A DNA stretch of 64,000 nt from Arenicola marina (Eukaryota; Annelida; Polychaeta; Arenicolidae). The number at the start of each line of letters is the position of its first letter. Position 1 is the stretch's first letter. A program made the position numbers and the translations under genes. Positions 1-64,000 of this stretch are shown here, in pieces. The stretch covers positions 53,313,670 to 53,377,669 of the forward strand of contig OZ025248.1 in NCBI GenBank assembly GCA_964019135.1, given 5' to 3'. The notes beneath the pieces were generated by a model. It saw nothing but the letters and a program-made list of their open reading frames with translations, made no database searches and was not told where the DNA came from.

Positions 1-490
1 TAGCGCACTGGACCGCAGATCAACAGGTCCTGGGGGCCTCCCTAGTGTAGTGATTAGCGCACTGGACCGCAGATCAACAGGTCCTGCCAGCCTCCCTAGT
101 GTAGTGATTAGCGCACTGGACCGCAGATCAACAGGTCCTGGGAGCCTCCCTAGTGTAGTGATTAGCGCACTGGACCGCAGATCAATAGGTTCTGCCAGCC
201 TCCCTAGTGTAGTGATTGGCGCACTGGACCGCAGATCAACAGGTCCTGGGAGCCTCCCTAGTGTGGTGGTTAGAGCACTGGACCGCAGATCAACAGGTCC
301 TGGGAGCCTCCCTAGTGTAGTGATTAGCGCACTGGACCGCAGATCAATAGGTCCTGGGAGCCTCCCTAGTGTGGTGGTTAGAGCACTGGACCGCAGATCA
401 ACAGGTCCTGGGAGCCTCCCTGGTGTAGTGATTAGCGCACTAGAGCGCAGATTAATAGGTTATGGGTTTGAATCCTTGTCCGGGCACCCT
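1..490 (+). repeat. 54-bp tandem repeat derived from a tRNA-like SINE head
   Basis: Eight to nine units of 54 bp (core gtgattagcgcactggaccg) with few differences. The last unit, from about 421, continues into gggtttgaatcc and gtccgggcacc, which look like a polymerase III B box. The A-box-like gtagtgattagcgca is in every unit. The array therefore looks like repeated amplification of the 5' part of a tRNA-derived SINE. It lies in the intron before REV3L exon 1 of the window. Confidence 0.8.
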
Positions 491-640
491 TGTGTTAACA
501 CAAACACAGTTTAGGCCTTTTGTGCACAGATTTTGTTTTAAGCATTGCATCATTATGGAGACTATCATGGATGTCTTTACGCCCTTAACGCCTGAAAAGC
601 GAAATACAAGAGATCTTTCATGTGACTTATGCGGTTTCAG

Positions 641-719
641 GTGTTCATTGATTACAATTTGTATGGGATGAACATGATTCAAGCGGCAGCTGTCAAATTC
701 AGGCGCAGGAGCCCAGATG
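641..719 (+). CDS. REV3L: REV3L exon 1 of the window (N-terminal domain end)
   Basis: Acceptor gcggtttcag precedes base 641 and donor gtaagc follows 719. In phase 0 it encodes V-FIDYNLYGMNMIQAAAVKF, matching the block FIDYNLYGMNLI of vertebrate REV3L. It leaves one base (G) for the next exon. The preceding exons of the gene are outside the window. Confidence 0.9.
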
Positions 720-3700
720 GTAAGCTTCACCCGCTGATCCATAGGTGATATCCCACGTGTCAGGCCCTATTGGCGTTACTGCTATGGGTGCAATGACGGA
801 GGTGTCAAGCAAACAACATTGTAATGAACGTCACGAAGGGGAGAAATGTAACGTTCTCTCGTTTTAGAAACTTAATTTTATAATAATAATATATAATTGC
901 GTTTACTGTAGAAGTGTTGTGTCCAGTATAAGTCTTTTGCATTGGTAATGAAATAATTCCCCCTCCTCTGAACAATACTCCTACTGTGATGTTCAATGTC
1001 TATATTAGTCGACGATGAAAGCCATGATGACTGTTTAATGGCATACGTTGTTCTCGTCAGACAAGCCTCTGGGTGAGCCTGACATGTCCTCCAGTGAGGA
1101 TGACTCTGCTTGGCTGTCGCTGGAGCAGAGCCTGATGGATCCTAGCGGACACCTGTGGAAGCCAGAACATATTCCCAGGTAATATACCAAATCCCATATC
1201 TCATATCGCCATATGGTGAGGTGAGGCTTAAGATATCCCGTGTTGTTAACACTCTTTACTGATTCTTTTATTACTCCAGAGGTAACTGCCCGGCTGGGAT
1301 GTTAGCGTACGGTACTGTTCTCTTTAATGTTGTTGTTTCCCGCGGTTGTTACAGTGACTTGTGGCTGGATGCTGGTGTGGCCCGACAAAGCGTATGTGAG
1401 CTAGAAGTTGACATTGTAGCTGCGGATATCATCAACAGATTCGAGATCGGCGGTAACAAAATAATGTCTTTTCTAGCCTTTAAAATGTTACATTCGAATA
1501 TAGGAGTTGCGATTCAACGGGTTAAAACTGTCCCGATCAGTTCTCCATTGGCCTGCACATCGTTATCGTAAAGTTATGTTTCTGAGCTGAATGGGTGGAG
1601 CATAACGGTAATGGATGATTGTGATTTCTGGCCGGTAATGCTTAGATAATGTATTCCATACAACTCGCGCTCTGTAGTCTAGTTATTGAAACTTATCTTG
1701 TGATTGTTTATTAATTTGTATTTGTACGTTACAGGTAACTTGGGGACTAACCCTGGGTTGGTGTCTCTGTGGGACGATGAGAGGCAACGTAGACAGGACA
1801 GACAGCTCTCCTCCCAACTGTCTCCTCCAGGCTCGCCGGGTAGGTCTCCCACCTCTCCACATCTACTAATATCATCTTGGATTAGTAACCTTTCTTGAAC
1901 AATTGATTTCTCGCATCCTGAATTTTTTTTTGAAAATATTATTGGGGTTATATTATTGGGGTATGTACTTAAAATGTGTATATATTTTTTTGAAAATTTA
2001 CATTTTAGGTTGAAGATTTACATAATTATTTATTTTACTAAAATATCTCTGCCCTTATAACAGCGTCTCTTCCAACCCCTAATGGCAACCGATCAGTCAG
2101 TCTCGTCCTAATTGGTCCTATTGTTATGCTTTGTGATAATTTTGATCACAGATCGGGGAGACGTACAATGGACGGCAGCTGAAGAGGTGCTGCAGCGACG
2201 TCTCGCCGACATTCTGGCCGAGCTACATGTGTATGTACTGTTCTGTAGAGCCCTCTGTCTGCGGCCTGTGCTTCCGAGCTCTGCAATTCAATGTACTAGA
2301 CAGATTTAAAGCTGTCATGATTTCCACTGGCTTATATTTAAGATCATTTTGTTGTATAAATTATTTATTGAACTATAAAATAATATATAAGTTACAGTGT
2401 CGGATAGTATACATATTGTCCATATAGATCCATTGACTTATATTGTTATATGCGCACCGACATCGACACGACACAACGATAATATCGCCCAGGATATCTT
2501 ATGGCGTTTGCCTATTTTATTTGGTCATTCTTTGTGGACATTTTGTCAGCTACGTCTCTTTTAATGGTGAATGCTCCTGTTCCAGAAGTGACGACGAGTT
2601 GGCTGAAAGCCCTCCGGGTCAGCGGGATGTCCCGACGGCGGCGTTGAACGTGTCCCAAGGTATGAAAACATCGAATAAACAGTAAGACCGAAAATAAAAC
2701 AATGGTTATTTTGATACGTGACTTTGACTTTTCGCTGCGCCACCAATAATCAGAAGAGACATATGTTAAGATTGCCACCAATTAACTAGAGTTTTATTGC
2801 ATGATACTCGCGATATAGTAATAAACGTTAGCGCCGCCTGGCATACATTCAGTTTAGGTCAGTCATAACGTCATTCATTCAAGACGCGCACGCATGCGTA
2901 ACGATATGGTAACAAACTGTGTCCACTTCTGACACAGCTGGGCTGAAACAGGCCAACGAGTCTTCGTGACATTATTATGATCATAGCCTGATTTACGTGT
3001 GAACCATCCCGGCCCCCGATGTCCCCGGGTCAGGCTTTCAGCAGGGTACTTGTCGCTTTCAAACAAGCCGTTTCAATCTTCATCAGTCCGGCCCCGAGCA
3101 TCTGTATCTGGATTAGGTTTCAACGCCGTTTCATTGTTCCGGGAGGTTTCTTGGTCCAGGTTAATCTCTATGTGCCCAAAAGTGGCCCAAAACACCCACA
3201 CTTCATTTCTTTTAGTTGGCGTCATCGTGAACGAAATTACATCGCATACGAAGGAAACCACTCCGGTCTCAAATTATCCCACTTTACATCAGATACTGGA
3301 ATTTTTTCCTGGCTCTGTCAAGTTCGTTTACTCCCGTCATACGTTAACCAGGAAACAAACACAACTGACGTCGCCATGAAAAACCAGGATGAAACTTTGA
3401 CTATACATATTTATCTTTTCCGTTTGGTATCGATGCAACGCTTCATCGCTTCGTTCGTAACATTTCGTGTAGATCGCCGATAATTGTCATAATGATAATT
3501 ATGTTGGCTTTCAATTGCGACTTGCAGACGACATCTGGGAGTCGTCCCAAGACACTGTGATCCTGGACGACGAGCAGGAGCCTATCATTGACGAGGTGTC
3601 CATCATGAGGGTGATGTCCAGCAGTCACAGCTTCAGGGGATCCGACTTGCCCTCGTCTGGAGGCTCGACTGGTGAGTGGCACGGAGGGATAGACTGACCT

Positions 3701-6700
3701 GAGGCAGTGGGTTACAGGGGGCGTGGGCGGGGAATCTAGAACCCCCTCGGAATTTGGGTGCACTTCGATGATTCCATTGCTTAAGGGCTTTAGTGTTGTC
3801 CGCACAATCACCTTCCTGCCCGGCAGAAGTGACCGGAATCACCTGCTAAGCAACATATGTATGCCGTGAGTGGCTGCCCCAGTGGGCGCATTTCTTTGGG
3901 CCAGGTTCGGTATCCCGCCCGGGACCCGCAACACGTGACAAGAAACTTCCGGGTGTGCCGATAGGGATATGCCTATTCCAATGAAATGCACACAACGTTC
4001 ACATCATTTGCACGTAGGGGCACTGGAACCAACCTACTCTCATCACCTTTTAATCACCCGCCATCTTCCCCCGAATGTCTAAAGCTGTTTTGAAAGGGGC
4101 ACATCGGCATACCGAATGGATGCGCGCGCACCCATACCCGGGTGAAAGAAGTGTCGGGCGGTTTACCAGAAGTAAATGCGCCCAGTGATTTCGGGATAAT
4201 GTCTTCGGGAATGTAACTCACTGTCATATGTATGTACTTGTCCCAGCTGCCGTCCCTCATTGCTCCTCTTCCCCTCCCCCCCCCCCCCCACACACGCAGC
4301 CCCGGTGCTGGACCAGTCGCTGGTGGACCTGCTGACGTCATTGGTCGGCAGCAGCCAGGCGGACGCGAAGGCGCTGGACCACGTGGCCGTCCTCGAGGAA
4401 CACGACTCGGTGTTGTCACAGCGCTCCCTACCGGCCAGCGACCCGGCGGCCGCGGAGAACATCCGTCAGCAGCGGCAAGAGGACCTGGAGCTGGAAGATA
4501 GGGAGACACTGGAGATGTCTCAGAGCGTCTGGCAGGGCGACCTGCCGGCAGACACTCCGGAAAACAGGTATGGGGGACCATAAGTACAATATATGGTAGA
4601 CCGCACGCAGCTCGATAGATCCTGGGTTTGACTCCGGGCCCGAGCACCTACCCAATGTGGGTTATGTTTTATCCATTCATTTTCCATCTGCTCCGGGCGA
4701 AAACAGAACCGGCCGTTCTTCTATGTTAAGGCGAACCCTTGTTTCAGCATAGCTTACATATGACTCATGCCTACCATTTTAATACATAGTCTTTATTGCG
4801 AACTCTAACATGGAAGATAGACCGTCTATCGTTGTTCGTATATCTGCAGAGGTGCGAATATAGACCGTGGAAAAGGAATTAAGTTGCTCGTTTGTTCTTG
4901 CCTCCGGACAGGGATGAGGTGAACAGTGATGAGGCGGACAGTGATGAAGCGGACAGGGATGAGGCGAACAGGGACGAGGCGAACAGGGATGAGGCGGACA
5001 GGGATGAGGTAGACAGGAGGGATGAGGTGAACAGGGATGAGGCGGACAGGGATGAGGCGGACAGGGATGAGGCGAGGATGTATGACCTTGCCGGGATGGA
5101 CCAATCGTGGAGCGGCTCTCCAGCCGAGCGGTCTGATGCCCGGAGTGGAGCCATGAGCAGAGCTCGGGACCCAGCCACAGGCGATGTGGATCAGGACGCC
5201 AGTGATCCGGCGGATAGCGATCCTGATCCGGATGCGGAGGACCGGGAAGCCGAGAATCCTGATGCAGATGATCTGGATGAGCGACATTGGCTGGAGGATA
5301 TCCCTCAGTTGGACGGACCGCTCGATAACAAAGCAGGTCAGTTTTCGCCCATATGTTGTATAGTGTGTATGAAATGAAATAACGTCGGTTTCCGCCGCTA
5401 GGTGTTGTTAAAATACAGTTTAAAAAAATTAATACGCAATTGAACAGCAGCCATTGTCTGTACATTCCTTTTGCTTAACATTATACAGTAATAGACATAG
5501 ATGTATATTTCAGAACACTTTGCACCAGTCGGTCACGCAAGACGGGGAACTGTGGAATATAGTTGCATGGTTTATAGCCTGCTTCTGTGTCACTCTAACG
5601 ATTACTGCATTACTTTGGTTGGCGTTTTCACACCTTAGCGTTTATGTTGCAGCTGGCGGAGGCAAGGTGCGCAAGAGGCTGGGCCTTAGAGGACCGTCGC
5701 TACCCACCAAGATTAACCCCGGTGTAGCTATGCTGGCTCGGTCCCCTCGCGGCCTGACGTCCTTACCTCGGCCGATGACCTCCATCAACCTGGGCGATGC
5801 TATGGTCAGACAGGAGCGTCGATCTCTGCCCAGCGCGGCAGCCGCTCCACGGCTCAAACCCGCTGTCGCCCACCAGCCAGCAAAAACTGAGAAGCCAATC
5901 GAGAAGAAAATCCAGAAGGAAATCCAGAAGCCAACTGAGAAGGAAACCGAGAAGCCAACTGAGAAGGAAACCGAGAAGCAAACTGAGAAGGAAACCGAGA
6001 AACAAACTGAGAAGGAAACCGAGAAGCAAACTGAGAAGGAAACCGAGAAGCAAATCGAGAATGAAACCGAGAAGCAAACTGAGAAGGAAACCGAGAAGCA
6101 AATCGAGAATGAAACCGAGAAGCAAACTGAGAAAGAACCCGAGAAGCAACTCAAGAAGGAAAGCGAAAAGCAAGCTTCGAAGGAACCCGATAATGAGACC
6201 GAGAATCCACCCGAAAAGGAAAGCGAGAAACCAAACGAGAAGCAAATGGAAAAGCAAACCGAGAATGAAGCCAATAAGCAAGCGGAGAGTTGCGAGGCTG
6301 CCCGGAGCGAGCACGAACCTGTCCCCGCTCCTTCGCCAAGTACCGAGGGGACAAACCCTAAAGGCAGACGGAGCAAAGCCGCCACCGTGATCAACGTGGG
6401 CAGCGCTGTGGTTCGGCGGGCGCCGGCCGGGCAGACGCAGCAGCGGGCTACCACCGTCATTAACCCCGGCGTGGCTTCCAAGGGGCTTGCCCGGCGGAGG
6501 CGGGATGCGCCACCCACGGCTGTGTCCGGATCACCGGGATCATCGGGCACCGGGGGTATCGAGGCGGACGTTGTGGGGGAAGTCCCCATGGAGGCCGTGG
6601 CGTCAGATGGCGGCACGGGTCTTCCTGGCGGGCGGGCCGTCACCCTCGACCTGCGACACGTGACCGACGAAGCCCCCTCCAGGGGCGCCCCCAAGCGGGA

Positions 6701-9700
6701 CCCTCCGAAACCCAATGGCAAGAAGACGGCGGAAGTGAGCGGTATCCGTGGCCTGGGCATCAGGACGCGCAGTGGCCTTACCATGCCGCCGAGGCTGATA
6801 CCATCCATGGCACAGCGTCACGGCGGCTACCGTCCCCAGCCCTTGTCACAGGCAGTGCCCATGTCATCCGGTGACGTCGCGGGGGGCCAGTCGAAGACCT
6901 GGGCGCGCGGCACTGGATCATTTGACCTCACTCGTTTGAAACTCCTCCTTGATATAAGGAAACCCGTCAAGGCTGCTGCGAATTGTAGACCGGTAGATGT
7001 CCGTGGCGAGGAGAGGGCGGCCCTACCGCGCGTCCAACCGAAGGAGCAGACCACCAAGGCCCACCGAGAAAACATATTTGCTGCCCTAGCGGAGGATCTT
7101 GGCATCATCGACGCCCGATTGACGGGTACCAGCTCGGGTACCAGGCAACACGTGGCGGCACCAGCCAGCTCCGCCAGGCAACACGTGGCGGCCCCCGCCA
7201 GCGCCAGCCCAAGTCCGGAGCGAACCAGCAAGATCCAGGACTGTAAGAAGACGTACCTGTCAATGGATCGTAATAGACTGATATGTAAGCACGCCAGTGG
7301 GGATGCGTCTCAAAAGTTATTCGTGGACCCGGATGAGGAGCGGCTTCCCGAGGCGCCCAAGACGGACGCTGCCGCCAAAGTGAAGCGGCGGGCTGTCGAG
7401 GGAGTCAAGGCGAGGACGCCCGCAGCCCACAGAAGCAAATCGTGGTTGGTGAAGAAGGGCGCCAAGCGTGGAGAAGGAGGTCACGCCGCCCATGGGGATG
7501 GAGTACACGGTGCGAAACCCAAGGAGAACAGTCGGCGACGGGCGTTTATAGTGAGTCGCCGGAGAAGCAGCGACAGCTCGTCGTCTGACGTGGAGTTCAA
7601 GGGCAAGCTGTACAGCGTGGGGGAGCACAGAAAGACATATGCACCCCGCTCGCACCGGTCCGGCTCGCCCGGCGCGCCCGGCCCCTACACGTCGTTACAC
7701 CATCGGAGTAAGCCCTTCGAAGAGGTCGTCGCCGAGCTGCAGACTACCCCTGGGCAGGCTGGGAACGGCAGCAGCGGGAAGGAACCGAAGTCCTCGGAAG
7801 ACGAGGACACTCAGGAACTGTTTGATGACGACGATGATGCTGTGATGCCTGACCGAAGCGTGGGTGATGGGGAGGACGCTTCACTGGTCCTTCGGGAAGA
7901 AGAACTGCCCTGCTGGGGTCCAGAGGCTGGTGCAGAAGAAACTCCTGGAGATCAACCCCGTACCGGTGATCCCGGTGAGCGTGTTCAGTCACCGGGTGAA
8001 GTCTCTCCGGACCTGCTGGCCTCAGCTGCTCCAGCTCGAGGTAAAACGCGAACGACCACGGAGAGAATGTCGAAATTATCGTTGAAGGGGGAGAAGAATA
8101 AACGGAGGAATTCCGTGGAGATGAATGCCGCCCTCCAACAAAGTGCCATAGATGCCGCCGACGCCGAGGTCCTGGCGCGTGTTGATAACTCCGCAGGTCC
8201 TGAAGCGGTGGCGCCCTCGGGTGTAGAGACTCCATGCGACCAGGAGGAAGCTCCCGACCTGGGATGCGCTGAGCTGGATCGGGGCGATCCTGGTGAAGAC
8301 GAAGGGCCAGACCCTGGGCCGCTGGATGCGGGTCCACCAGGGTCTGCTGCTGGTCTAGCGGGGTCTGCTGCTGGTCTAGCGGGGTCTGCTGGTGTAGCGG
8401 GGTCTGCTGGTGTAGCGGGGTCTGCTGCTGGTCTAGCGGGGTCTGCTGGTCCACAGGGGTCTGCTGGTCTAGCGGGGTCTGCTGGTCCACAGGGGTCTGC
8501 TGGTCTAGCGGAGTCTGCTGGTCTAGCGGAGTGTGCTGGTCCACCGGGGTCTGCTGGTCTAGCGGGGTCTGCTGGTCCACAGGGGTCTGCTGGTCTAGCG
8601 GGGTCTGCTGGTCTAGCGGGGTCTGCTGGTCTAGCGGAGTCTGCTGGTCCACAGGGGTCTGCTGATCTGGCGGGGTCTGCTGGTCCACAGGAGTCTGCTG
8701 GTCTAGCGGGGTCTGCTGGTCTAGCGGGGTCTGCTGGTCTAGCGGGGTCTGCTGGTCTAGCGGGGTCTGCTGGTCTAGCGGAGTCTGCTGGTCCACAGGG
8801 GTCTGCTGATCTGGCGGGGCCTGCTGGTCCACAGGGGTCTGCTGGTCTAGCGGAGTCTGCTGGTCCACAGGGGTCTGCTGGTCCACAGGGGTCTGCTGGT
8901 CCAGCGGGGTCTGCTGGTCCACATGGGTCGGCTGGTCTAGCGGAGTCTGCTGGTCCACAGGGGTCTGCTGGTCTACAGGGGTCTGCTGGTCTAGCGGAGT
9001 CTGCTGGTCCACACGGGTCTGCTGATCTGGCGGGGTCTGCTGGTCCACAGGGGTCTGCTGGTCCACAGGGGTCTGCTGGTCTAGCGGAGTCTGCTGGTCC
9101 ACAGGATTCTGCTGGTCCACAGGGGTCTGCTGGTTTAGCGGAGTCTGCTGGTCCACAGGATTCTGCTGGTCCGCAGGGGTCTGCTGATCTGGCGGGGTCT
9201 GCTGATCCACCGGAGTCTGCTGGTCCACCGGAGTCTGCTGGTCCACAGGGGTCTGCTGGTCCAGCGGGGTCTGCTGGTCCAGCGGGTTGTGCTGGTCTAG
9301 CTGGGTCTGCTGGTCCACATGAGTCTGCTGGTCCACAGGAGTCTGCTGGTCCACAGGGATCTGCTGGTCTAGAGGGGTCTGCTGGTCCAGTGGAGAGCCT
9401 CTCACCAGGGCCAAACCACCCCCCGCCCGTCGCTGGGGAATCGCCCGGGACCGAGATCACGAGGGGTGAGGACGGCAACACGTGGGTGACGACCAAGTCC
9501 CCCATCAAGTACCTGGATGGGCGGGTAAGGACGCAGGACGCGCCGGCCCTGGCGATCAGCCGGGTGCTGGTGGACGAGCGCGATGTCGGCGAGCTGAGCG
9601 TGATCGGCCGCGAGAACCTGGCCCTGTGGCGCATGGGCGACCTCGACGTGGTCGAGCTGCGGCAGCAGGTCAAGCGCGAGGTGGAGCACCAGAGAAACGA

Positions 9701-12700
9701 GCACATTATGCCGCTGGTGCTGCAGCTGTCGGAAGATCAGATCGAGGAAACCTACCGCCGCGCCAAGGCAAACGTGCACTCCGACTCGGACAGCCTGCTG
9801 GAGGACTCTGACATGGATCTGGCCGACGTGGAAGACATGGTGAGGAAGCGACCTGCCCCCAGGCGCTCCCGTGGTAGTGGCAGGAGGGCGAGGAAGCAGA
9901 CGAAGGGACACCTTGGCAAATTGATTGGTCGTCGCGGCAAGGGGAAGAGCGTGTCGCCACCAACTCCGCCGCCTTTGTCGCCGACATTAAGCGACCGGGA
10001 TCAGTTTGAAGACGATCCAGGTGGCCGAAAGGACCCTGCCGCTACGGAAGATGAACCGAAGAAAGACGAGGCTGGTCCAGTCGACGTGTTTGGTGCTCAG
10101 CTCAGTGCGCCTGACAGGCAGTTCATCGCTAGTAGGTCCATGGAGGAAAGCCAGAGACCGGTATTCAGGAAGTTTCGATCAGAATTACAAATGTTGACTC
10201 GCAAGCGTAAGGCATCGACGGGATCCCCGGAATCCCCTGCGGCGACGTGTAAGAAAACAGAGACAGAATCCTCAGTCCAGGCTGGAGTGGACGCGTCATC
10301 AGCGGGCGTGGCCGAACCAAAGGACAATGTGGAGCCATCGGCGGGTTCAGATACTCAAGAATGTAGCTCATCACCCCATGAAGCCATCGATGCTGTCCAT
10401 TCTACTGCTCAGGGAATGAAGACGAATAAAGAGCCTGATCCAGCGCCAGTGCTCGCCAACGTTAACAGACCTACCGTTCTGACTCGCCCAGTGAACGTGG
10501 ACGGTATCCATATAGGAGAGTCCTCTGGTGAAGGTGTTGGTGCGAGAGACATGCCAAGTGCAACATCTGGGGAAACTAGCTTGATGGACACAGATGATAC
10601 GCAAGGAGAGGTCGACAACGAAGCTGCGCAGGCTCGATCGGATTCTCCAAGTCTGGAGGAGACGATGAAGAGTGATCTCGCTACCAAGAAGCAAACCCAT
10701 GACGTGGAGGAAGAGAACATGGCGGTCAATGACAACGCCCAAGCAACGTTTGCTTCACATTCATCTGCTCCAGTTTTCACAAAGGGAAACTTGACCTTGG
10801 CAGACAATGGTATATCTGATTCGAACACTGGTCTGAAAGAAAGTGAAACTAGCAACGATGACAAAGGAAAGGACTGTGGAGGGGACCACGTGCCAGCCGA
10901 CACTGTCGACGAGGAGGCCGGGACGCCAGTCAACCATGAAAATGGTTCCAGGGAAATAATCCTTTCGGATACAAAGGATCGCTGTTCTAATGGCGAAGCG
11001 ACATTGACGCCGTCAGGGTCCGCTGACGCACGGTGCGATGACGCACGGTCCGCTGATATGCCGTCCGCTGACGCAGAGTCCGCTGACGCAGAGTCCACTG
11101 ACGCACGGTCCGCTGACGCAGGATCCGCTGACGCACGGTCTGCTGATATAAAATCCGCTGACGCACGGTCCGATGACGCACGGTCCGCTGACGCAGGGTC
11201 CGCTGACGCACGGTCTGCTGATATAAAATCCGCTGACGCACGGTCCGATGACGCACCCTCAGATGACGCAGAATCCGCTGACGTAAGATCCGTTGACGCA
11301 CGGTCTGCCGACGCACGGTCCGCTGATATGAAGTCCGCTGACACACGGTCCGATGACGTACGGTTCGCTGGCGCAAGGTCCGCTGACCCAGAGTCCGCTG
11401 GCGCAGAGTCCGCTGACGCAGAGTCCGCTGACGCAGAGTCCGCTGACGCGCGGTCCACTGACCCCCTCTCCGCTGACGCACGGTCCGCTGACGCGCGGTC
11501 TACTGACCCCCTCTCCGCTGACACACGGTCCGCTGACGCAGAGTCCGCTGACGCACGATCCGTTGATGCACGCTCCGCTGACGCACAGTCGGCTGACGCA
11601 CAGTCCCCTGACACACGGTCCGCTGACGCACGGTCCGCTGACGCACGGTCCGCTGACGCACGATCCGCTGATGCACGCTCCGCTGACGCACAGTCGGCTG
11701 ACGCACAGTCCCCTGACACACGATCCGCTGACGCACAGTCGGCTGACGCAGGGTCCGCTGACACACGTTCCGCTGACGCACGGTCCGCTGACACACGTTC
11801 CGCTGACGCACGGTCCGCTGACACACGTTCCGCTGACGCACGGTCCGCTGACGACGTAGAACCCGCCGAAAAACTTGGCAGTAGCGAAGATGTCATCGAC
11901 ACTCAAGAAGAAGAGACCGCCGATGTCATTCTATCTGGTGACGACGTTCATGCCAGCGAGAGACTCAAACCCGACACAGGTTCATTGACTCAACATCCGA
12001 ATGCAGTTGTTCAACGTGACGAGTATCCGGTTCATGACGAAGACAAAGAAGTGCCTGGTGTCCACAATCGTGAGGCCAGTGACGACGCTGGCGACGTTAA
12101 AGGCCCTTTGGAAGAGGACACTGTATTGACCGACGTGGAAGCCACGCGCTCGAAGAATGACTGTGAGTCTGTGGATGAACACGAAGGTCAGGTAGGAGCC
12201 GCTACCGCTGGCTGTGACCCAGAGCCGCCGGTTCCCATCTTAGAGAGTCTAGGGCTGCGGCGGAAGACCACCGATGACATGGACTGCTCGGTGGAGGACA
12301 CTGCCTCCAATATCGCTCAGCTAGATGGCAAGGACTTCTGTGGCGACGATGACGATTCCTCTAACGTCGACCAGAGTGCTTCGGGTGACCCGACGGAGGT
12401 TGGCGTGGTGTTTGTGGCCCCCGCCGAGCAGCGCGCAGAAGCTGCCCTGGAGGATTACGTATCGCTGGAGGTCCCCAAGCTGTCGCCCTGTGGCAGGTTG
12501 AACGCCTCCAGGGTGTACGGCGAGCAGGACTCGTCGGACGGGTCGGAGCCCGCTGACGACGGTATCATCGTCATTGACCTGGACACCAAGACCCTCACGA
12601 CGATAGGGGACCCGGACACCTCTAGAACAGCCTCTGTGAGCGATGTAGCCTCGAGGACGGAGAGGCTAGCCGCTGGGGCAGGACGTGGCGGCGGGGGAGG

Positions 12701-15700
12701 CGGCGCGGACCGAGATCAGCTCGTGGCAGCGGGGTCGGATGCGGCGCGCACGGTGGTGCCATTCGACGCCAAGCAGTGCTGGGACGCGCAGCCGCCTTCG
12801 TTGGACGGCTGCGGCTCTCGCAAAGAGAAGGCCGATGTGGACGCCGTCGACGTGGACTTTTCCCTGCTGGAAATGGACACGGACAGCGAGCCGAGCGTCT
12901 TGCCGCTGGCCGGCGGGGAGGTGGACAGCCAGCGGCAGCTCCACACGCCGCCCATCGTGATGGACTCGGACAGCTGCCAGAGTGAGGCCAACAAGCCTAG
13001 CGCTAGAGGAGGCCAAGGTGGTGGCAGCCGCGTTGAGAGCGAAGGGATCTTTGCTGGCGCGGGGAAAGCGACCGGGTCACGTGGTTATGATGGCGAGCGG
13101 GATGGAGAAGGCTGCTGTAGCACGTCAGAGCGCACGTGTCACTCCGCCAGGCAGTCTGGCACCATGTTTAGCGCCACGCGGGAGGAGTCCGATGAGGAAA
13201 GTGACGAGGCGGGTGCAGAGTTACCGCCCCTTAGCCCCGCGAGCCGCCCCGTGGGACAGTCGCCAGCCACAGGCGGCGAGTCGAGCCACGGTAAGGACAG
13301 CCCCGAGTCTCAAGCCTCATCCTCTAGCTCCAAGCGCCCGGCGGAGGAAGCAGAACAATGGGACAAATGTAACAAACTCATGAAGGTCGCTAGAGTTCAA
13401 CTGACGAAATTGAAGCTATCCGGACCATCCGTTAATGTGGGCGAATTCTTTAGCCGGAGAGCTCACATGGGACACTCCCCGCATGCCTCGTGCACCAAGG
13501 GCGGCATTCTGCTGTCTGATATCTTCTCCGACCATCAGCAGGATCCCCTGTGGGTGGCCCAGCGGGAACGGCTGGCCACACTATCGGCGGCCGATGGGTC
13601 TACATTGCAGCCGACGGACGCCAAGCGAACTAAACGTCCGCACGCTTCAGCGTCCAATTCGCTTGCCGTAGAGCCGAGCCGGCCGCACGCTAAGCTGAAG
13701 AAGAAGAAAGCGACGACGTCGATGGCGAAACGCCTGTCAACTGCCTTCGTGCGATCCGCAGGTCGGCGGGGCCGAAAGAAGGGCGACTCGAAGAAGTTCT
13801 TGAACACGTTGTCGCTGCTGCACCAGGCCACGTTGGAGGGGCTGAATGCGCCAGCGGTGGGGGAGAAGGCGTCCCCCGAGCAGGAGGATCTGGCCAGCCA
13901 GAGCACAAACAGCGCCAGTAACCACAGCAGCTGCAGCAACGCGGACACCAGCGCCCACAGCCCCGCTGTTGTTGAGTACGGCAGGGTCACCGAGGAGGAC
14001 CACAGCGCCGCCTACGGTGACGTCATGTACAAGATGGCTCTGCTATCCCCAGAGGCGTATAGTCCTCCCGAAGACTCCCCTCCCCAGCCGAGCTCCCCCG
14101 CGCTAGCGGAGGAACCGGCCGAGGAGGCCGGGGACCCCATGGCTGGCCACTCCCACGGGGACGTCCTCACGCCTCGCGTGGAGCCCGACCAGCCGGCGAC
14201 CACCAGCACTGCCAGCGAAAATCCGAGCCACGTCGGGAAACAACCCAACAAAGACTCGCCGTATGCTATAAAAACAGAGGTGGTGCGTTTCTCTGGCTAC
14301 GGTAAGGCCTCCAGCCCGGGTGGCATGGACGGACCAAGCCATGACCAGACTGGGCTCCGGCCCCGGCCAGCTAGCACACCATCGCCACCGGATCTGGGTC
14401 AACCTATGGAGGAGGGGTGGGCCTCCATGGCGACTGCTGCTTCACGCTCTCAGGGACAGGGCCCTGATCTCGGGACACCCCCTGACGTTGAGGCAGGACC
14501 CGCGACAAGGGGCCAGGGCAGAGGCCACGGGTTCGAGACGCCGTCCAGTTCCATGGCGCCTGGGCAAGATCTGTCACAGCCCAGCCGCTCGGGCGAGACG
14601 AGAGGTCCAACACGAGAGGAGAACACACTGCCGAGCTCTCTAACACCGACCGTTCATCAACAGTTGCCTATGGAAGCGGCAACCTCCCCTGCACCCTGCA
14701 CTTCTCCCACCCCTCAGTTTTACCCTCCTCCGATCCACTCACCCTCCCCAATCGGGTCTCCGGAGCAACCTGTGGGGGAGGCCGGCGCGGGCCCCGACCG
14801 CCCCGTGCCCGCCGTCATCCCACTCACCATAGAGGACCCTGAGATCGAGGAAGAAGTGGAGAACGCGCGCAAGGCCACCCTGATGAAGCTGCTGGGGGTG
14901 GGCGAGCGGCAGGGGTGGCAGGAACAGCGGACACGCGGGGGAGGGCCCCGCTCCGGCCCGCGACACGCCCACCTAGGCATGTCTCGCCACCCAGAGGGTC
15001 CCCTGTCCACATCACAGAGAGACGATAGACTAGGACTAACGTCTGTGGGATATCACCAGGAAAGTCTGCATGAAAGGTCTTCTCCCACGACCTACCACAG
15101 TGACACTGTCCGCTCCCCTCCCCCGAGCTACCATGGTGACACTGTTCAATCGTCTCTCCCGCCATACCATGGTGACACCGTTCGCTCTCATCCCCCAAGT
15201 TACCATGGTGACACTGTTCGCTCCCCTCCCACGAGCTACCATGGTAACACTGTGCGCTCCCCTCCCCGGAGCTACCATGGTGACACTGTTCGCTCCCCTC
15301 TCCCCAACTACCACAGTGACACTGTTCGCTCCCCTCTCCCGAGCTACCATGGTGATACAGTTCGCTCCCCTTCCCCGAGATACCATGGTGACACTGTTCG
15401 CTTCCCTCCCACGAGCTACCATGGTGACACCGCTCGCTCCCCTCTCCCGAGCTACCATGGTGACGCTGTTCGCTCTCCTCCCCCGACCTACCACGGTTAT
15501 AATCTTTCTTCTATGGGCTACTGCAGCGCAGATGTTCGCCCCCCTCTCGGTTCCTACAGCTCCCCGTCCCTGTCTTACCGCGGTGGCCGGGGCCACTCCC
15601 CTCCCGGTACATACAGCGCGAACCGTGCCCTCTCCCCTCCCCACGACGATGGCAGTCTGCGCTCCCCAGCCTTGGGTTACGGCCGCAGCAGTGCTCGCTC

Positions 15701-18700
15701 CCCTCCGCCTCACAGCCAGGCGCACTCGGGTCAGCAGTTCGTGGGGTCCCGCCGGGAGAACGCTCCGGACCCGTCCAATTGGCGCGTGGATCACCCTGGA
15801 TACCGATCCATGGATCACCGCGGGGGGTTGAGTACCTACCCCAGCCAGACGTCGTTCCAAGCCGACCACTTTCCGGGCGCTCCCTACCACGGGGATCGCC
15901 GGGCCGACCTGTTCCCCAGAGGCGACGCGGGGGGACAAGCCGTGGGTCTGGAGACCTATTCGGGTGACCTGGCGCCAGGCAGGCGGATGGAGCCGTCCCC
16001 GCGGGGGTACCAGTCTCCGGCGCCGGCCTACGGGGGCGGTCGATCCCTGTACCCGGCGATGTCGCCCGGCGCCGAGTCTGCTCTCTCGCCTCTGGATCTG
16101 GCGCCGCCCGCCCACCGTCCCTTGATGTCTCCCGGCCACACGACCCCTGGAGGGACCGCCTCTCGGCCCGAGGTGGCGCCACCTGCCCACCAGCCATTGC
16201 CGCCGACTGGCCTCGGGCCGCCCCGCCACCAAACGCCGCTCGCCTGCAACATGGCGCCCCCGGCCCACCAGCCACTCCACCCCATCCCGCAGTTCCCCAG
16301 CGCGCAAGACTTCGGCATGGCGCGGGAGGCGCACATGGAGCCGCCGGGGGAGGTGGCCGTCGCCGAGCATACCCGCTACCCGTACCAGCAGCAGCACCAG
16401 CACCACACCGCCCCCGAGGACCTCACGCAGAGGCCGTACCAGACACCGACCTCCGCCTACTGCGGCTGGCCCTCTCAGGGGGTGCCCTACCAGACGATGG
16501 GCCCCGGCAGGGTGCAGCAGCCGGGCCAGCGACACCCTGGCACGGCCGGGGGCGGCTACTCCTCCGCCTCCTCCTCCTCGCAGGGGGCGGGTCATGACGG
16601 CCCAAGTCCCCCAGGCGGCGCGGGGGGTGAGGGCGCGCGCGGCGGCGGCCGCCCCCACTGGGAGGATCCCAGCCGACCCCGGCGCGGCGACGGCAGCCGC
16701 TCCCCCGACCCCACCGACCCGGACCGCAGCAGCGTCATCCGCCCCGCCTTGCAGCCGCCGAGCCGAGAGGTTGCCCTAGAAGACGCCTGGACACAGGGGC
16801 TGGGCGAACAGCAGGTGCGGGAGGTCTACTGCAGCGTGCCCCAGGACCGGCCCGACCGACCCAGGTAAATAGGTGTCCCCCGCCACGTGGATCATGTCGC
16901 ACCGCTCTACCCTACGTCACCTCCCCTGGGGGTGGCCGGGTGTCACCGTGGTGGGTGTCACCGGTATGCCCCCCTATAGACTACCACAGCGTTGGCTGCC
17001 AGATTAATCCGCCAGCGACAACTGCCGCTCCCTCCCCTGGCCCTGGCCATGCACATGTCGGGGCCCTAGTGGCTTTTCTAATGGTTTATTGTACAGCAAT
17101 CTCATCAGTAACACTGCATTCGGTATTGATATATACAACGCCGCTTCAACAATCATTGGTTTAGTTAGCGTAACGTTCGAAATTATTTAAATGAAATTAT
17201 GTGTTCACTAAAAGGTTGAATAGTGTTTTATTCAGAACATCTGTGGTGTTGAATGAGTACGCATATAATATATATATGTTGAATGTTTTCGCCATGCATC
17301 AGTGATTTTGATTACTCCAATACATGGGAGCTTTTAATGGCAGCTGTTCTTTGTATATATGTATGCATATATGTATCTTTATCCTGCCACTTATTCAAAT
17401 TGATAATATATTAATTGAGTAAGCTTAGATATAATAATTGTTAATATAATTAACACGTGGTATTGCGAAATATAACGTGATTGTTGCGCAATATGACACC
17501 GATATGACTGCCGGTCTGTTTGATCGCTGCTGTGTACACTGCTTTAACCACCTGGGTGTAATGTGTCATGGGATTTTGCGAATGTGTTCACAACCGTTAA
17601 TAGAGCTCTATTTTTGTTATTGCATGTATCCATTGTAAGCCAGATGGAGTACATATTTCTGTATTGTCTATTTAAATATACACTGATGTGTAAAGACCTT
17701 CTGATAAATTATTGGACACGATTTTCCTGAGGAATGAAACACATCGTGGAATTGTTTGAACGTGTTTTTGATGTGAGTAGCACTGATATTTTTTTATACA
17801 GGCCTCTTTACCTTGGCCGCGTGAGTGTAGGACCGAACTGTACAATGACGTGTATGTAGACAAATAAAATCCTGTAACACATTACACCTCGCCCGGTTCT
17901 CTTCGTTTTGCTTGGCCTTATGCCGCTCTCATTTAACTTTTTTTTTTATATAACCTTACATTGCACAAGGCCATATTTTCACCCACCGTGACATATAGGC
18001 CTAGCCGATATCTTTGGGGGAGTGGGGGGGGGACCTCTGAATCGCGAATCCCCAAGAATTAGGAAGAGCAAGAACGAAGCTTCAAGATGAGGACTGTTCA
18101 AGACTGGGCGCGAAAAAAACACCTTATCGCGAATATCGAGGAATTCACAGACTGCTATTTATGGATGGCGATAAATAGGGAAAGGGTCTTCGGGCTGAAT
18201 CGGCAATTGTACGAATAACGATCCCCAAAAGTTTAGTTTGACAGTTAATCGCGAATCTCAAAGAATTCCTGGATGCCAATTGCGGAGATCGGAAAAGGCA
18301 TAAATGTACCTTTCCCTCCCTCATATCTCGATAATCGTACCACGAATTTTGTATATCAGACCGATACCACAATATGTTGGTGGTGCACCATATGCAGCCA
18401 CCTTTGATGCATTATCTAAGCTTATTCCATTGCACGAGACCACTGACATTGTGATTTTAACCTACCTGTAAGCATATTTTGTTTAATAACAGCACAACAC
18501 GACAGACTTGTCTCCAGCATAGTCTTTATAAAGTAGGCCTACACTGCAAGCAGACGACGGTCGCGTTTTTATGACTTGATAAGGTGAAGGTCGTATTGCT
18601 GCGTCGTCAGTGCATGGTTACAAGAAGTAGGCCCAAGGGTTATCTCCGTTCCTTGGGAATAGCTTTTTTATTTAACAGTGAACTGGGAATGAAGAAAATA

Positions 18701-21700
18701 ATTTTTCGTGGACTGAGAATGGCCAATAGCCGACCGTAGTGATCAAAGATTTTCATTAATTATGAACTGAAAATTGTAATTATAAATAACGGTGAATTGG
18801 GAAAGCGCCAATTTATATCATGTAATCCGCCTCTTCCATTATTGCATGCGGGGAGTTCTCCATTTAATTCATCGTGACCTGGGAATATAGAAATGTGTTC
18901 GTGATTTGGGAACACGACCCCCCTTGTCGTCCCAAATTTTGGCGGGTTCAGTGTGTTAATATCAATACACCCCATCGACAACAGATGTCTATGTAGAGCT
19001 CATATTAAAACTCATATTTCAATCTTGTGACATCAATAATTTCAGTGATTTATAAATTAAAAGAATCGGCTTCATGACAATGTCATCAGACGAACGTAAC
19101 TGTTCAACTCTCCAAGTTCCCAACATATTATATAATATGACGTTTACGAGAACTTTACCTTAACTTTACGACTTACCTAGACCAAACGACAAGTCATCGA
19201 TGCGACGACTGCGGTAAGCTATGTCGGTCCCAGATAGGCTTATTAATTATAAGCGCAAATGCCGCGAAACAATTCTTAGTACCTAAACCAAAACAAAAGT
19301 TGCAAATCCATCGTCTTTCGCAGAGGGCATATGCCAACCAAAAACGATAACTTTCTGTTAGTAATGGCCCGCTAAGTCCAAGCGGAAGCGCTTTCTAATA
19401 AGGGAACTGCTATTTGCTGACGACGCAGCACTGGTTGCGCACTCAGAAAGCCAGCTGCAGAGACTCCTGGATCGACTCTCAAACCACTCTCTGCCTTCGA
19501 CTCACTTCGCTAGGGCTCCATTATATATCTGTTTTCGCCTACGCCGTCAATGCATTTTCACACTCGCTCGCCAGGGCGGCGCTGCGCAAATCGATAGAAA
19601 AAATGCGTCGCGCATTTCTACAAATTAGCGCTGGAACCCAGCCTGAACCTAGTAACACATGAAATCAGGTGATGAAAAGAAAGAGTTCTGTCACCATTTG
19701 AACTTTTTCGAAAGCGTAAAAGATGTGTTTTGCTCTATTAAATACACAAAGATGGTTATTTTGATGTTTTATTCTTGAAAACTATAATGTTGCAAGAAAT
19801 TACAGCTGATTTGACCGTTTATCAAGCATCTGGAAATTTGCCCCCGGCCGACAGCAGCGGTAAAAGCTAGCTTGCGTAGCGCCACCGTGCGGGGAGCTTG
19901 CTCTCAAACGCGTTTTGTTCGCTCTGACTACTAGTCTGTATACGACGCAGTCGTGCTGAGCCAAGGGGCTATTACACCACCAGTGATTACCCTAAATAAC
20001 ATGCCTTTAGAGGTGGTGAATAAGATTGGGGGGGGGGGGCTTGGGTGGGCTTCAACCACCCCCCCCCTTGGGAACCAGAACATAAAACTTACATGTTAAC
20101 ATACATGTTAAAGTCCCAAGTCTTCAGAGAGCAACCCCACCCCTTGGGAAACTGAACATACACTGTTGAAGTCCGGTTCTCCAAGGCCCCCCCCCCCCCC
20201 CCCCCCGGTCGCAAGTTTTCAGAAAGCAACACCCCTCTTGGGAACCTGAACATACAGTGTTAAAGTCGGCTTCTCCGAGGACGTCCTGCCCCCCGCCCCC
20301 CCTCTCCGGTCGCAAGTTTTTCAAAGAGCAACCCCCCGCCCCCACCCCCCTTGGCAAATTCCTAGATCCGCCCCTGCTGGACGAAGAAATAAATACTCGC
20401 ATTGAGAAGGCAGCCACCACCTTTGGTCGGTTAAACAAACGTGCTTGGAAAAATTCAAAACTAACCATTCGCACCAAAATGCTAATCTACAGGGCGTGTG
20501 TTATAAGTAGCCTGCTGTGTGGCAGTAAAACGTGGGCTACATATTGTGGCCGAGAAAAAAAGTTAAACAACTTCCATCTTCGTTGCCTGCGAAACATTTT
20601 AGCAAATGCCGACGTGTTAGCCAGGGCCAACCTCCCGAGCATTCTTGCTCTTGTGAAACAACGACGTCTTCGTTGGCTTGCAATGCAAGATGAACGCATT
20701 CCAAAGGATGTGCTCTACGGTGAGCTACGGTGGCAAAAGGCCAACTGGACGGCCAAAGCTCAGGTTTAAGGATGTTTGAAAGCGTGACATGAAGGCTTTC
20801 GGCATCCATGCAAATTCTTGGGAGGACCTAGCATCCGAAAAGAGGGTATGGTCACGTCTCGTGCGTGAGGGAATGGTCCACCACGACGGGCTCTGGTTTG
20901 ACAAACTGGACTTGAAACGCCAAACTAGACGCCCAGTGAGTACAAACCAGGACCGGTCGACGGGTCATCGATGCGACGACTGCGGGGAGCTCTGTCGGTC
21001 ACAGATAGGCTTGTTCAGTCACAAGCGCAAAATGTCGCGACGCAACTCGTATTACTTTAAATCAAACAAAAGCTGCAAAATCCATCGTCTTTCGTAGACG
21101 GACGGATGCCAACCGAGTTATGGCCGGCCAAGCCTGCCAATAATCGAAAAGTAGAGATCTGCATCTGCAACTCGTTGAGTACACATGTTTCCTAGTATAT
21201 CTCCCGTTTTTTGTTAATAGGGTGTTTATACTACGAACTGCTGGCATATTTAGACGGACGTAATTTTTGGCCCTTTTTGTTTTCAGAGAAATCGGAGGAA
21301 GAGTGCTGACTATTGAGTCTCCAAAGGTAATGCAGTTAACATTGATGCTTTTTATCGGATCTGACAATGCCATGTATAGGGTTGTATGTAAGAGGCTTTT
21401 ATAAATAATTGAATATATTATGAATATATTTCAACAATAGCAAAATACACACACCACCCGATTGGTGTCATCAAAGTCCTCCTCGTTGAGTTCAATACAT
21501 TTTAGTTAGTAACTCTTGCAGTCAGAACTATCACTTTCCTAACGGGCGACTCACTTTAATGGTAGACCAATCTCAAGCTTGGCAGGCGACGCCTTTGTGA
21601 CTCGCAAGCTTGACAGGCGACGCCTTTGTGACTCGCAAGCTTGACAGGCGACGCCTCTCAGGCCTGACATAGCTAGCGGCTCCACCCTTCTCCCCCATGT

Positions 21701-24700
21701 TTCCCAAGGTGTGTGACCTGGAAGAGTTTGAGTGTGGATTGTCCGGTCGAGGGCTCGCATACTGGCAACGTTGCGCGATAGGCGAACAGCTTGCCGTACT
21801 GGGAACGTCGCAAGAAACTCGCCGACAGCTGTTGACCGGCACTGCCGCCATGGACGCTATCATTGCCTCCCTGTTCAGCGATCAGCCGACAGTCATTACA
21901 CCAGCTCGTGCCCCGCCGTCTCGTGCTAGTGTGTGTCGCTGGTTGGTCGACAAGCAGAGGTTACCCGACGACAAAGTGCCTGAAGACTCCCGACCTAGCA
22001 ACCCCATCGCGGAACCACGGCAGCAAGACCCTGGCGACGTGCCTGATGTATACTCTGCGGTGCTGGCTACGCGGGAAGAACATTTCTTAGTGCCTGAAGC
22101 GTGCAGCCCTCACCAGCAGAGCTCTGCGGTCGGGCCGCGAAAGGGCCGTTTGAGCAAGACAGCGCGTGCCAAAGGAAGACGCGTCAGTCTCGACGCGGTA
22201 CCGATCGTCATGGCAACCTCGCCGACGTCCCCCGTCTCGGGGGAGTCACAGAGCGCAGAGCCGGCCTCCAGTACCCCAATGAGGGCTGTTGAGCCAGTAT
22301 GCCACAATCTGCCCTGCACGCCTATCCTGGCGGCCACGGCCACACCCCCGACCAGCCACCGCCCACGCGTGTTGACCGCCACTCCTACAACATCCGGGAC
22401 GCCGGACGCCGCGACCAAACAGCGACACGGGACTCCCGCTGGCAGACCACGTGATCTGCGGTTGGGATCTAACACGCGACGGCCACTGCTTCAGCCGCAC
22501 AGCCGGGTAAGCGCCACAACGCCAGATGCCAACGCCAGTGGTGTATATTGAGATAAAAGGAAGGGTTATAAAATAATATACTTCCCTCTCTGCTTTGCAT
22601 ACCACCTGAGTACAAATTGTTTCATTAACATTAAGATCAGACAATATATCTTAAGTTATTTTCTGAAAAATATAGTTTGGAAGTTATTAATTCCAACATT
22701 GGAAACTTCCTTAGCAACTTCACTTAAGACAAAGGTACGCGTGAGAAGGAAACCATATATAGGTTTACACCTCTCTTGTAGTTTGTCACACCGTCCACCT
22801 CCCGGCCAGATGTGTCGCAGATCGAAGGACCGACGCCAAAAAACTCTTTCGGATTCAAGCTCAGCATGCAAAACGTTCGCGATGCCAAATCCGTGCATGA
22901 GGTGGGTGACTCATGTTCCATTCCAACGATATAAGTAAAAGGTGCTGTTCGTGATTGTCACTGTGCAACATCCAGGGTTCCCATGTCACGGTCATGGAAT
23001 AATATTTTGCAAAACTCATCATCATGAAAAGTCATGAGAACGTCAAGGACAATTTTTTATTTTAAGAAGTCATGGAAAGTAGCTTAGTCAGTAAAAGGTA
23101 ATGGAAAGTCTTCGTATTCCACCCTACTCTCTCCGTATTCATGACTCATTATATGTCTTTTCAGTGTAGGTTTGGTGTCAGAATTTTGGCTTTGGCATTT
23201 TTGGACTTTGCAAATTTAGAAATGGTATAATACTCCCCCCTTCTTACTTATTACACATACGTCAGTTTTCCAATGAATAATTCTGTATGTGTAGTAAATA
23301 AGTTTCTATGTATCAAATATATGTTTTATAATAAATGAAAAGGAAATGGATAAATCAGATGGCTATGATGGGAGAGGGAGACCATCTTGTAGAAATGCTA
23401 AAAGGTTCCTGACCTGTATCTGTAAATGACTTTCATCATTAGGGTGACACAGGTATTCTTGCTGCAGACCAAGGCAATGCATCATGAATTTGGCATGAAA
23501 AAGAAATTTTAGCATGTACATGTAATGTTATCATCACACTCAGTTCCAGTAACAAAACAAGCATGACTGTGTAATTGCCATTGCCTCATGTTATTGTGAC
23601 AATCACACGCATCTTATCCTACAGTTCCAATACCTGACGACCATGAGTCTAGAGCTTCACGTCAGGACAAGGGGAGACCTGCGCCCTGACCCGGAGTTTG
23701 ACGCCATCGACGCCTTGTTCTACAGCCTAGCCAAGGACATTCCGCCCGAGTGTGGCCAGAGGGAGGTGGTGGGGGTCCTGGTGGTGGACCCAGCCTCCGC
23801 CAAGCAGCAGCGCGAGGGTGGTCAAGGTGCAGCCGTCGCTGGGACAGGCGCATCCGTTCAAACGTTATTGCACAAAACCGGCGTGGCCAGCATAGATGTC
23901 ACTTATGTTGACAGTGAGCGGGAACTGTTGGATGAAATATGCCGTCTGGTTCTAAGGTACACAGCTTGTCCTCATGAAACAATATTGTTAATTAAAGTTA
24001 CTCCTACAGCCATATTTTCCATGAGAAATATTAAGAATGGTTTGAATGATGTATTTAGGTCCTTATAATGTGAAAAAAAAACCCACATATATTGTATTCA
24101 ATTAATACTAGGGTATGTTGTTACAGGACCTAATTAATCACATATCTATTTCGTATCTTACATTCGCACGGTTAGACAATATGTCCAGCTGGTTTTGTTT
24201 TTCTGAAATAACTTTCCAAAATCATATTCTAGACAGACAATTATTGTCAGAAAAGCTTTTATCGCCCAGAACGTCTTTCGTCTTCATCTTATTCACTGCT
24301 CCACGCTCCACTCCACCAACGTCTGGAGTAATATCCCGCCATTTTGTTGGCAGTATGTACATGTTTTTTAGACTGATACATGATAATTTGTTGTCTTAAT
24401 GTTTGCTACAGACATGACCCTGACATACTGGTCGGCTATGAGATCGAGATGCAGTCTTGGGGATACATGATTCAGCGCGCAGCCCAGCTCAGTGTCAACC
24501 TGTGTCCCAAGCTCTCTCGTCTGCCAGGTGAGACAGGCGAGTGGGAGTGGCGGGCGGGCGGGGGTGGGGGTGGGGGGGGGGACGTGCCGGCCGGGTTCCA
24601 TGTTGCATTATGGAATATCCACTGTCGGGGAGGGGAGGTAGGGTAGCAATTCTGCAATATGTAATCCACCAATGCTGTAATATGTAATCTTCATTTGATG

Positions 24701-27700
24701 TCTTGATCACTGTGTGTGAAGAGACAACCGCACAGCGTAGTTACCTTACATACCTAGCTGGATCTTATATAAGTAGTCCAACCATTTATTATATATAGCC
24801 TCGGCTATGGGGATCCCCGCTAGAGGTTCAGTAGCACTCTCTGCCTTCGACTCACTCTGCTAGGGCTCGATTATATCTCTGTTGTCGCCTGCTTCCTCAA
24901 TGCATTTTAACACTCATTCGCCAAGGCGGCGCTGCGCAAATTGATTGGAAAAATGCGTCGCTCATTTCTACAAATTAGTGCTGGGACTAAGCCTAATAAC
25001 ACATAAAATCAGTTTATGAAAACAAAGCGGTCTGCCACAATTATAACTTTGTCGAATAGGTACAAGACGTTTTTTGCTGTATTAAATGCACAAAGCTCGT
25101 TATTTTGATGTTTTATTCTGGAAAAATATAATAGTTGCAAGAAATTACAGCTGATTTGACCATTTTTCAAGAATCTTGAAATTGGCCCGGCCGACAGCAG
25201 CGGTGAATCTATCTTGCGTAGCGCCACTGTGCGGGGAGCTTGGTACAGTGGCTAACTCGATATCGAGAGGTCGTGAGTTTGATTCCCACGTAGGGTCCCA
25301 ACCTGCACCGCCGTTTCATCCTCTTACGAATGAATCAACTGGTCACCGCCTTCACCAGGAGTATCAGGGCCGGCCCGGTAGCTCAGTGGGTTAGAGCGCT
25401 CGCCTTGAGTGCTCTGGCCACCTGAGAGCCTAACGACACGTGGATCGATGGTTCGCTCCCCGCTGTGGCCATGTCTGTGTGGTCGCAGGGTAAAGATCCC
25501 ATGTCCTTCTTCGCAAAGAGTAGGGGGTTACCCACGGGGGCATGGCTCCACTCTCCCTTACTTCTCCCATTGACGCGATATGACCAAAAGTGGTTAAAGT
25601 ATCACATACCACAGCTGGTGCAGCTCTTACTTGGCGCGGTTTGTCCCTGTTTAGACAATAGTGGTGTGCTATGTGTATGTGTCTGTATGGGCAAATGCCG
25701 GTCAGCCGATGACAATAGTGGTGTGCTATGTGTATGTGTCTGTATGGGCAGATGCCGGTCAGCCGATGACAATAGTGGTGTGCTATGTGTATGTGTCTGT
25801 ATGGGCAGATCCCGGTCAGCCGATGACAATAGTGGTGTGCTATGTGTATGTGTATGTATGGGCAGATCCCGGTCAGCCGATGACAATAGTGGTGTGCTAT
25901 GTGCATGTGTCTGTATGGGCAGATGCCGGTCAGCCGATGACAATAGTGGTGTGCTATGTGTATGTGTCTGTATGGGCAGATGCCGGTCAGCCGATGACAC
26001 TAGTGGTGTGCTATGTGTATGTGTATGTATGGGCAGATGCCGGTCAGCCGATGACAATAGTGGAGTGCTATGTGTATGTGTCTGTATGGGCAGATCCCGG
26101 TCAGCCGATGACAATAGTGGTGTGCTATGTGTATGTGTCTGTATGGGCAGATGCCGGTCAGCCGATGACAATAGTGGTGTGCTATGTGTATGTGTCTGTA
26201 TGGGCAGATGCCGGTCAGCCGATGACAATAGTGGTGTGCTATGTGTATGTGTCTGTATGGGCAGATCCCGGTCAGCCGATGACAATAGTGGTGTGCTATG
26301 TGTATGTGTCTGTATGGGCAGATGCCGGTCAGCCGATGACAATAGTGGTGTGCTATGTGTATGTGTCTGTATGGGCAGATCCCGGTCAGCCGATGACACT
26401 AGTGGTGTGCTATGTGTATGTGTCTGTATGGGCAGATGCCGGTCAGCCGATGACAATAGTGGTGTGCTATGTGTATGTGTCTGTATGGGCAGATCCCGGT
26501 CATCCGATGACAATAGTGGTGTGCTATGTGTATGTGTCTGTATGGGCAGATCCCGGTCAGCCGATGACAATAGTGGTGTGCTATGTGTATGTGTATGTAT
26601 GGGCAGATCCCGGTCAGCCGATGATACTAGTGGTGTGCTATGTGTATGTGTCTGTATGGGCAGATCCCGGTCAGCCGATGACAATAGTGGTGTGCTATGT
26701 GTATGTGTCTGTATGGGCAGATCCCGGTCAGCCGATGACAATAGTGGTGTGCTATGTGTATGTGTCTGTATGGGCAGATGCCGGTCAGCCGATGACAATA
26801 GTGGTGTGCTATGTGTATGTGTCTGTATGGGCAGATCCCGGTCAGCCGATGACACTAGTGGTGTGCTATGTGTATGTGTCTGTATGGGCAGATGCCGGTC
26901 AGCCGATGACAATAGTGGTGTGCTATGTGTATGTGTCTGTATGGGCAGATCCCGGTCAGCCGATGACACTAGTGGTATGCTATGTGTATGTGTCTGTATG
27001 GGCAGATGCCGGTCAGCCGATGACAATAGTGGTGTGCTATGTGTATGTGTCTGTATGGGCAGATCCCGGTCAGCCGATGACAATAGTGGTGTGCTATGTG
27101 TATGTGTCTGTATGGGCAGATCCCGGTCAGCCGATGACAATAGTGGTGTGCTATGTGTATGTGTCTGTATGGGCAGATCCCGGTCAGCCGATGACACTAG
27201 TGGTGTGCTATGTGTATGTGTCTGTATGGACAGATGCCGGTCAGCCGATGACAAGAGTGGTGTGCTATGTGTATGTGTCTGTATGGGCAGATCCCGGTCA
27301 GCCGATGACAATAGTGGTGTGCTATGTGTATGTGTCTGTATGGGCAGATGCCGGTCAGCCGATGACAATAGTGGTGTGCTATGTGTATGTGTCTGTATGG
27401 GCAGATCCCGGTCAGCCGATGACACTAGTGGTGTGCTATTTGTATGTGTCTGTATGGGCAGATGCCGGTCAGCCGATGACAATAGTGGTGTGCTATGTGT
27501 ATGTGTCTGTATGGGCAGATGCCGGTCAGCCGATGACAATAGTGGTGTGCTATGTGTATGTGTCTGTATGGGCAGATCCCGGTCAGCCGATGACAATAGT
27601 GGTGTGCTATGTGTATGTGTATGTATGGGCAGATCCCGGTCAGCCGATGACAATAGTGGTGTGCTATGTGCATGTGTCTGTATGGGCAGATGCCGGTCAG

Positions 27701-30700
27701 CCGATGACAATAGTGGTGTGCTATGTGTATGTGTCTGTATGGGCAGATGCCGGTCAGCCGATGACACTAGTGGTGTGCTATGTGTATGTGTCTGTATGGG
27801 CAGATGCCGGTCAGCCGATGACAATAGTGGTGTGCTATGTGTATGTGTCTGTATGGGCAGATCCCGGTCAGCCGATGACAATAGTGGTGTGCTATGTGTA
27901 TGTGTCTGTATGGGCAGATGCCGGTCAGCCGATGACAATAGTGGTGTGCTATGTGTATGTGTCTGTATGGGCAGATCCCGGTCAGCCGATGACAATAGTG
28001 GTGTGCTATGTGTATGTGTCTGTATGGGCAGATGCCGGTCAGCCGATGACAATAGTGGTGTGCTATGTGTATGTGTCTGTATGGGCAGATCCCGGTCAGC
28101 CGATGACAATAGTGGTGTGCTATGTGTATGTGTCTGTATGGGCAGATCCCGGTCAGTCGATGACAATAGTGGTGTGCTATGTGTATGTGTATGTATGGGC
28201 AGATCCCGGTCAGCCGATGACAATAGTGGTGTGCTATGTGCATGTGTCTGTATGGGCAGATGCCGGTCAGCCGATGACAATAGTGGTGTGCTATGTGTAT
28301 GTGTCTGTATGGGCAGATCCCGGTCAGCCGATGACAATAGTGGTGTGCTATGTGTATGTGTCTGTATGGGCAGATCCCGGTCAGCCGATGACAATAGTGG
28401 TGTGCTATGTGTATGTGTCTGTATGGGCAGATCCCGGTCAGCCGATGACACTAGTGGTGTGCTATGTGTATGTGTCTGTATGGGCAGATGCCGGTCAGCC
28501 GATGACAATAGTGGTGTGCTATGTGTATGTGTCTGTATGGACGGATCCCGGTCAGCCGATGACAATAGTGGTGTGCTATGTGTATGTGTCTGTATGGGCA
28601 GATGCCGGTCAGCCGATGACACTAGTGGTGTGCTATTTGTATGTGTCTGTATGGGCAGATGCCGGTCAGCCGATGACAATAGTGGTGTGCTATGTGTATG
28701 TGTCTGTATGGGCAGATGCCGGTCAGCCGATGACAATAGTGGTGTGCTATGTGTATGTGTCTGTATGGGCAGATCCCGGTCAGCCGATGACAATAGTGGT
28801 GTGCTATGTGTATGTGTATGTATGGGCAGATCCCGGTCAGCCGATGACAATAGTGGTGTGCTATGTGCATGTGTCTGTATGGGCAGATGCCGGTCAGCCG
28901 ATGACAATAGTGGTGTGCTATGTGTATGTGTCTGTATGGGCAGATGCCGGTCAGCCGATGACACTAGTGGTGTGCTATGTGTATGTGTCTGTATGGGCAG
29001 ATGCCGGTCAGCCGATGACAATAGTGGTGTGCTATGTGTATGTGTCTGTATGGGCAGATCCCGGTCAGCCGATGACAATAGTGGTGTGCTATGTGTATGT
29101 GTCTGTATGGGCAGATGCCGGTCAGCCGATGACAATAGTGGTGTGCTATGTGTATGTGTCTGTATGGGCAGATCCCGGTCAGCCGATGACACTAGTGGTG
29201 TGCTATGTGTATGTGTCTGTATGGGCAGATGCCGGTCAGCCGATGACAATAGTGGTGTGCTATGTGTATGTGTCTGTATGGGCAGATCCCGGTCAGCCGA
29301 TGACAATAGTGGTGTGCTATGTGTATGTGTATGTATGGGCAGATCCCGGTCAGCCGATGACAATAGTGGTGTGCTATGTGTATGTGTCTGTATGGGCAGA
29401 TGCCGGTCAGCCGATGACAATAGTGGTGTGCTATGTGTATGTGTCTGTATGGGCAGATGCCGGTCAGCCGATGACAATAGTGGTGTGCTATGTGTATGTG
29501 TCTGTATGGGCAGATGCCGGTCAGCCGATGACAATAGTGGTGTGCTATGTGGATGTGTCTGTATGGGCAGATGCCGGTCAGCCGATGACAATAGTGGTGT
29601 GCTATGTGTATGTGTCTGTATGGGCAGATGCCGGTCAGCCGATGACACTAGTGGTGTGCTATGTGTATGTGTCTGTATGGGCAGATCCCGGTCAGCCGAT
29701 GACAATAGTGGTGTGCTATGTGTATGTGTCTGTATGGGCAGATGCCGGTCAGCCGATGACAATAGTGGTGTGCTATGTGTATGTGTCTGTATGGGCAGAT
29801 GCCGGTCAGCCGATGACAATAGTGGTGTGCTATGTGTATGTGTCTGTATGGGCAGATGCCGGTCAGCCGATGACAATAGTGGTGTGCTATGTGTATGTGT
29901 CTGTTTGGGCAGATGCCGGTCAGCCGATGACAATAGTGGTGTGCTATGTGTATGTGTCTGTATGGGCAGATGCCGGTCAGCCGATGACAATAGTGGTGTG
30001 CTATGTGTATGTGTCTGTATGGGCAGATGCCGGTCAGCCGATGACAATAGTGGTGTGCTATGTGTATGTGTCTGTATGGGCAGATGCCGGTCAGCCGATG
30101 ACACTAGTGGTGTGCTATGTGTATGTGTCTGTATGGGCAGATGCCGGTCAGCCGATGACAATAGTGGTGTGCTATGTGTATGTGTCTGTATGGGCAGATG
30201 CCGGTCAGCCGATGACAATAGTGGTGTGCTATGTGTATGTGTCTGTATGGGCAGATGCCGGTCAGCCGATGACAATAGTGGTGTGCTATGTGTATGTGTC
30301 TGTATGGGCAGATGCCGGTCAGCCGATGACACTAGTGGTGTGCTATGTGTATGTGTCTGTATGGGCAGATGCCGGTCAGCCGATGACAATAGTGGTGTGC
30401 TATGTGTATGTGTCTGTATGGGCAGATGCCGGTCAGCCGATGACAATAGTGGTGTGCTATGTGTATGTGTCTGTATGGGCAGATCCCGGTCAGCCGATGA
30501 CAATAGTTGTGTGCTATGTGTATATGTCTGTATGGGCAGATCCCGGTCAGCCGATGACAATAGTTGTGTGCTATGTGTATGTGTCTGTATGGGCAGATGC
30601 CGGTCAGCCGATGACAATGGTGGGGTGCTATGTGTATGTGTCTGTATGGGCAGATGCCGGTCAGCCGATGACAATAGTGGTGTGCTATGTGTATGTGTCT

Positions 30701-33700
30701 GTATGGGCAGATGCCGGTCAGCCGATGACAATAGTGGTGTGCTATGTGTATGTGTCTGTATGGGCAGATGCCGGTCAGCCGATGACAATAGTGGTGTGCT
30801 ATGTGTATGTGTCTGTATGGGCAGATGCCGGTCAGCCGATGACACTAGTGGTGTGCTATGTGTATGTGTCTGTATGGGCAGATGCCGGTCAGCCGATGAC
30901 AATAGTGGTGTGCTATGTGTATGTGTCTGTATGGGCAGATGCCGGTCAGCCGATGACAATAGTGGTGTGCTATGTGTATGTGTCTGTATGGGCAGATCCC
31001 GGTCAGCCGATGACAATAGTTGTGTGCTATGTGTATGTGTCTGTATGGGCAGATCCCGGTCAGCCGATGACAATAGTTGTGTGCTATGTGTATGTGTCTG
31101 TATGGGCAGATGCCGGTCAGCCGATGACAATAGTGGTGTGCTATGTGTATGTGTCTGTATGGGCAGATGCCGGTCAGCCGATGACAATAGTGGTGTGCTA
31201 TGTGTATGTGTCTGTATGGGCAGATGCCGGTCAGCCGATGACAATAGTGGTGTGCTATGTGTATGTGTCTGTATGGGCAGATGCCGGTCAGCCGATGACA
31301 ATAGTGGTGTGCTATGTGTATGTGTCTGTATGGGCAGATGCCGGTCAGCCGATGACAATAGTGGTGTGCTATGTGTATGTGTCTGTATGGGCAGATGCCG
31401 GTCAGCCGATGACAATAGTGGTGTGCTATGTGTATGTGTCTGTATGGGCAGATCCCGGTCAGCCGATGACAATAGTTGTGTGCTATGTGTATGTGTCTGT
31501 ATGGGCAGATCCCGGTCAGCCGATGACAATAGTTGTGTGCTATGTGTATGTGTCTGTATGGGCAGATGCCGGTCAGCCGATGACAATAGTGGTGTGCTAT
31601 GTGTATGTGTCTGTATGGGCAGATGCCGGTCAGCCGATGACAATAGTGGTGTGCTATGTGTATGTGTCTGTATGGGCAGATGCCGGTCAGCCGATGACAA
31701 TAGTGGTGTGCTATGTGTATGTGTCTGTATGGGCAGATGCCGGTCAGCCGATGACAATAGTGGTGTGCTATGTGTATGTGTCTGTATGGGCAGATGCCGG
31801 TCAGCCGATGCAGACCGACAGAGAGAAGGAGGACGTGAGCGATCCGGTGACGGACCTCAATGTTCCCGGGAGGATCGTGCTCAACCTGTGGAAAGTACTG
31901 CGCCATGAAGTAAGCAAGGTTATATGTGTACTGTCTGTTCTTGCCGGTAGTGTCATCACGATAGGTTGTCTATGTTGAAGGCAGTCAGGGGGATCGCCTT
32001 CTCGGCCTTACTCCTTAATCCATAGTATAAGTCCTTAATCTATTGTATATATCATTATTCTATAATATATATCATTAATCTATAATATATATCATTAATC
32101 TATGGTATATATCATTACCAATTGTGTGTATCCTTAATCCACAGTAATCTACAATATATATCGTTAATCTATATATATATATATTCTTATCCTATTGTGT
32201 GTATCCTTCGTCCGCAGTATATATCCGTAATCTACAGTATATCGTTAATCTATAGTATATACCGGTAGATCTATGATTAATCTATAGTATATATCCTAAA
32301 TCATTTTTTTAAACGTGCTTTTTTCGTAGAATGTCATAGTTATAAGTCCAAACACGTTTCATCGTTGTGCGGGGTTGTTTCAGTGTTTGATCAGTGTCTG
32401 GTTATTTTACCAATGTCTTTGATTGTTGCATCAGTGTCTGTAGTTGTTTTTTTCTTATGCTGGCTGTTGTTGTTTCTTCACTGTCTGGCTGTTGTTGTTT
32501 ATTCACTCTCTGACGGTCCCTCAGGTGACGCTAAACGTCTACAGCTTCGAAAGCGTGGCGTATCACGTGCTGCACCGGCGTCTGCCACTCTTCTCCTGCC
32601 GCACCCTCACCCAGTGGTTCGACCACCGAGACCACCTCCACAGGTGAGTGGCGGCCCAACAGTGGTATCCCCCATGTGTGGTATCCCCCATTTGTGGCAT
32701 CTCCCATGTGTGGCATCCCCCATTTGTGGCATCCAGCACGGTGTGACATCCCCCATGTGTGGTATCCAAAACGCTGTGGCATCCCCCAATGTGTGGCATC
32801 CAACACGATGTGGCATCCCCCATGTGTGATATCCAGCACGCTGTGGCATCCCCCAATGTGTGGCATCCAACACGCTGTGGCATCCCCCAATGTGTGGTAT
32901 CCAGCACGGTGTAACATCCCCCATGTGTGGTATCCAAAACGCTGTGGCATCCCCCAATGTGTGGCATCCAACACGATGTGGCATCCCCCAATGTGTGGCA
33001 TCCAACACGCTGTGGCATCCCCCATGTGTGGTATCCAGCACGCTGTGGCATCCCCCATGTGTGGTATCCAGCATGCTGTGGGAGCCGCCATGTGTGGTAT
33101 CCAGCACGCTGTGGCATCCCTCATGTGTGGCATCCAGCACGCTGTGACATCCCGCATGTGTGGTATCCAGCACGCTGTGACATCCCGCATGTGTGGTATC
33201 CAGCACGCTGTGGCATCCCTCATTCGTGGTATCCAGCACGCTGTGGCATCCCTCATTCGTGGTATCCAGCACGCTGTGACATCCCGCATGTGTGGTATCC
33301 AGCACGCTGTGGCATCCCTCATTCGTGGTATCCAGCACGCTGTGGCATCCCTCATTCGTGGTATCCAGCACGCTGTGACATCCCGCATGTGTGGTATCCA
33401 GCACGCTGTGGCATCCCTCATGTGTGGCATCCCCTATGTGTGGCATCCCCCATGTGTGGCATCCCCCATGTGTGGCATCCCCCATGTGTGGCATCCCCCA
33501 TGTGTGGCATCCCCCATGTGTGGCATCCCCCATGTGTGGCATCCCCCATGTGTGGTATCCAGCACGGTGTGGCATCCCCCATGTGAGGTATCCAGCACGC
33601 TGTGGCATCCCTCATGTGTGGTATCCAGCACGCTGTGGCATCCCTCATGTGTGGCATCCAGCCCGTTGTGGCATCCCCCATGTGTGGTATCCAGCACGGT

Positions 33701-35382
33701 GTGGCATCCCCCGTGTTTGGTATCCAGCACGATGTAGCATCCCCGATGTGAGGTATCCAGCACGCTGTGGCATCCCTCATGTGTGGTATCCAGCTCGCTG
33801 TGACATCCCTCATGTGTGGCATCCAGCCCGTTGTGGCATCCCCCATGTGTGGTATCCAGCACGTTGTGGCATACCCCATATGTGGCATCCCCCATGTGTG
33901 GCATCCCCCATGTGTGGCATCCCCCATGTGTGGTATCCAGCTTGCTGTGACATCCCTCATGTGTGGCATCCAGCCCGTTGTGGCAGCCCCCATGTGTGGC
34001 ATCCCCCATGTGTGGTATCCAGCACGTTGTGGCATCCCCCATGTGTGGCATCCCCCATGTGTGGCATCCCCTATGTGTGGTATCCAGCTCGCGGTGGCAT
34101 CCCCCATGTGTGGCATCCCCCATGTGTGGCATCCCCTATGTGTGGTATCCAGCTCGCGGTGGCATCCCCCATGTGTGGTATCCAGCACGCTGTGGCATCC
34201 CCCATGTGTGGCATCCCCCATGTGTGGCATCCCCCATGTGTGGTATCCAGCACGGCATCCCCCATGTGTGGCATCCCCCATATGTGGCATCCCCCATGTG
34301 TGGGATCCAGCACGTTGTGGCATCCCCCATGTGTGGCATCCCCCATGTGTGGTATCCAGCTCGCTGTGGCATCCCCAATGTGTGGTATCCAGTTCGCTGT
34401 GGCATCCCCAATGTGTGGTATCCAGTTCGCTCTGGCCTGCCCCATGTGTGGCATCCCCCATGTGTGGCATCCCCCATGTGTGGTATCCAGCACGTTGTGG
34501 CATCCCCCATGTGTGGCATCCCCTATGTGTGGCATCCCCTATGTGTGGCATCCCCCATGTGTGGTATCCAGCACGTTGTGGCATCCCCCATGTGTGGCAT
34601 CCCCTATGTGTGGCATCCCCCATGTGTGGCATCCCCCATGTGTGGCATCCCCTATGTGTGACATCCCCCATGTGGGGTATCCAGTTCGCTGTGGCATCCC
34701 CATGTGTGGCATCCCCCATGTTTGGTATCCAGCACGATGTGGCATCCCCCATGTGGGGTATCCAGCACGGTGTGGCATCCCCCATGTGAGGTATCCAGCA
34801 CGGTGTGGCATCCCCTATGTGTGGTATCCCCCATGTGAGGTATCCAGCACGGTGTGGCATCCCCTATGTGTGGCATCCCCCATGTGAGGTATCCAGCACG
34901 GTGTGGCATCCCCCATGTGAGGTATCCAGCACGGTGTGGCATCCCCTTTGTGTGGTATCTAGCAGGTTGTCATCAGAGTATACAATACAGTATTCTTCGG
35001 TTGAAGTTCTTGCTTATAATAAAGTTCTTACTTGTAAGTTTTTCAAGCGTAGTAGTTACGCTGTGAAAAATTGCAATCTGTGTTGATATATTGCTGCTCC
35101 AATTTCTTTGTCTCCGACAAACCATCAATATATATTAGATACTGTAAGGCCTACGGTAGCTAATTATGTTAGACAGCAGTTGTGTTGTTACATAAACTGA
35201 CGAATGTTGCAGGTGGCGTACCATAGAATATTATATTATGCGTTGCCGTGGAAACCTACAGCTGATAGAGCAGTTGGATCTCATTGGTCAGACCAGTGAA
35301 CTTGCCAGGGTCTTTGGCATAGAGTTCTACCACGTCTTGTCAAGGGGAACGCAGGTATTGTCCAAAGTGTCATATATATATG

Positions 35383-35416
<34 letters not shown>

Positions 35417-38400
35417 AAAAGAGAGAGAGAGAGAGAGAAATGGAAAGAAAAAGTGTGAGTGATGCCGCATAGATCTCCTTTAAAGCTCCTTTGATAATTG
35501 GTTCTTCAGTGTCAGGAGAACGCGTCGGTGCATTTCATTAATTAACAGTCTATAGTGCTAACAAAAATATAGTTAAAATCGATCTTTACTTTAACACTGA
35601 GGTAAGGTATACCACCTCAGCACATGTTTTAATCGCTATTGCAGTATCGCGTTGAATCAATGATGCTGCGAATCGCCAAGCCGATGGATTACATCCCCGT
35701 GTCGCCGGGTGTCCAGCAGAGGTCGCGCATGAAGGCGCCCGAGTGCATTCCCCTCAACATGGAGCCCGAGTCCCGACTGTACACCCACCCCGTGGTGGTG
35801 GTCGACTTCCAGTCGCTCTACCCCTCCATCATGATCGCTCACAACTACTGCTTCTCCACCTGTCTCGGCCGCTTGGAGAGCTTAGCCAAATGCGGGTCAG
35901 TCGCCATCTTGTCCGGTCCCGATATCATTTCACCAACATCTCTTAAGTTTTGCTCGTAATTGTTTTTAATTGTATTGCCGGCCCGAAGAAACATTTATGA
36001 TAAATGTATCATAACTATATGGCAAACATGTTTTGTAATAATATTGGCGGAAAACAAATTGCACAGAGATGGCTCTGCCCAATAATGGCAGTATAACGCT
36101 CGGTTCCGTTGCTCGTAAATTACAATATATCGTTAAAGCACGTAGCATGTAAAAGATACGGTTACGCAACTCTTAGTGAAAGGATCCCCTGGACTTTGCA
36201 AGCAACAAAACCGTTATCGGGTCCTTCACCGGTCAATAGTTTGTTTCTATTATATAAATGGTGCTTATTTTTTACACTGTTCTACCACGTGTATCTTGTC
36301 AACGTCAGTTGGGCGAATTGTGGAAGAGACTGTTGTCTGACTGACATTGTTTTGGGTTTCCAGAGATGGGCCGTTTGATTTTGGATGCACTTCTTTAAAC
36401 GTGACGCCGAAAGAACTCAAGGTAAAAAGTCCTGCAAACTACGCAAGATGAAACTGCCCCATACCATATCCGCGTCGGGAGCATTTGTGAAGAAGTATCA
36501 ACTGAAATTCTTGAAGGATATACACAATTAATTTATCACAAGTAACTGTATTATCCTAAATTAAGATATATATGCTCTTCTGTATATTCCAATGTATGCA
36601 TGGCGTGGTCAGAGTACGGTGGCGCACGGTGGTGCAAGGTGGTGCACGGGGGTGCACGGTGGTGATCAGTTGTCTTGTCAGTATGTGTCATAAATTTTTT
36701 TAGTTATCTCACAGCGATTATTTATGTTATCTTCAGAGTCTTGCTCCGGACATATCATTGTGTCCCAACGGCGTGGCTTTTGTGCGCTCGCATATCCGGA
36801 AAGGCATTCTTCCACGGTGGGTCATATACATCGTTTAGACCTTGTCAACCATCAACTCCTGTGGCTCAGTCACTGGATTGTGATTTCCATCGGAATAGCA
36901 ACGTCCGCTAAATGTTATTTTACGTTGCACATAAACTACATGCATGATAAGTAAGCATCGACTACTACTGCTAATTATGTTGCAAGGCCAGACCCCAAAT
37001 GTCATTTGTTATAAAACTAGACCCCAAATGGCATTGTTATAAAACAAGACCCCACATGTCACTGTATTTTCAATCGCAGGATGGTTGAGGAAATATTGAA
37101 TACCAGACTTATGGTCAAGCAGTCCATGAAACTGCACAAAGGAGACAAAGTGAGTAATTTATGTAGACATAGATATAGATATGTAGACAATTTTAAGTTG
37201 ATTAGATATATATACATTTATCTATTACTTATTTCTTATAGATCTACATTTGTGTTTAACCAAACCCATAACTAATTAAGTTTTTTTAATATGCATTGCC
37301 GACCGTCTTCGCTTGTTTAGTTAATGTACGTCTTCCATTTGACAGACGCTGCAACGACTGCTGCACGCCAGACAGCTGGGCCTGAAGCTTATTGCCAATG
37401 TCACATTCGGGTACACCTCAGCCAACTTCTCCGGGCGGATGCCGCTGGTCGAGGTACAGCTGCTTTGTATTCAACGGCGGTCACCATTATACCAAGTAAC
37501 CCTCCATGTTATGTGTCTCTGTGGCGAATGGTGCCACACGTATCCAATCCCCGTGGTAAATACATACAATAGGAATCCAATCCCAGTGGTAAACATGTGC
37601 AATAGGAATCCAATCCCCGTGGTAAATACATACAATAAGAATCCAATCCCAGTGGTAAACATGTGCAACAGGAATCCAATCCGTGGTAAACATGTGCAAT
37701 AGGAATCCAATCCCCGTGGTAAATACATACAATAGGAATCCAATCCCAGTGGTAAACATGTGCAATAGGAATCCAATCCCCGTGGTAAATACATACAATA
37801 GGAATCCAATCCCAGTGGTAAACATGTGCAACAGGAATCCAATCCCCGTGGTAAATACATACAATAGGAATCCAATCCCAGTGGTAAACATGTGCAATAG
37901 GAATCCAATCCCCGTGGTAAATACATACAATAGGAATCCAATCCCAGTGGTAAACATGTACAACAGGAATCCAATCCCCGTGGTAAATACATACAATAGG
38001 AATCCAATCCCAGTGGTAAACATGTGCAATAGGAATCCAATCCCCGTGGTAAATACATACAATAGGAATCCAATCCCAGTGGTAAACATGTGCAATAGGA
38101 ATCTAATCCCCGTGGTAAATACATACAATAGGAATCCAATCCCAGTGGTAAACATGTGCAATAGGAATCCAATCCCCGTGGTAAATACATACAATAGGAA
38201 TCCAATCCCAGTGGTAAACATGTGCAATAGGAATCCAATCCCAGTGGTAAATACATACAATACGAATCCAATCCCAGTGGTAAACATGTACAACAGGAAT
38301 CCAATCCCCGTGGTAAATACATACAATAGGAATCCAATCCCAGTGGTAAACATGCGCAATAGGAATCCAATCCCCGTGGTAAATACATACAATACGAATC

Positions 38401-41400
38401 CAATCCCAGTGGTAAACATGTACAACAGGAATCCAATCCTTGGTAAACATGTGCAATAGGAATCTAATCCCCATGGTAAACATTTACAATAGGAATCCAA
38501 TCCGTGGTAAACATGTGCAATAGGAATCCAATCCCCGGGGTAAACATGTGCAATAGGAATCCAATCCCCGTGGTAAATACATACAATAGGAATCCAATCC
38601 CAGTGATAAACATGTGCAATAGGAATCCAATCCCAGTGATAAACATGTGCAATAGGAATCCAATCCCCGTGGTAAATACATACAATACGAATCCAATCCC
38701 AGTGATAAACACGTGCAATAGGAATCCAATCCGTGGTAAACATGTGCAATAGGAATCCAATCCCCGGGGTAAACATGTGCAATAGGAATCCAATCCCCGT
38801 GGTAAATACATACAATACGAATCCAATCCCAGTGATAAACACGTGCAATAGGAATCCAATCCGTGGTAAACATGTGCAATAGGAATCCAATCCCCGGGGT
38901 AAACATGTGCAATAGGAATCCAATCCCCGTGGTAAATACATACAATACGAATCCAATCCCAGTGATAAACATGTGCAATAGGAATCCAATCCCCGGGGTA
39001 AACATGTGCAATAGGAATCCAATCCCCGTGGTAAATACATACAATAGGAATCCAATCCCAGTGATAAACATGTGCAATAGGAATCCAATCCCCGGGGTAA
39101 ACATGTGCAATAGGAATCCAATCCCCGTGGTAAATACATACAATACGAATCCAATCCCAGTGATAAACACGTGCAATAGGAATCCAATCCGTGGTAAACA
39201 TGTGCAATAGGAATCCAATCCCCGGGGTAAACATGTGCAATAGGAATCCAATCCCCGTGGTAAATACATACAATACGAATCCAATCCCAGTGATAAACAT
39301 GTACAACAGGAATCCAATCCGTGGTAAACATGTGCAATAGGAATCTAATCCCCATGGTAAACATTTACAATAGGAATCCAATCCGTGGTAAACATGTGCA
39401 ATAGGAATCCAATCCCCGGGGTAAACATGTGCAATAGGAATCCAATCCCCGTGGTAAACATGTGCAATAGGAATCCAATCCCCGGGGTAAACATGTGCAA
39501 TAGGAATCCAATCCCCGTGGTAAATACATACAATACGAATCCAATCCCAGTGATAAACACGTGCAATAGGAATCCAATCCCCGTGGTAAATACATACAAT
39601 ACGAATCCAATCCCAGTGATAAACATGTACAACAGGAATCCAATCCGTGGTAAACATGTGCAATAGGAATCTAATCCCCATGGTAAACATTTACAATAGG
39701 AATCCAATCCGTGGTAAACATGTGCAATAGGAATCCAATCCCCGGGGTAAACATTTAAAATAGGAATCCAATCCCCGGGGTAAACATTTACAATAGGAAT
39801 CCAATCCCCATGGTAAACATGTGCAATAGGAATCCAATCATGTGTTAAACACGTGCAATAGGAATCCAATCCGTGGTAAACATGTGCAATAAGAATCCAA
39901 TCCCCGGGGTAAACATGTGCAATAGGAATCCAATCCCCGTGCTAAACATGTGCAATAGGAATCCAATCCGTGGTAAACATGTGCAATAGGATTCCAATCC
40001 CAGTGGTAAACATGTGCAATAGGAATCCAATCCGTGGTAAACATGTGCAATAGGAACCCAATCCCTATGGTAAACATGTGCAACAGGAATCCCATCCCCG
40101 TGGTAAACATGTACAATAGAAACCCAATCCCCGTGATTAGCATGTGCAATAGAAATCCAATCCCCGTGGTAAACATGTGCAATAGAAATCCAATCCCCGT
40201 GGTAAACATGTGCAATAGAAACCCAATCCCCATGTTTAGCATGTGCAATAGAAATCCAATCCCCGTGGTAAACATGTGCAATAGAAATCCAATCCCCGTG
40301 GTAAACATGTGCAATAGAAACCCAATCCCCATGTTTAGCATGTGCAATAGAAATCCAATCCCCGTAGTAAACATGTGCAATAAGAATCTAATCCCAGTGG
40401 TAAACATGTGAAATAGGAATTCTACTACCCTGCTGCAGGTTGGCGACAGTATTGTGCGGAAAGCTCGAGAGACACTGGAGAGAGCTATCGAATTGGTGGA
40501 GAAGACGGCCAAATGGGGAGCAAAGGTGGTGTATGGGGACACAGACAGGTGAGTCAGGGTGGTGTATGGGGACACAGACAGGTGAGTCAGGGTGGTGTAT
40601 GGGGACACAGACAGGTGAGTCAGGGTGGTGTATGGGGACACAGACAGGTGAGTCAGGGTGGTGTATGGGGACAGACAGGTGAGTCAGGGTGGTGTATGGG
40701 GACACAGACAGGCGAGTCAAGGTGGGGACACAGAGAGGTGAGTGAGGGTGGTGTATGGGGACAGACAGGTGAGTCAGGGTGGTGTATGGGGACACAGACA
40801 GGTGAGTCAGGGTGGTGTATGGGGACACAGACAGGTGAGTCAGGGTGGTGTATGGGGACACAGACAGGTGAGTCAGGGTGGTGTATGGGGACACAGACAG
40901 GTGAGTCAGGGTGGTGTACGGGGACACAGACAGGTGAGTCAGGGTGGTGTATGGGGACACAGACAGGTGAGTCAGGGTGGTGTATGGGGACACAGACAGG
41001 TGAGTCAGGGTGGTGTATGGGGACACAGACAGGTGAGTCAGGGTGGTGTATGGGGACACAGACAGGCGAGTCAAGTTGGGGACACAGACAGGTGAGTCAG
41101 GGTGGTGTATGGGGACACAGACAGGCGAGTCAAGTTGGAGACACAGACAGGTGAGTCAGGGTGGTGTATGGGGACACAGACAGGCGAGTCAAGGTGGGGA
41201 CACAGACAGGTGAGTGAGGGTGGTGTATGGGGACAGACAGGTGAGTCAGAGTGGTGTATGGGGACACAGACAGGTGAGTCAGGGTGATGTATGGGGACAC
41301 AGACAGGTGAGTCAGGGTGGTGTATGGGGACACAGACAGGTGAGTCAGGGTGGTGTATGGGGACACAGACAGGTGAGTCAGGGTGGTGTATGGGGACACA

Positions 41401-44400
41401 GACAGGTGAGTCAAGGTGGTGTATGGGGACACAGACAGGTGAGTCAGGGTGGGGCATGGGGACACAGACAGGTGAGTCAAGGTGGTGTATGGGGACAGAC
41501 AGGTGAGTCAGGGTGGTGTATGGGGACACAGACAGGTGAGTCAGGGTGGTGTATGGGGACACAGACAGGTGATTCAGGGTGGTGTATGGGGACACAGACA
41601 GGTGAGTCAAGGTGGCGTATGGGGACACGGACAAGTGAGTGAGGGTGGTGTATCGGGACACAGACAGGTGAGTCAGGGTGGTGTATGGGGACAGACAGGT
41701 GAGTCAGGGTGGTGTATGGGGACACAGACAGGTGAGTCAGGGTGGCGTATGGGGACACAGACAGGTGAGTCAGGGTGGTGTATGGGGACAGACAGGTGAG
41801 TGAGGGTGGTGTTTGGTGTCACAGACAGGTGAGTCAGGGTGGTTTATGGGGACAGACAGGTGAGTCAGGGTGGTGTATGGGGACACAGACAGGTGAGTCA
41901 GGGTGGTGTATGGGGACAGACAGGTGAGTCAGGGTGGTGTATGGGGACACAGACAGGTGAGTCAGGGTGGTGTATGGGGACACAGACAGGTGAGTCAGGG
42001 TGGTGTATGGGTACACAGACAGGTGAGTCAGGGTGGTGTATGGGGACAGACAGGTGAGTCAGGGTGGTTTTATGGGGACACAGACAGGTGAGACAGGGTG
42101 GTGTATGGGGACACAGACAGGTGAGTCAGGGTGGTGTATGGGGACACAGACAGGTGAGTCAGGGTGGTGTATGGGGTCAGAGACAGGTGAGTCAAGGTGG
42201 TGAATGGGGACACAGACAGGTGAGTCAAGGTGGTGTATGGGGACACAGACAGGTGAGTCAAGGTGGTGTATGGGGACACAGACAAGTGAGTCAGGGTGGT
42301 GTATGGGGACACAGACAGGTGAGTCAGGGTGGTGTATGGGGACAGACAGGTGAGTCAGGGTGGTGTATGGGGACACAGACAGGTGAGTCAGGGTGGTGTA
42401 TGGGGACACAGACAGGCGAGTCAAGGTGGGGACACAGACAGGTGAGTCAGGGTGGTGTATGGGGACACAGACAGGTGAGTCAGGGTGGTGTATGGGGACA
42501 CAGACAGGTGAGTCAGGGTGGTGTATGGGGACACAGACAGGTGAGTCAGGGTGGTGTATGGGGACACAGACAGGTGAGTCAGGGTGGTGTACGGGGACAC
42601 AGACAGGTGAGTCAGGGTGGTGTATGGGGACACAGACAGGTGAGTCAGGGTGGTGTATGGGGACACAGACAGGTGAGTCAGGGTGGTGTATGGGGACACA
42701 GACAGGTGAGTCAGGGTGGTGTATGGGGACACAGACAGGCGAGTCAAGTTGGGGACACAGACAGGTGAGTCAGGGTGGTGTATGGGGACACAGACAGGCG
42801 AGTCAAGTTGGAGACACAGACAGGTGAGTCAGGGTGGTGTATGGGGACACAGACAGGCGAGTCAAGGTGGGGACACAGACAGGTGAGTGAGGGTGGTGTA
42901 TGGGGACAGACAGGTGAGTCAGAGTGGTGTATGGGGACACAGACAGGTGAGTCAGGGTGATGTATGGGGACACAGACAGGTGAGTCAGGGTGGTGTATGG
43001 GGACACAGACAGGTGAGTCAGGGTGGTGTATGGGGGCACAGACAGGTGAGTCAGGGTGGTGTATGGGGACACAGACAGGTGAGTCAGGGTTGTGTATGGG
43101 GACACAGACAGGTGAGTCAGGGTGGTGTATGGGGACACAGACAGGTGAGTCAGGGTGGTGTATGGGGACACAGGTGAGTCAGGGTGGTGTATGGGGACAC
43201 AGACAGGTGAGTCAGGGTGGTGTATGGGGACACAGACAGGTGAGTCAGGGTGGTGTATGGGGACACAGACAGGTGAGTCAGGGTGGTGTATGGGGACACA
43301 GACAGGTGAGTCAGGGTGGTGTATGGGGACACAGACAGGTGAGTCAGGGTGGGGCATGGGGACACAGACAGGTGAGTCAAGGTGGTGTATGGGGACAGAC
43401 AGGTGAGTCAGGGTGGTGTATGGGGACACAGACAGGTGAGTCAGGGTGGTGTATGGGGACACAGACAGGTGATTCAGGGTGGTGTATGGGGACACAGACA
43501 GGTGAATCAGGGTGGTGTATGGGGACACAGACAGGTGAGTCAGGGTGGTGTATGGGGACACAGACAGGTGAGTCAGGGTGGCGCATGGGGACACGGACAA
43601 GTGAGTCAGGGTGGTGTATGGGGACACAGACAGGTGAGTCAGGGTGGTGTACGGGGACACAGACAGGTGAGTCAGGGTGGTGTATGGGGACACAGACAGG
43701 TGAGTCAGGGTGGTGTATGGGGACACAGACAGGTGAGTCAGGGTGGTGTATGGGGACACAGACAGGTGAGTCAGGGTGGTGTATGGGGACACAGACAGGC
43801 GAGTCAAGTTGGGGACACAGACAGGTGAGTCAGGGTGGTGTATGGGGACACAGACAGGCGAGTCAAGTTGGAGACACAGACAGGTGAGTCAGGGTGGTGT
43901 ATGGGGACACAGACAGTCGAGTCAAGGTGGGGACACAGACAGGTGAGTGAGGGTGGTGTATGGGGACAGACAGGTGAGTCAGAGTGGTGTATGGGGACAC
44001 AGACAGGTGAGTCAGGGTGATGTATGGGGACACAGACAGGTGAGTCAGGGTGGTGTATGGGGACACAGACAGGTGAGTCAGGGTGGTGTATGGGGACACA
44101 GACAGGTGAGTCAGGGTGGTGTATGGGGACACAGACAGGTGAGTCAGGGTGGTGTATGGGGACACAGACAGGTGAGTCAGGGTGGTGTATGGGGACACAG
44201 ACAGGTGAGTCAGGGTGGTGTATGGGGACACAGGTGAGTCAGGGTGGTGTATGGGGACACAGACAGGTGAGTCAGGGTGGTGTATGGGGACACAGACAGG
44301 TGAGTCAGGGTGGTGTATGGGGACACAGACAGGTGAGTCAGGGTGGTGTATGGGGACACAGACAGGTGAGTCAGGGTGGTGTATGGGGACACAGACAGGT

Positions 44401-47400
44401 GAGTCAAGGTGGTGTATGGGGACACAGACAGGTGAGTCAGGGTGGGGCATGGGGACACAGACAGGTGAGTCAGGGTGGTGTATGGGGACACAGACAGGTG
44501 AGTCAGGGTGGTGTATGGGGACACAGACAGGTGATTCAGGGTGGTGTATGGGGACACAGACAGGTGAATCAGGGTGGTGTATGGGGACACAGCCAGGTGA
44601 GTCAGGGTGGTGTATGGGGACACAGACAGGTGAGTCAGGGTGGCGCATGGGGACACGGACAAGTGAGTCAGGGTGGTGTATGGGGACACAGACAGGTGAG
44701 TCAGGGTGGTGTATGGGGACAGACAGGTGAGTCAGGGTGGTGTATGGGGACGCAGACAGGTGAGTCAAGGTGGTGTATGGGGACACAGACAGGTGAGTCA
44801 GGGTGGTGCATGGGGACACAGACAGGTGAGTCAAGGTGGTGTATGGGGACAGACAGGTGAGTCAGGGTGGTGTATGGGGACACAGACAGGTGAGTCAGGG
44901 TGGTGTATGGGGACGCAGACAGGTGAGTCAAGGTGGTGTATGGGGACACAGACAGGTGAGTCAAGTTGGGGACACAGACAGGTGAGTCAGGGTGGTGTAT
45001 GGGGACACAGACAGGCGAGTCAAGTTGGAGACACAGACAGGTGAGTCAGGGTGGTGTATGGGGACACAGACAGGCGAGTCAAGGTGGGGACACAGACAGG
45101 TGAGTGAGGGTGGTGTATGGGGACAGACAGGTGAGTCAGAGTGGTGTATGGGGACACAGACAGGTGAGTCAGGGTGATGTATGGGGACACAGACAGGTGA
45201 GTCAGGGTGGTGTATGGGGACACAGACAGGTGAGTCAGGGTGGTGTATGGGGGCACAGACAGGTGAGTCAGGGTGGTGTATGGGGACACAGACAGGTGAG
45301 TCAGGGTGGTGTATGGGGACACAGACAGGTGAGTCAGGGTGGTGTATGGGGACACAGACAGGTGAGTCAGGGTGGTGTATGGGGACACAGACAGGCGAGT
45401 CAAGTTGGGGACACAGACAGGTGAGTCAGGGTGGTGTATGGGGACACAGACAGGCGAGTCAAGTTGGAGACACAGACAGGTGAGTCAGGGTGGTGTATGG
45501 GGACACAGACAGTCGAGTCAAGGTGGGGACACAGACAGGTGAGTGAGGGTGGTGTATGGGGACAGACAGGTGAGTCAGAGTGGTGTATGGGGACACAGAC
45601 AGGTGAGTCAGGGTGATGTATGGGGACACAGACAGGTGAGTCAGGGTGGTGTATGGGGACACAGACAGGTGAGTCAGGGTGGTGTATGGGGACACAGACA
45701 GGTGAGTCAGGGTGGTGTATGGGGACACAGACAGGTGAGTCAGGGTGGTGTATGGGGACACAGACAGGTGAGTCAGGGTGGTGTATGGGGACACAGACAG
45801 GTGAGTCAGGGTGGTGTATGGGGACACAGGTGAGTCAGGGTGGTGTATGGGGACACAGACAGGTGAGTCAGGGTGGTGTATGGGGACACAGACAGGTGAG
45901 TCAGGGTGGTGTATGGGGACACAGACAGGTGAGTCAGGGTGGTGTATGGGGACACAGACAGGTGAGTCAGGGTGGTGTATGGGGACACAGACAGGTGAGT
46001 CAAGGTGGTGTATGGGGACACAGACAGGTGAGTCAGGGTGGGGCATGGGGACACAGACAGGTGAGTCAGGGTGGTGTATGGGGACACAGACAGGTGAGTC
46101 AGGGTGGTGTATGGGGACACAGACAGGTGATTCAGGGTGGTGTATGGGGACACAGACAGGTGAATCAGGGTGGTGTATGGGGACACAGCCAGGTGAGTCA
46201 GGGTGGTGTATGGGGACACAGACAGGTGAGTCAGGGTGGCGCATGGGGACACGGACAAGTGAGTCAGGGTGGTGTATGGGGACACAGACAGGTGAGTCAG
46301 GGTGGTGTATGGGGACAGACAGGTGAGTCAGGGTGGTGTATGGGGACGCAGACAGGTGAGTCAAGGTGGTGTATGGGGACACAGACAGGTGAGTCAGGGT
46401 GGTGCATGGGGACACAGACAGGTGAGTCAAGGTGGTGTATGGGGACAGACAGGTGAGTCAGGGTGGTGTATGGGGACACAGACAGGTGAGTCAGGGTGGT
46501 GTATGGGGACGCAGACAGGTGAGTCAAGGTGGTGTATGGGGACACAGACAGGTGAGTCAAGTTGGGGACACAGACAGGTGAGTCAGGGTGGTGTATGGGG
46601 ACACAGACAGGCGAGTCAAGTTGGAGACACAGACAGGTGAGTCAGGGTGGTGTATGGGGACACAGACAGGCGAGTCAAGGTGGGGACACAGACAGGTGAG
46701 TGAGGGTGGTGTATGGGGACAGACAGGTGAGTCAGAGTGGTGTATGGGGACACAGACAGGTGAGTCAGGGTGATGTATGGGGACACAGACAGGTGAGTCA
46801 GGGTGGTGTATGGGGACACAGACAGGTGAGTCAGGGTGGTGTATGGGGGCACAGACAGGTGAGTCAGGGTGGTGTATGGGGACACAGACAGGTGAGTCAG
46901 GGTGGTGTATGGGGACACAGACAGGTGAGTCAGGGTGGTGTATGGGGACACAGACAGGTGAGTCAGGGTGGTGTATGGGGACACAGGTGAGTCAGGGTGG
47001 TGTATGGGGACACAGACAGGTGAGTCAGGGTGGTGTATGGGGACACAGACAGGTGAGTCAGGGTGGTGTATGGGGACACAGACAGGTGAGTCAGGGTGGT
47101 GTATGGGGACACAGACAGGTGAGTCAGGGTGGTGTATGGGGACACAGACAGGTGAGTCAGGGTGGGGCATGGGGACACAGACAGGTGAGTCAAGGTGGTG
47201 TATGGGGACAGACAGGTGAGTCAGGGTGGTGTATGGGGACACAGACAGGTGAGTCAGGGTGGTGTATGGGGACACAGACAGGTGATTCAGGGTGGTGTAT
47301 GGGGACACAGACAGGTGAATCAGGGTGGTGTATGGGGACACAGACAGGTGAGTCAGGGTGGTGTATGGGGACACAGACAGGTGAGTCAGGGTGGCGCATG

Positions 47401-50400
47401 GGGACACGGACAAGTGAGTCAGGGTGGTGTATGGGGACACAGACAGGTGAGTCAGGGTGGTGTACGGGGACACAGACAGGTGAGTCAGGGTGGTGTATGG
47501 GGACACAGACAGGTGAGTCAGGGTGGTGTATGGGGACACAGACAGGTGAGTCAGGGTGGTGTATGGGGACACAGACAGGTGAGTCAGGGTGGTGTATGGG
47601 GACACAGACAGGCGAGTCAAGTTGGGGACACAGACAGGTGAGTCAGGGTGGTGTATGGGGACACAGACAGGCGAGTCAAGTTGGAGACACAGACAGGTGA
47701 GTCAGGGTGGTGTATGGGGACACAGACAGGCGAGTCAAGGTGGGGACACAGACAGGTGAGTGAGGGTGGTGTATGGGGACAGACAGGTGAGTCAGAGTGG
47801 TGTATGGGGACACAGACAGGTGAGTCAGGGTGATGTATGGGGACACAGACAGGTGAGTCAGGGTGGTGTATGGGGACACAGACAGGTGAGTCAGGGTGGT
47901 GTATGGGGACACAGACAGGTGAGTCAGGGTGGTGTATGGGGACACAGACAGGTGAGTCAGGGTGGTGTATGGGGACACAGACAGGTGAGTCAGGGTGGTG
48001 TATGGGGACACAGACAGGTGAGTCAGGGTGGTGTATGGGGACACAGGTGAGTCAGGGTGGTGTATGGGGACACAGACAGGTGAGTCAGGGTGGTGTATGG
48101 GGACACAGACAGGTGAGTCAGGGTGGTGTATGGGGACACAGACAGGTGAGTCAGGGTGGTGTATGGGGACACAGACAGGTGAGTCAGGGTGGTGTATGGG
48201 GACACAGACAGGTGAGTCAAGGTGGTGTATGGGGACACAGACAGGTGAGTCAGGGTGGGGCATGGGGACACAGACAGGTGAGTCAGGGTGGTGTATGGGG
48301 ACACAGACAGGTGAGTCAGGGTGGTGTATGGGGACACAGACAGGTGATTCAGGGTGGTGTATGGGGACACAGACAGGTGAATCAGGGTGGTGTATGGGGA
48401 CACAGACAGGTGAGTCAGGGTGGTGTATGGGGACACAGACAGGTGAGTCAGGGTGGCGCATGGGGACACGGACAAGTGAGTCAGGGTGGTGTATGGGGAC
48501 ACAGACAGGTGAGTCAGGGTGGTGTATGGGGACAGACAGGTGAGTCAGGGTGGTGTATGGGGACGCAGACAGGTGAGTCAAGGTGGTGTATGGGGACACA
48601 GACAGGTGAGTCAGGGTGGTGCATGGGGACACAGACAGGTGAGTCAAGGTGGTGTATGGGGACAGACAGGTGAGTCAGGGTGGTGTATGGGGACACAGAC
48701 AGGTGAGTCAAGGTGGTGTATGGGGACGCAGACAGGTGAGTCAAGGTGGTGTATGGGGACACAGACAGGTGAGTCAGGGTGGTGCATGGGGACACAGACA
48801 GGTGAGTCAAGGTGGTGTATGGGGACAGACAGGTGAGTCAGGGTGGTGTATGGGGACACAGACAGGTGAGTCAGGGTGGTGTATGGGGACACAGACAGGT
48901 GATTCAGGGTGGTGTATGGGGACACAGACAGGTGAGTCAAGGTGGCGTATGGGGACACGGACAAGTGAGTGAGGGTGGTGTATCGGGACACAGACAGGTG
49001 AGTCAAGGTGGTGTATGGGGACAGACAGGTGAGTCAGGGTGGTGTATGGGGACACAGACAGGTGAGTCAGGGTGGCGTATGGGGACACAGACAGGTGAGT
49101 CAGGGTGGTGTATGGGGACAGACAGGTGAGTGAGGGTGGTGTTTGGTGTCACAGACAGGTGAGTCAGGGTGGTGTATGGGGACAGACAGGTGAGTCAGGG
49201 TGGTGTTTGGTGTCACAGACAGGTGAGTCAGGGTGGTGTATGGGGACAGACAGGTGAGTCAGGGTGGTGTATGGGGACACAGACAGGTGAGTCAGGGTGG
49301 TGTATGGGGACAGACAGGTGAGTCAGGGTGGTGTATGGGGACACAGACAGGTGAGTCAGGGTGGTGTATGGGGACACAGACAGGTGAGTCAGGGTGGTGT
49401 ATGGGTACACAGACAGGTGAGTCAGGGTGGTGTATGGGGACAGACAGGTGAGTCAGGGTGGTTTTATGGGGACACAGACAGGTGAGTCAGGGTGGTGTAT
49501 GGGGACACAGACAGGTGAGTCAGGGTGGTGTATGGGGACACAGACAGGTGAGTCAGGGTGGTGTATGGGGTCAGAGACAGGTGAGTCAAGGTGGTGAATG
49601 GGGACACAGACAGGTGAGTCAAGGTGGTGTATGGGGACACAGACAGGTGAGTCAAGGTGGTGTATGGGGACACAGACAAGTGAGTCAGGGTGGTGTATGG
49701 GGACACAGACAGGTGAGTCAGGGTGGTGTATGGGGACAGACAGGTGAGTCAGGGTGGTGTATGGGGACACAGACAGGTGAGTCAGGGTGGTGTATGGGGA
49801 CACAGACAGGTGAGTCAGGGTGGTGTATGGGGACAGACAGGTGAGTCAGGGTGGTGTTTGATGTCACAGACAGGTGAGTCAGGGTGGTGTATGGGACAGA
49901 CAGGTGAGTCAGGGTGGTGTTTGGGGACACAGACAGGTGAGTCAGGGTGGTGTATGGGGACACAGACAGGTGAGTCAGGGTGGTGTATGGGGACAGACAG
50001 GTGAGTCAGGGTGGTGTATGGAGACAGACAGGTGAGTCAGGGTGGTGTATGGGGACACAAACAGGTGAGTCAGGGTGGTGTATGGGTACACAGACAGGTG
50101 AGTCAGGGTTGTGTATGAGGACAGACCGGGGAGTCAGGGTGGTGTATGGAGACACAGACAGGTGAGTCAGGGTGGTGTATGGGGACAGACAGGTGAGTCA
50201 GGGTGGTGTATGAGGACAGACCGGGGAGTCAAGGTGGTGTATGAGGACAGACCGGGGAGTCAGGGTGGTGTATGGAGACACAGACAGGTGAGTCAGGGTG
50301 GTGTATGGGGACAGACAGGTGAGTCAGGGTGGTGTATGGAGACAGACAGGTGAGTCAGGGTGGTGTATGGGGACACAAACAGGTGAGTCAGGGTGGTGTA

Positions 50401-53400
50401 TGGGTACACAGACAGGTGAGTCAGGGTTGTGTATGAGGACAGACCGGGGAGTCAGGGTGGTGTATGGAGACACAGACAGGTGAGTCAGGGTGGTGTATGG
50501 GGACAGACAGGTGAGTCAGGGTGGTGTATGAGGACAGACCGGGGAGTCAAGGTGGTGTATGAGGACAGACCGGGGAGTCAGGGTGGTGTATGGAGACACA
50601 GACAGGTGAGTCAGGGTGGTGTATGGGGACAGACAAGTGGGTCAGGGTGGTGTATGGGGACACAGAAAACTGTGAAAACTTCATTTTTGTTTTACTATGA
50701 AAAGTACATTTTCGTTTTACTAATAAAAGTACATTTTCGTTTTACTAATAAAAGTACATTTTCGTTTCACTATAAAAAATTGATGTTCGTTTTGCTACGA
50801 AAACGTCATTTTCGGTACACTATGGAATATAGAAAAAGGGTTGTTTTTGTCAATTTTCTGGCATGGACAGATCTTGTTCTGTGAATTATTGTATGTGGGA
50901 ATGCTGGGCAGGGCATAAACATAGGTATTGTCACTAATGCGTGTATATTGTATTTCCTGCACTTAGTTCACGTCATATATGGCTTGTCCTGCAGTATGTT
51001 TATCCTGCTGGAGGGACGGAGCAAGGAGGACGCCTTCAGGATTGGCTATGAGATTGCTGATGCTGTCACAGCCGACAACCCCAAGCCCATGAAACTCAAA
51101 TTCGAAAAGGTGACCTTATGTATATCTCACCGGTATCCTTGTCATGCGTACCAGAATGGTCGACTCTGCCTTTAGCAAAGAATAATGACCATGCTTTGCT
51201 AGTCTGCCTTTGTAATATTACCATAGAAGGTAACTTATGCGTTAAAGAAAACCAACAATTGGCCAAACGGAGCACAGCAGGCCAAGTTAGTGTCTCGGGG
51301 GGGGGGGGGGGCACGACATCCTCTTTCTCTCTCGACGGTCAATGTGAATTGATCGAACCTATGCGAGTGCAGACTACACCTTCCTGTAGCGCAACTCCAA
51401 AACAATACAATAACTAAATAGTAGGTGACAGATAAAAAGCTATATCGCTTGGCGGCAATAATGCTTTTCTCCTTTACAGGTCTACATGCCGTGTGTGCTA
51501 CAGACAAAGAAGAGATATGTTGGTTTCATGTACGAGACTCCTGACCAAGCCGAACCAACTTTTGATGCCAAGGGCATTGAAACAGTCCGCAGAGACACAT
51601 GTCGCGCTGTCTCCAAGGTAACGGTCAGCCACGCTGTCTCCAAGGTAACTGTCAGCCACGCTGTCTCCAAGGTAACTGTCAGCCACGCTGTCTCCAAGGT
51701 AACTGTCAGCCACGCTGTCTCCAAGGTAACGGTCAGCCACGCTGTCTCCAAGGTAACTGTCAGCCACGCTGTCTCCAAGGTAACTGTCAGCCACTCTGTC
51801 TCCAAGGTAACTGTCAGCCACGCTGTCTCCAAGGTAACTGTCAGCCACGCTGTCTCCAAGGTAACTGTCAGCCACGCTGTCTCCAAGGTAACTGTCAGCC
51901 ACTCTGTCTCCAAGGTAACTGTCAGCCACGCTGTCTCCAAGGTAACGGTCAGCCACGCTGTCTCCAAGGTAACTGTCAGCCACGCTGTCTCCAAGGTAAC
52001 TGTCAGCCACGCTGTCTCCAAGGTAACTGTCAGCCACGCTGTCTCCAAGGTAACTGTCAGCCACGCTGTCTCCAAGGTAACGGTCAGCCACGCTGTCTCC
52101 AAGGTAACTGTCAGCCACGCTGTCTCCAAGGTAACGGTCAGCCACGCGGTCTCCAAGGTAACTGTCAGCCACGCTGTCTCCAAGGTAACTGTCAGCCACG
52201 CTGTCTCCAAGGTAACTGTCAGCCACGCTGTCTCCAAGGTAACTGTCAGCCACTCTGTCTCCAAGGTAACTGTCAGCCACTCTGTCTCCAAGGTAACTAT
52301 CAGCCACTCTGTCTCCAAGGTAACTATCAGCCAAACTGTATCCAAGGTAACTATCAGCCAAACTGTATCCAAGGTAACTATCAGCCAAACTGTATCCAAG
52401 GTAACTATCAGGCAAACTGTATCCAAGGTAACTATCAGCCAAACTGTATCCAAGGTAACTTTCAGCAACACTGTCTTCAAGGTAACTATCAGCCAAACTG
52501 TATCCAAGGTAACTATCAGCCAAACTGTATTCAAGGTAACTATCAGCCAAACTGTATTCAAGGTAACTATCAGCCAAACTGTATCCAAGGTAACTTTCAG
52601 CAACGTTGCAACCGAATCGCGCATTATTATAAACGATGCCGACGTGACATTACGGTGTGCTACGGGGCCACCTCGAAGGGGCGTCCTAGCTTCGCCTTCG
52701 CCTGAGTTTACAATGTGTTTTATGTTAGTATGTTAGGAAACAATGTGTTCTATACGTACATTTCCGAATAAAAGCAAGAGCATTTCTGAAACGTATTGCT
52801 GCTGCAGTAGCCCCGAATGAAATAAGTGGCGATTATTAGGTTATTACACTCTCGCAGCAATGTTTTTTCCTCGGAATTGTTCATATGTTTTGAATGGAAA
52901 GGATGTATTTATAATCTTGGTGCATATACTGCATGCAATAAATAACACAATGCAATGACCATAGGATCCCCATTGCATTAGGAAGCGATGGAAATATTAA
53001 AATGAGACCTGAGACCGTTGTTTGTCAACGCCAGATCCTGGAGAGATCGCTAAAGATCCTGTTTACGAGCCGCGACATCAGCCAGGTGAAGCAGTATGTC
53101 CAGCGACAATGCCACAAGTTGATGGAGGGCCGCGTCAGCATCCAGGACTGTGTCTTTGCCAAGGAGTTCCGCGGGATGAACGGCTATAAGCCAGCAGCCT
53201 GCGTCCCTGCCTTGGAAATAGCCAAGTATGTTCGTCAGTGTGAAATCCCCATTGATTACTAGTATAGTACATTTCCATAACGACGCCGTGGTTAATTAAT
53301 GGCATTCTAATGTCATTTAATTCCAGTCGATATTGTATGCAAGCATTCCTGATTCCATGATTCGTGATTGCGTTATGGAAACTAACCAGTGCTAGTAATA

Positions 53401-55299
53401 TTCATAATCCCAAAATGATGGTTTGTATTTAATAGCTGCCAGCTTCGTTATTCTGAAAACACTTTTGGTAAATCGCCTCTATCTGTTCTTAGCCGAGAAC
53501 ACGTGTACTTAGTGTTAAGTTGAGTTGTGTTGCGCTTGCCCTTGACGGCGGCTGAGCAATTGTGTGTGTCACGTTTGTGTCACGTTTGCGTCACGGTTGT
53601 CCTTAAAGGCGGCTGGGCAATTGTGTGTGTCACGTCTGTGTCACGGTTGTGTCACAGTTGTGTCACGTTTACCCTTGAAGGCGGCTGGCGACCAAGGACA
53701 GACGCGCCGAGCCCCGGGTGAGTGAACGAGTGCCCTACGTCATTGTGTACGGAACTCCGGGACTCCCGCTGATCCAGCTGGTACGCCAGCCCGGCGAGCT
53801 GATCCAGGACCCAGCTCTCCGGATCAACGCCACCTACTACATCACCAAGCAGATCCTGCCTCCGCTCGACCGAGTCTTCGCGCTGGTCGGCGTCGACGTC
53901 AAGCTCTGGTACAACGAGCTGCCCAAGGTCGTCAGAACAGTGCCTCCCGCACATTTCTTTGGCGAAAATAAAAAGGTGCGCTTTTACCTTGGTCCTGGCT
54001 ACCGTATGGCTGTCGACCTCGGCTGCATGCCTACGGTACGACATGATATAGGGATTGAACTTGGTGGATTGGTCCAGGACGCGAACAATTCTAAACCGGA
54101 AGTCCGGTATAGTTCGCCGCGAGACAGAACAGTCTCGCATCATAATATTAAACTCTGCAGGACGATTCTTTTGAAATGAGTGGGATAACCCGTAAGCAAT
54201 TATCCTTTATTTATCAATGTTTTACACTATTTAGATTGTGCTACTGTTACTAAATTAGGTTTAATTATTTAGCGGATGTGCGAGCAACAAATGAAAATAG
54301 TGAACTTGTGCATGCCACATTGAATCATGCCATGGTGCGGCAGTTGACCCTCCGTTTAATCCTCCCACAGGGTACGATATCGCAGTACTTCAGCACCCTG
54401 ACTTGTCCTGTCTGCGAAGAGACCACCAACCACGGAATGTGTGACCCCTGCCGGGCAGACCCTCAGCGAGTCGTTGTTGTCCTTGGAAACAGAATGGCCG
54501 CCTGGCAGCGGACATACCACCAACTCAGTCAGGTCAGCCTTACCCACGTCACGGAACCTCACCAGATCAGTCAGGTCTGCCTAATCCACGTCACGAAACC
54601 TCACCAGATCAGTCAGGTCAGCCTTACCCACGACACGAAACCTCACCAGATCAGTCAGGTCTGCCTAACCCACGTCACGAAACCTTACCAGATCAGTCAA
54701 GTCAATCTTAGCCACTTTTTTTACATTTAGACTGAAATTTCCACTGAATTGTAACATCACGGACTTACCTCGAATTCAAATAAAATGCTAGGCACAAGGC
54801 GCTCATAAAAATGTACCATTAACAAAGTTATGATAAAAAGAGTCTTTTCGACTTGTCCGGCTCGAGTCTCAGTCCATTAGGTGTCTACACCTGTCCCAAA
54901 CACATACACAATGGCGGGTCTAGGGTGTTCCGATATCATTATGTCTTGTTTCCTTTGCCCAATAACTCGTTCCTACCATGTTTCGACGCAATTACAGTTT
55001 TTAAAAGGTACTTCGCATGCCATGGGATTTGCCGTTCTTCATTAATTTCGTTATCTGCTACTCGTATCTACACCCGCTTGGCCGGTGTTCATGGCACTTG
55101 TCGGCGACAAGTGACAATGTTTGTATCTGGATTATCTCGTTTTCTTCAGATCTGTGGGAGTTGCATGGGATGCCGGGATCCTGATCTGCCGTGCGTCTCT
55201 CTGGACTGCCCCATCCTGTTCCGCGTCCAGAAGGCCCTCCGCGACCAGACACAAGTCCCACACCTATTGCATATGCGGGAGAAGATGGTGCAATTATAA
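641..55299 (+). CDS. REV3L: DNA polymerase zeta catalytic subunit (REV3-like), 30 coding exons, 5' end outside the window
   Basis: Spliced gene for the catalytic subunit of DNA polymerase zeta, which with REV7 and accessory subunits extends primers past DNA lesions in the nucleus. I recognise it from blocks conserved with vertebrate REV3L: FIDYNLYGMN near the start, VARQSVCELEVD, IPQLDG, the REV7-binding PPSR motif, RTRGDLRPDPEFD, LNLW, motif A DFQSLYPSI, motif B KLIANVTFGYTSA, motif C YGDTDS, KKRYVG, FDAKGIETVRRD, ERVPYV, and two C-terminal cysteine clusters. All 30 exon ends use GT/AG and reading phases agree at each of 29 junctions. Coding length is 16,119 nt, so at least 5,372 residues, against about 3,130 in human; exon 10 alone gives about 3,737. 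The exonuclease-like region lacks the usual acidic motifs, as known for Rev3. Identity is very secure. Least certain are the donor of exon 12 and the acceptor of exon 16, which lies inside a minisatellite. The N-terminal domain exons must lie upstream. Confidence 0.95.
720..1060. other. Intron 1-2, no feature seen
   Basis: AT-rich intron sequence; I see no repeat or coding block. Confidence 0.7.
1061..1178 (+). CDS. REV3L: REV3L exon 2
   Basis: Acceptor ttctcgtcag, donor gtaata. Reads DKPLGEPDMSSSEDDSAWLS and ends HLWKPEHIP; acidic and serine-rich linker following the N-terminal domain. Phase 2 in, two bases (AG) out. Confidence 0.88.
1355..1452 (+). CDS. REV3L: REV3L exon 3, conserved VARQSVCELEVD block
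   Basis: Acceptor cggttgttacag, donor gtaaca. Encodes SDLWLDAGVARQSVCELEVD followed by IVAADIINRFEIG, the counterpart of the human CELEVDAVAADILNRL stretch. An earlier GTATGT inside the exon (1392) is rejected because phase and conservation require the longer exon. Confidence 0.93.
1735..1839 (+). CDS. REV3L: REV3L exon 4
   Basis: Acceptor tacgttacag, donor gtaggt. Encodes GNLGTNPGLVSLWDDERQRR and QDRQLSSQLSPPGSP, matching human NPGLQAIWEDEKQRRR. The exon itself begins GTAAC, so the acceptor is followed by a donor-like sequence; only this start keeps phase. Confidence 0.92.
2152..2230 (+). CDS. REV3L: REV3L exon 5
   Basis: Acceptor ttttgatcacag, donor gtatgt at 2231. Encodes DRGDVQWTAAEEVLQRRLAD and ILAELHV, a predicted helix like human KFQKRLQEIL. 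A GTGTAT two bases upstream is rejected because it breaks phase with exon 6. Confidence 0.88.
2586..2659 (+). CDS. REV3L: REV3L exon 6
   Basis: Acceptor ctcctgttccag, donor gtatga. Encodes SDDELAESPPGQRDVPTAAL and NVSQ, a disordered linker. Assigned from splice signals and phase rather than strong similarity. Confidence 0.78.
2660..3527. other. Intron 6-7, no feature seen
   Basis: 868 bases without a recognisable gene or repeat. Short open frames here lack any similarity I know. Confidence 0.65.
3528..3671 (+). CDS. REV3L: REV3L exon 7
   Basis: Acceptor gcgacttgcag, donor gtgagt. Encodes DDIWESSQDTVILDDEQEPI then IDEVSIMRVMSSS, resembling the human INEEAILNLMENS stretch. Phase 2 in, one base (G) out. 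Confidence 0.85.
3860..4210. repeat. Possible decayed inverted-repeat element
   Basis: The 13-bp word gtgggcgcattt-like at 3882 recurs inverted near 4183 (aaatgcgcccagtg) with patchy similarity inward. Could be a MITE or two opposed SINE copies. Weak. Confidence 0.3.
4300..4567 (+). CDS. REV3L: REV3L exon 8
   Basis: Acceptor cacacacgcag after a long C tract, donor gtatgg. Begins APVLDQSLVDLLTSLVGSS, comparable with human SSPDEALVHLLAGLES, and ends LEMSQSVWQGDLPADTPEN, comparable with LSLVMSQRWDSN. Phase closes with exons 7 and 9. Confidence 0.9.
4595..4665 (+). repeat. tRNA-like SINE fragment
   Basis: Reads ggtagaccgcacgcagctcg, then gggtttgactccgggcccga: an A-box-like start and a B-box-like gggtttgactcc about 35 bases later, related to the element at 421-490. 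In the intron after exon 8. Confidence 0.55.
4899..5083 (+). repeat. 15-bp coding repeat spanning the exon 9 acceptor
   Basis: Unit gatgaggcggacagg, about 11 copies, coding D-E-A-D-R. The first partial unit (ccggacag) is intronic and supplies the AG of the acceptor. Confidence 0.88.
4912..5336 (+). CDS. REV3L: REV3L exon 9, with in-frame DEADR repeats
   Basis: Acceptor cctccggacag, donor gtcagt. The first 170 bases are about 11 copies of a 15-bp unit coding D-E-A-D/N-R. The 3' part carries the conserved IPQLDG motif (DIPQLDGPLDNKA). The acceptor belongs to the same 15-bp periodicity as the repeat, so the exon start lies inside the array. Confidence 0.9.
5653..16864 (+). CDS. REV3L: REV3L exon 10, giant central exon (11,212 nt)
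   Basis: Starts after acceptor tttatgttgcag and ends at donor gtaaat; continuously open for about 3,737 codons, corresponding to the single large exon of vertebrate REV3L (about 4 kb there). It encodes a mostly disordered, Ser/Pro/Lys-rich linker between the N-terminal domain and the polymerase core. Recognisable elements: a K/E/T-rich repeat (5890-6290), an 18-bp GLAGSA/GPQGSA repeat (8330-9390), a 15-bp SADAR repeat (11018-11855), a 36-bp YHGDTVRSPPPS repeat (15090-15500), a YGDVMYKMALLS block (near 14010) like the vertebrate SDVMSKLGFLS, and a REV7-binding motif at 16734-16769. No domain fold is visible elsewhere. Antisense reading frames over the repeats are by-products of unit lengths divisible by three. 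Confidence 0.95.
5890..6290 (+). repeat. Coding repeat, KETEKQTE type
   Basis: Imperfect 24-bp units (gagaaggaaaccgagaagca) inside exon 10, giving a highly charged Lys/Glu/Thr segment likely to be helical or extended. Confidence 0.9.
8330..9390 (+). repeat. 18-bp coding repeat, GLAGSA/GPQGSA type
   Basis: Nearly 60 copies of an 18-bp unit (ggtctagcggggtctgct) inside exon 10. Two main variants, GLAGSA and GPQGSA, alternate irregularly. The reading frame is intact throughout. Confidence 0.92.
11018..11855 (+). repeat. 15-bp coding repeat, SADAR type
   Basis: About 55 copies of tccgctgacgcacgg coding S-A-D-A-R with variants SADAE, SADAQ and SADTR, all in frame inside exon 10. Confidence 0.92.
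15090..15500 (+). repeat. 36-bp coding repeat, YHGDTVRSPPPS type
   Basis: About eleven 12-residue units, core taccatggtgacactgttcg, inside exon 10. Each unit has an RSP phospho-site-like motif. Confidence 0.92.
16734..16769 (+). other. REV3L: REV7 (MAD2L2)-binding motif encoded in REV3L exon 10
   Basis: Codons read V-I-R-P-A-L-Q-P-P-S-R, fitting the hydrophobic-x-P-xxx-PP-S-R pattern by which REV3 threads through the REV7 HORMA safety belt. Human REV3L has ILKPLMSPPSR at the equivalent place. This anchors the end of the giant exon to the vertebrate protein. Confidence 0.88.
16865..19160. other. First half of the intron after the giant exon
   Basis: No coding block recognised. Contains an AATAAA at 17863-17868 and three scattered copies of a word like atcgcgaat..aagaatt (near 18040, 18126, 18247). 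Confidence 0.5.
17863..17868 (+). promoter_or_regulatory. Candidate intronic polyadenylation signal
   Basis: AATAAA about 1 kb after the giant exon, followed by a T/G-rich stretch. Reading through the exon 10 donor meets TAA at once (AGG TAA), so a transcript ended here would encode a polymerase-less protein. Speculative. Confidence 0.3.
19165..19345 (+). mobile_element. 3' fragment of a non-LTR retrotransposon
   Basis: Similar to 20965-21110: both carry atcgatgcgacgactgcgg, an RCDDCG-type zinc-knuckle-like C-terminal coding segment, and end with a ccatcgtctttcg word. Short and decayed. Confidence 0.65.
19390..19480 (+). mobile_element. Reverse-transcriptase catalytic fragment of a LINE
   Basis: Translates RELLFADDAALVAHSESQLQ then RLLDRLS; FADD is the reverse-transcriptase active-site motif. 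The fragment stops where the interspersed repeat at 19485 begins. Downstream parts of the same kind of element resume at 20376. Confidence 0.85.
19485..19925. repeat. Interspersed repeat, copy 1 (about 410 bp)
   Basis: Closely similar to 24836-25245: both run from actctctgccttcgactcac to gtgcggggagcttg. It interrupts LINE-derived sequence, so it was probably inserted into it. No coding potential seen; class unknown. Confidence 0.75.
20010..20345. repeat. Short tandem repeat with long G and C tracts
   Basis: Three to four imperfect units of about 100 bp containing cttgggaac..gaacatac and gtcgcaagttttc, with homopolymer C runs up to about 20 and a G run near 20028. Confidence 0.7.
20376..21110 (+). 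pseudogene. C-terminal part of a LINE endonuclease/reverse-transcriptase ORF, frameshifted
   Basis: Reads EEINTRIEKAATTFGRLNKR, LIYRACVISSLLCGSKTW, RRLRWLAMQDERIPKDVLYG, stops near 20767, then resumes in another frame as WEDLASEKRVWSRLVREGMV and ends with a cysteine/histidine element RCDDCGELCRSQIGLFSHKR. This is the post-catalytic region typical of many animal non-LTR retrotransposons; I cannot name the clade with certainty. Inactive: no 5' part, and a frameshift. Confidence 0.85.
21287..21326 (+). CDS. REV3L: REV3L exon 11 (40-nt exon)
   Basis: Acceptor gttttcag, donor gtaatg. With two bases from exon 10 it reads R-EIGGRVLTIESPK, matching human REIGGRLLMVE. Small but certain from sequence and phase. 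Confidence 0.92.
21570..21662 (+). repeat. 31-bp tandem repeat, three copies
   Basis: Unit contains cttgacaggcgacgcctttg; three copies just upstream of exon 12. Confidence 0.8.
21709..22540 (+). CDS. REV3L: REV3L exon 12
   Basis: Acceptor tgtttcccaag, phase 0. Begins VCDLEEFECGLSGRGLAYWQ, the equivalent of human LAEFEGDFSLEGLRLWK, followed by a disordered basic/proline region. The end is the uncertain part: a strong donor GTAAGC at 22507 ends in phase 0, but exon 13 needs one carried base, which the weaker donor GTGTAT at 22541 supplies. I chose 22540 on phase. Confidence 0.82.
22810..22901 (+). CDS. REV3L: REV3L exon 13
   Basis: Acceptor ctcccggccag, donor gtgggt. Encodes VSQIEGPTPKNSFGFKLSMQ and NVRDAKSVHE, matching human SQIDGPSLNNTYGFKVSIQN. 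Leads into the exonuclease-like region. Confidence 0.92.
22902..23624. other. Intron 13-14, no feature seen
   Basis: AT-rich; contains runs of aagtcatggaaagt-like words but no clear repeat or gene. Confidence 0.55.
23625..23956 (+). CDS. REV3L: REV3L exon 14, start of the exonuclease-like region
   Basis: Acceptor atcctacag, donor gtacac. Encodes LELHVRTRGDLRPDPEFDAI, matching human VELHARTRRDLEPDPEFD. In proofreading family B enzymes this strand carries Exo I (DIE); here the acidic pair is absent, in agreement with the lack of proofreading in polymerase zeta. Ends with AG carried over. Confidence 0.95.
23957..24411. other. Intron 14-15, no feature seen
   Basis: 455 bases of AT-rich sequence without a recognised element. 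Confidence 0.6.
24412..24527 (+). CDS. REV3L: REV3L exon 15
   Basis: Acceptor gtttgctacag, donor gtgaga. Encodes RHDPDILVGYEIEMQSWGYM and IQRAAQLSVNLCPKLSRLP, matching human DPDILLGYEIQMHSWGY. This is the Exo II position, with the catalytic Asp replaced. One base (G) is carried over a 7.3-kb intron. Confidence 0.95.
24836..25245. repeat. Interspersed repeat, copy 2
   Basis: Second copy of the element at 19485-19925, same orientation, with scattered substitutions and small indels. Internal part includes gttattttgatgttttattc in both. Confidence 0.78.
25232..25300 (+). repeat. tRNA-like SINE head
   Basis: Reads ggtacagtggctaactcgat then gagtttgattcccac, resembling A and B boxes; abuts the end of interspersed repeat copy 2. 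Confidence 0.5.
25376..25605 (+). repeat. tRNA-derived SINE
   Basis: Head ccggtagctcagtgggttag is a clear tRNA A-box region; ggatcgatggttcgctcc looks like a B box about 60 bases on. A non-tRNA body follows (gggtaaagatcccatgtcct, ending near aagtggttaaagtatcaca). The cloverleaf is not intact, so it is not a working tRNA gene. Confidence 0.75.
25654..31810 (+). repeat. 57-bp minisatellite carrying the exon 16 splice acceptor, about 108 copies
   Basis: Units begin tagtggtgtgctatgtgtat, continue through gtctgtatgggcag and end atgccggtcagccgatgaca. The final unit runs into exon 16, whose acceptor is its gggcag. Common variants: atgccgg/atcccgg, gtgtct/gtgtat, acaatag/acactag. The unit is divisible by three and lacks stops in the exon frame, which explains the enormous open frames here. 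A 1,197-bp (21-unit) segment ending near 27673 recurs near 28870, so blocks of units were duplicated. Confidence 0.93.
31794..31909 (+). CDS. REV3L: REV3L exon 16, beginning inside the last 57-bp minisatellite unit
   Basis: The conserved part VPGRIVLNLWKVLRHE matches human VGRITLNLWRIMRNE; donor gtaagc. The carried G of exon 15 needs two bases before the first full codon. The AG at 31792-31793 (ctgtatgggcag) satisfies this and gives D-AGQPMQTDREKEDVSDPVTD; the resulting length from VP to GR (25 residues) is within one of the human protein. The nearer AG at 31812-31813 breaks phase. The exon start is therefore a unit of the upstream array. Confidence 0.83.
32030..32300. repeat. AT-rich tandem repeat
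   Basis: Roughly 20-23-bp units around atatatcattaatctataa, diverging toward the right, in the intron before exon 17. Confidence 0.75.
32525..32643 (+). CDS. REV3L: REV3L exon 17
   Basis: Acceptor gtccctcag, donor gtgagt. Encodes VTLNVYSFESVAYHVLHRRL then PLFSCRTLTQWFD, matching human FENVSFHVLHQRFPLF. AG carried out. Confidence 0.94.
32665..34975 (+). repeat. Intronic minisatellite, 16/17-bp units
   Basis: Two related words alternate irregularly: ggcatcccccatgtgt (16 bp) and ggtatccagcacgctgt (17 bp), often paired as a 33-bp unit, for 2.3 kb. It begins about 20 bases after the exon 17 donor and contains no exon bases. Confidence 0.92.
35213..35354 (+). CDS. REV3L: REV3L exon 18
   Basis: Acceptor gaatgttgcag, donor gtattg. 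Encodes RGNLQLIEQLDLIGQTSELA and RVFGIEFYHVLSRGTQ, matching human LQMLEQLDLIGKTSEMARLFGI. Sits between the exonuclease-like and palm regions. Confidence 0.95.
35378..35441. repeat. TA/GA microsatellite
   Basis: A TA tract running into GAGA repeats, in the intron after exon 18. Confidence 0.9.
35645..35895 (+). CDS. REV3L: REV3L exon 19, polymerase motif A
   Basis: Acceptor gctattgcag, donor gtcagt. Encodes YRVESMMLRIAKPMDYIPVS, then the catalytic motif A DFQSLYPSIMIAHNYCFSTC with the metal-binding Asp codon at 35804-35806. Nearly identical to human REV3L across the exon. Confidence 0.97.
35896..36363. other. Intron 19-20, no feature seen
   Basis: 468 bases, AT-rich, no recognised element. 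Confidence 0.6.
36364..36421 (+). CDS. REV3L: REV3L exon 20
   Basis: Acceptor gggtttccag, donor gtaaaa. With carried GG it reads GDGPFDFGCTSLNVTPKELK, matching human FKFGCTSLRVPPDLL. Confidence 0.92.
36603..36665 (+). repeat. Short GGTG-type tandem repeat
   Basis: Five or six imperfect 10-11-bp units around ggtggtgcac, in the intron before exon 21. Confidence 0.8.
36737..36816 (+). CDS. REV3L: REV3L exon 21
   Basis: Acceptor gttatcttcag, donor gtgggt. Encodes DISLCPNGVAFVRSHIRKGI LP, matching human DITVSPNGVAFVKPSVRKGVLP. Confidence 0.95.
36985..37065 (+). repeat. Short tandem repeat, three copies
   Basis: Units of about 33 bp around gaccccaaatgtcattgtta followed by taaaac, in the intron before exon 22. 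Confidence 0.75.
37080..37149 (+). CDS. REV3L: REV3L exon 22
   Basis: Acceptor tttcaatcgcag, donor gtgagt. Encodes RMVEEILNTRLMVKQSMKLH and KGDK, the fingers-domain helix; human RMLEEILKTRFMVKQSMK. Confidence 0.95.
37346..37453 (+). CDS. REV3L: REV3L exon 23, polymerase motif B
   Basis: Acceptor catttgacag, donor gtacag. Encodes ARQLGLKLIANVTFGYTSAN FSGRMPLVE: motif B (KLxxNxxxG), the incoming-nucleotide binding helix, almost unchanged from human. Confidence 0.97.
37540..40425 (+). repeat. Intronic 33-bp minisatellite with alternating unit types
   Basis: Core aataggaatccaatcccc. In the left half two unit types, ending ggtaaatacatac and ggtaaacatgtgc, strictly alternate, giving a 66-bp dimer. 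The right half is more irregular. It fills the intron between motif B and motif C exons but carries no exon bases. Confidence 0.92.
40439..40548 (+). CDS. REV3L: REV3L exon 24, catalytic motif C up to its split serine
   Basis: Acceptor cctgctgcag, donor gtgagt. Encodes VGDSIVRKARETLERAIELV, EKTAKWGAKVVYGDTD. The YGDTDS motif holds the two catalytic aspartates (codons at 40538-40540 and 40544-40546). Its serine codon is split AG|T over the following 10.4-kb intron. The last 24 exon bases are the first copy of the downstream 33-bp array. Confidence 0.96.
40525..50666 (+). repeat. 33-bp minisatellite carrying exon 24 end, motif C codons and donor, about 300 copies
   Basis: Unit: ggtggtgtatggggacacag then acag|gtgagtcag. 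The first copy is the real end of exon 24 with its donor; copies fill 10.1 kb. Variants lose 2-4 bases (ggggacagacag) or carry gcgagtcaa. Large blocks are duplicated: offsets of 1,596 bp (43835 to 45431), 3,813 bp (43835 to 47648), 7,394 bp (41834 to 49228) and 318 bp (49980 to 50298). In the exon frame each copy reads AGG TGA, a stop, so downstream donors are not usable for coding. Confidence 0.94.
50680..50815 (+). repeat. Short AT-rich tandem repeat
   Basis: About five imperfect units of 25-28 bp around acattttcgttttactaata, directly after the 33-bp array. Confidence 0.82.
50995..51109 (+). CDS. REV3L: REV3L exon 25
   Basis: Acceptor ttgtcctgcag, donor gtgacc. Completes YGDTDS and continues MFILLEGRSKEDAFRIGYEI ADAVTADNPKPMKLKFEK, matching human MFVLLKGATKEQSFKIG. 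Confidence 0.95.
51480..51617 (+). CDS. REV3L: REV3L exon 26
   Basis: Acceptor ctcctttacag, donor gtaacg, phase 0 at both ends. Encodes VYMPCVLQTKKRYVGFMYET (KKRY motif contacting primer DNA), then FDAKGIETVRRDTCRAVSK. The last 13 exon bases are the first copy of the 27-bp array that follows. Confidence 0.95.
51605..52608 (+). repeat. 27-bp minisatellite carrying exon 26 end and donor, about 37 copies
   Basis: Unit cgctgtctccaaggtaactg plus tcagcca. The first copy is the real exon end (GTCTCCAAG) and donor. Read through in the exon frame each unit is open and encodes VTVSHAVSK. The right end diverges to actgtatccaaggtaactat. Confidence 0.94.
53035..53225 (+). CDS. REV3L: REV3L exon 27
   Basis: Acceptor tcaacgccag, donor gtatgt at 53226. 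Encodes ILERSLKILFTSRDISQVKQ YVQRQC, then FAKEFRG and YKPAACVPALEIA, matching human thumb residues. Ends with AA, which joins G of exon 28 to give Lys. Confidence 0.95.
53226..53530. other. Intron 27-28, left part, no feature seen
   Basis: AT-rich; nothing recognised before the repeats at 53535. Confidence 0.6.
53535..53695 (+). repeat. Three copies of the exon 28 acceptor region
   Basis: cccttgacggcggctgagc (53539), tccttaaaggcggctgggc (53600) and acccttgaaggcggctggcg (53671, the real exon start), separated by tgtgtcacgtttgtgtcacg-like tracts. The middle copy keeps an AG at the junction position. Confidence 0.75.
53681..53975 (+). CDS. REV3L: REV3L exon 28
   Basis: Acceptor tttacccttgaag, donor gtgcgc. 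Encodes RLATKDRRAEPRVSERVPYV, IVYGTPGLPLIQLVRQP, INATYYITKQILPPLDRVFA. Human counterpart DRRSEPQVGERVPYVIIYGTPG. A consensus-like GTGAGT inside the exon (53718) is bypassed, since the coding sequence continues through it. Confidence 0.95.
53976..54370. other. Intron 28-29, no feature seen
   Basis: 395 bases without a recognised gene or repeat. Confidence 0.6.
54371..54532 (+). CDS. REV3L: REV3L exon 29, first C-terminal cysteine cluster
   Basis: Acceptor atcctcccacag, donor gtcagc, phase 0. Encodes GTISQYFSTLTCPVCEETTN HGMCDPC: the CysA zinc-binding CxxC...CxxC. Ends WQRTYHQLSQ. The end of the exon (cagtcag) and donor are repeated downstream in a 42-bp array. Confidence 0.95.
54515..54715 (+). 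repeat. 42-bp repeat carrying exon 29 end and donor, about five copies
   Basis: Potential donors follow (gat)cagtcag at 54533, 54575, 54617, 54659, and a variant at 54701, exactly 42 bp apart. The exon frame stays open through the copies and would add 14 residues each (VSLTHVTEPHQISQ type). Confidence 0.9.
55150..55299 (+). CDS. REV3L: REV3L last coding exon 30, CysB cluster and stop
   Basis: Acceptor cgttttcttcag, phase 0, stop TAA at 55297-55299. Encodes ICGSCMGCRDPDLPCVSLDC PILF: CysB, the C-x2-C...C-x5-C cluster that binds a [4Fe-4S] centre and recruits the accessory subunits. Ends LLHMREKMVQL, like the human end LRQLLDQF. Confidence 0.96.
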   Translation: MCGSCMGCRDPDLPCVSLDCPILFRVQKALRDQTQVPHLLHMREKMVQL

Positions 55300-55315
55300 C
55301 TCTGGCTCCCGTCAA

Positions 55316-55505
55316 CCGGCCGCCGGTGTCTGGCGGCTGGTGTCTGGCGGCTGATGTCTGGCGGCTGATGTCTGGCGGCCGATGTCTGGCGGCTGGTGTC
55401 TGGCGGCTGGTGTCTGTCGGCCGATGTCTGGCGGCTGGTGTCTGGCGGCTGATGTCTGGCAGCTGATGTCTGGCGGCTGATGTCTGGCGGCTGATGTCTG
55501 GGAAC
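55316..55505 (+). repeat. 14-bp tandem repeat just after the REV3L stop
   Basis: About 13 copies of ggcggctgatgtct with minor variants, starting some 17 bases after the stop codon, presumably in the 3' untranslated region. Confidence 0.9.
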
Positions 55506-58500
55506 ATGATGCAGTTGGGACTTCCTTTCTGACAGCCGGTCTCTCTCAGGGAACCTGGTACAGTCGTGACGTCCTCTCTGACAGTCGCTCTCCCTTCTGG
55601 GAACCGGGTACAGTTGTGACCACGAGTGCTTAACTTCTTCGTTCATTATTAGTCCCAACGCGGTCATCTGCACTAAGCCCCACCTCTCATAGTCTATATA
55701 AGCAATATATAGACTATGAGAGGTGGGGCTTAGTGCAGATGACCGCGTGAGGACTAATAATGAACGAAGAAGTTAAGCGCCCGTGGTTGTGACGTCCTCA
55801 CTGACAGTCGCTCTCCCTCTGGGAGCCTGGTACAGTTGTGACGTCCTCACTGACAGTCGCTCTCCCTCTGGGAGCCTGGTACAGTTGTGACGTCCTCACT
55901 GACAGTCGCTCTCCCTCTGGCAACCTGGTACAGTTGTGACGTCCTCACTTTCAGTCGCTCTCCCCCAGGGAACCGGGTACAGTTATGGCGTCCTCATTGA
56001 CAGTCGCTCTCCCTCAGGGAACCAGGTACAGTTGTGACTTCCTTTCTGACATCCGCTCTCCCTCAGGGAACCTGGTACAGTTGTGACGTCCTCACTGACA
56101 GTCGCTCTCTCTCAGGGAACGTGGTACAGTTATGACGTCCTCACTGACAGTCGCTCTCTCAGGGAACCTGGTACAGTTATGACGTCCTCACTGACAGTCG
56201 CTCTCTCAGGGAACCTGGTACAGTTGTGACGTCCTCACTGACATTCGCTCTCTCTCAGGGAACGTGGTACAGTTATGACGTCCTCACTGACAGTCGCTCT
56301 CTCAGGGAACCTGGTACAGTTGTGACGTCCTCACTGACAGTCGCTCTCTCTCAGGGAACGTGGTACAGTTATGACGTCCTCACTGACAGTCGCTCTCTCA
56401 GGGAACCTGGTACAGTTGTGACGTCCTCAATGACAGCCGCTCTCTCTCAGGGAACGTGGTACAGTTATGACGTCCTCACTGACAGTCGCTCTCTCAGGGA
56501 ACCTGGTACAGTTGTGACGTCCTCACCGACAGTCGCTCTCTCAGGGAACCTGGTACAGTCGTGACGTCCTCACTGACAGTCGCTCTCTCAGGGAACCTGG
56601 TACAGTTGTGACGTCCTCACTGACAGTCGCTCTCTCTCAGGGAACGTGGTACAGTTATGACGTCCTCACTGACAGTCGCTCTCTCAGGGAACCTGGTACA
56701 GTTGTGACGTCCTCACTGACAGTCGCTCTCCCTCTGGGAACCTGGTACAGTTGTGACGTTCTCTCTGACAGTCGCTCTCCCTCAGGGAACGTGGTACAGT
56801 TATGACGTCCTCACTGACAGTCGCTCTCTCAGGGAACCTGGTACAGTTGTGACGTCCTCACTGACAGTCGCTCTCCCTCTGGGAACCTGGTACAGTTGTG
56901 ACGTTCTCTCTGACAGTCGCTCTCTCTCAGGGAACCTGGTACAGTTGTGACGTCCTCACTGACAGTCGCTCTCCCTCTGTGAACCTGGTACAGTTATGAC
57001 GTCCTCACTGACAGTCGCTCTCTCAGGGAACCTGGTACAGTTGTGACGTCCTCACTGACAGTCGCTCTCTCTCAGGGAACGTGGTACAGTTATGACGTCC
57101 TCACTGACAGTCGCTCTCTCAGGGAACCTGGTACAGTTGTGACGTCCTCACTGACAGTCGCTCTCTCTCAGGGAACCGGGTACAGTTGTGACGTCCTCAC
57201 TGACAGCCGCTCTCTCTCAGGGAACGTGGTACAGTTGTGACGTCCTCACTGACAGTCGCTCTCTGAGGGAACCTGGTACAGTTGTGACGTCCTCACTGAC
57301 AGTCGCTCTCCCTCTGTGAACCTGGTACAGTTATGACGTCCTCACTGACAGTCGCTCTCTCAGGGAACCTGGTACAGTTGTGACGTCCTCACTGACAGTC
57401 GCTCTCTCTCAGGGAACGCGGTACAGTTATGACGTCCTCACTGACAGTCGCTCTCTCAGGGAACCTGGTACAGTTGTGACGTCCTCACTGACAGTTGCTC
57501 TCTCTCAGGGAACCGGGTACAGTTGTGACGTCCTCACTGACAGCCGCTCTCTCTCAGGGAACGTGGTACAGTTGTGACGTCCTCACTGACAGTCGCTCTC
57601 TGAGGGAACCTGGTACAGTTGTGACGTCCTCACTGACAGTGGCTCTCTCTCAGGGAACCGGGTACAGTTGTGACGTCCTCACTGACAGCCGCTCTCTCTC
57701 AGGGAACGTGGTACAATTATGACGTCCTCACTGACAGTCGCTCTCTCAGGGAACCTGGTACAGTTGTGACGTCCTCACCGACAGTCGCTCTCTCAGGGAA
57801 CCGGGTACAGTCGTGACGTCCTCACTGACAGTCGCTCTCTCAGGGAACCTGGTACAGTCGTGACGTCCTCACTGACAGTCGCTCTCTCAAGGAACCTGGT
57901 ACAGTTGTGACGTCCTCACTGACAGTCGCTCTCTCTCAGGGAACGTGGTACAGTTATGACGTCCTCACTGACAGTCGCTCTCTCAGGGAACCGGGTACAG
58001 TTGTGACTTCCTTTCGGACATCCGCTCTCCCTCAGGGAACCTGGTACAGTTGTGACGTCCTCACTGACAGTCGCTCTCTCAGGGAACCTGGTACAGTTGT
58101 GACGTCCTCACTGACAGTCGCTCTCTCAGGGAACCGGGTACAGTTCTGACTTCCTTTCTGACATCCGCTCTCCCTCAGAGAACCTGGTACAGTTGTGACG
58201 TCCTCACTGACAGTCGCTCTCTCAGGAAACCGGGTACAGTTCTGACTTCCTTTCTGACATCCGCACTCCCTCAAGAAACCTGGTACAGTTGTGACGTCCT
58301 CACTGACAGTCGCTCTCTCTGGGAACCTGGTACAGTTGTGACGTCCTCACTGACAGTCGCTCTCTCAGGGAACCGGGTACAGTTGTGACTTCCTTTCTGA
58401 CATCCGCTCTCCCTCAGGGAACCTGATACAGATGTGACGTCCTCACTGACAGTCGCTCTCTCAGGGAACCGGGTACAGTTGTGACTTCCTTTCTGACATC

Positions 58501-59795
58501 CGCTCTCCCTCAGGGAACCTGGTACAGTTGTGACGTCCTCACTGACAGTCGCTCTCTCAGGGAACCGGGTACAGTTGTGACTTTCTTTCTGACATCCGCT
58601 CTCCCTCAGGGAACCTGGTACAGTTGTGACGTCCTCACTGACAGTCGCTCTCTCAGGGAACCGGGTACAGTTGTGACGTCCTCACTGACAGTCGCTCTCT
58701 CAGGGAACCGGGTACAGTTGTGACTTCCTCACTGACAGTCGCTCTCTCTCAGGGAACCTGGTACAGTTGTGACGTCCTCACTGACAGTCGCTCCCTCAGG
58801 GAACCTGGTACAGTTGTGACGTCCTCACTGACAGTCGCTCTCTCAGGGAACCGGGTACAGTTCTGACTTCCTTTCTGACATCCGCTCTCCCTCAGAGAAC
58901 CTGGTACAGTTGTGACGTCCTCACTGACAGTCGCTCTCTCAGGAAACCGGGTACAGTTCTGACTTCCTTTCTGACATCCGCACTCCCTCAAGAAACCTGG
59001 TACAGTTGTGACGTCCTCACTGACAGTCGCTCTCTCTGGGAACCTGGTGCAGTTGTGACGTCCTTACTGACAGTCGCTCTCTCAGGGAACCGGGTACAGT
59101 TGTGACTTCCTTTCTGACATCCGCTCTCCCTCAGGGAACCTGATACAGATGTGACGTCCTCACTGACAGTCGCTCTCTCAGGGAACCGGGTACAGTTGTG
59201 ACTTCCTTTCTGACATCCGCTCTCCCTCAGGGAACCTGGTACAGTTGTGACGTCCTCACTGACAGTCGCTCTCTCAGGGAACCGGGTACAGTTGTGACTT
59301 TCTTTCTGACATCCGCTCTCCCTCAGGGAACCTGGTACAGTTGTGACGTCCTCACTGACAGTCGCTCTCTCAGGGAACCGGGTACAGTTGTGACGTCCTC
59401 ACTGACAGTCGCTCTCTCAGGGAACCGGGTACAGTTGTGACTTCCTCACTGACAGTCGCTCTCTCTCAGGGAACCTGGTACAGTTGTGACGTCCTCACTG
59501 ACAGTCGCTCCCTCAGGGAACCTGGTACAGTTGTGACGTCCTCACTGACAGTCGCTCTCTGAGGGAACCTGGTACAATTGTGACGTCCTCACTGACAGTC
59601 GCTCTCCCTCTGGGAACCTGGTACAGTTGTGACGTCCTCACTTTCAGTCGCTCTCCCCCAGGGAACATGGTACAGTTGTGACGTCCTCACTGACAGTCGC
59701 TCTCTCTCAGGGAACCTGGTACAGTTGTGACGTCCTCACTGACAGTCGCTCTCTCTCAGGGAACCTGGTACAGTCGTGACGTCCCCTCTGACAGA
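55505..59795 (+). repeat. 47/49-bp minisatellite downstream of REV3L
   Basis: Unit contains gacgtcctcactgacagtcg, ctctctcaggga and cctggtacagttgt, in 47- and 49-bp versions, for 4.3 kb. A 717-bp block is duplicated (for example 58032-58274 recurs at 58749-58991). It is interrupted by the foldback element at 55621. Whether it is transcribed depends on the unknown polyadenylation site. Confidence 0.92.
55621..55785. mobile_element. Foldback MITE with 8-bp target-site duplication
   Basis: 165 bp: left arm 55621-55700, five-base loop agcaa, right arm 55706-55785. The two 80-base arms pair with only four mismatches. Ends are cacgagtgcttaac / gttaagcgcccgtg. The flanks gttgtgac at 55613-55620 and 55786-55793 are identical, and the surrounding minisatellite unit has this word only once, so it is a true target-site duplication. 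An 8-bp duplication suggests a hAT- or P-like transposase in trans. Confidence 0.9.
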
Positions 59796-60719
59796 GCCTA
59801 TTGTTAACCTGGCTAGCTCCCCGTGCCACGGCTTCTCGTGACGCGGGCGCCATTGACAATTTACCGTAATTATCAATTTGTGTACGTGGTGAGTGACAGC
59901 AACCTTGTACAGTTGTGGCATCTATGATTGACTTGATCATGTTTTATATTCACCGTAATTATAAACCGTGTATATATACATAAAACAGAATTAACTGTTT
60001 ATCCAACAAACGGGCAGTGTCTAAATGCTCCATGTACCAATTGTTACAATGCGAAATAAACGTATGGTAGTCTCGGCGGTATGTTTGGAATAACTGAATA
60101 GTTTGACTGTTAAGTGAAGGTTTATGAATCTCGATATGTTGAATGAATGATTTAAGTTTATTAATGCCGATATATGAAGAATAAACGACTAGTTTATGCA
60201 GTGGTTTATGTAAATCTTTAAACAAGAACAAACATGATCAAAATAAATATTTCATTATAATTATAAGTAATCATGACATGATACCCAAAGAGCAAACAAT
60301 TAATGTGAATGAACATTATATTCAATGTTAAAGGAGCCTGTGCTGTGTTGTGAACCAGCAGACCATCATGGGTTGCCATGGGCTCTGACATGGGCAGCTG
60401 GGGTAGGGTTTATCCAGCCACAGGGCATGCAGTGTCGCGGGAGGTATCTTGGGATTATGTTAAAGCCTTTGTGTACACAGAAGTGGCCTGAAACAACAAA
60501 ATTGTCCCGTTTCCTATGCACTGTTGTGTCACATGGTTGGCATGTCGCAGATACTGGGTGTCTTCCAATCGGCGCATTGATATAATGATATCAATAACAT
60601 CAACATATAGTCTATATGAACAAAACACACGACTGTCAACGATATATTATGTAATATTTATACCGTGTATTGTAGTGTGTAATTTTGCAGTTATTTAGAT
60701 TTATTTGTACTATTATGGA

Positions 60720-60725
60720 AATAAA
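60720..60725 (+). terminator. Candidate polyadenylation signal
   Basis: AATAAA downstream of the REV3L stop. Others at about 60055 and 60242 are equally possible; if used, the 3' untranslated region would contain the whole 47/49-bp array. Confidence 0.3.
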
Positions 60726-61434
60726 ATGTCTATTAGATACCCCGTCAGTTTCATTCTTATGACCGCACTGCCCATCGGTGTAATGAATAGCGTGTGTCAA
60801 TGGCGTGACCAGTGCGCCCAGTCTACCCACGTCTGTAGCATAGGTTGCTTTTTGTAAAGATGCGGCATGTGCGAGTACACCCCCCCCCCCCACCACCCAG
60901 CCTCCGAATCAAGTGTGATGGTGCCACCCCCCCCCCCATGGGAAGCGACTGCGGTACGAAGTGCCCGCCCTCGCCGCCCCTCGCATCAGACCCGAAGCCG
61001 ACGGTAAAAATAGTTGCTTTAATAAGCTTTATTTATTTACGATTAGTAATAGCTTCTTGTTGACGTCATTACGGTTGGCCATAGTCCCATATGAGACGGT
61101 TGTTGCTCCGCACAATAGTCTCCGCAGGCAGCAAAGGTGGGTGGAAGATTAGTTTGCGTGTGCGACTATGTGTTCTTAACGGTACGATCCATCAAACCAT
61201 CGTCATTTTGTACTATGATACCTAAACTTCATATTAACCGTAAAACCCAAATGCATATGAACGAACATTGGGATCGCGTTAATATCAAGTCATTTGAGAT
61301 TAAACTTTCTTGTCGTTCATCGCGCCATTCTGTATTTGGTCATTCTTCATCATCGGCTTTCGCCAGGTGGCGTTTCGCTTGTTGCGTGTCAATGGCTGGG
61401 TGTACGGAGCGCCACCAAGCGAATGGTGTTGTTT

Positions 61435-61485
61435 TGACTGTGCGCATGCGCAATTTCTCCACAACGGTGGGTAAAATGGCGGATG
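61435..61485. promoter_or_regulatory. Possible promoter-type motifs (NRF1-like, YY1-like)
   Basis: The palindrome tgcgcatgcgca matches the NRF1 consensus, and aaaatggcgga about 30 bases on matches YY1. Such a pair often marks animal housekeeping promoters, but no downstream gene is visible. Confidence 0.25.
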
Positions 61486-62163
61486 GAACAGAGCTGTCTG
61501 CTGGCTCGACAAAATAACAAATCATATCGTCGTAATAGTCCCATATGAGACAAAAAAAATAAAGCATATCGTCGACTTTCACAAAATTTACAAAAAACTA
61601 TTGCCTTACCCCAAAAAGTTGTCGCCATCAAAACCGCTTCTCGCCACGCATGTTTGTGCATTAGCGTTCAGGATTTGATGGTTAGGACATGTGGCGTTGT
61701 TGTGTAAAACCAACAACGTCACATGGGGCTAAGTTTATCTGCCGGCCGCTCTCTCATAGGTGGACAGGGTGATGATCCCGGAATGTAGTGACACACCAAT
61801 TCAACACAGAGAGTGCAAATGTCCTGCATTGCTCTTTATTGACATCCGACTGCAGTAAGTGGTGAAGTCTCTTGCCAAGTCACTGCGGTTAGCCGCTGTA
61901 CCCCTCACGACTGCGACGGTTGTCTTATGGATGTGTCGCTGACATGTTGAATCTTTTTTACCTTGCCATAGCTCAAATAACACCGGGTATTGTACGGTGT
62001 TTATGAATAACCAAATACATAATTTCAGTTATATATTGAAAAGAAGCACAGTACCGTTTCCGTTTCTAAGAATTAAACCTCGGCAAAACCAGGTTAGTTT
62101 GTTTCACTCGCATTTGGTCGTCAGATATACAATAACTTGGCGTTTGCTTCTATCTGTCGCGTG

Positions 62164-62169
62164 TTTATT
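62164..62169 (-). terminator. Candidate polyadenylation signal of the minus-strand gene
   Basis: Reads AATAAA on the minus strand, just after the stop codon at 62222. Confidence 0.4.
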
Positions 62170-62221
62170 GGCGTGTGCCCTGTTCACGTGGGCGGCCCCA
62201 GCCCCAGGACCCACGTGGTCC

Positions 62222-63129
62222 TCAGCGGGCGCCTCGCTTGCTCTGGCACCGCTGCACGATGCACCCAACGCGGGTCGGGCCGGACAGGGAGCTGCACTTG
62301 GACTGGATGCAGGCGCTGATGGTGTCCCCCCACCGGCGCTTGGGCAGAGGGATTCGGTCACGTAGGGACATGTAGGCGGGCCACACCAAACCTGGGTCAT
62401 CCTCAACTTGACCGCCTCCTCCTCCGCCCATGCCCCCGTCGTCACCCCTGCCTCTGACGCTGCCCCAGTCGCCGCCTCCGCGTCCGCCTGGGCTGTAGGT
62501 GTCTGACCACCGCCCAGGCTTGCCATAGCCCCCGCTGGCTCTCTGCGCCCCCCGAACGAATAACGCTTCCAGAGACTGCAAACGCGTCCGTCTTTTTTCC
62601 CGGCTTCCTCTGACAGTGGCTGGGACATATTCATACAACGACCGGGAAGAGGCTGGAGGGGGAGGTGGCAGTGAAGTTGGACCTGGTGCTGGCAGGCCGG
62701 CTTGGAACTTCATAGGAGCCCCCGAGCTCGACTCTAGGGTCTGTACGCCAGCCGAATGGGTTAAACCCGGATCTAAGGAGTGCAAGCCGCCGTCGGATAC
62801 ACCATCTGATGGGCGACCCCCGAGAGAAATGTCCCCCACGTCATTCGAATGTGCCGCTATCAGAGCAGCGAGTGCTGGCCTGCCGTCAACGTCATCATTC
62901 CCTTGCCTGCTGACGCTTTCCGCTAAGTGACACAATGCGAGGACGCGACGAATGTCCTTAAAACGAGAGCCGTCCACTGTGACGTCACCTCCGTTTGCAC
63001 CAATCACAACCGTGGGTTTGATGCCGAGAAGCCACTTGCGCACTGTAACCTGAGGCCGCATCTTGTGGATGTGATCGCAACGCTCTTTGAAATGAGCCTC
63101 GGAGAAGGGACCGGGTCTATTCCAGTTTC
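62222..63129 (-). CDS. Unrecognised protein, probable last coding exon
   Basis: Open in one frame from an acceptor-like ccgcag (minus strand, ending at 63130) to a stop at 62222. It starts TGNRPGPFSEAHFKERCDHI, continues HKMRPQVTVRKWLLGIKPTV, has a low-complexity Ser/Pro/Gly-rich middle including a glycine run, and ends RRWGDTISACIQSKC ... GCIVQRCQSKRGAR with four cysteines as two C-x4-C pairs ten residues apart. Codon usage is GC-rich like the REV3L exons, and a minus-strand AATAAA (tttatt at 62164-62169) lies about 55 bases past the stop. I do not recognise the family and assign no function. An internal ATG (63059-63061) could also be a start. Confidence 0.55.
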
Positions 63130-63344
63130 TGCGGTTAGAAAGTCACATTAGTCACACAGCCAGGCATACTTATCAATGATTTTAAGCGTTAAATAAGAAA
63201 ACAATGTCTTTAACTTAAATTTATCTTAAATTTGAAAAGCTCCCGCCATTGTAAAAAGTTGCTGATATGAATATAAATGCCGGTTTAAATACTTATTCAA
63301 GGTGAGGCTCAGTAAATTAATTGTAATAATAAACATTTTTCTTC

Positions 63345-63690
63345 AGGGGGGTGGAAAATACCATTAATTTAGTTTTCGAAATATTAAGACACAATTTATC
63401 TACTTTAACCAATCGTTTAGTTTTGTTAGTTCCTTATTGAATTCCCTGATATTTTGTGTGCTGGTTCTGAAAATGTAGTGTCATCTGCGTATACAATAGC
63501 GTTAAATAGCGGTCTAAAATTGACACTTGCTAGATGTCGCGGCTAATAATATCAACAGCTTTGCAGAGGTCTAAATCAATGTTGATGGAAATTTTCCCTT
63601 CGTCTATTTTCTGGATTGTTTTTTTAATGAGTTCAAGTATTGCTAATTTGGTGGAATAGTTCTTTTTAGAACCGTATTGGTCAATTCTTA
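63345..63690 (-). pseudogene. Decayed LINE reverse-transcriptase fragment
   Basis: On the minus strand it reads QYGF.KNYSTKLAILELI, KTIQKIDEGKISINIDLDLC, then, after a deletion, AIVYADDTT and LNDWLKVDKLCLNISKTKLM in shifted frames. These are the conserved reverse-transcriptase blocks of CR1/jockey-like elements (YADD active site). Clearly inactive. Confidence 0.8.
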
Positions 63691-64000
63691 TACGTGGTAT
63701 CGTCACGTCAGCGCTCCCTACCCACCCTCGACAAATAGCGGCTACCTACTACACCACGGGGTGACCCCGAACGTTATAATTTTGAATGGGCCGGAAAAAT
63801 ACCGCGCAGGTTGCTTATGATTTTTTTTCTATCACTGGTGTTTGGTGAAATGCACGTTCCTAATTCACGTAGTTTTGAAGGAGACTTTCCCGATTAATTT
63901 ACATGTGTCAATCACGAGGGTCATTTTAGTCATGAAAATTATCAATATAATTTGTTATTATACCTTGTCATTATACTTTGTCATCGTAATTTGTTACTAT

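Follow-up and report, generated by a model that had tools for sequence, protein, structure and literature searches.

A probable junction minisatellite of 315 copies at the splice donor of an exon in an annelid-like REV3 gene

One exon of a polymerase gene is followed by several hundred tandem copies of its own exon-intron junction within the window, the 64,000-nucleotide stretch of DNA that was analyzed. The array is very probably a junction minisatellite of the kind called "mirage," produced by tandem duplication that left the first donor intact. It spans 40525..50666 on the plus strand, where TRF reported a period of 33 and 315.6 copies and where 315 junctions were counted, in line with the roughly 300 that a sequence-only reading had announced. 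The 33-bp unit is, as that reading held, the end of the exon joined to the donor gtgagtcag, and it consists of exactly 24 exon bases and 9 intron bases. In the first unit, the exon tail occupies 40525..40548 (plus strand) and the authentic donor GTGAGTCAG occupies 40549..40557 (plus strand). Junctions were spaced at 33 bp in 233 of 314 intervals, at 31 bp in 46, at 26 bp in 23, and at other distances in 12. GT was retained at +1/+2 in 286 of the 315 junction-like sites, GTGAGT was read in 272, and CAGGTGAGT occurred 264 times inside the array versus once in the remaining 53,858 bases of the window. The first donor was predicted to form a duplex of −12.2 kcal/mol with U1, and pairing with the U1 5′ end was predicted to be equal or better at 264/315 junctions, consistent with the earlier claim of hundreds of strong donors.

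Homology identifies the gene that carries the array as REV3 (polymerase zeta). The exon preceding the array, x9 (40439..40548, plus strand), follows the acceptor ctgctgcag and encodes ..AKVVYGDTD, which contains polymerase motif C, plus the first two bases of a Ser codon. That codon is completed by the initial T of exon x10 (50995..51109, plus strand), which is followed by ATG TTT. When x9 was joined with the next two exons, the product matched yeast Rev3 in PDB 7lxd/6v8p with an E value of 3e-42. Moreover, the match stopped at 40546-40549 in 10 of 10 REV3 relatives compared, which bounds the 3′ end of x9, and a match at the next exon, near 50995, was seen in 9 of the 10. In a REV3 tree the gene grouped with Capitella and Paralvinella (99/93), apart from B. 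lanceolatum, and amphioxus as the source organism thus found no support. The host of the array thus appears to be annelid-like, outside the cephalochordates for which the name mirage was coined, and its array appears to behave like a mirage. An Rfam scan of the window found no family reaching the gathering score.

Amphioxus mirages, described for Adh3, globin, troponin C, and PGBD5, are minisatellite-like tandem duplications across exon-intron boundaries, and the cited passages report many copies with AG/GT signals and regular splicing that is undisturbed (PMC3087553; PMC3902484). The BflGb6 mirages are given there as 3 and 6 copies of 150-160 bp, and the Adh3 units as 10-72 bp (PMC3087553). 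The REV3 array is likewise built from the sequence of its host exon across an exon-intron boundary, with an intact splice signal in many units, but it differs from the mirages in those passages in having 315 copies of 33 bp, in residing in an annelid-like gene, and in having counterparts at several genes of one genome. A human counterpart is the 31-bp VNTR of CBS, c.1444_1467+7(16_21), which by its name comprises 24 exon and 7 intron bases at a donor and varies in copy number (PMC2630376). The REV3 unit of 24 plus 9 bases resembles this 24-plus-7 unit, as each joins an exon end to an intron start with its donor, whereas the human VNTR, as named, has 16-21 copies at one locus and the REV3 array has 315. 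Lievers, in 2001, is said to have found alternative donors in use at the CBS VNTR, and Turri, in 1995, is said to have described a human minisatellite with multiple splice donors in IFI6 (6-16). In human segmental duplications, internal tandem repeats at exon-intron boundaries alter introns, with 27 intron modifications given in the part of the report cited (PMC2812944). Those repeats are described as 30-bp units in four copies on average, in recent paralogues, and arrays of hundreds of donors such as that in REV3 are absent from that account (PMC2812944). We conclude that arrays of this kind were already known. What is new is how many copies are present, that the host is annelid-like, and how widespread such arrays are among the genes sampled.

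Within the 33-bp array, 48 distinct unit variants occur in an ordered mixture, and a block of 53 units recurs in identical order at a 50-unit offset. Repeated blocks of up to 53 units may point to turnover of the array. The recurrent block could instead have been duplicated during assembly, and we consider it highly improbable that the array as a whole was multiplied in this way: the variants form an ordered mixture, the window holds no N and lies in a 77-Mb contig, arrays of the same design occur at other loci, and arrays hold 35.8% of bases in 16 genome stretches sampled at round coordinates. We conclude that the array is real in the assembled sequence, with an exact copy number that rests on the assembly. 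Counting exact copies only, all 130 genome matches to a 29-mer of the unit lay within the REV3 array, and by this measure the unit is private to it. An introner or other dispersed element bearing splice sites would account for units that carry a donor, but its probability is close to nil given this confinement and the finding that every array examined was built from the sequence of its own exon. Point changes numbered 10 distinct over the 9 donor positions and 25 over the other 24, with thresholds picked after the array had been seen, and by this count the decoy donors show neither purging nor preservation. A recursive (ratchet) splice site, for which an acceptor with a pyrimidine tract was sought directly before the donor, was rejected for the 33-bp unit, where 7 of the 24 bases preceding the donor are pyrimidines.

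Read-through past the first x9 donor meets TGA at once, directly after D-T-D. The sequence-only reading had AGG TGA in the exon frame at every next copy; this holds for the first four copies, after which uneven spacing takes the sequence out of the exon frame and later restores it in part. Among the TGAs of the array, the first alone matters, and use of a later donor would, as had been proposed, give a premature stop right after D-T-D. Under tandem duplication, a short segment comprising the REV3 exon end and the first nine intron bases would have been copied with the whole first donor kept, such that splicing from the exon-proximal donor would still yield normal mRNA. Further copies would land silently within the intron, where they would be free to multiply, presumably via unequal exchange or slippage. 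A message spliced at a later donor would probably be degraded or encode a truncated enzyme lacking the zinc-finger end, and x9 is presumably spliced from its first donor only. Splice-site studies usually involve few competing donors, whereas here 264 donors of equal predicted strength lie behind a 110-base exon, making the REV3 array an extreme example of a recognized peculiarity and a natural setting in which to learn how splice sites are chosen. Should the first donor always win, its distance from the upstream acceptor (exon definition) would settle the choice by itself; if later donors are also used, the gradient of their use would provide a quantitative rule for donor choice.

Two other REV3 donors carry junction minisatellites. 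The donor of exon x11 (51480..51617, plus strand; ending ..RRDTCRAVSK) is followed by 37 copies of a 27-bp unit (51605..52605, plus strand) made of 13 exon bases and a 14-base donor part, GTAAC... The donor of exon x14 (54371..54532, plus strand; ending ..WQRTYHQLSQ) is followed by 4.7 copies of a 42-bp unit (54518..54715, plus strand) made of 15 exon bases and a 27-base donor part, gtcagc... All 36 spacings of the 27-bp array are exactly 27, and its read-through frame is open along the whole array. A protein repeat or coding insert was nevertheless rejected, as no coding constraint was seen: changes among 36 units were 15 synonymous, 40 nonsynonymous, and 0 stop, against expected fractions of 0.28, 0.71, and 0.01. 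The later donors of this adjoining array keep the frame open and so provide a contrasting system for donor choice. They also bear on whether the 33-bp array is in use, its many donors adjusting how much REV3 is made through unproductive splicing (a premature stop, then decay), at a level set by array length. Such use would fit the immediate TGA and the number of donors whose U1 pairing at least equals that of the first, but it is very unlikely, as the decoys bear no sign of preservation, the 27-bp array would not work by premature stop, and the same design recurs at unrelated donors. Upstream, a 57-bp array of 108 copies (25654..31810, plus strand) either ends 3 bases before the acceptor of REV3 exon x1 (at 31814) or includes that acceptor in its last unit, and it is possibly the acceptor-side counterpart of the donor arrays.

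Arrays of the same design were found at 6 of 19 POLD1 donors in the same 867-Mb genome and at 3 of 40 kinesin exons, the latter taken by match strength. In a sample comprising most of REV3, POLD1, and the 40 kinesin exons only, 12 of 76 donors had a minisatellite of their own sequence (9 of 59 with REV3 left out). The process is therefore not confined to the REV3 locus, and the array is not the peculiarity of REV3 that it had seemed. For the same reason, the idea that error-prone synthesis by REV3 feeds back on its own array is unsupported, as like arrays sit at the other two REV3 donors and in POLD1 and the kinesin exons. In all nine polymerase cases (REV3 and POLD1), the unit holds at least 9 intron bases, with a one-base uncertainty at two of the POLD1 boundaries, indicating that the first donor is whole. 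The prevalence in the sampled genes suggests that this worm can live with amplified donors in a sizeable fraction of its introns, and junction arrays may supply material from which introns lengthen and new ones arise.

Under a null of uniform origin and survival of harmless duplications, the expected donor-straddling share was about 6% per array. The observed shares were 6/11 in POLD1 (P = 1.2e-5) and 3/8 in REV3 (P = 0.008), and both were reached in 0 of 2,000,000 simulations; REV3 had prompted the test and POLD1 had not. By one strict rule, arrays occurred at 9/36 donors versus 0/36 acceptors of the two genes (Fisher P = 0.002; P = 0.014 or 0.046 with one or two doubtful REV3 acceptors counted). 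Both excesses would be expected if mutation were linked to splicing, with R-loops, U1-bound nascent RNA, or pausing at donors causing exon ends and donors to break and re-replicate, such that donors are preferred targets and not just safe havens. We nevertheless regard such mutation as distinctly unlikely. A donor bias is also expected from selection, because duplication of an acceptor could bring additional copies into the spliced message, and acceptor-side arrays do occur. In a gene that we take to be POLA1-like, the last copy of a 52-bp array runs through ttgctag directly into exon sequence beginning GTGAAGTCTGAAGTGAACAAG, and the 57-bp REV3 array is perhaps another. Hairpin propensity was not above that of shuffles in the three repeat stretches folded, and hairpins were rejected as a driver in these sequences, a result that says little about R-loops. 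A broader conjecture, also unlikely, holds that a transcription- or splicing-coupled process directs tandem amplification preferentially to exon ends and their donors in this genome. Minisatellites built from the intron's own donor would then open a sizeable fraction of all introns, and the 315 copies at REV3 would be the most extreme outcome of that process. In arrays of the 16 sampled stretches, donor-like motifs were not clearly enriched (7/29 versus 4.9 expected at −8 kcal/mol, 6 versus 3.3 at −9, and 0 versus 1.6 at −10), and most arrays of the genome therefore need not be junction derived. Selection for unit lengths that keep the reading frame is at most a possibility: length was a multiple of 3 in 3/3 REV3 donor units and 3/6 POLD1 units, or 6/9 together (P = 0.04).

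The host exon of the 33-bp array, REV3 exon x9 (40439-40548, plus strand; exons carry our own numbering), is preceded by the acceptor ctgctgcag and followed by the donor GTGAGTCAG. Translation of x9 and the next two exons matched yeast Rev3 in PDB (E 3e-42), and tblastn indicated that the match ended at 40546-40549 in 10 of 10 REV3 relatives, nine of which also matched exon x10 (50995-51109). TRF placed the array at 40525-50666 (period 33, 315.6 copies, 90% matches), with its onset 24 bases inside x9. Because the relatives' matches stop where they do and VVYGDTD was invariant across 8 aligned REV3 sequences, the repeat unit comprises 24 exon bases and 9 intron bases. The array contains 315 junction-like sites, with GT at +1/+2 in 286 and GTGAGT in 272, and CAGGTGAGT occurred 264 times within it and once in the 53,858 bases that make up the rest of the window. 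The TRF interval and the site count agree with the sequence-only reading that a 33-bp repeat begins within a REV3 exon and repeats its donor some 300 times. When duplex energies were calculated with the U1 5′ end, the first donor paired at -12.2 kcal/mol, a strength exceeded by only one of 13 REV3 donors compared, and 264 of the 315 donors, the first included, paired as well as the first.

Exon x9 reads ..GAC ACA GAC AGG TGA, such that splicing from a later donor, or intron retention, leads immediately to TGA, and the portion lost would include the C-terminal zinc finger identified by a Pfam match. The same reading had placed AGG TGA in the exon frame at every copy; this was true of the first four copies, but as 81 of the 314 spacings differ from 33, the motif afterwards drifts out of frame and partly back. 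The drift is without effect. The array holds 48 distinct unit variants, the most frequent present 120 times, and blocks of units recur in identical order, the longest being a 53-unit block that reappears 50 units further on. Compared with the exon copy, sets of 20 units had mean similarities that moved between 0.914 and 0.979 without trend, and the last 15 units had a mean of 0.907. Distinct changes numbered 10 over the 9 donor positions versus 25 over the other 24, such that donor positions vary as much as the rest of the unit. We conclude that the decoy donors are neither purged nor kept. The unit also includes TGAGTCA, the AP-1 consensus, found in 262 copies in the array and in none in the remainder of the window.

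Exon x11 ends ..CGCTGTCTCCAAG/gtaac (slash, exon-intron junction). Next comes a 27-bp unit repeated 37 times (51605-52605); it consists of 13 exon bases (CGCTGTCTCCAAG) and 14 intron bases, with exact spacing in 36 of 36 intervals and equal donor strength in 37 of 37 copies. A similarly constructed 42-bp array (54518-54715) lies at the end of the penultimate REV3 exon, x14, and a 57-bp array of 108 copies (25654-31810) extends up to, and may include, the acceptor of an earlier exon, x1. At 53536-53690 a 61-bp unit is present about twice; the end of this repeat resembles the x13 acceptor and first exon bases (TTAAAGGCGGCTGG and TTGAAG/GCGGCTGG), and the repeat is possibly a small acceptor-side duplication. 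Between the donor at 24528 and exon x15, the introns hold 14 TRF arrays, whose placement was tested: three overlapped a junction, which random placement within introns equaled or exceeded in 5e-5 of trials, and 10 lay within 20 bases of a junction, which occurred in 0 of 200,000 random trials (thresholds chosen afterwards).

The assembly totals 867 Mb, and the window sits in its 77-Mb contig C1. The 33-bp unit is private, with all 130 exact 29-mer matches genome-wide falling in the array itself. In POLD1, where 20 exons were located with a human probe and one small exon may be missing, arrays straddle 6 of 19 donors (53 bp, 7 copies; 47 bp, 42; 50 bp, 25; 54 bp, 20; 51 bp, 29; and 78 bp, 9), and every unit is the host exon's own end plus the donor. 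In REV3, 3 of 17 donors are straddled, in a counted stretch that starts after the first exons. One strict rule, which merged nested TRF rows and required a length of 100 bp or more and 3.5 copies or more, admitted 8 arrays in REV3 and 11 in POLD1; the 61-bp repeat, with 2 copies, was among those excluded. By this rule the two genes together had arrays at 9 of 36 donors versus 0 of 36 acceptors (Fisher P 0.002). Taking as acceptor cases both the 57-bp array and the 61-bp repeat that precedes x13 would raise the acceptors to 2 of 36 (P 0.046). A separate 23-bp array of 102 copies occupies a POLD1 intron (stretch L014, 4710-7039; C14:11710709-11713038), from about 20 bases past the donor almost to the acceptor.

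A duplication starting in an exon and reaching 6-9 bases or more into the intron would leave the first donor intact, and in all nine polymerase arrays of REV3 and POLD1 the first donor is left intact in this way. Exon definition would favor the exon-proximal donor for a 110-base exon, and splicing from that donor would make later copies silent and free to grow. Acceptor duplication would be less safe because the upstream copy would put in extra exon sequence. If duplications arose at any position and persisted whenever harmless, about 6% of arrays would be expected at donors; relative to this null, the excess was significant in REV3 and in POLD1 separately. The excess could indicate that donors are additionally targeted by the mutation process itself, although the lower safety of acceptor duplications may by itself explain the donor bias.

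To avoid choosing polymerases, a kinesin sample was taken as the first 40, by E-value, of 133 kinesin-domain matches on large contigs, 5 on small contigs being skipped. A donor-straddling array was found in 3 of 40 (interval, 2 to 20%), a denominator that keeps all 40 though some pieces stop before the true donor; the units of 71, 89, and 61 bp were present in at least 5.7, 4.4, and 5.8 copies, respectively, as the stretch end cuts the arrays. In two further kinesin stretches (L054 and L057), excluded from the three, an array starts just past the donor without exon sequence. Both sides were examined in the first 20 and the donor side only in the second 20; among the first 20, two 5′ ends were picked out by a crude rule, of which one has an array ending short of the acceptor and the other is ambiguous, and neither was counted as a sure acceptor case. 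An acceptor-side array occurs in a gene on contig C7, presumably POLA1-like, as 11 copies of 52 bp, the last of which (ttgctag/GTGAAGTCTGAAGTGAACAAG..) continues into the exon.

Human IFI6 reportedly represents a related kind, a minisatellite with multiple splice donors. The mirages of amphioxus are duplications that resemble minisatellites, span exon-intron boundaries, and carry AG/GT signals; they reportedly leave regular splicing undisturbed and are unstable in length (PMC3087553; PMC3902484). In a tree of 30 REV3 proteins, the window's REV3 grouped with Capitella and Paralvinella (99/93) within a 9-row lophotrochozoan group (99/96), and thus the host is annelid-like, not amphioxus. Exon ends are repeated in the Branchiostoma lanceolatum REV3 model P0003: the motif A stretch YTHPVLVLDFQSLYPS.. 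occurs in three copies and ..YETPDQREPEFDAKGIETVRRDGCPA-SK in two, and this second repeat falls at the junction that carries the 27-bp array in the window; these repeats may be mirages caught in annotation. The human CBS VNTR is c.1444_1467+7(16_21), or 24 exon and 7 intron bases (PMC2630376), whereas the REV3 unit has 24 and 9. Repeats at exon-intron boundaries are also noted in a report on human duplications (PMC2812944), and earthworm metallothionein introns contain long minisatellites, splice-site crossing not being stated in the passages concerned (PMC12783039). Among the open-access matches listed, nothing concerned annelid junction arrays or arrays of hundreds of donors.

Across sixteen 10-kb stretches set at round coordinates (L017-L032), 57,358 of 160,000 bases (35.8%) lay within TRF arrays of period at least 9. 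Donor-like motifs occurred in 7 of 29 arrays of these stretches versus 4.9 expected, with no clear enrichment, which counts against a general rule; junction arrays therefore seem to be a gene-linked subset of the genome's arrays. Three of the stretches (L018, L023, and L025) are tandem array from end to end, and by eye the 68-bp unit of L023 carries, on the minus strand, AAG/GTAAGC after an exon-like stretch.

Elsewhere in the window, a 3811-codon open frame (5433-16865, plus strand) contains several tandem repeats that keep the frame (18, 15, 36, and 12 bp) and is presumably a giant central REV3 exon; Pfam yielded only a weak collagen-like match to it, below the cut-off. An intronic open frame (20170-20766, plus strand) resembles, by eye, a retrotransposon protein fragment. 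Two 54-bp arrays on different contigs, at 1-460 of the window and 1890-4948 of L015, have by eye a similar tRNA-like stretch in their units (AGTGTAGTGATTAGCGCACTGGAC and GGTGTAATGGTTAGCGTACTAGAC).
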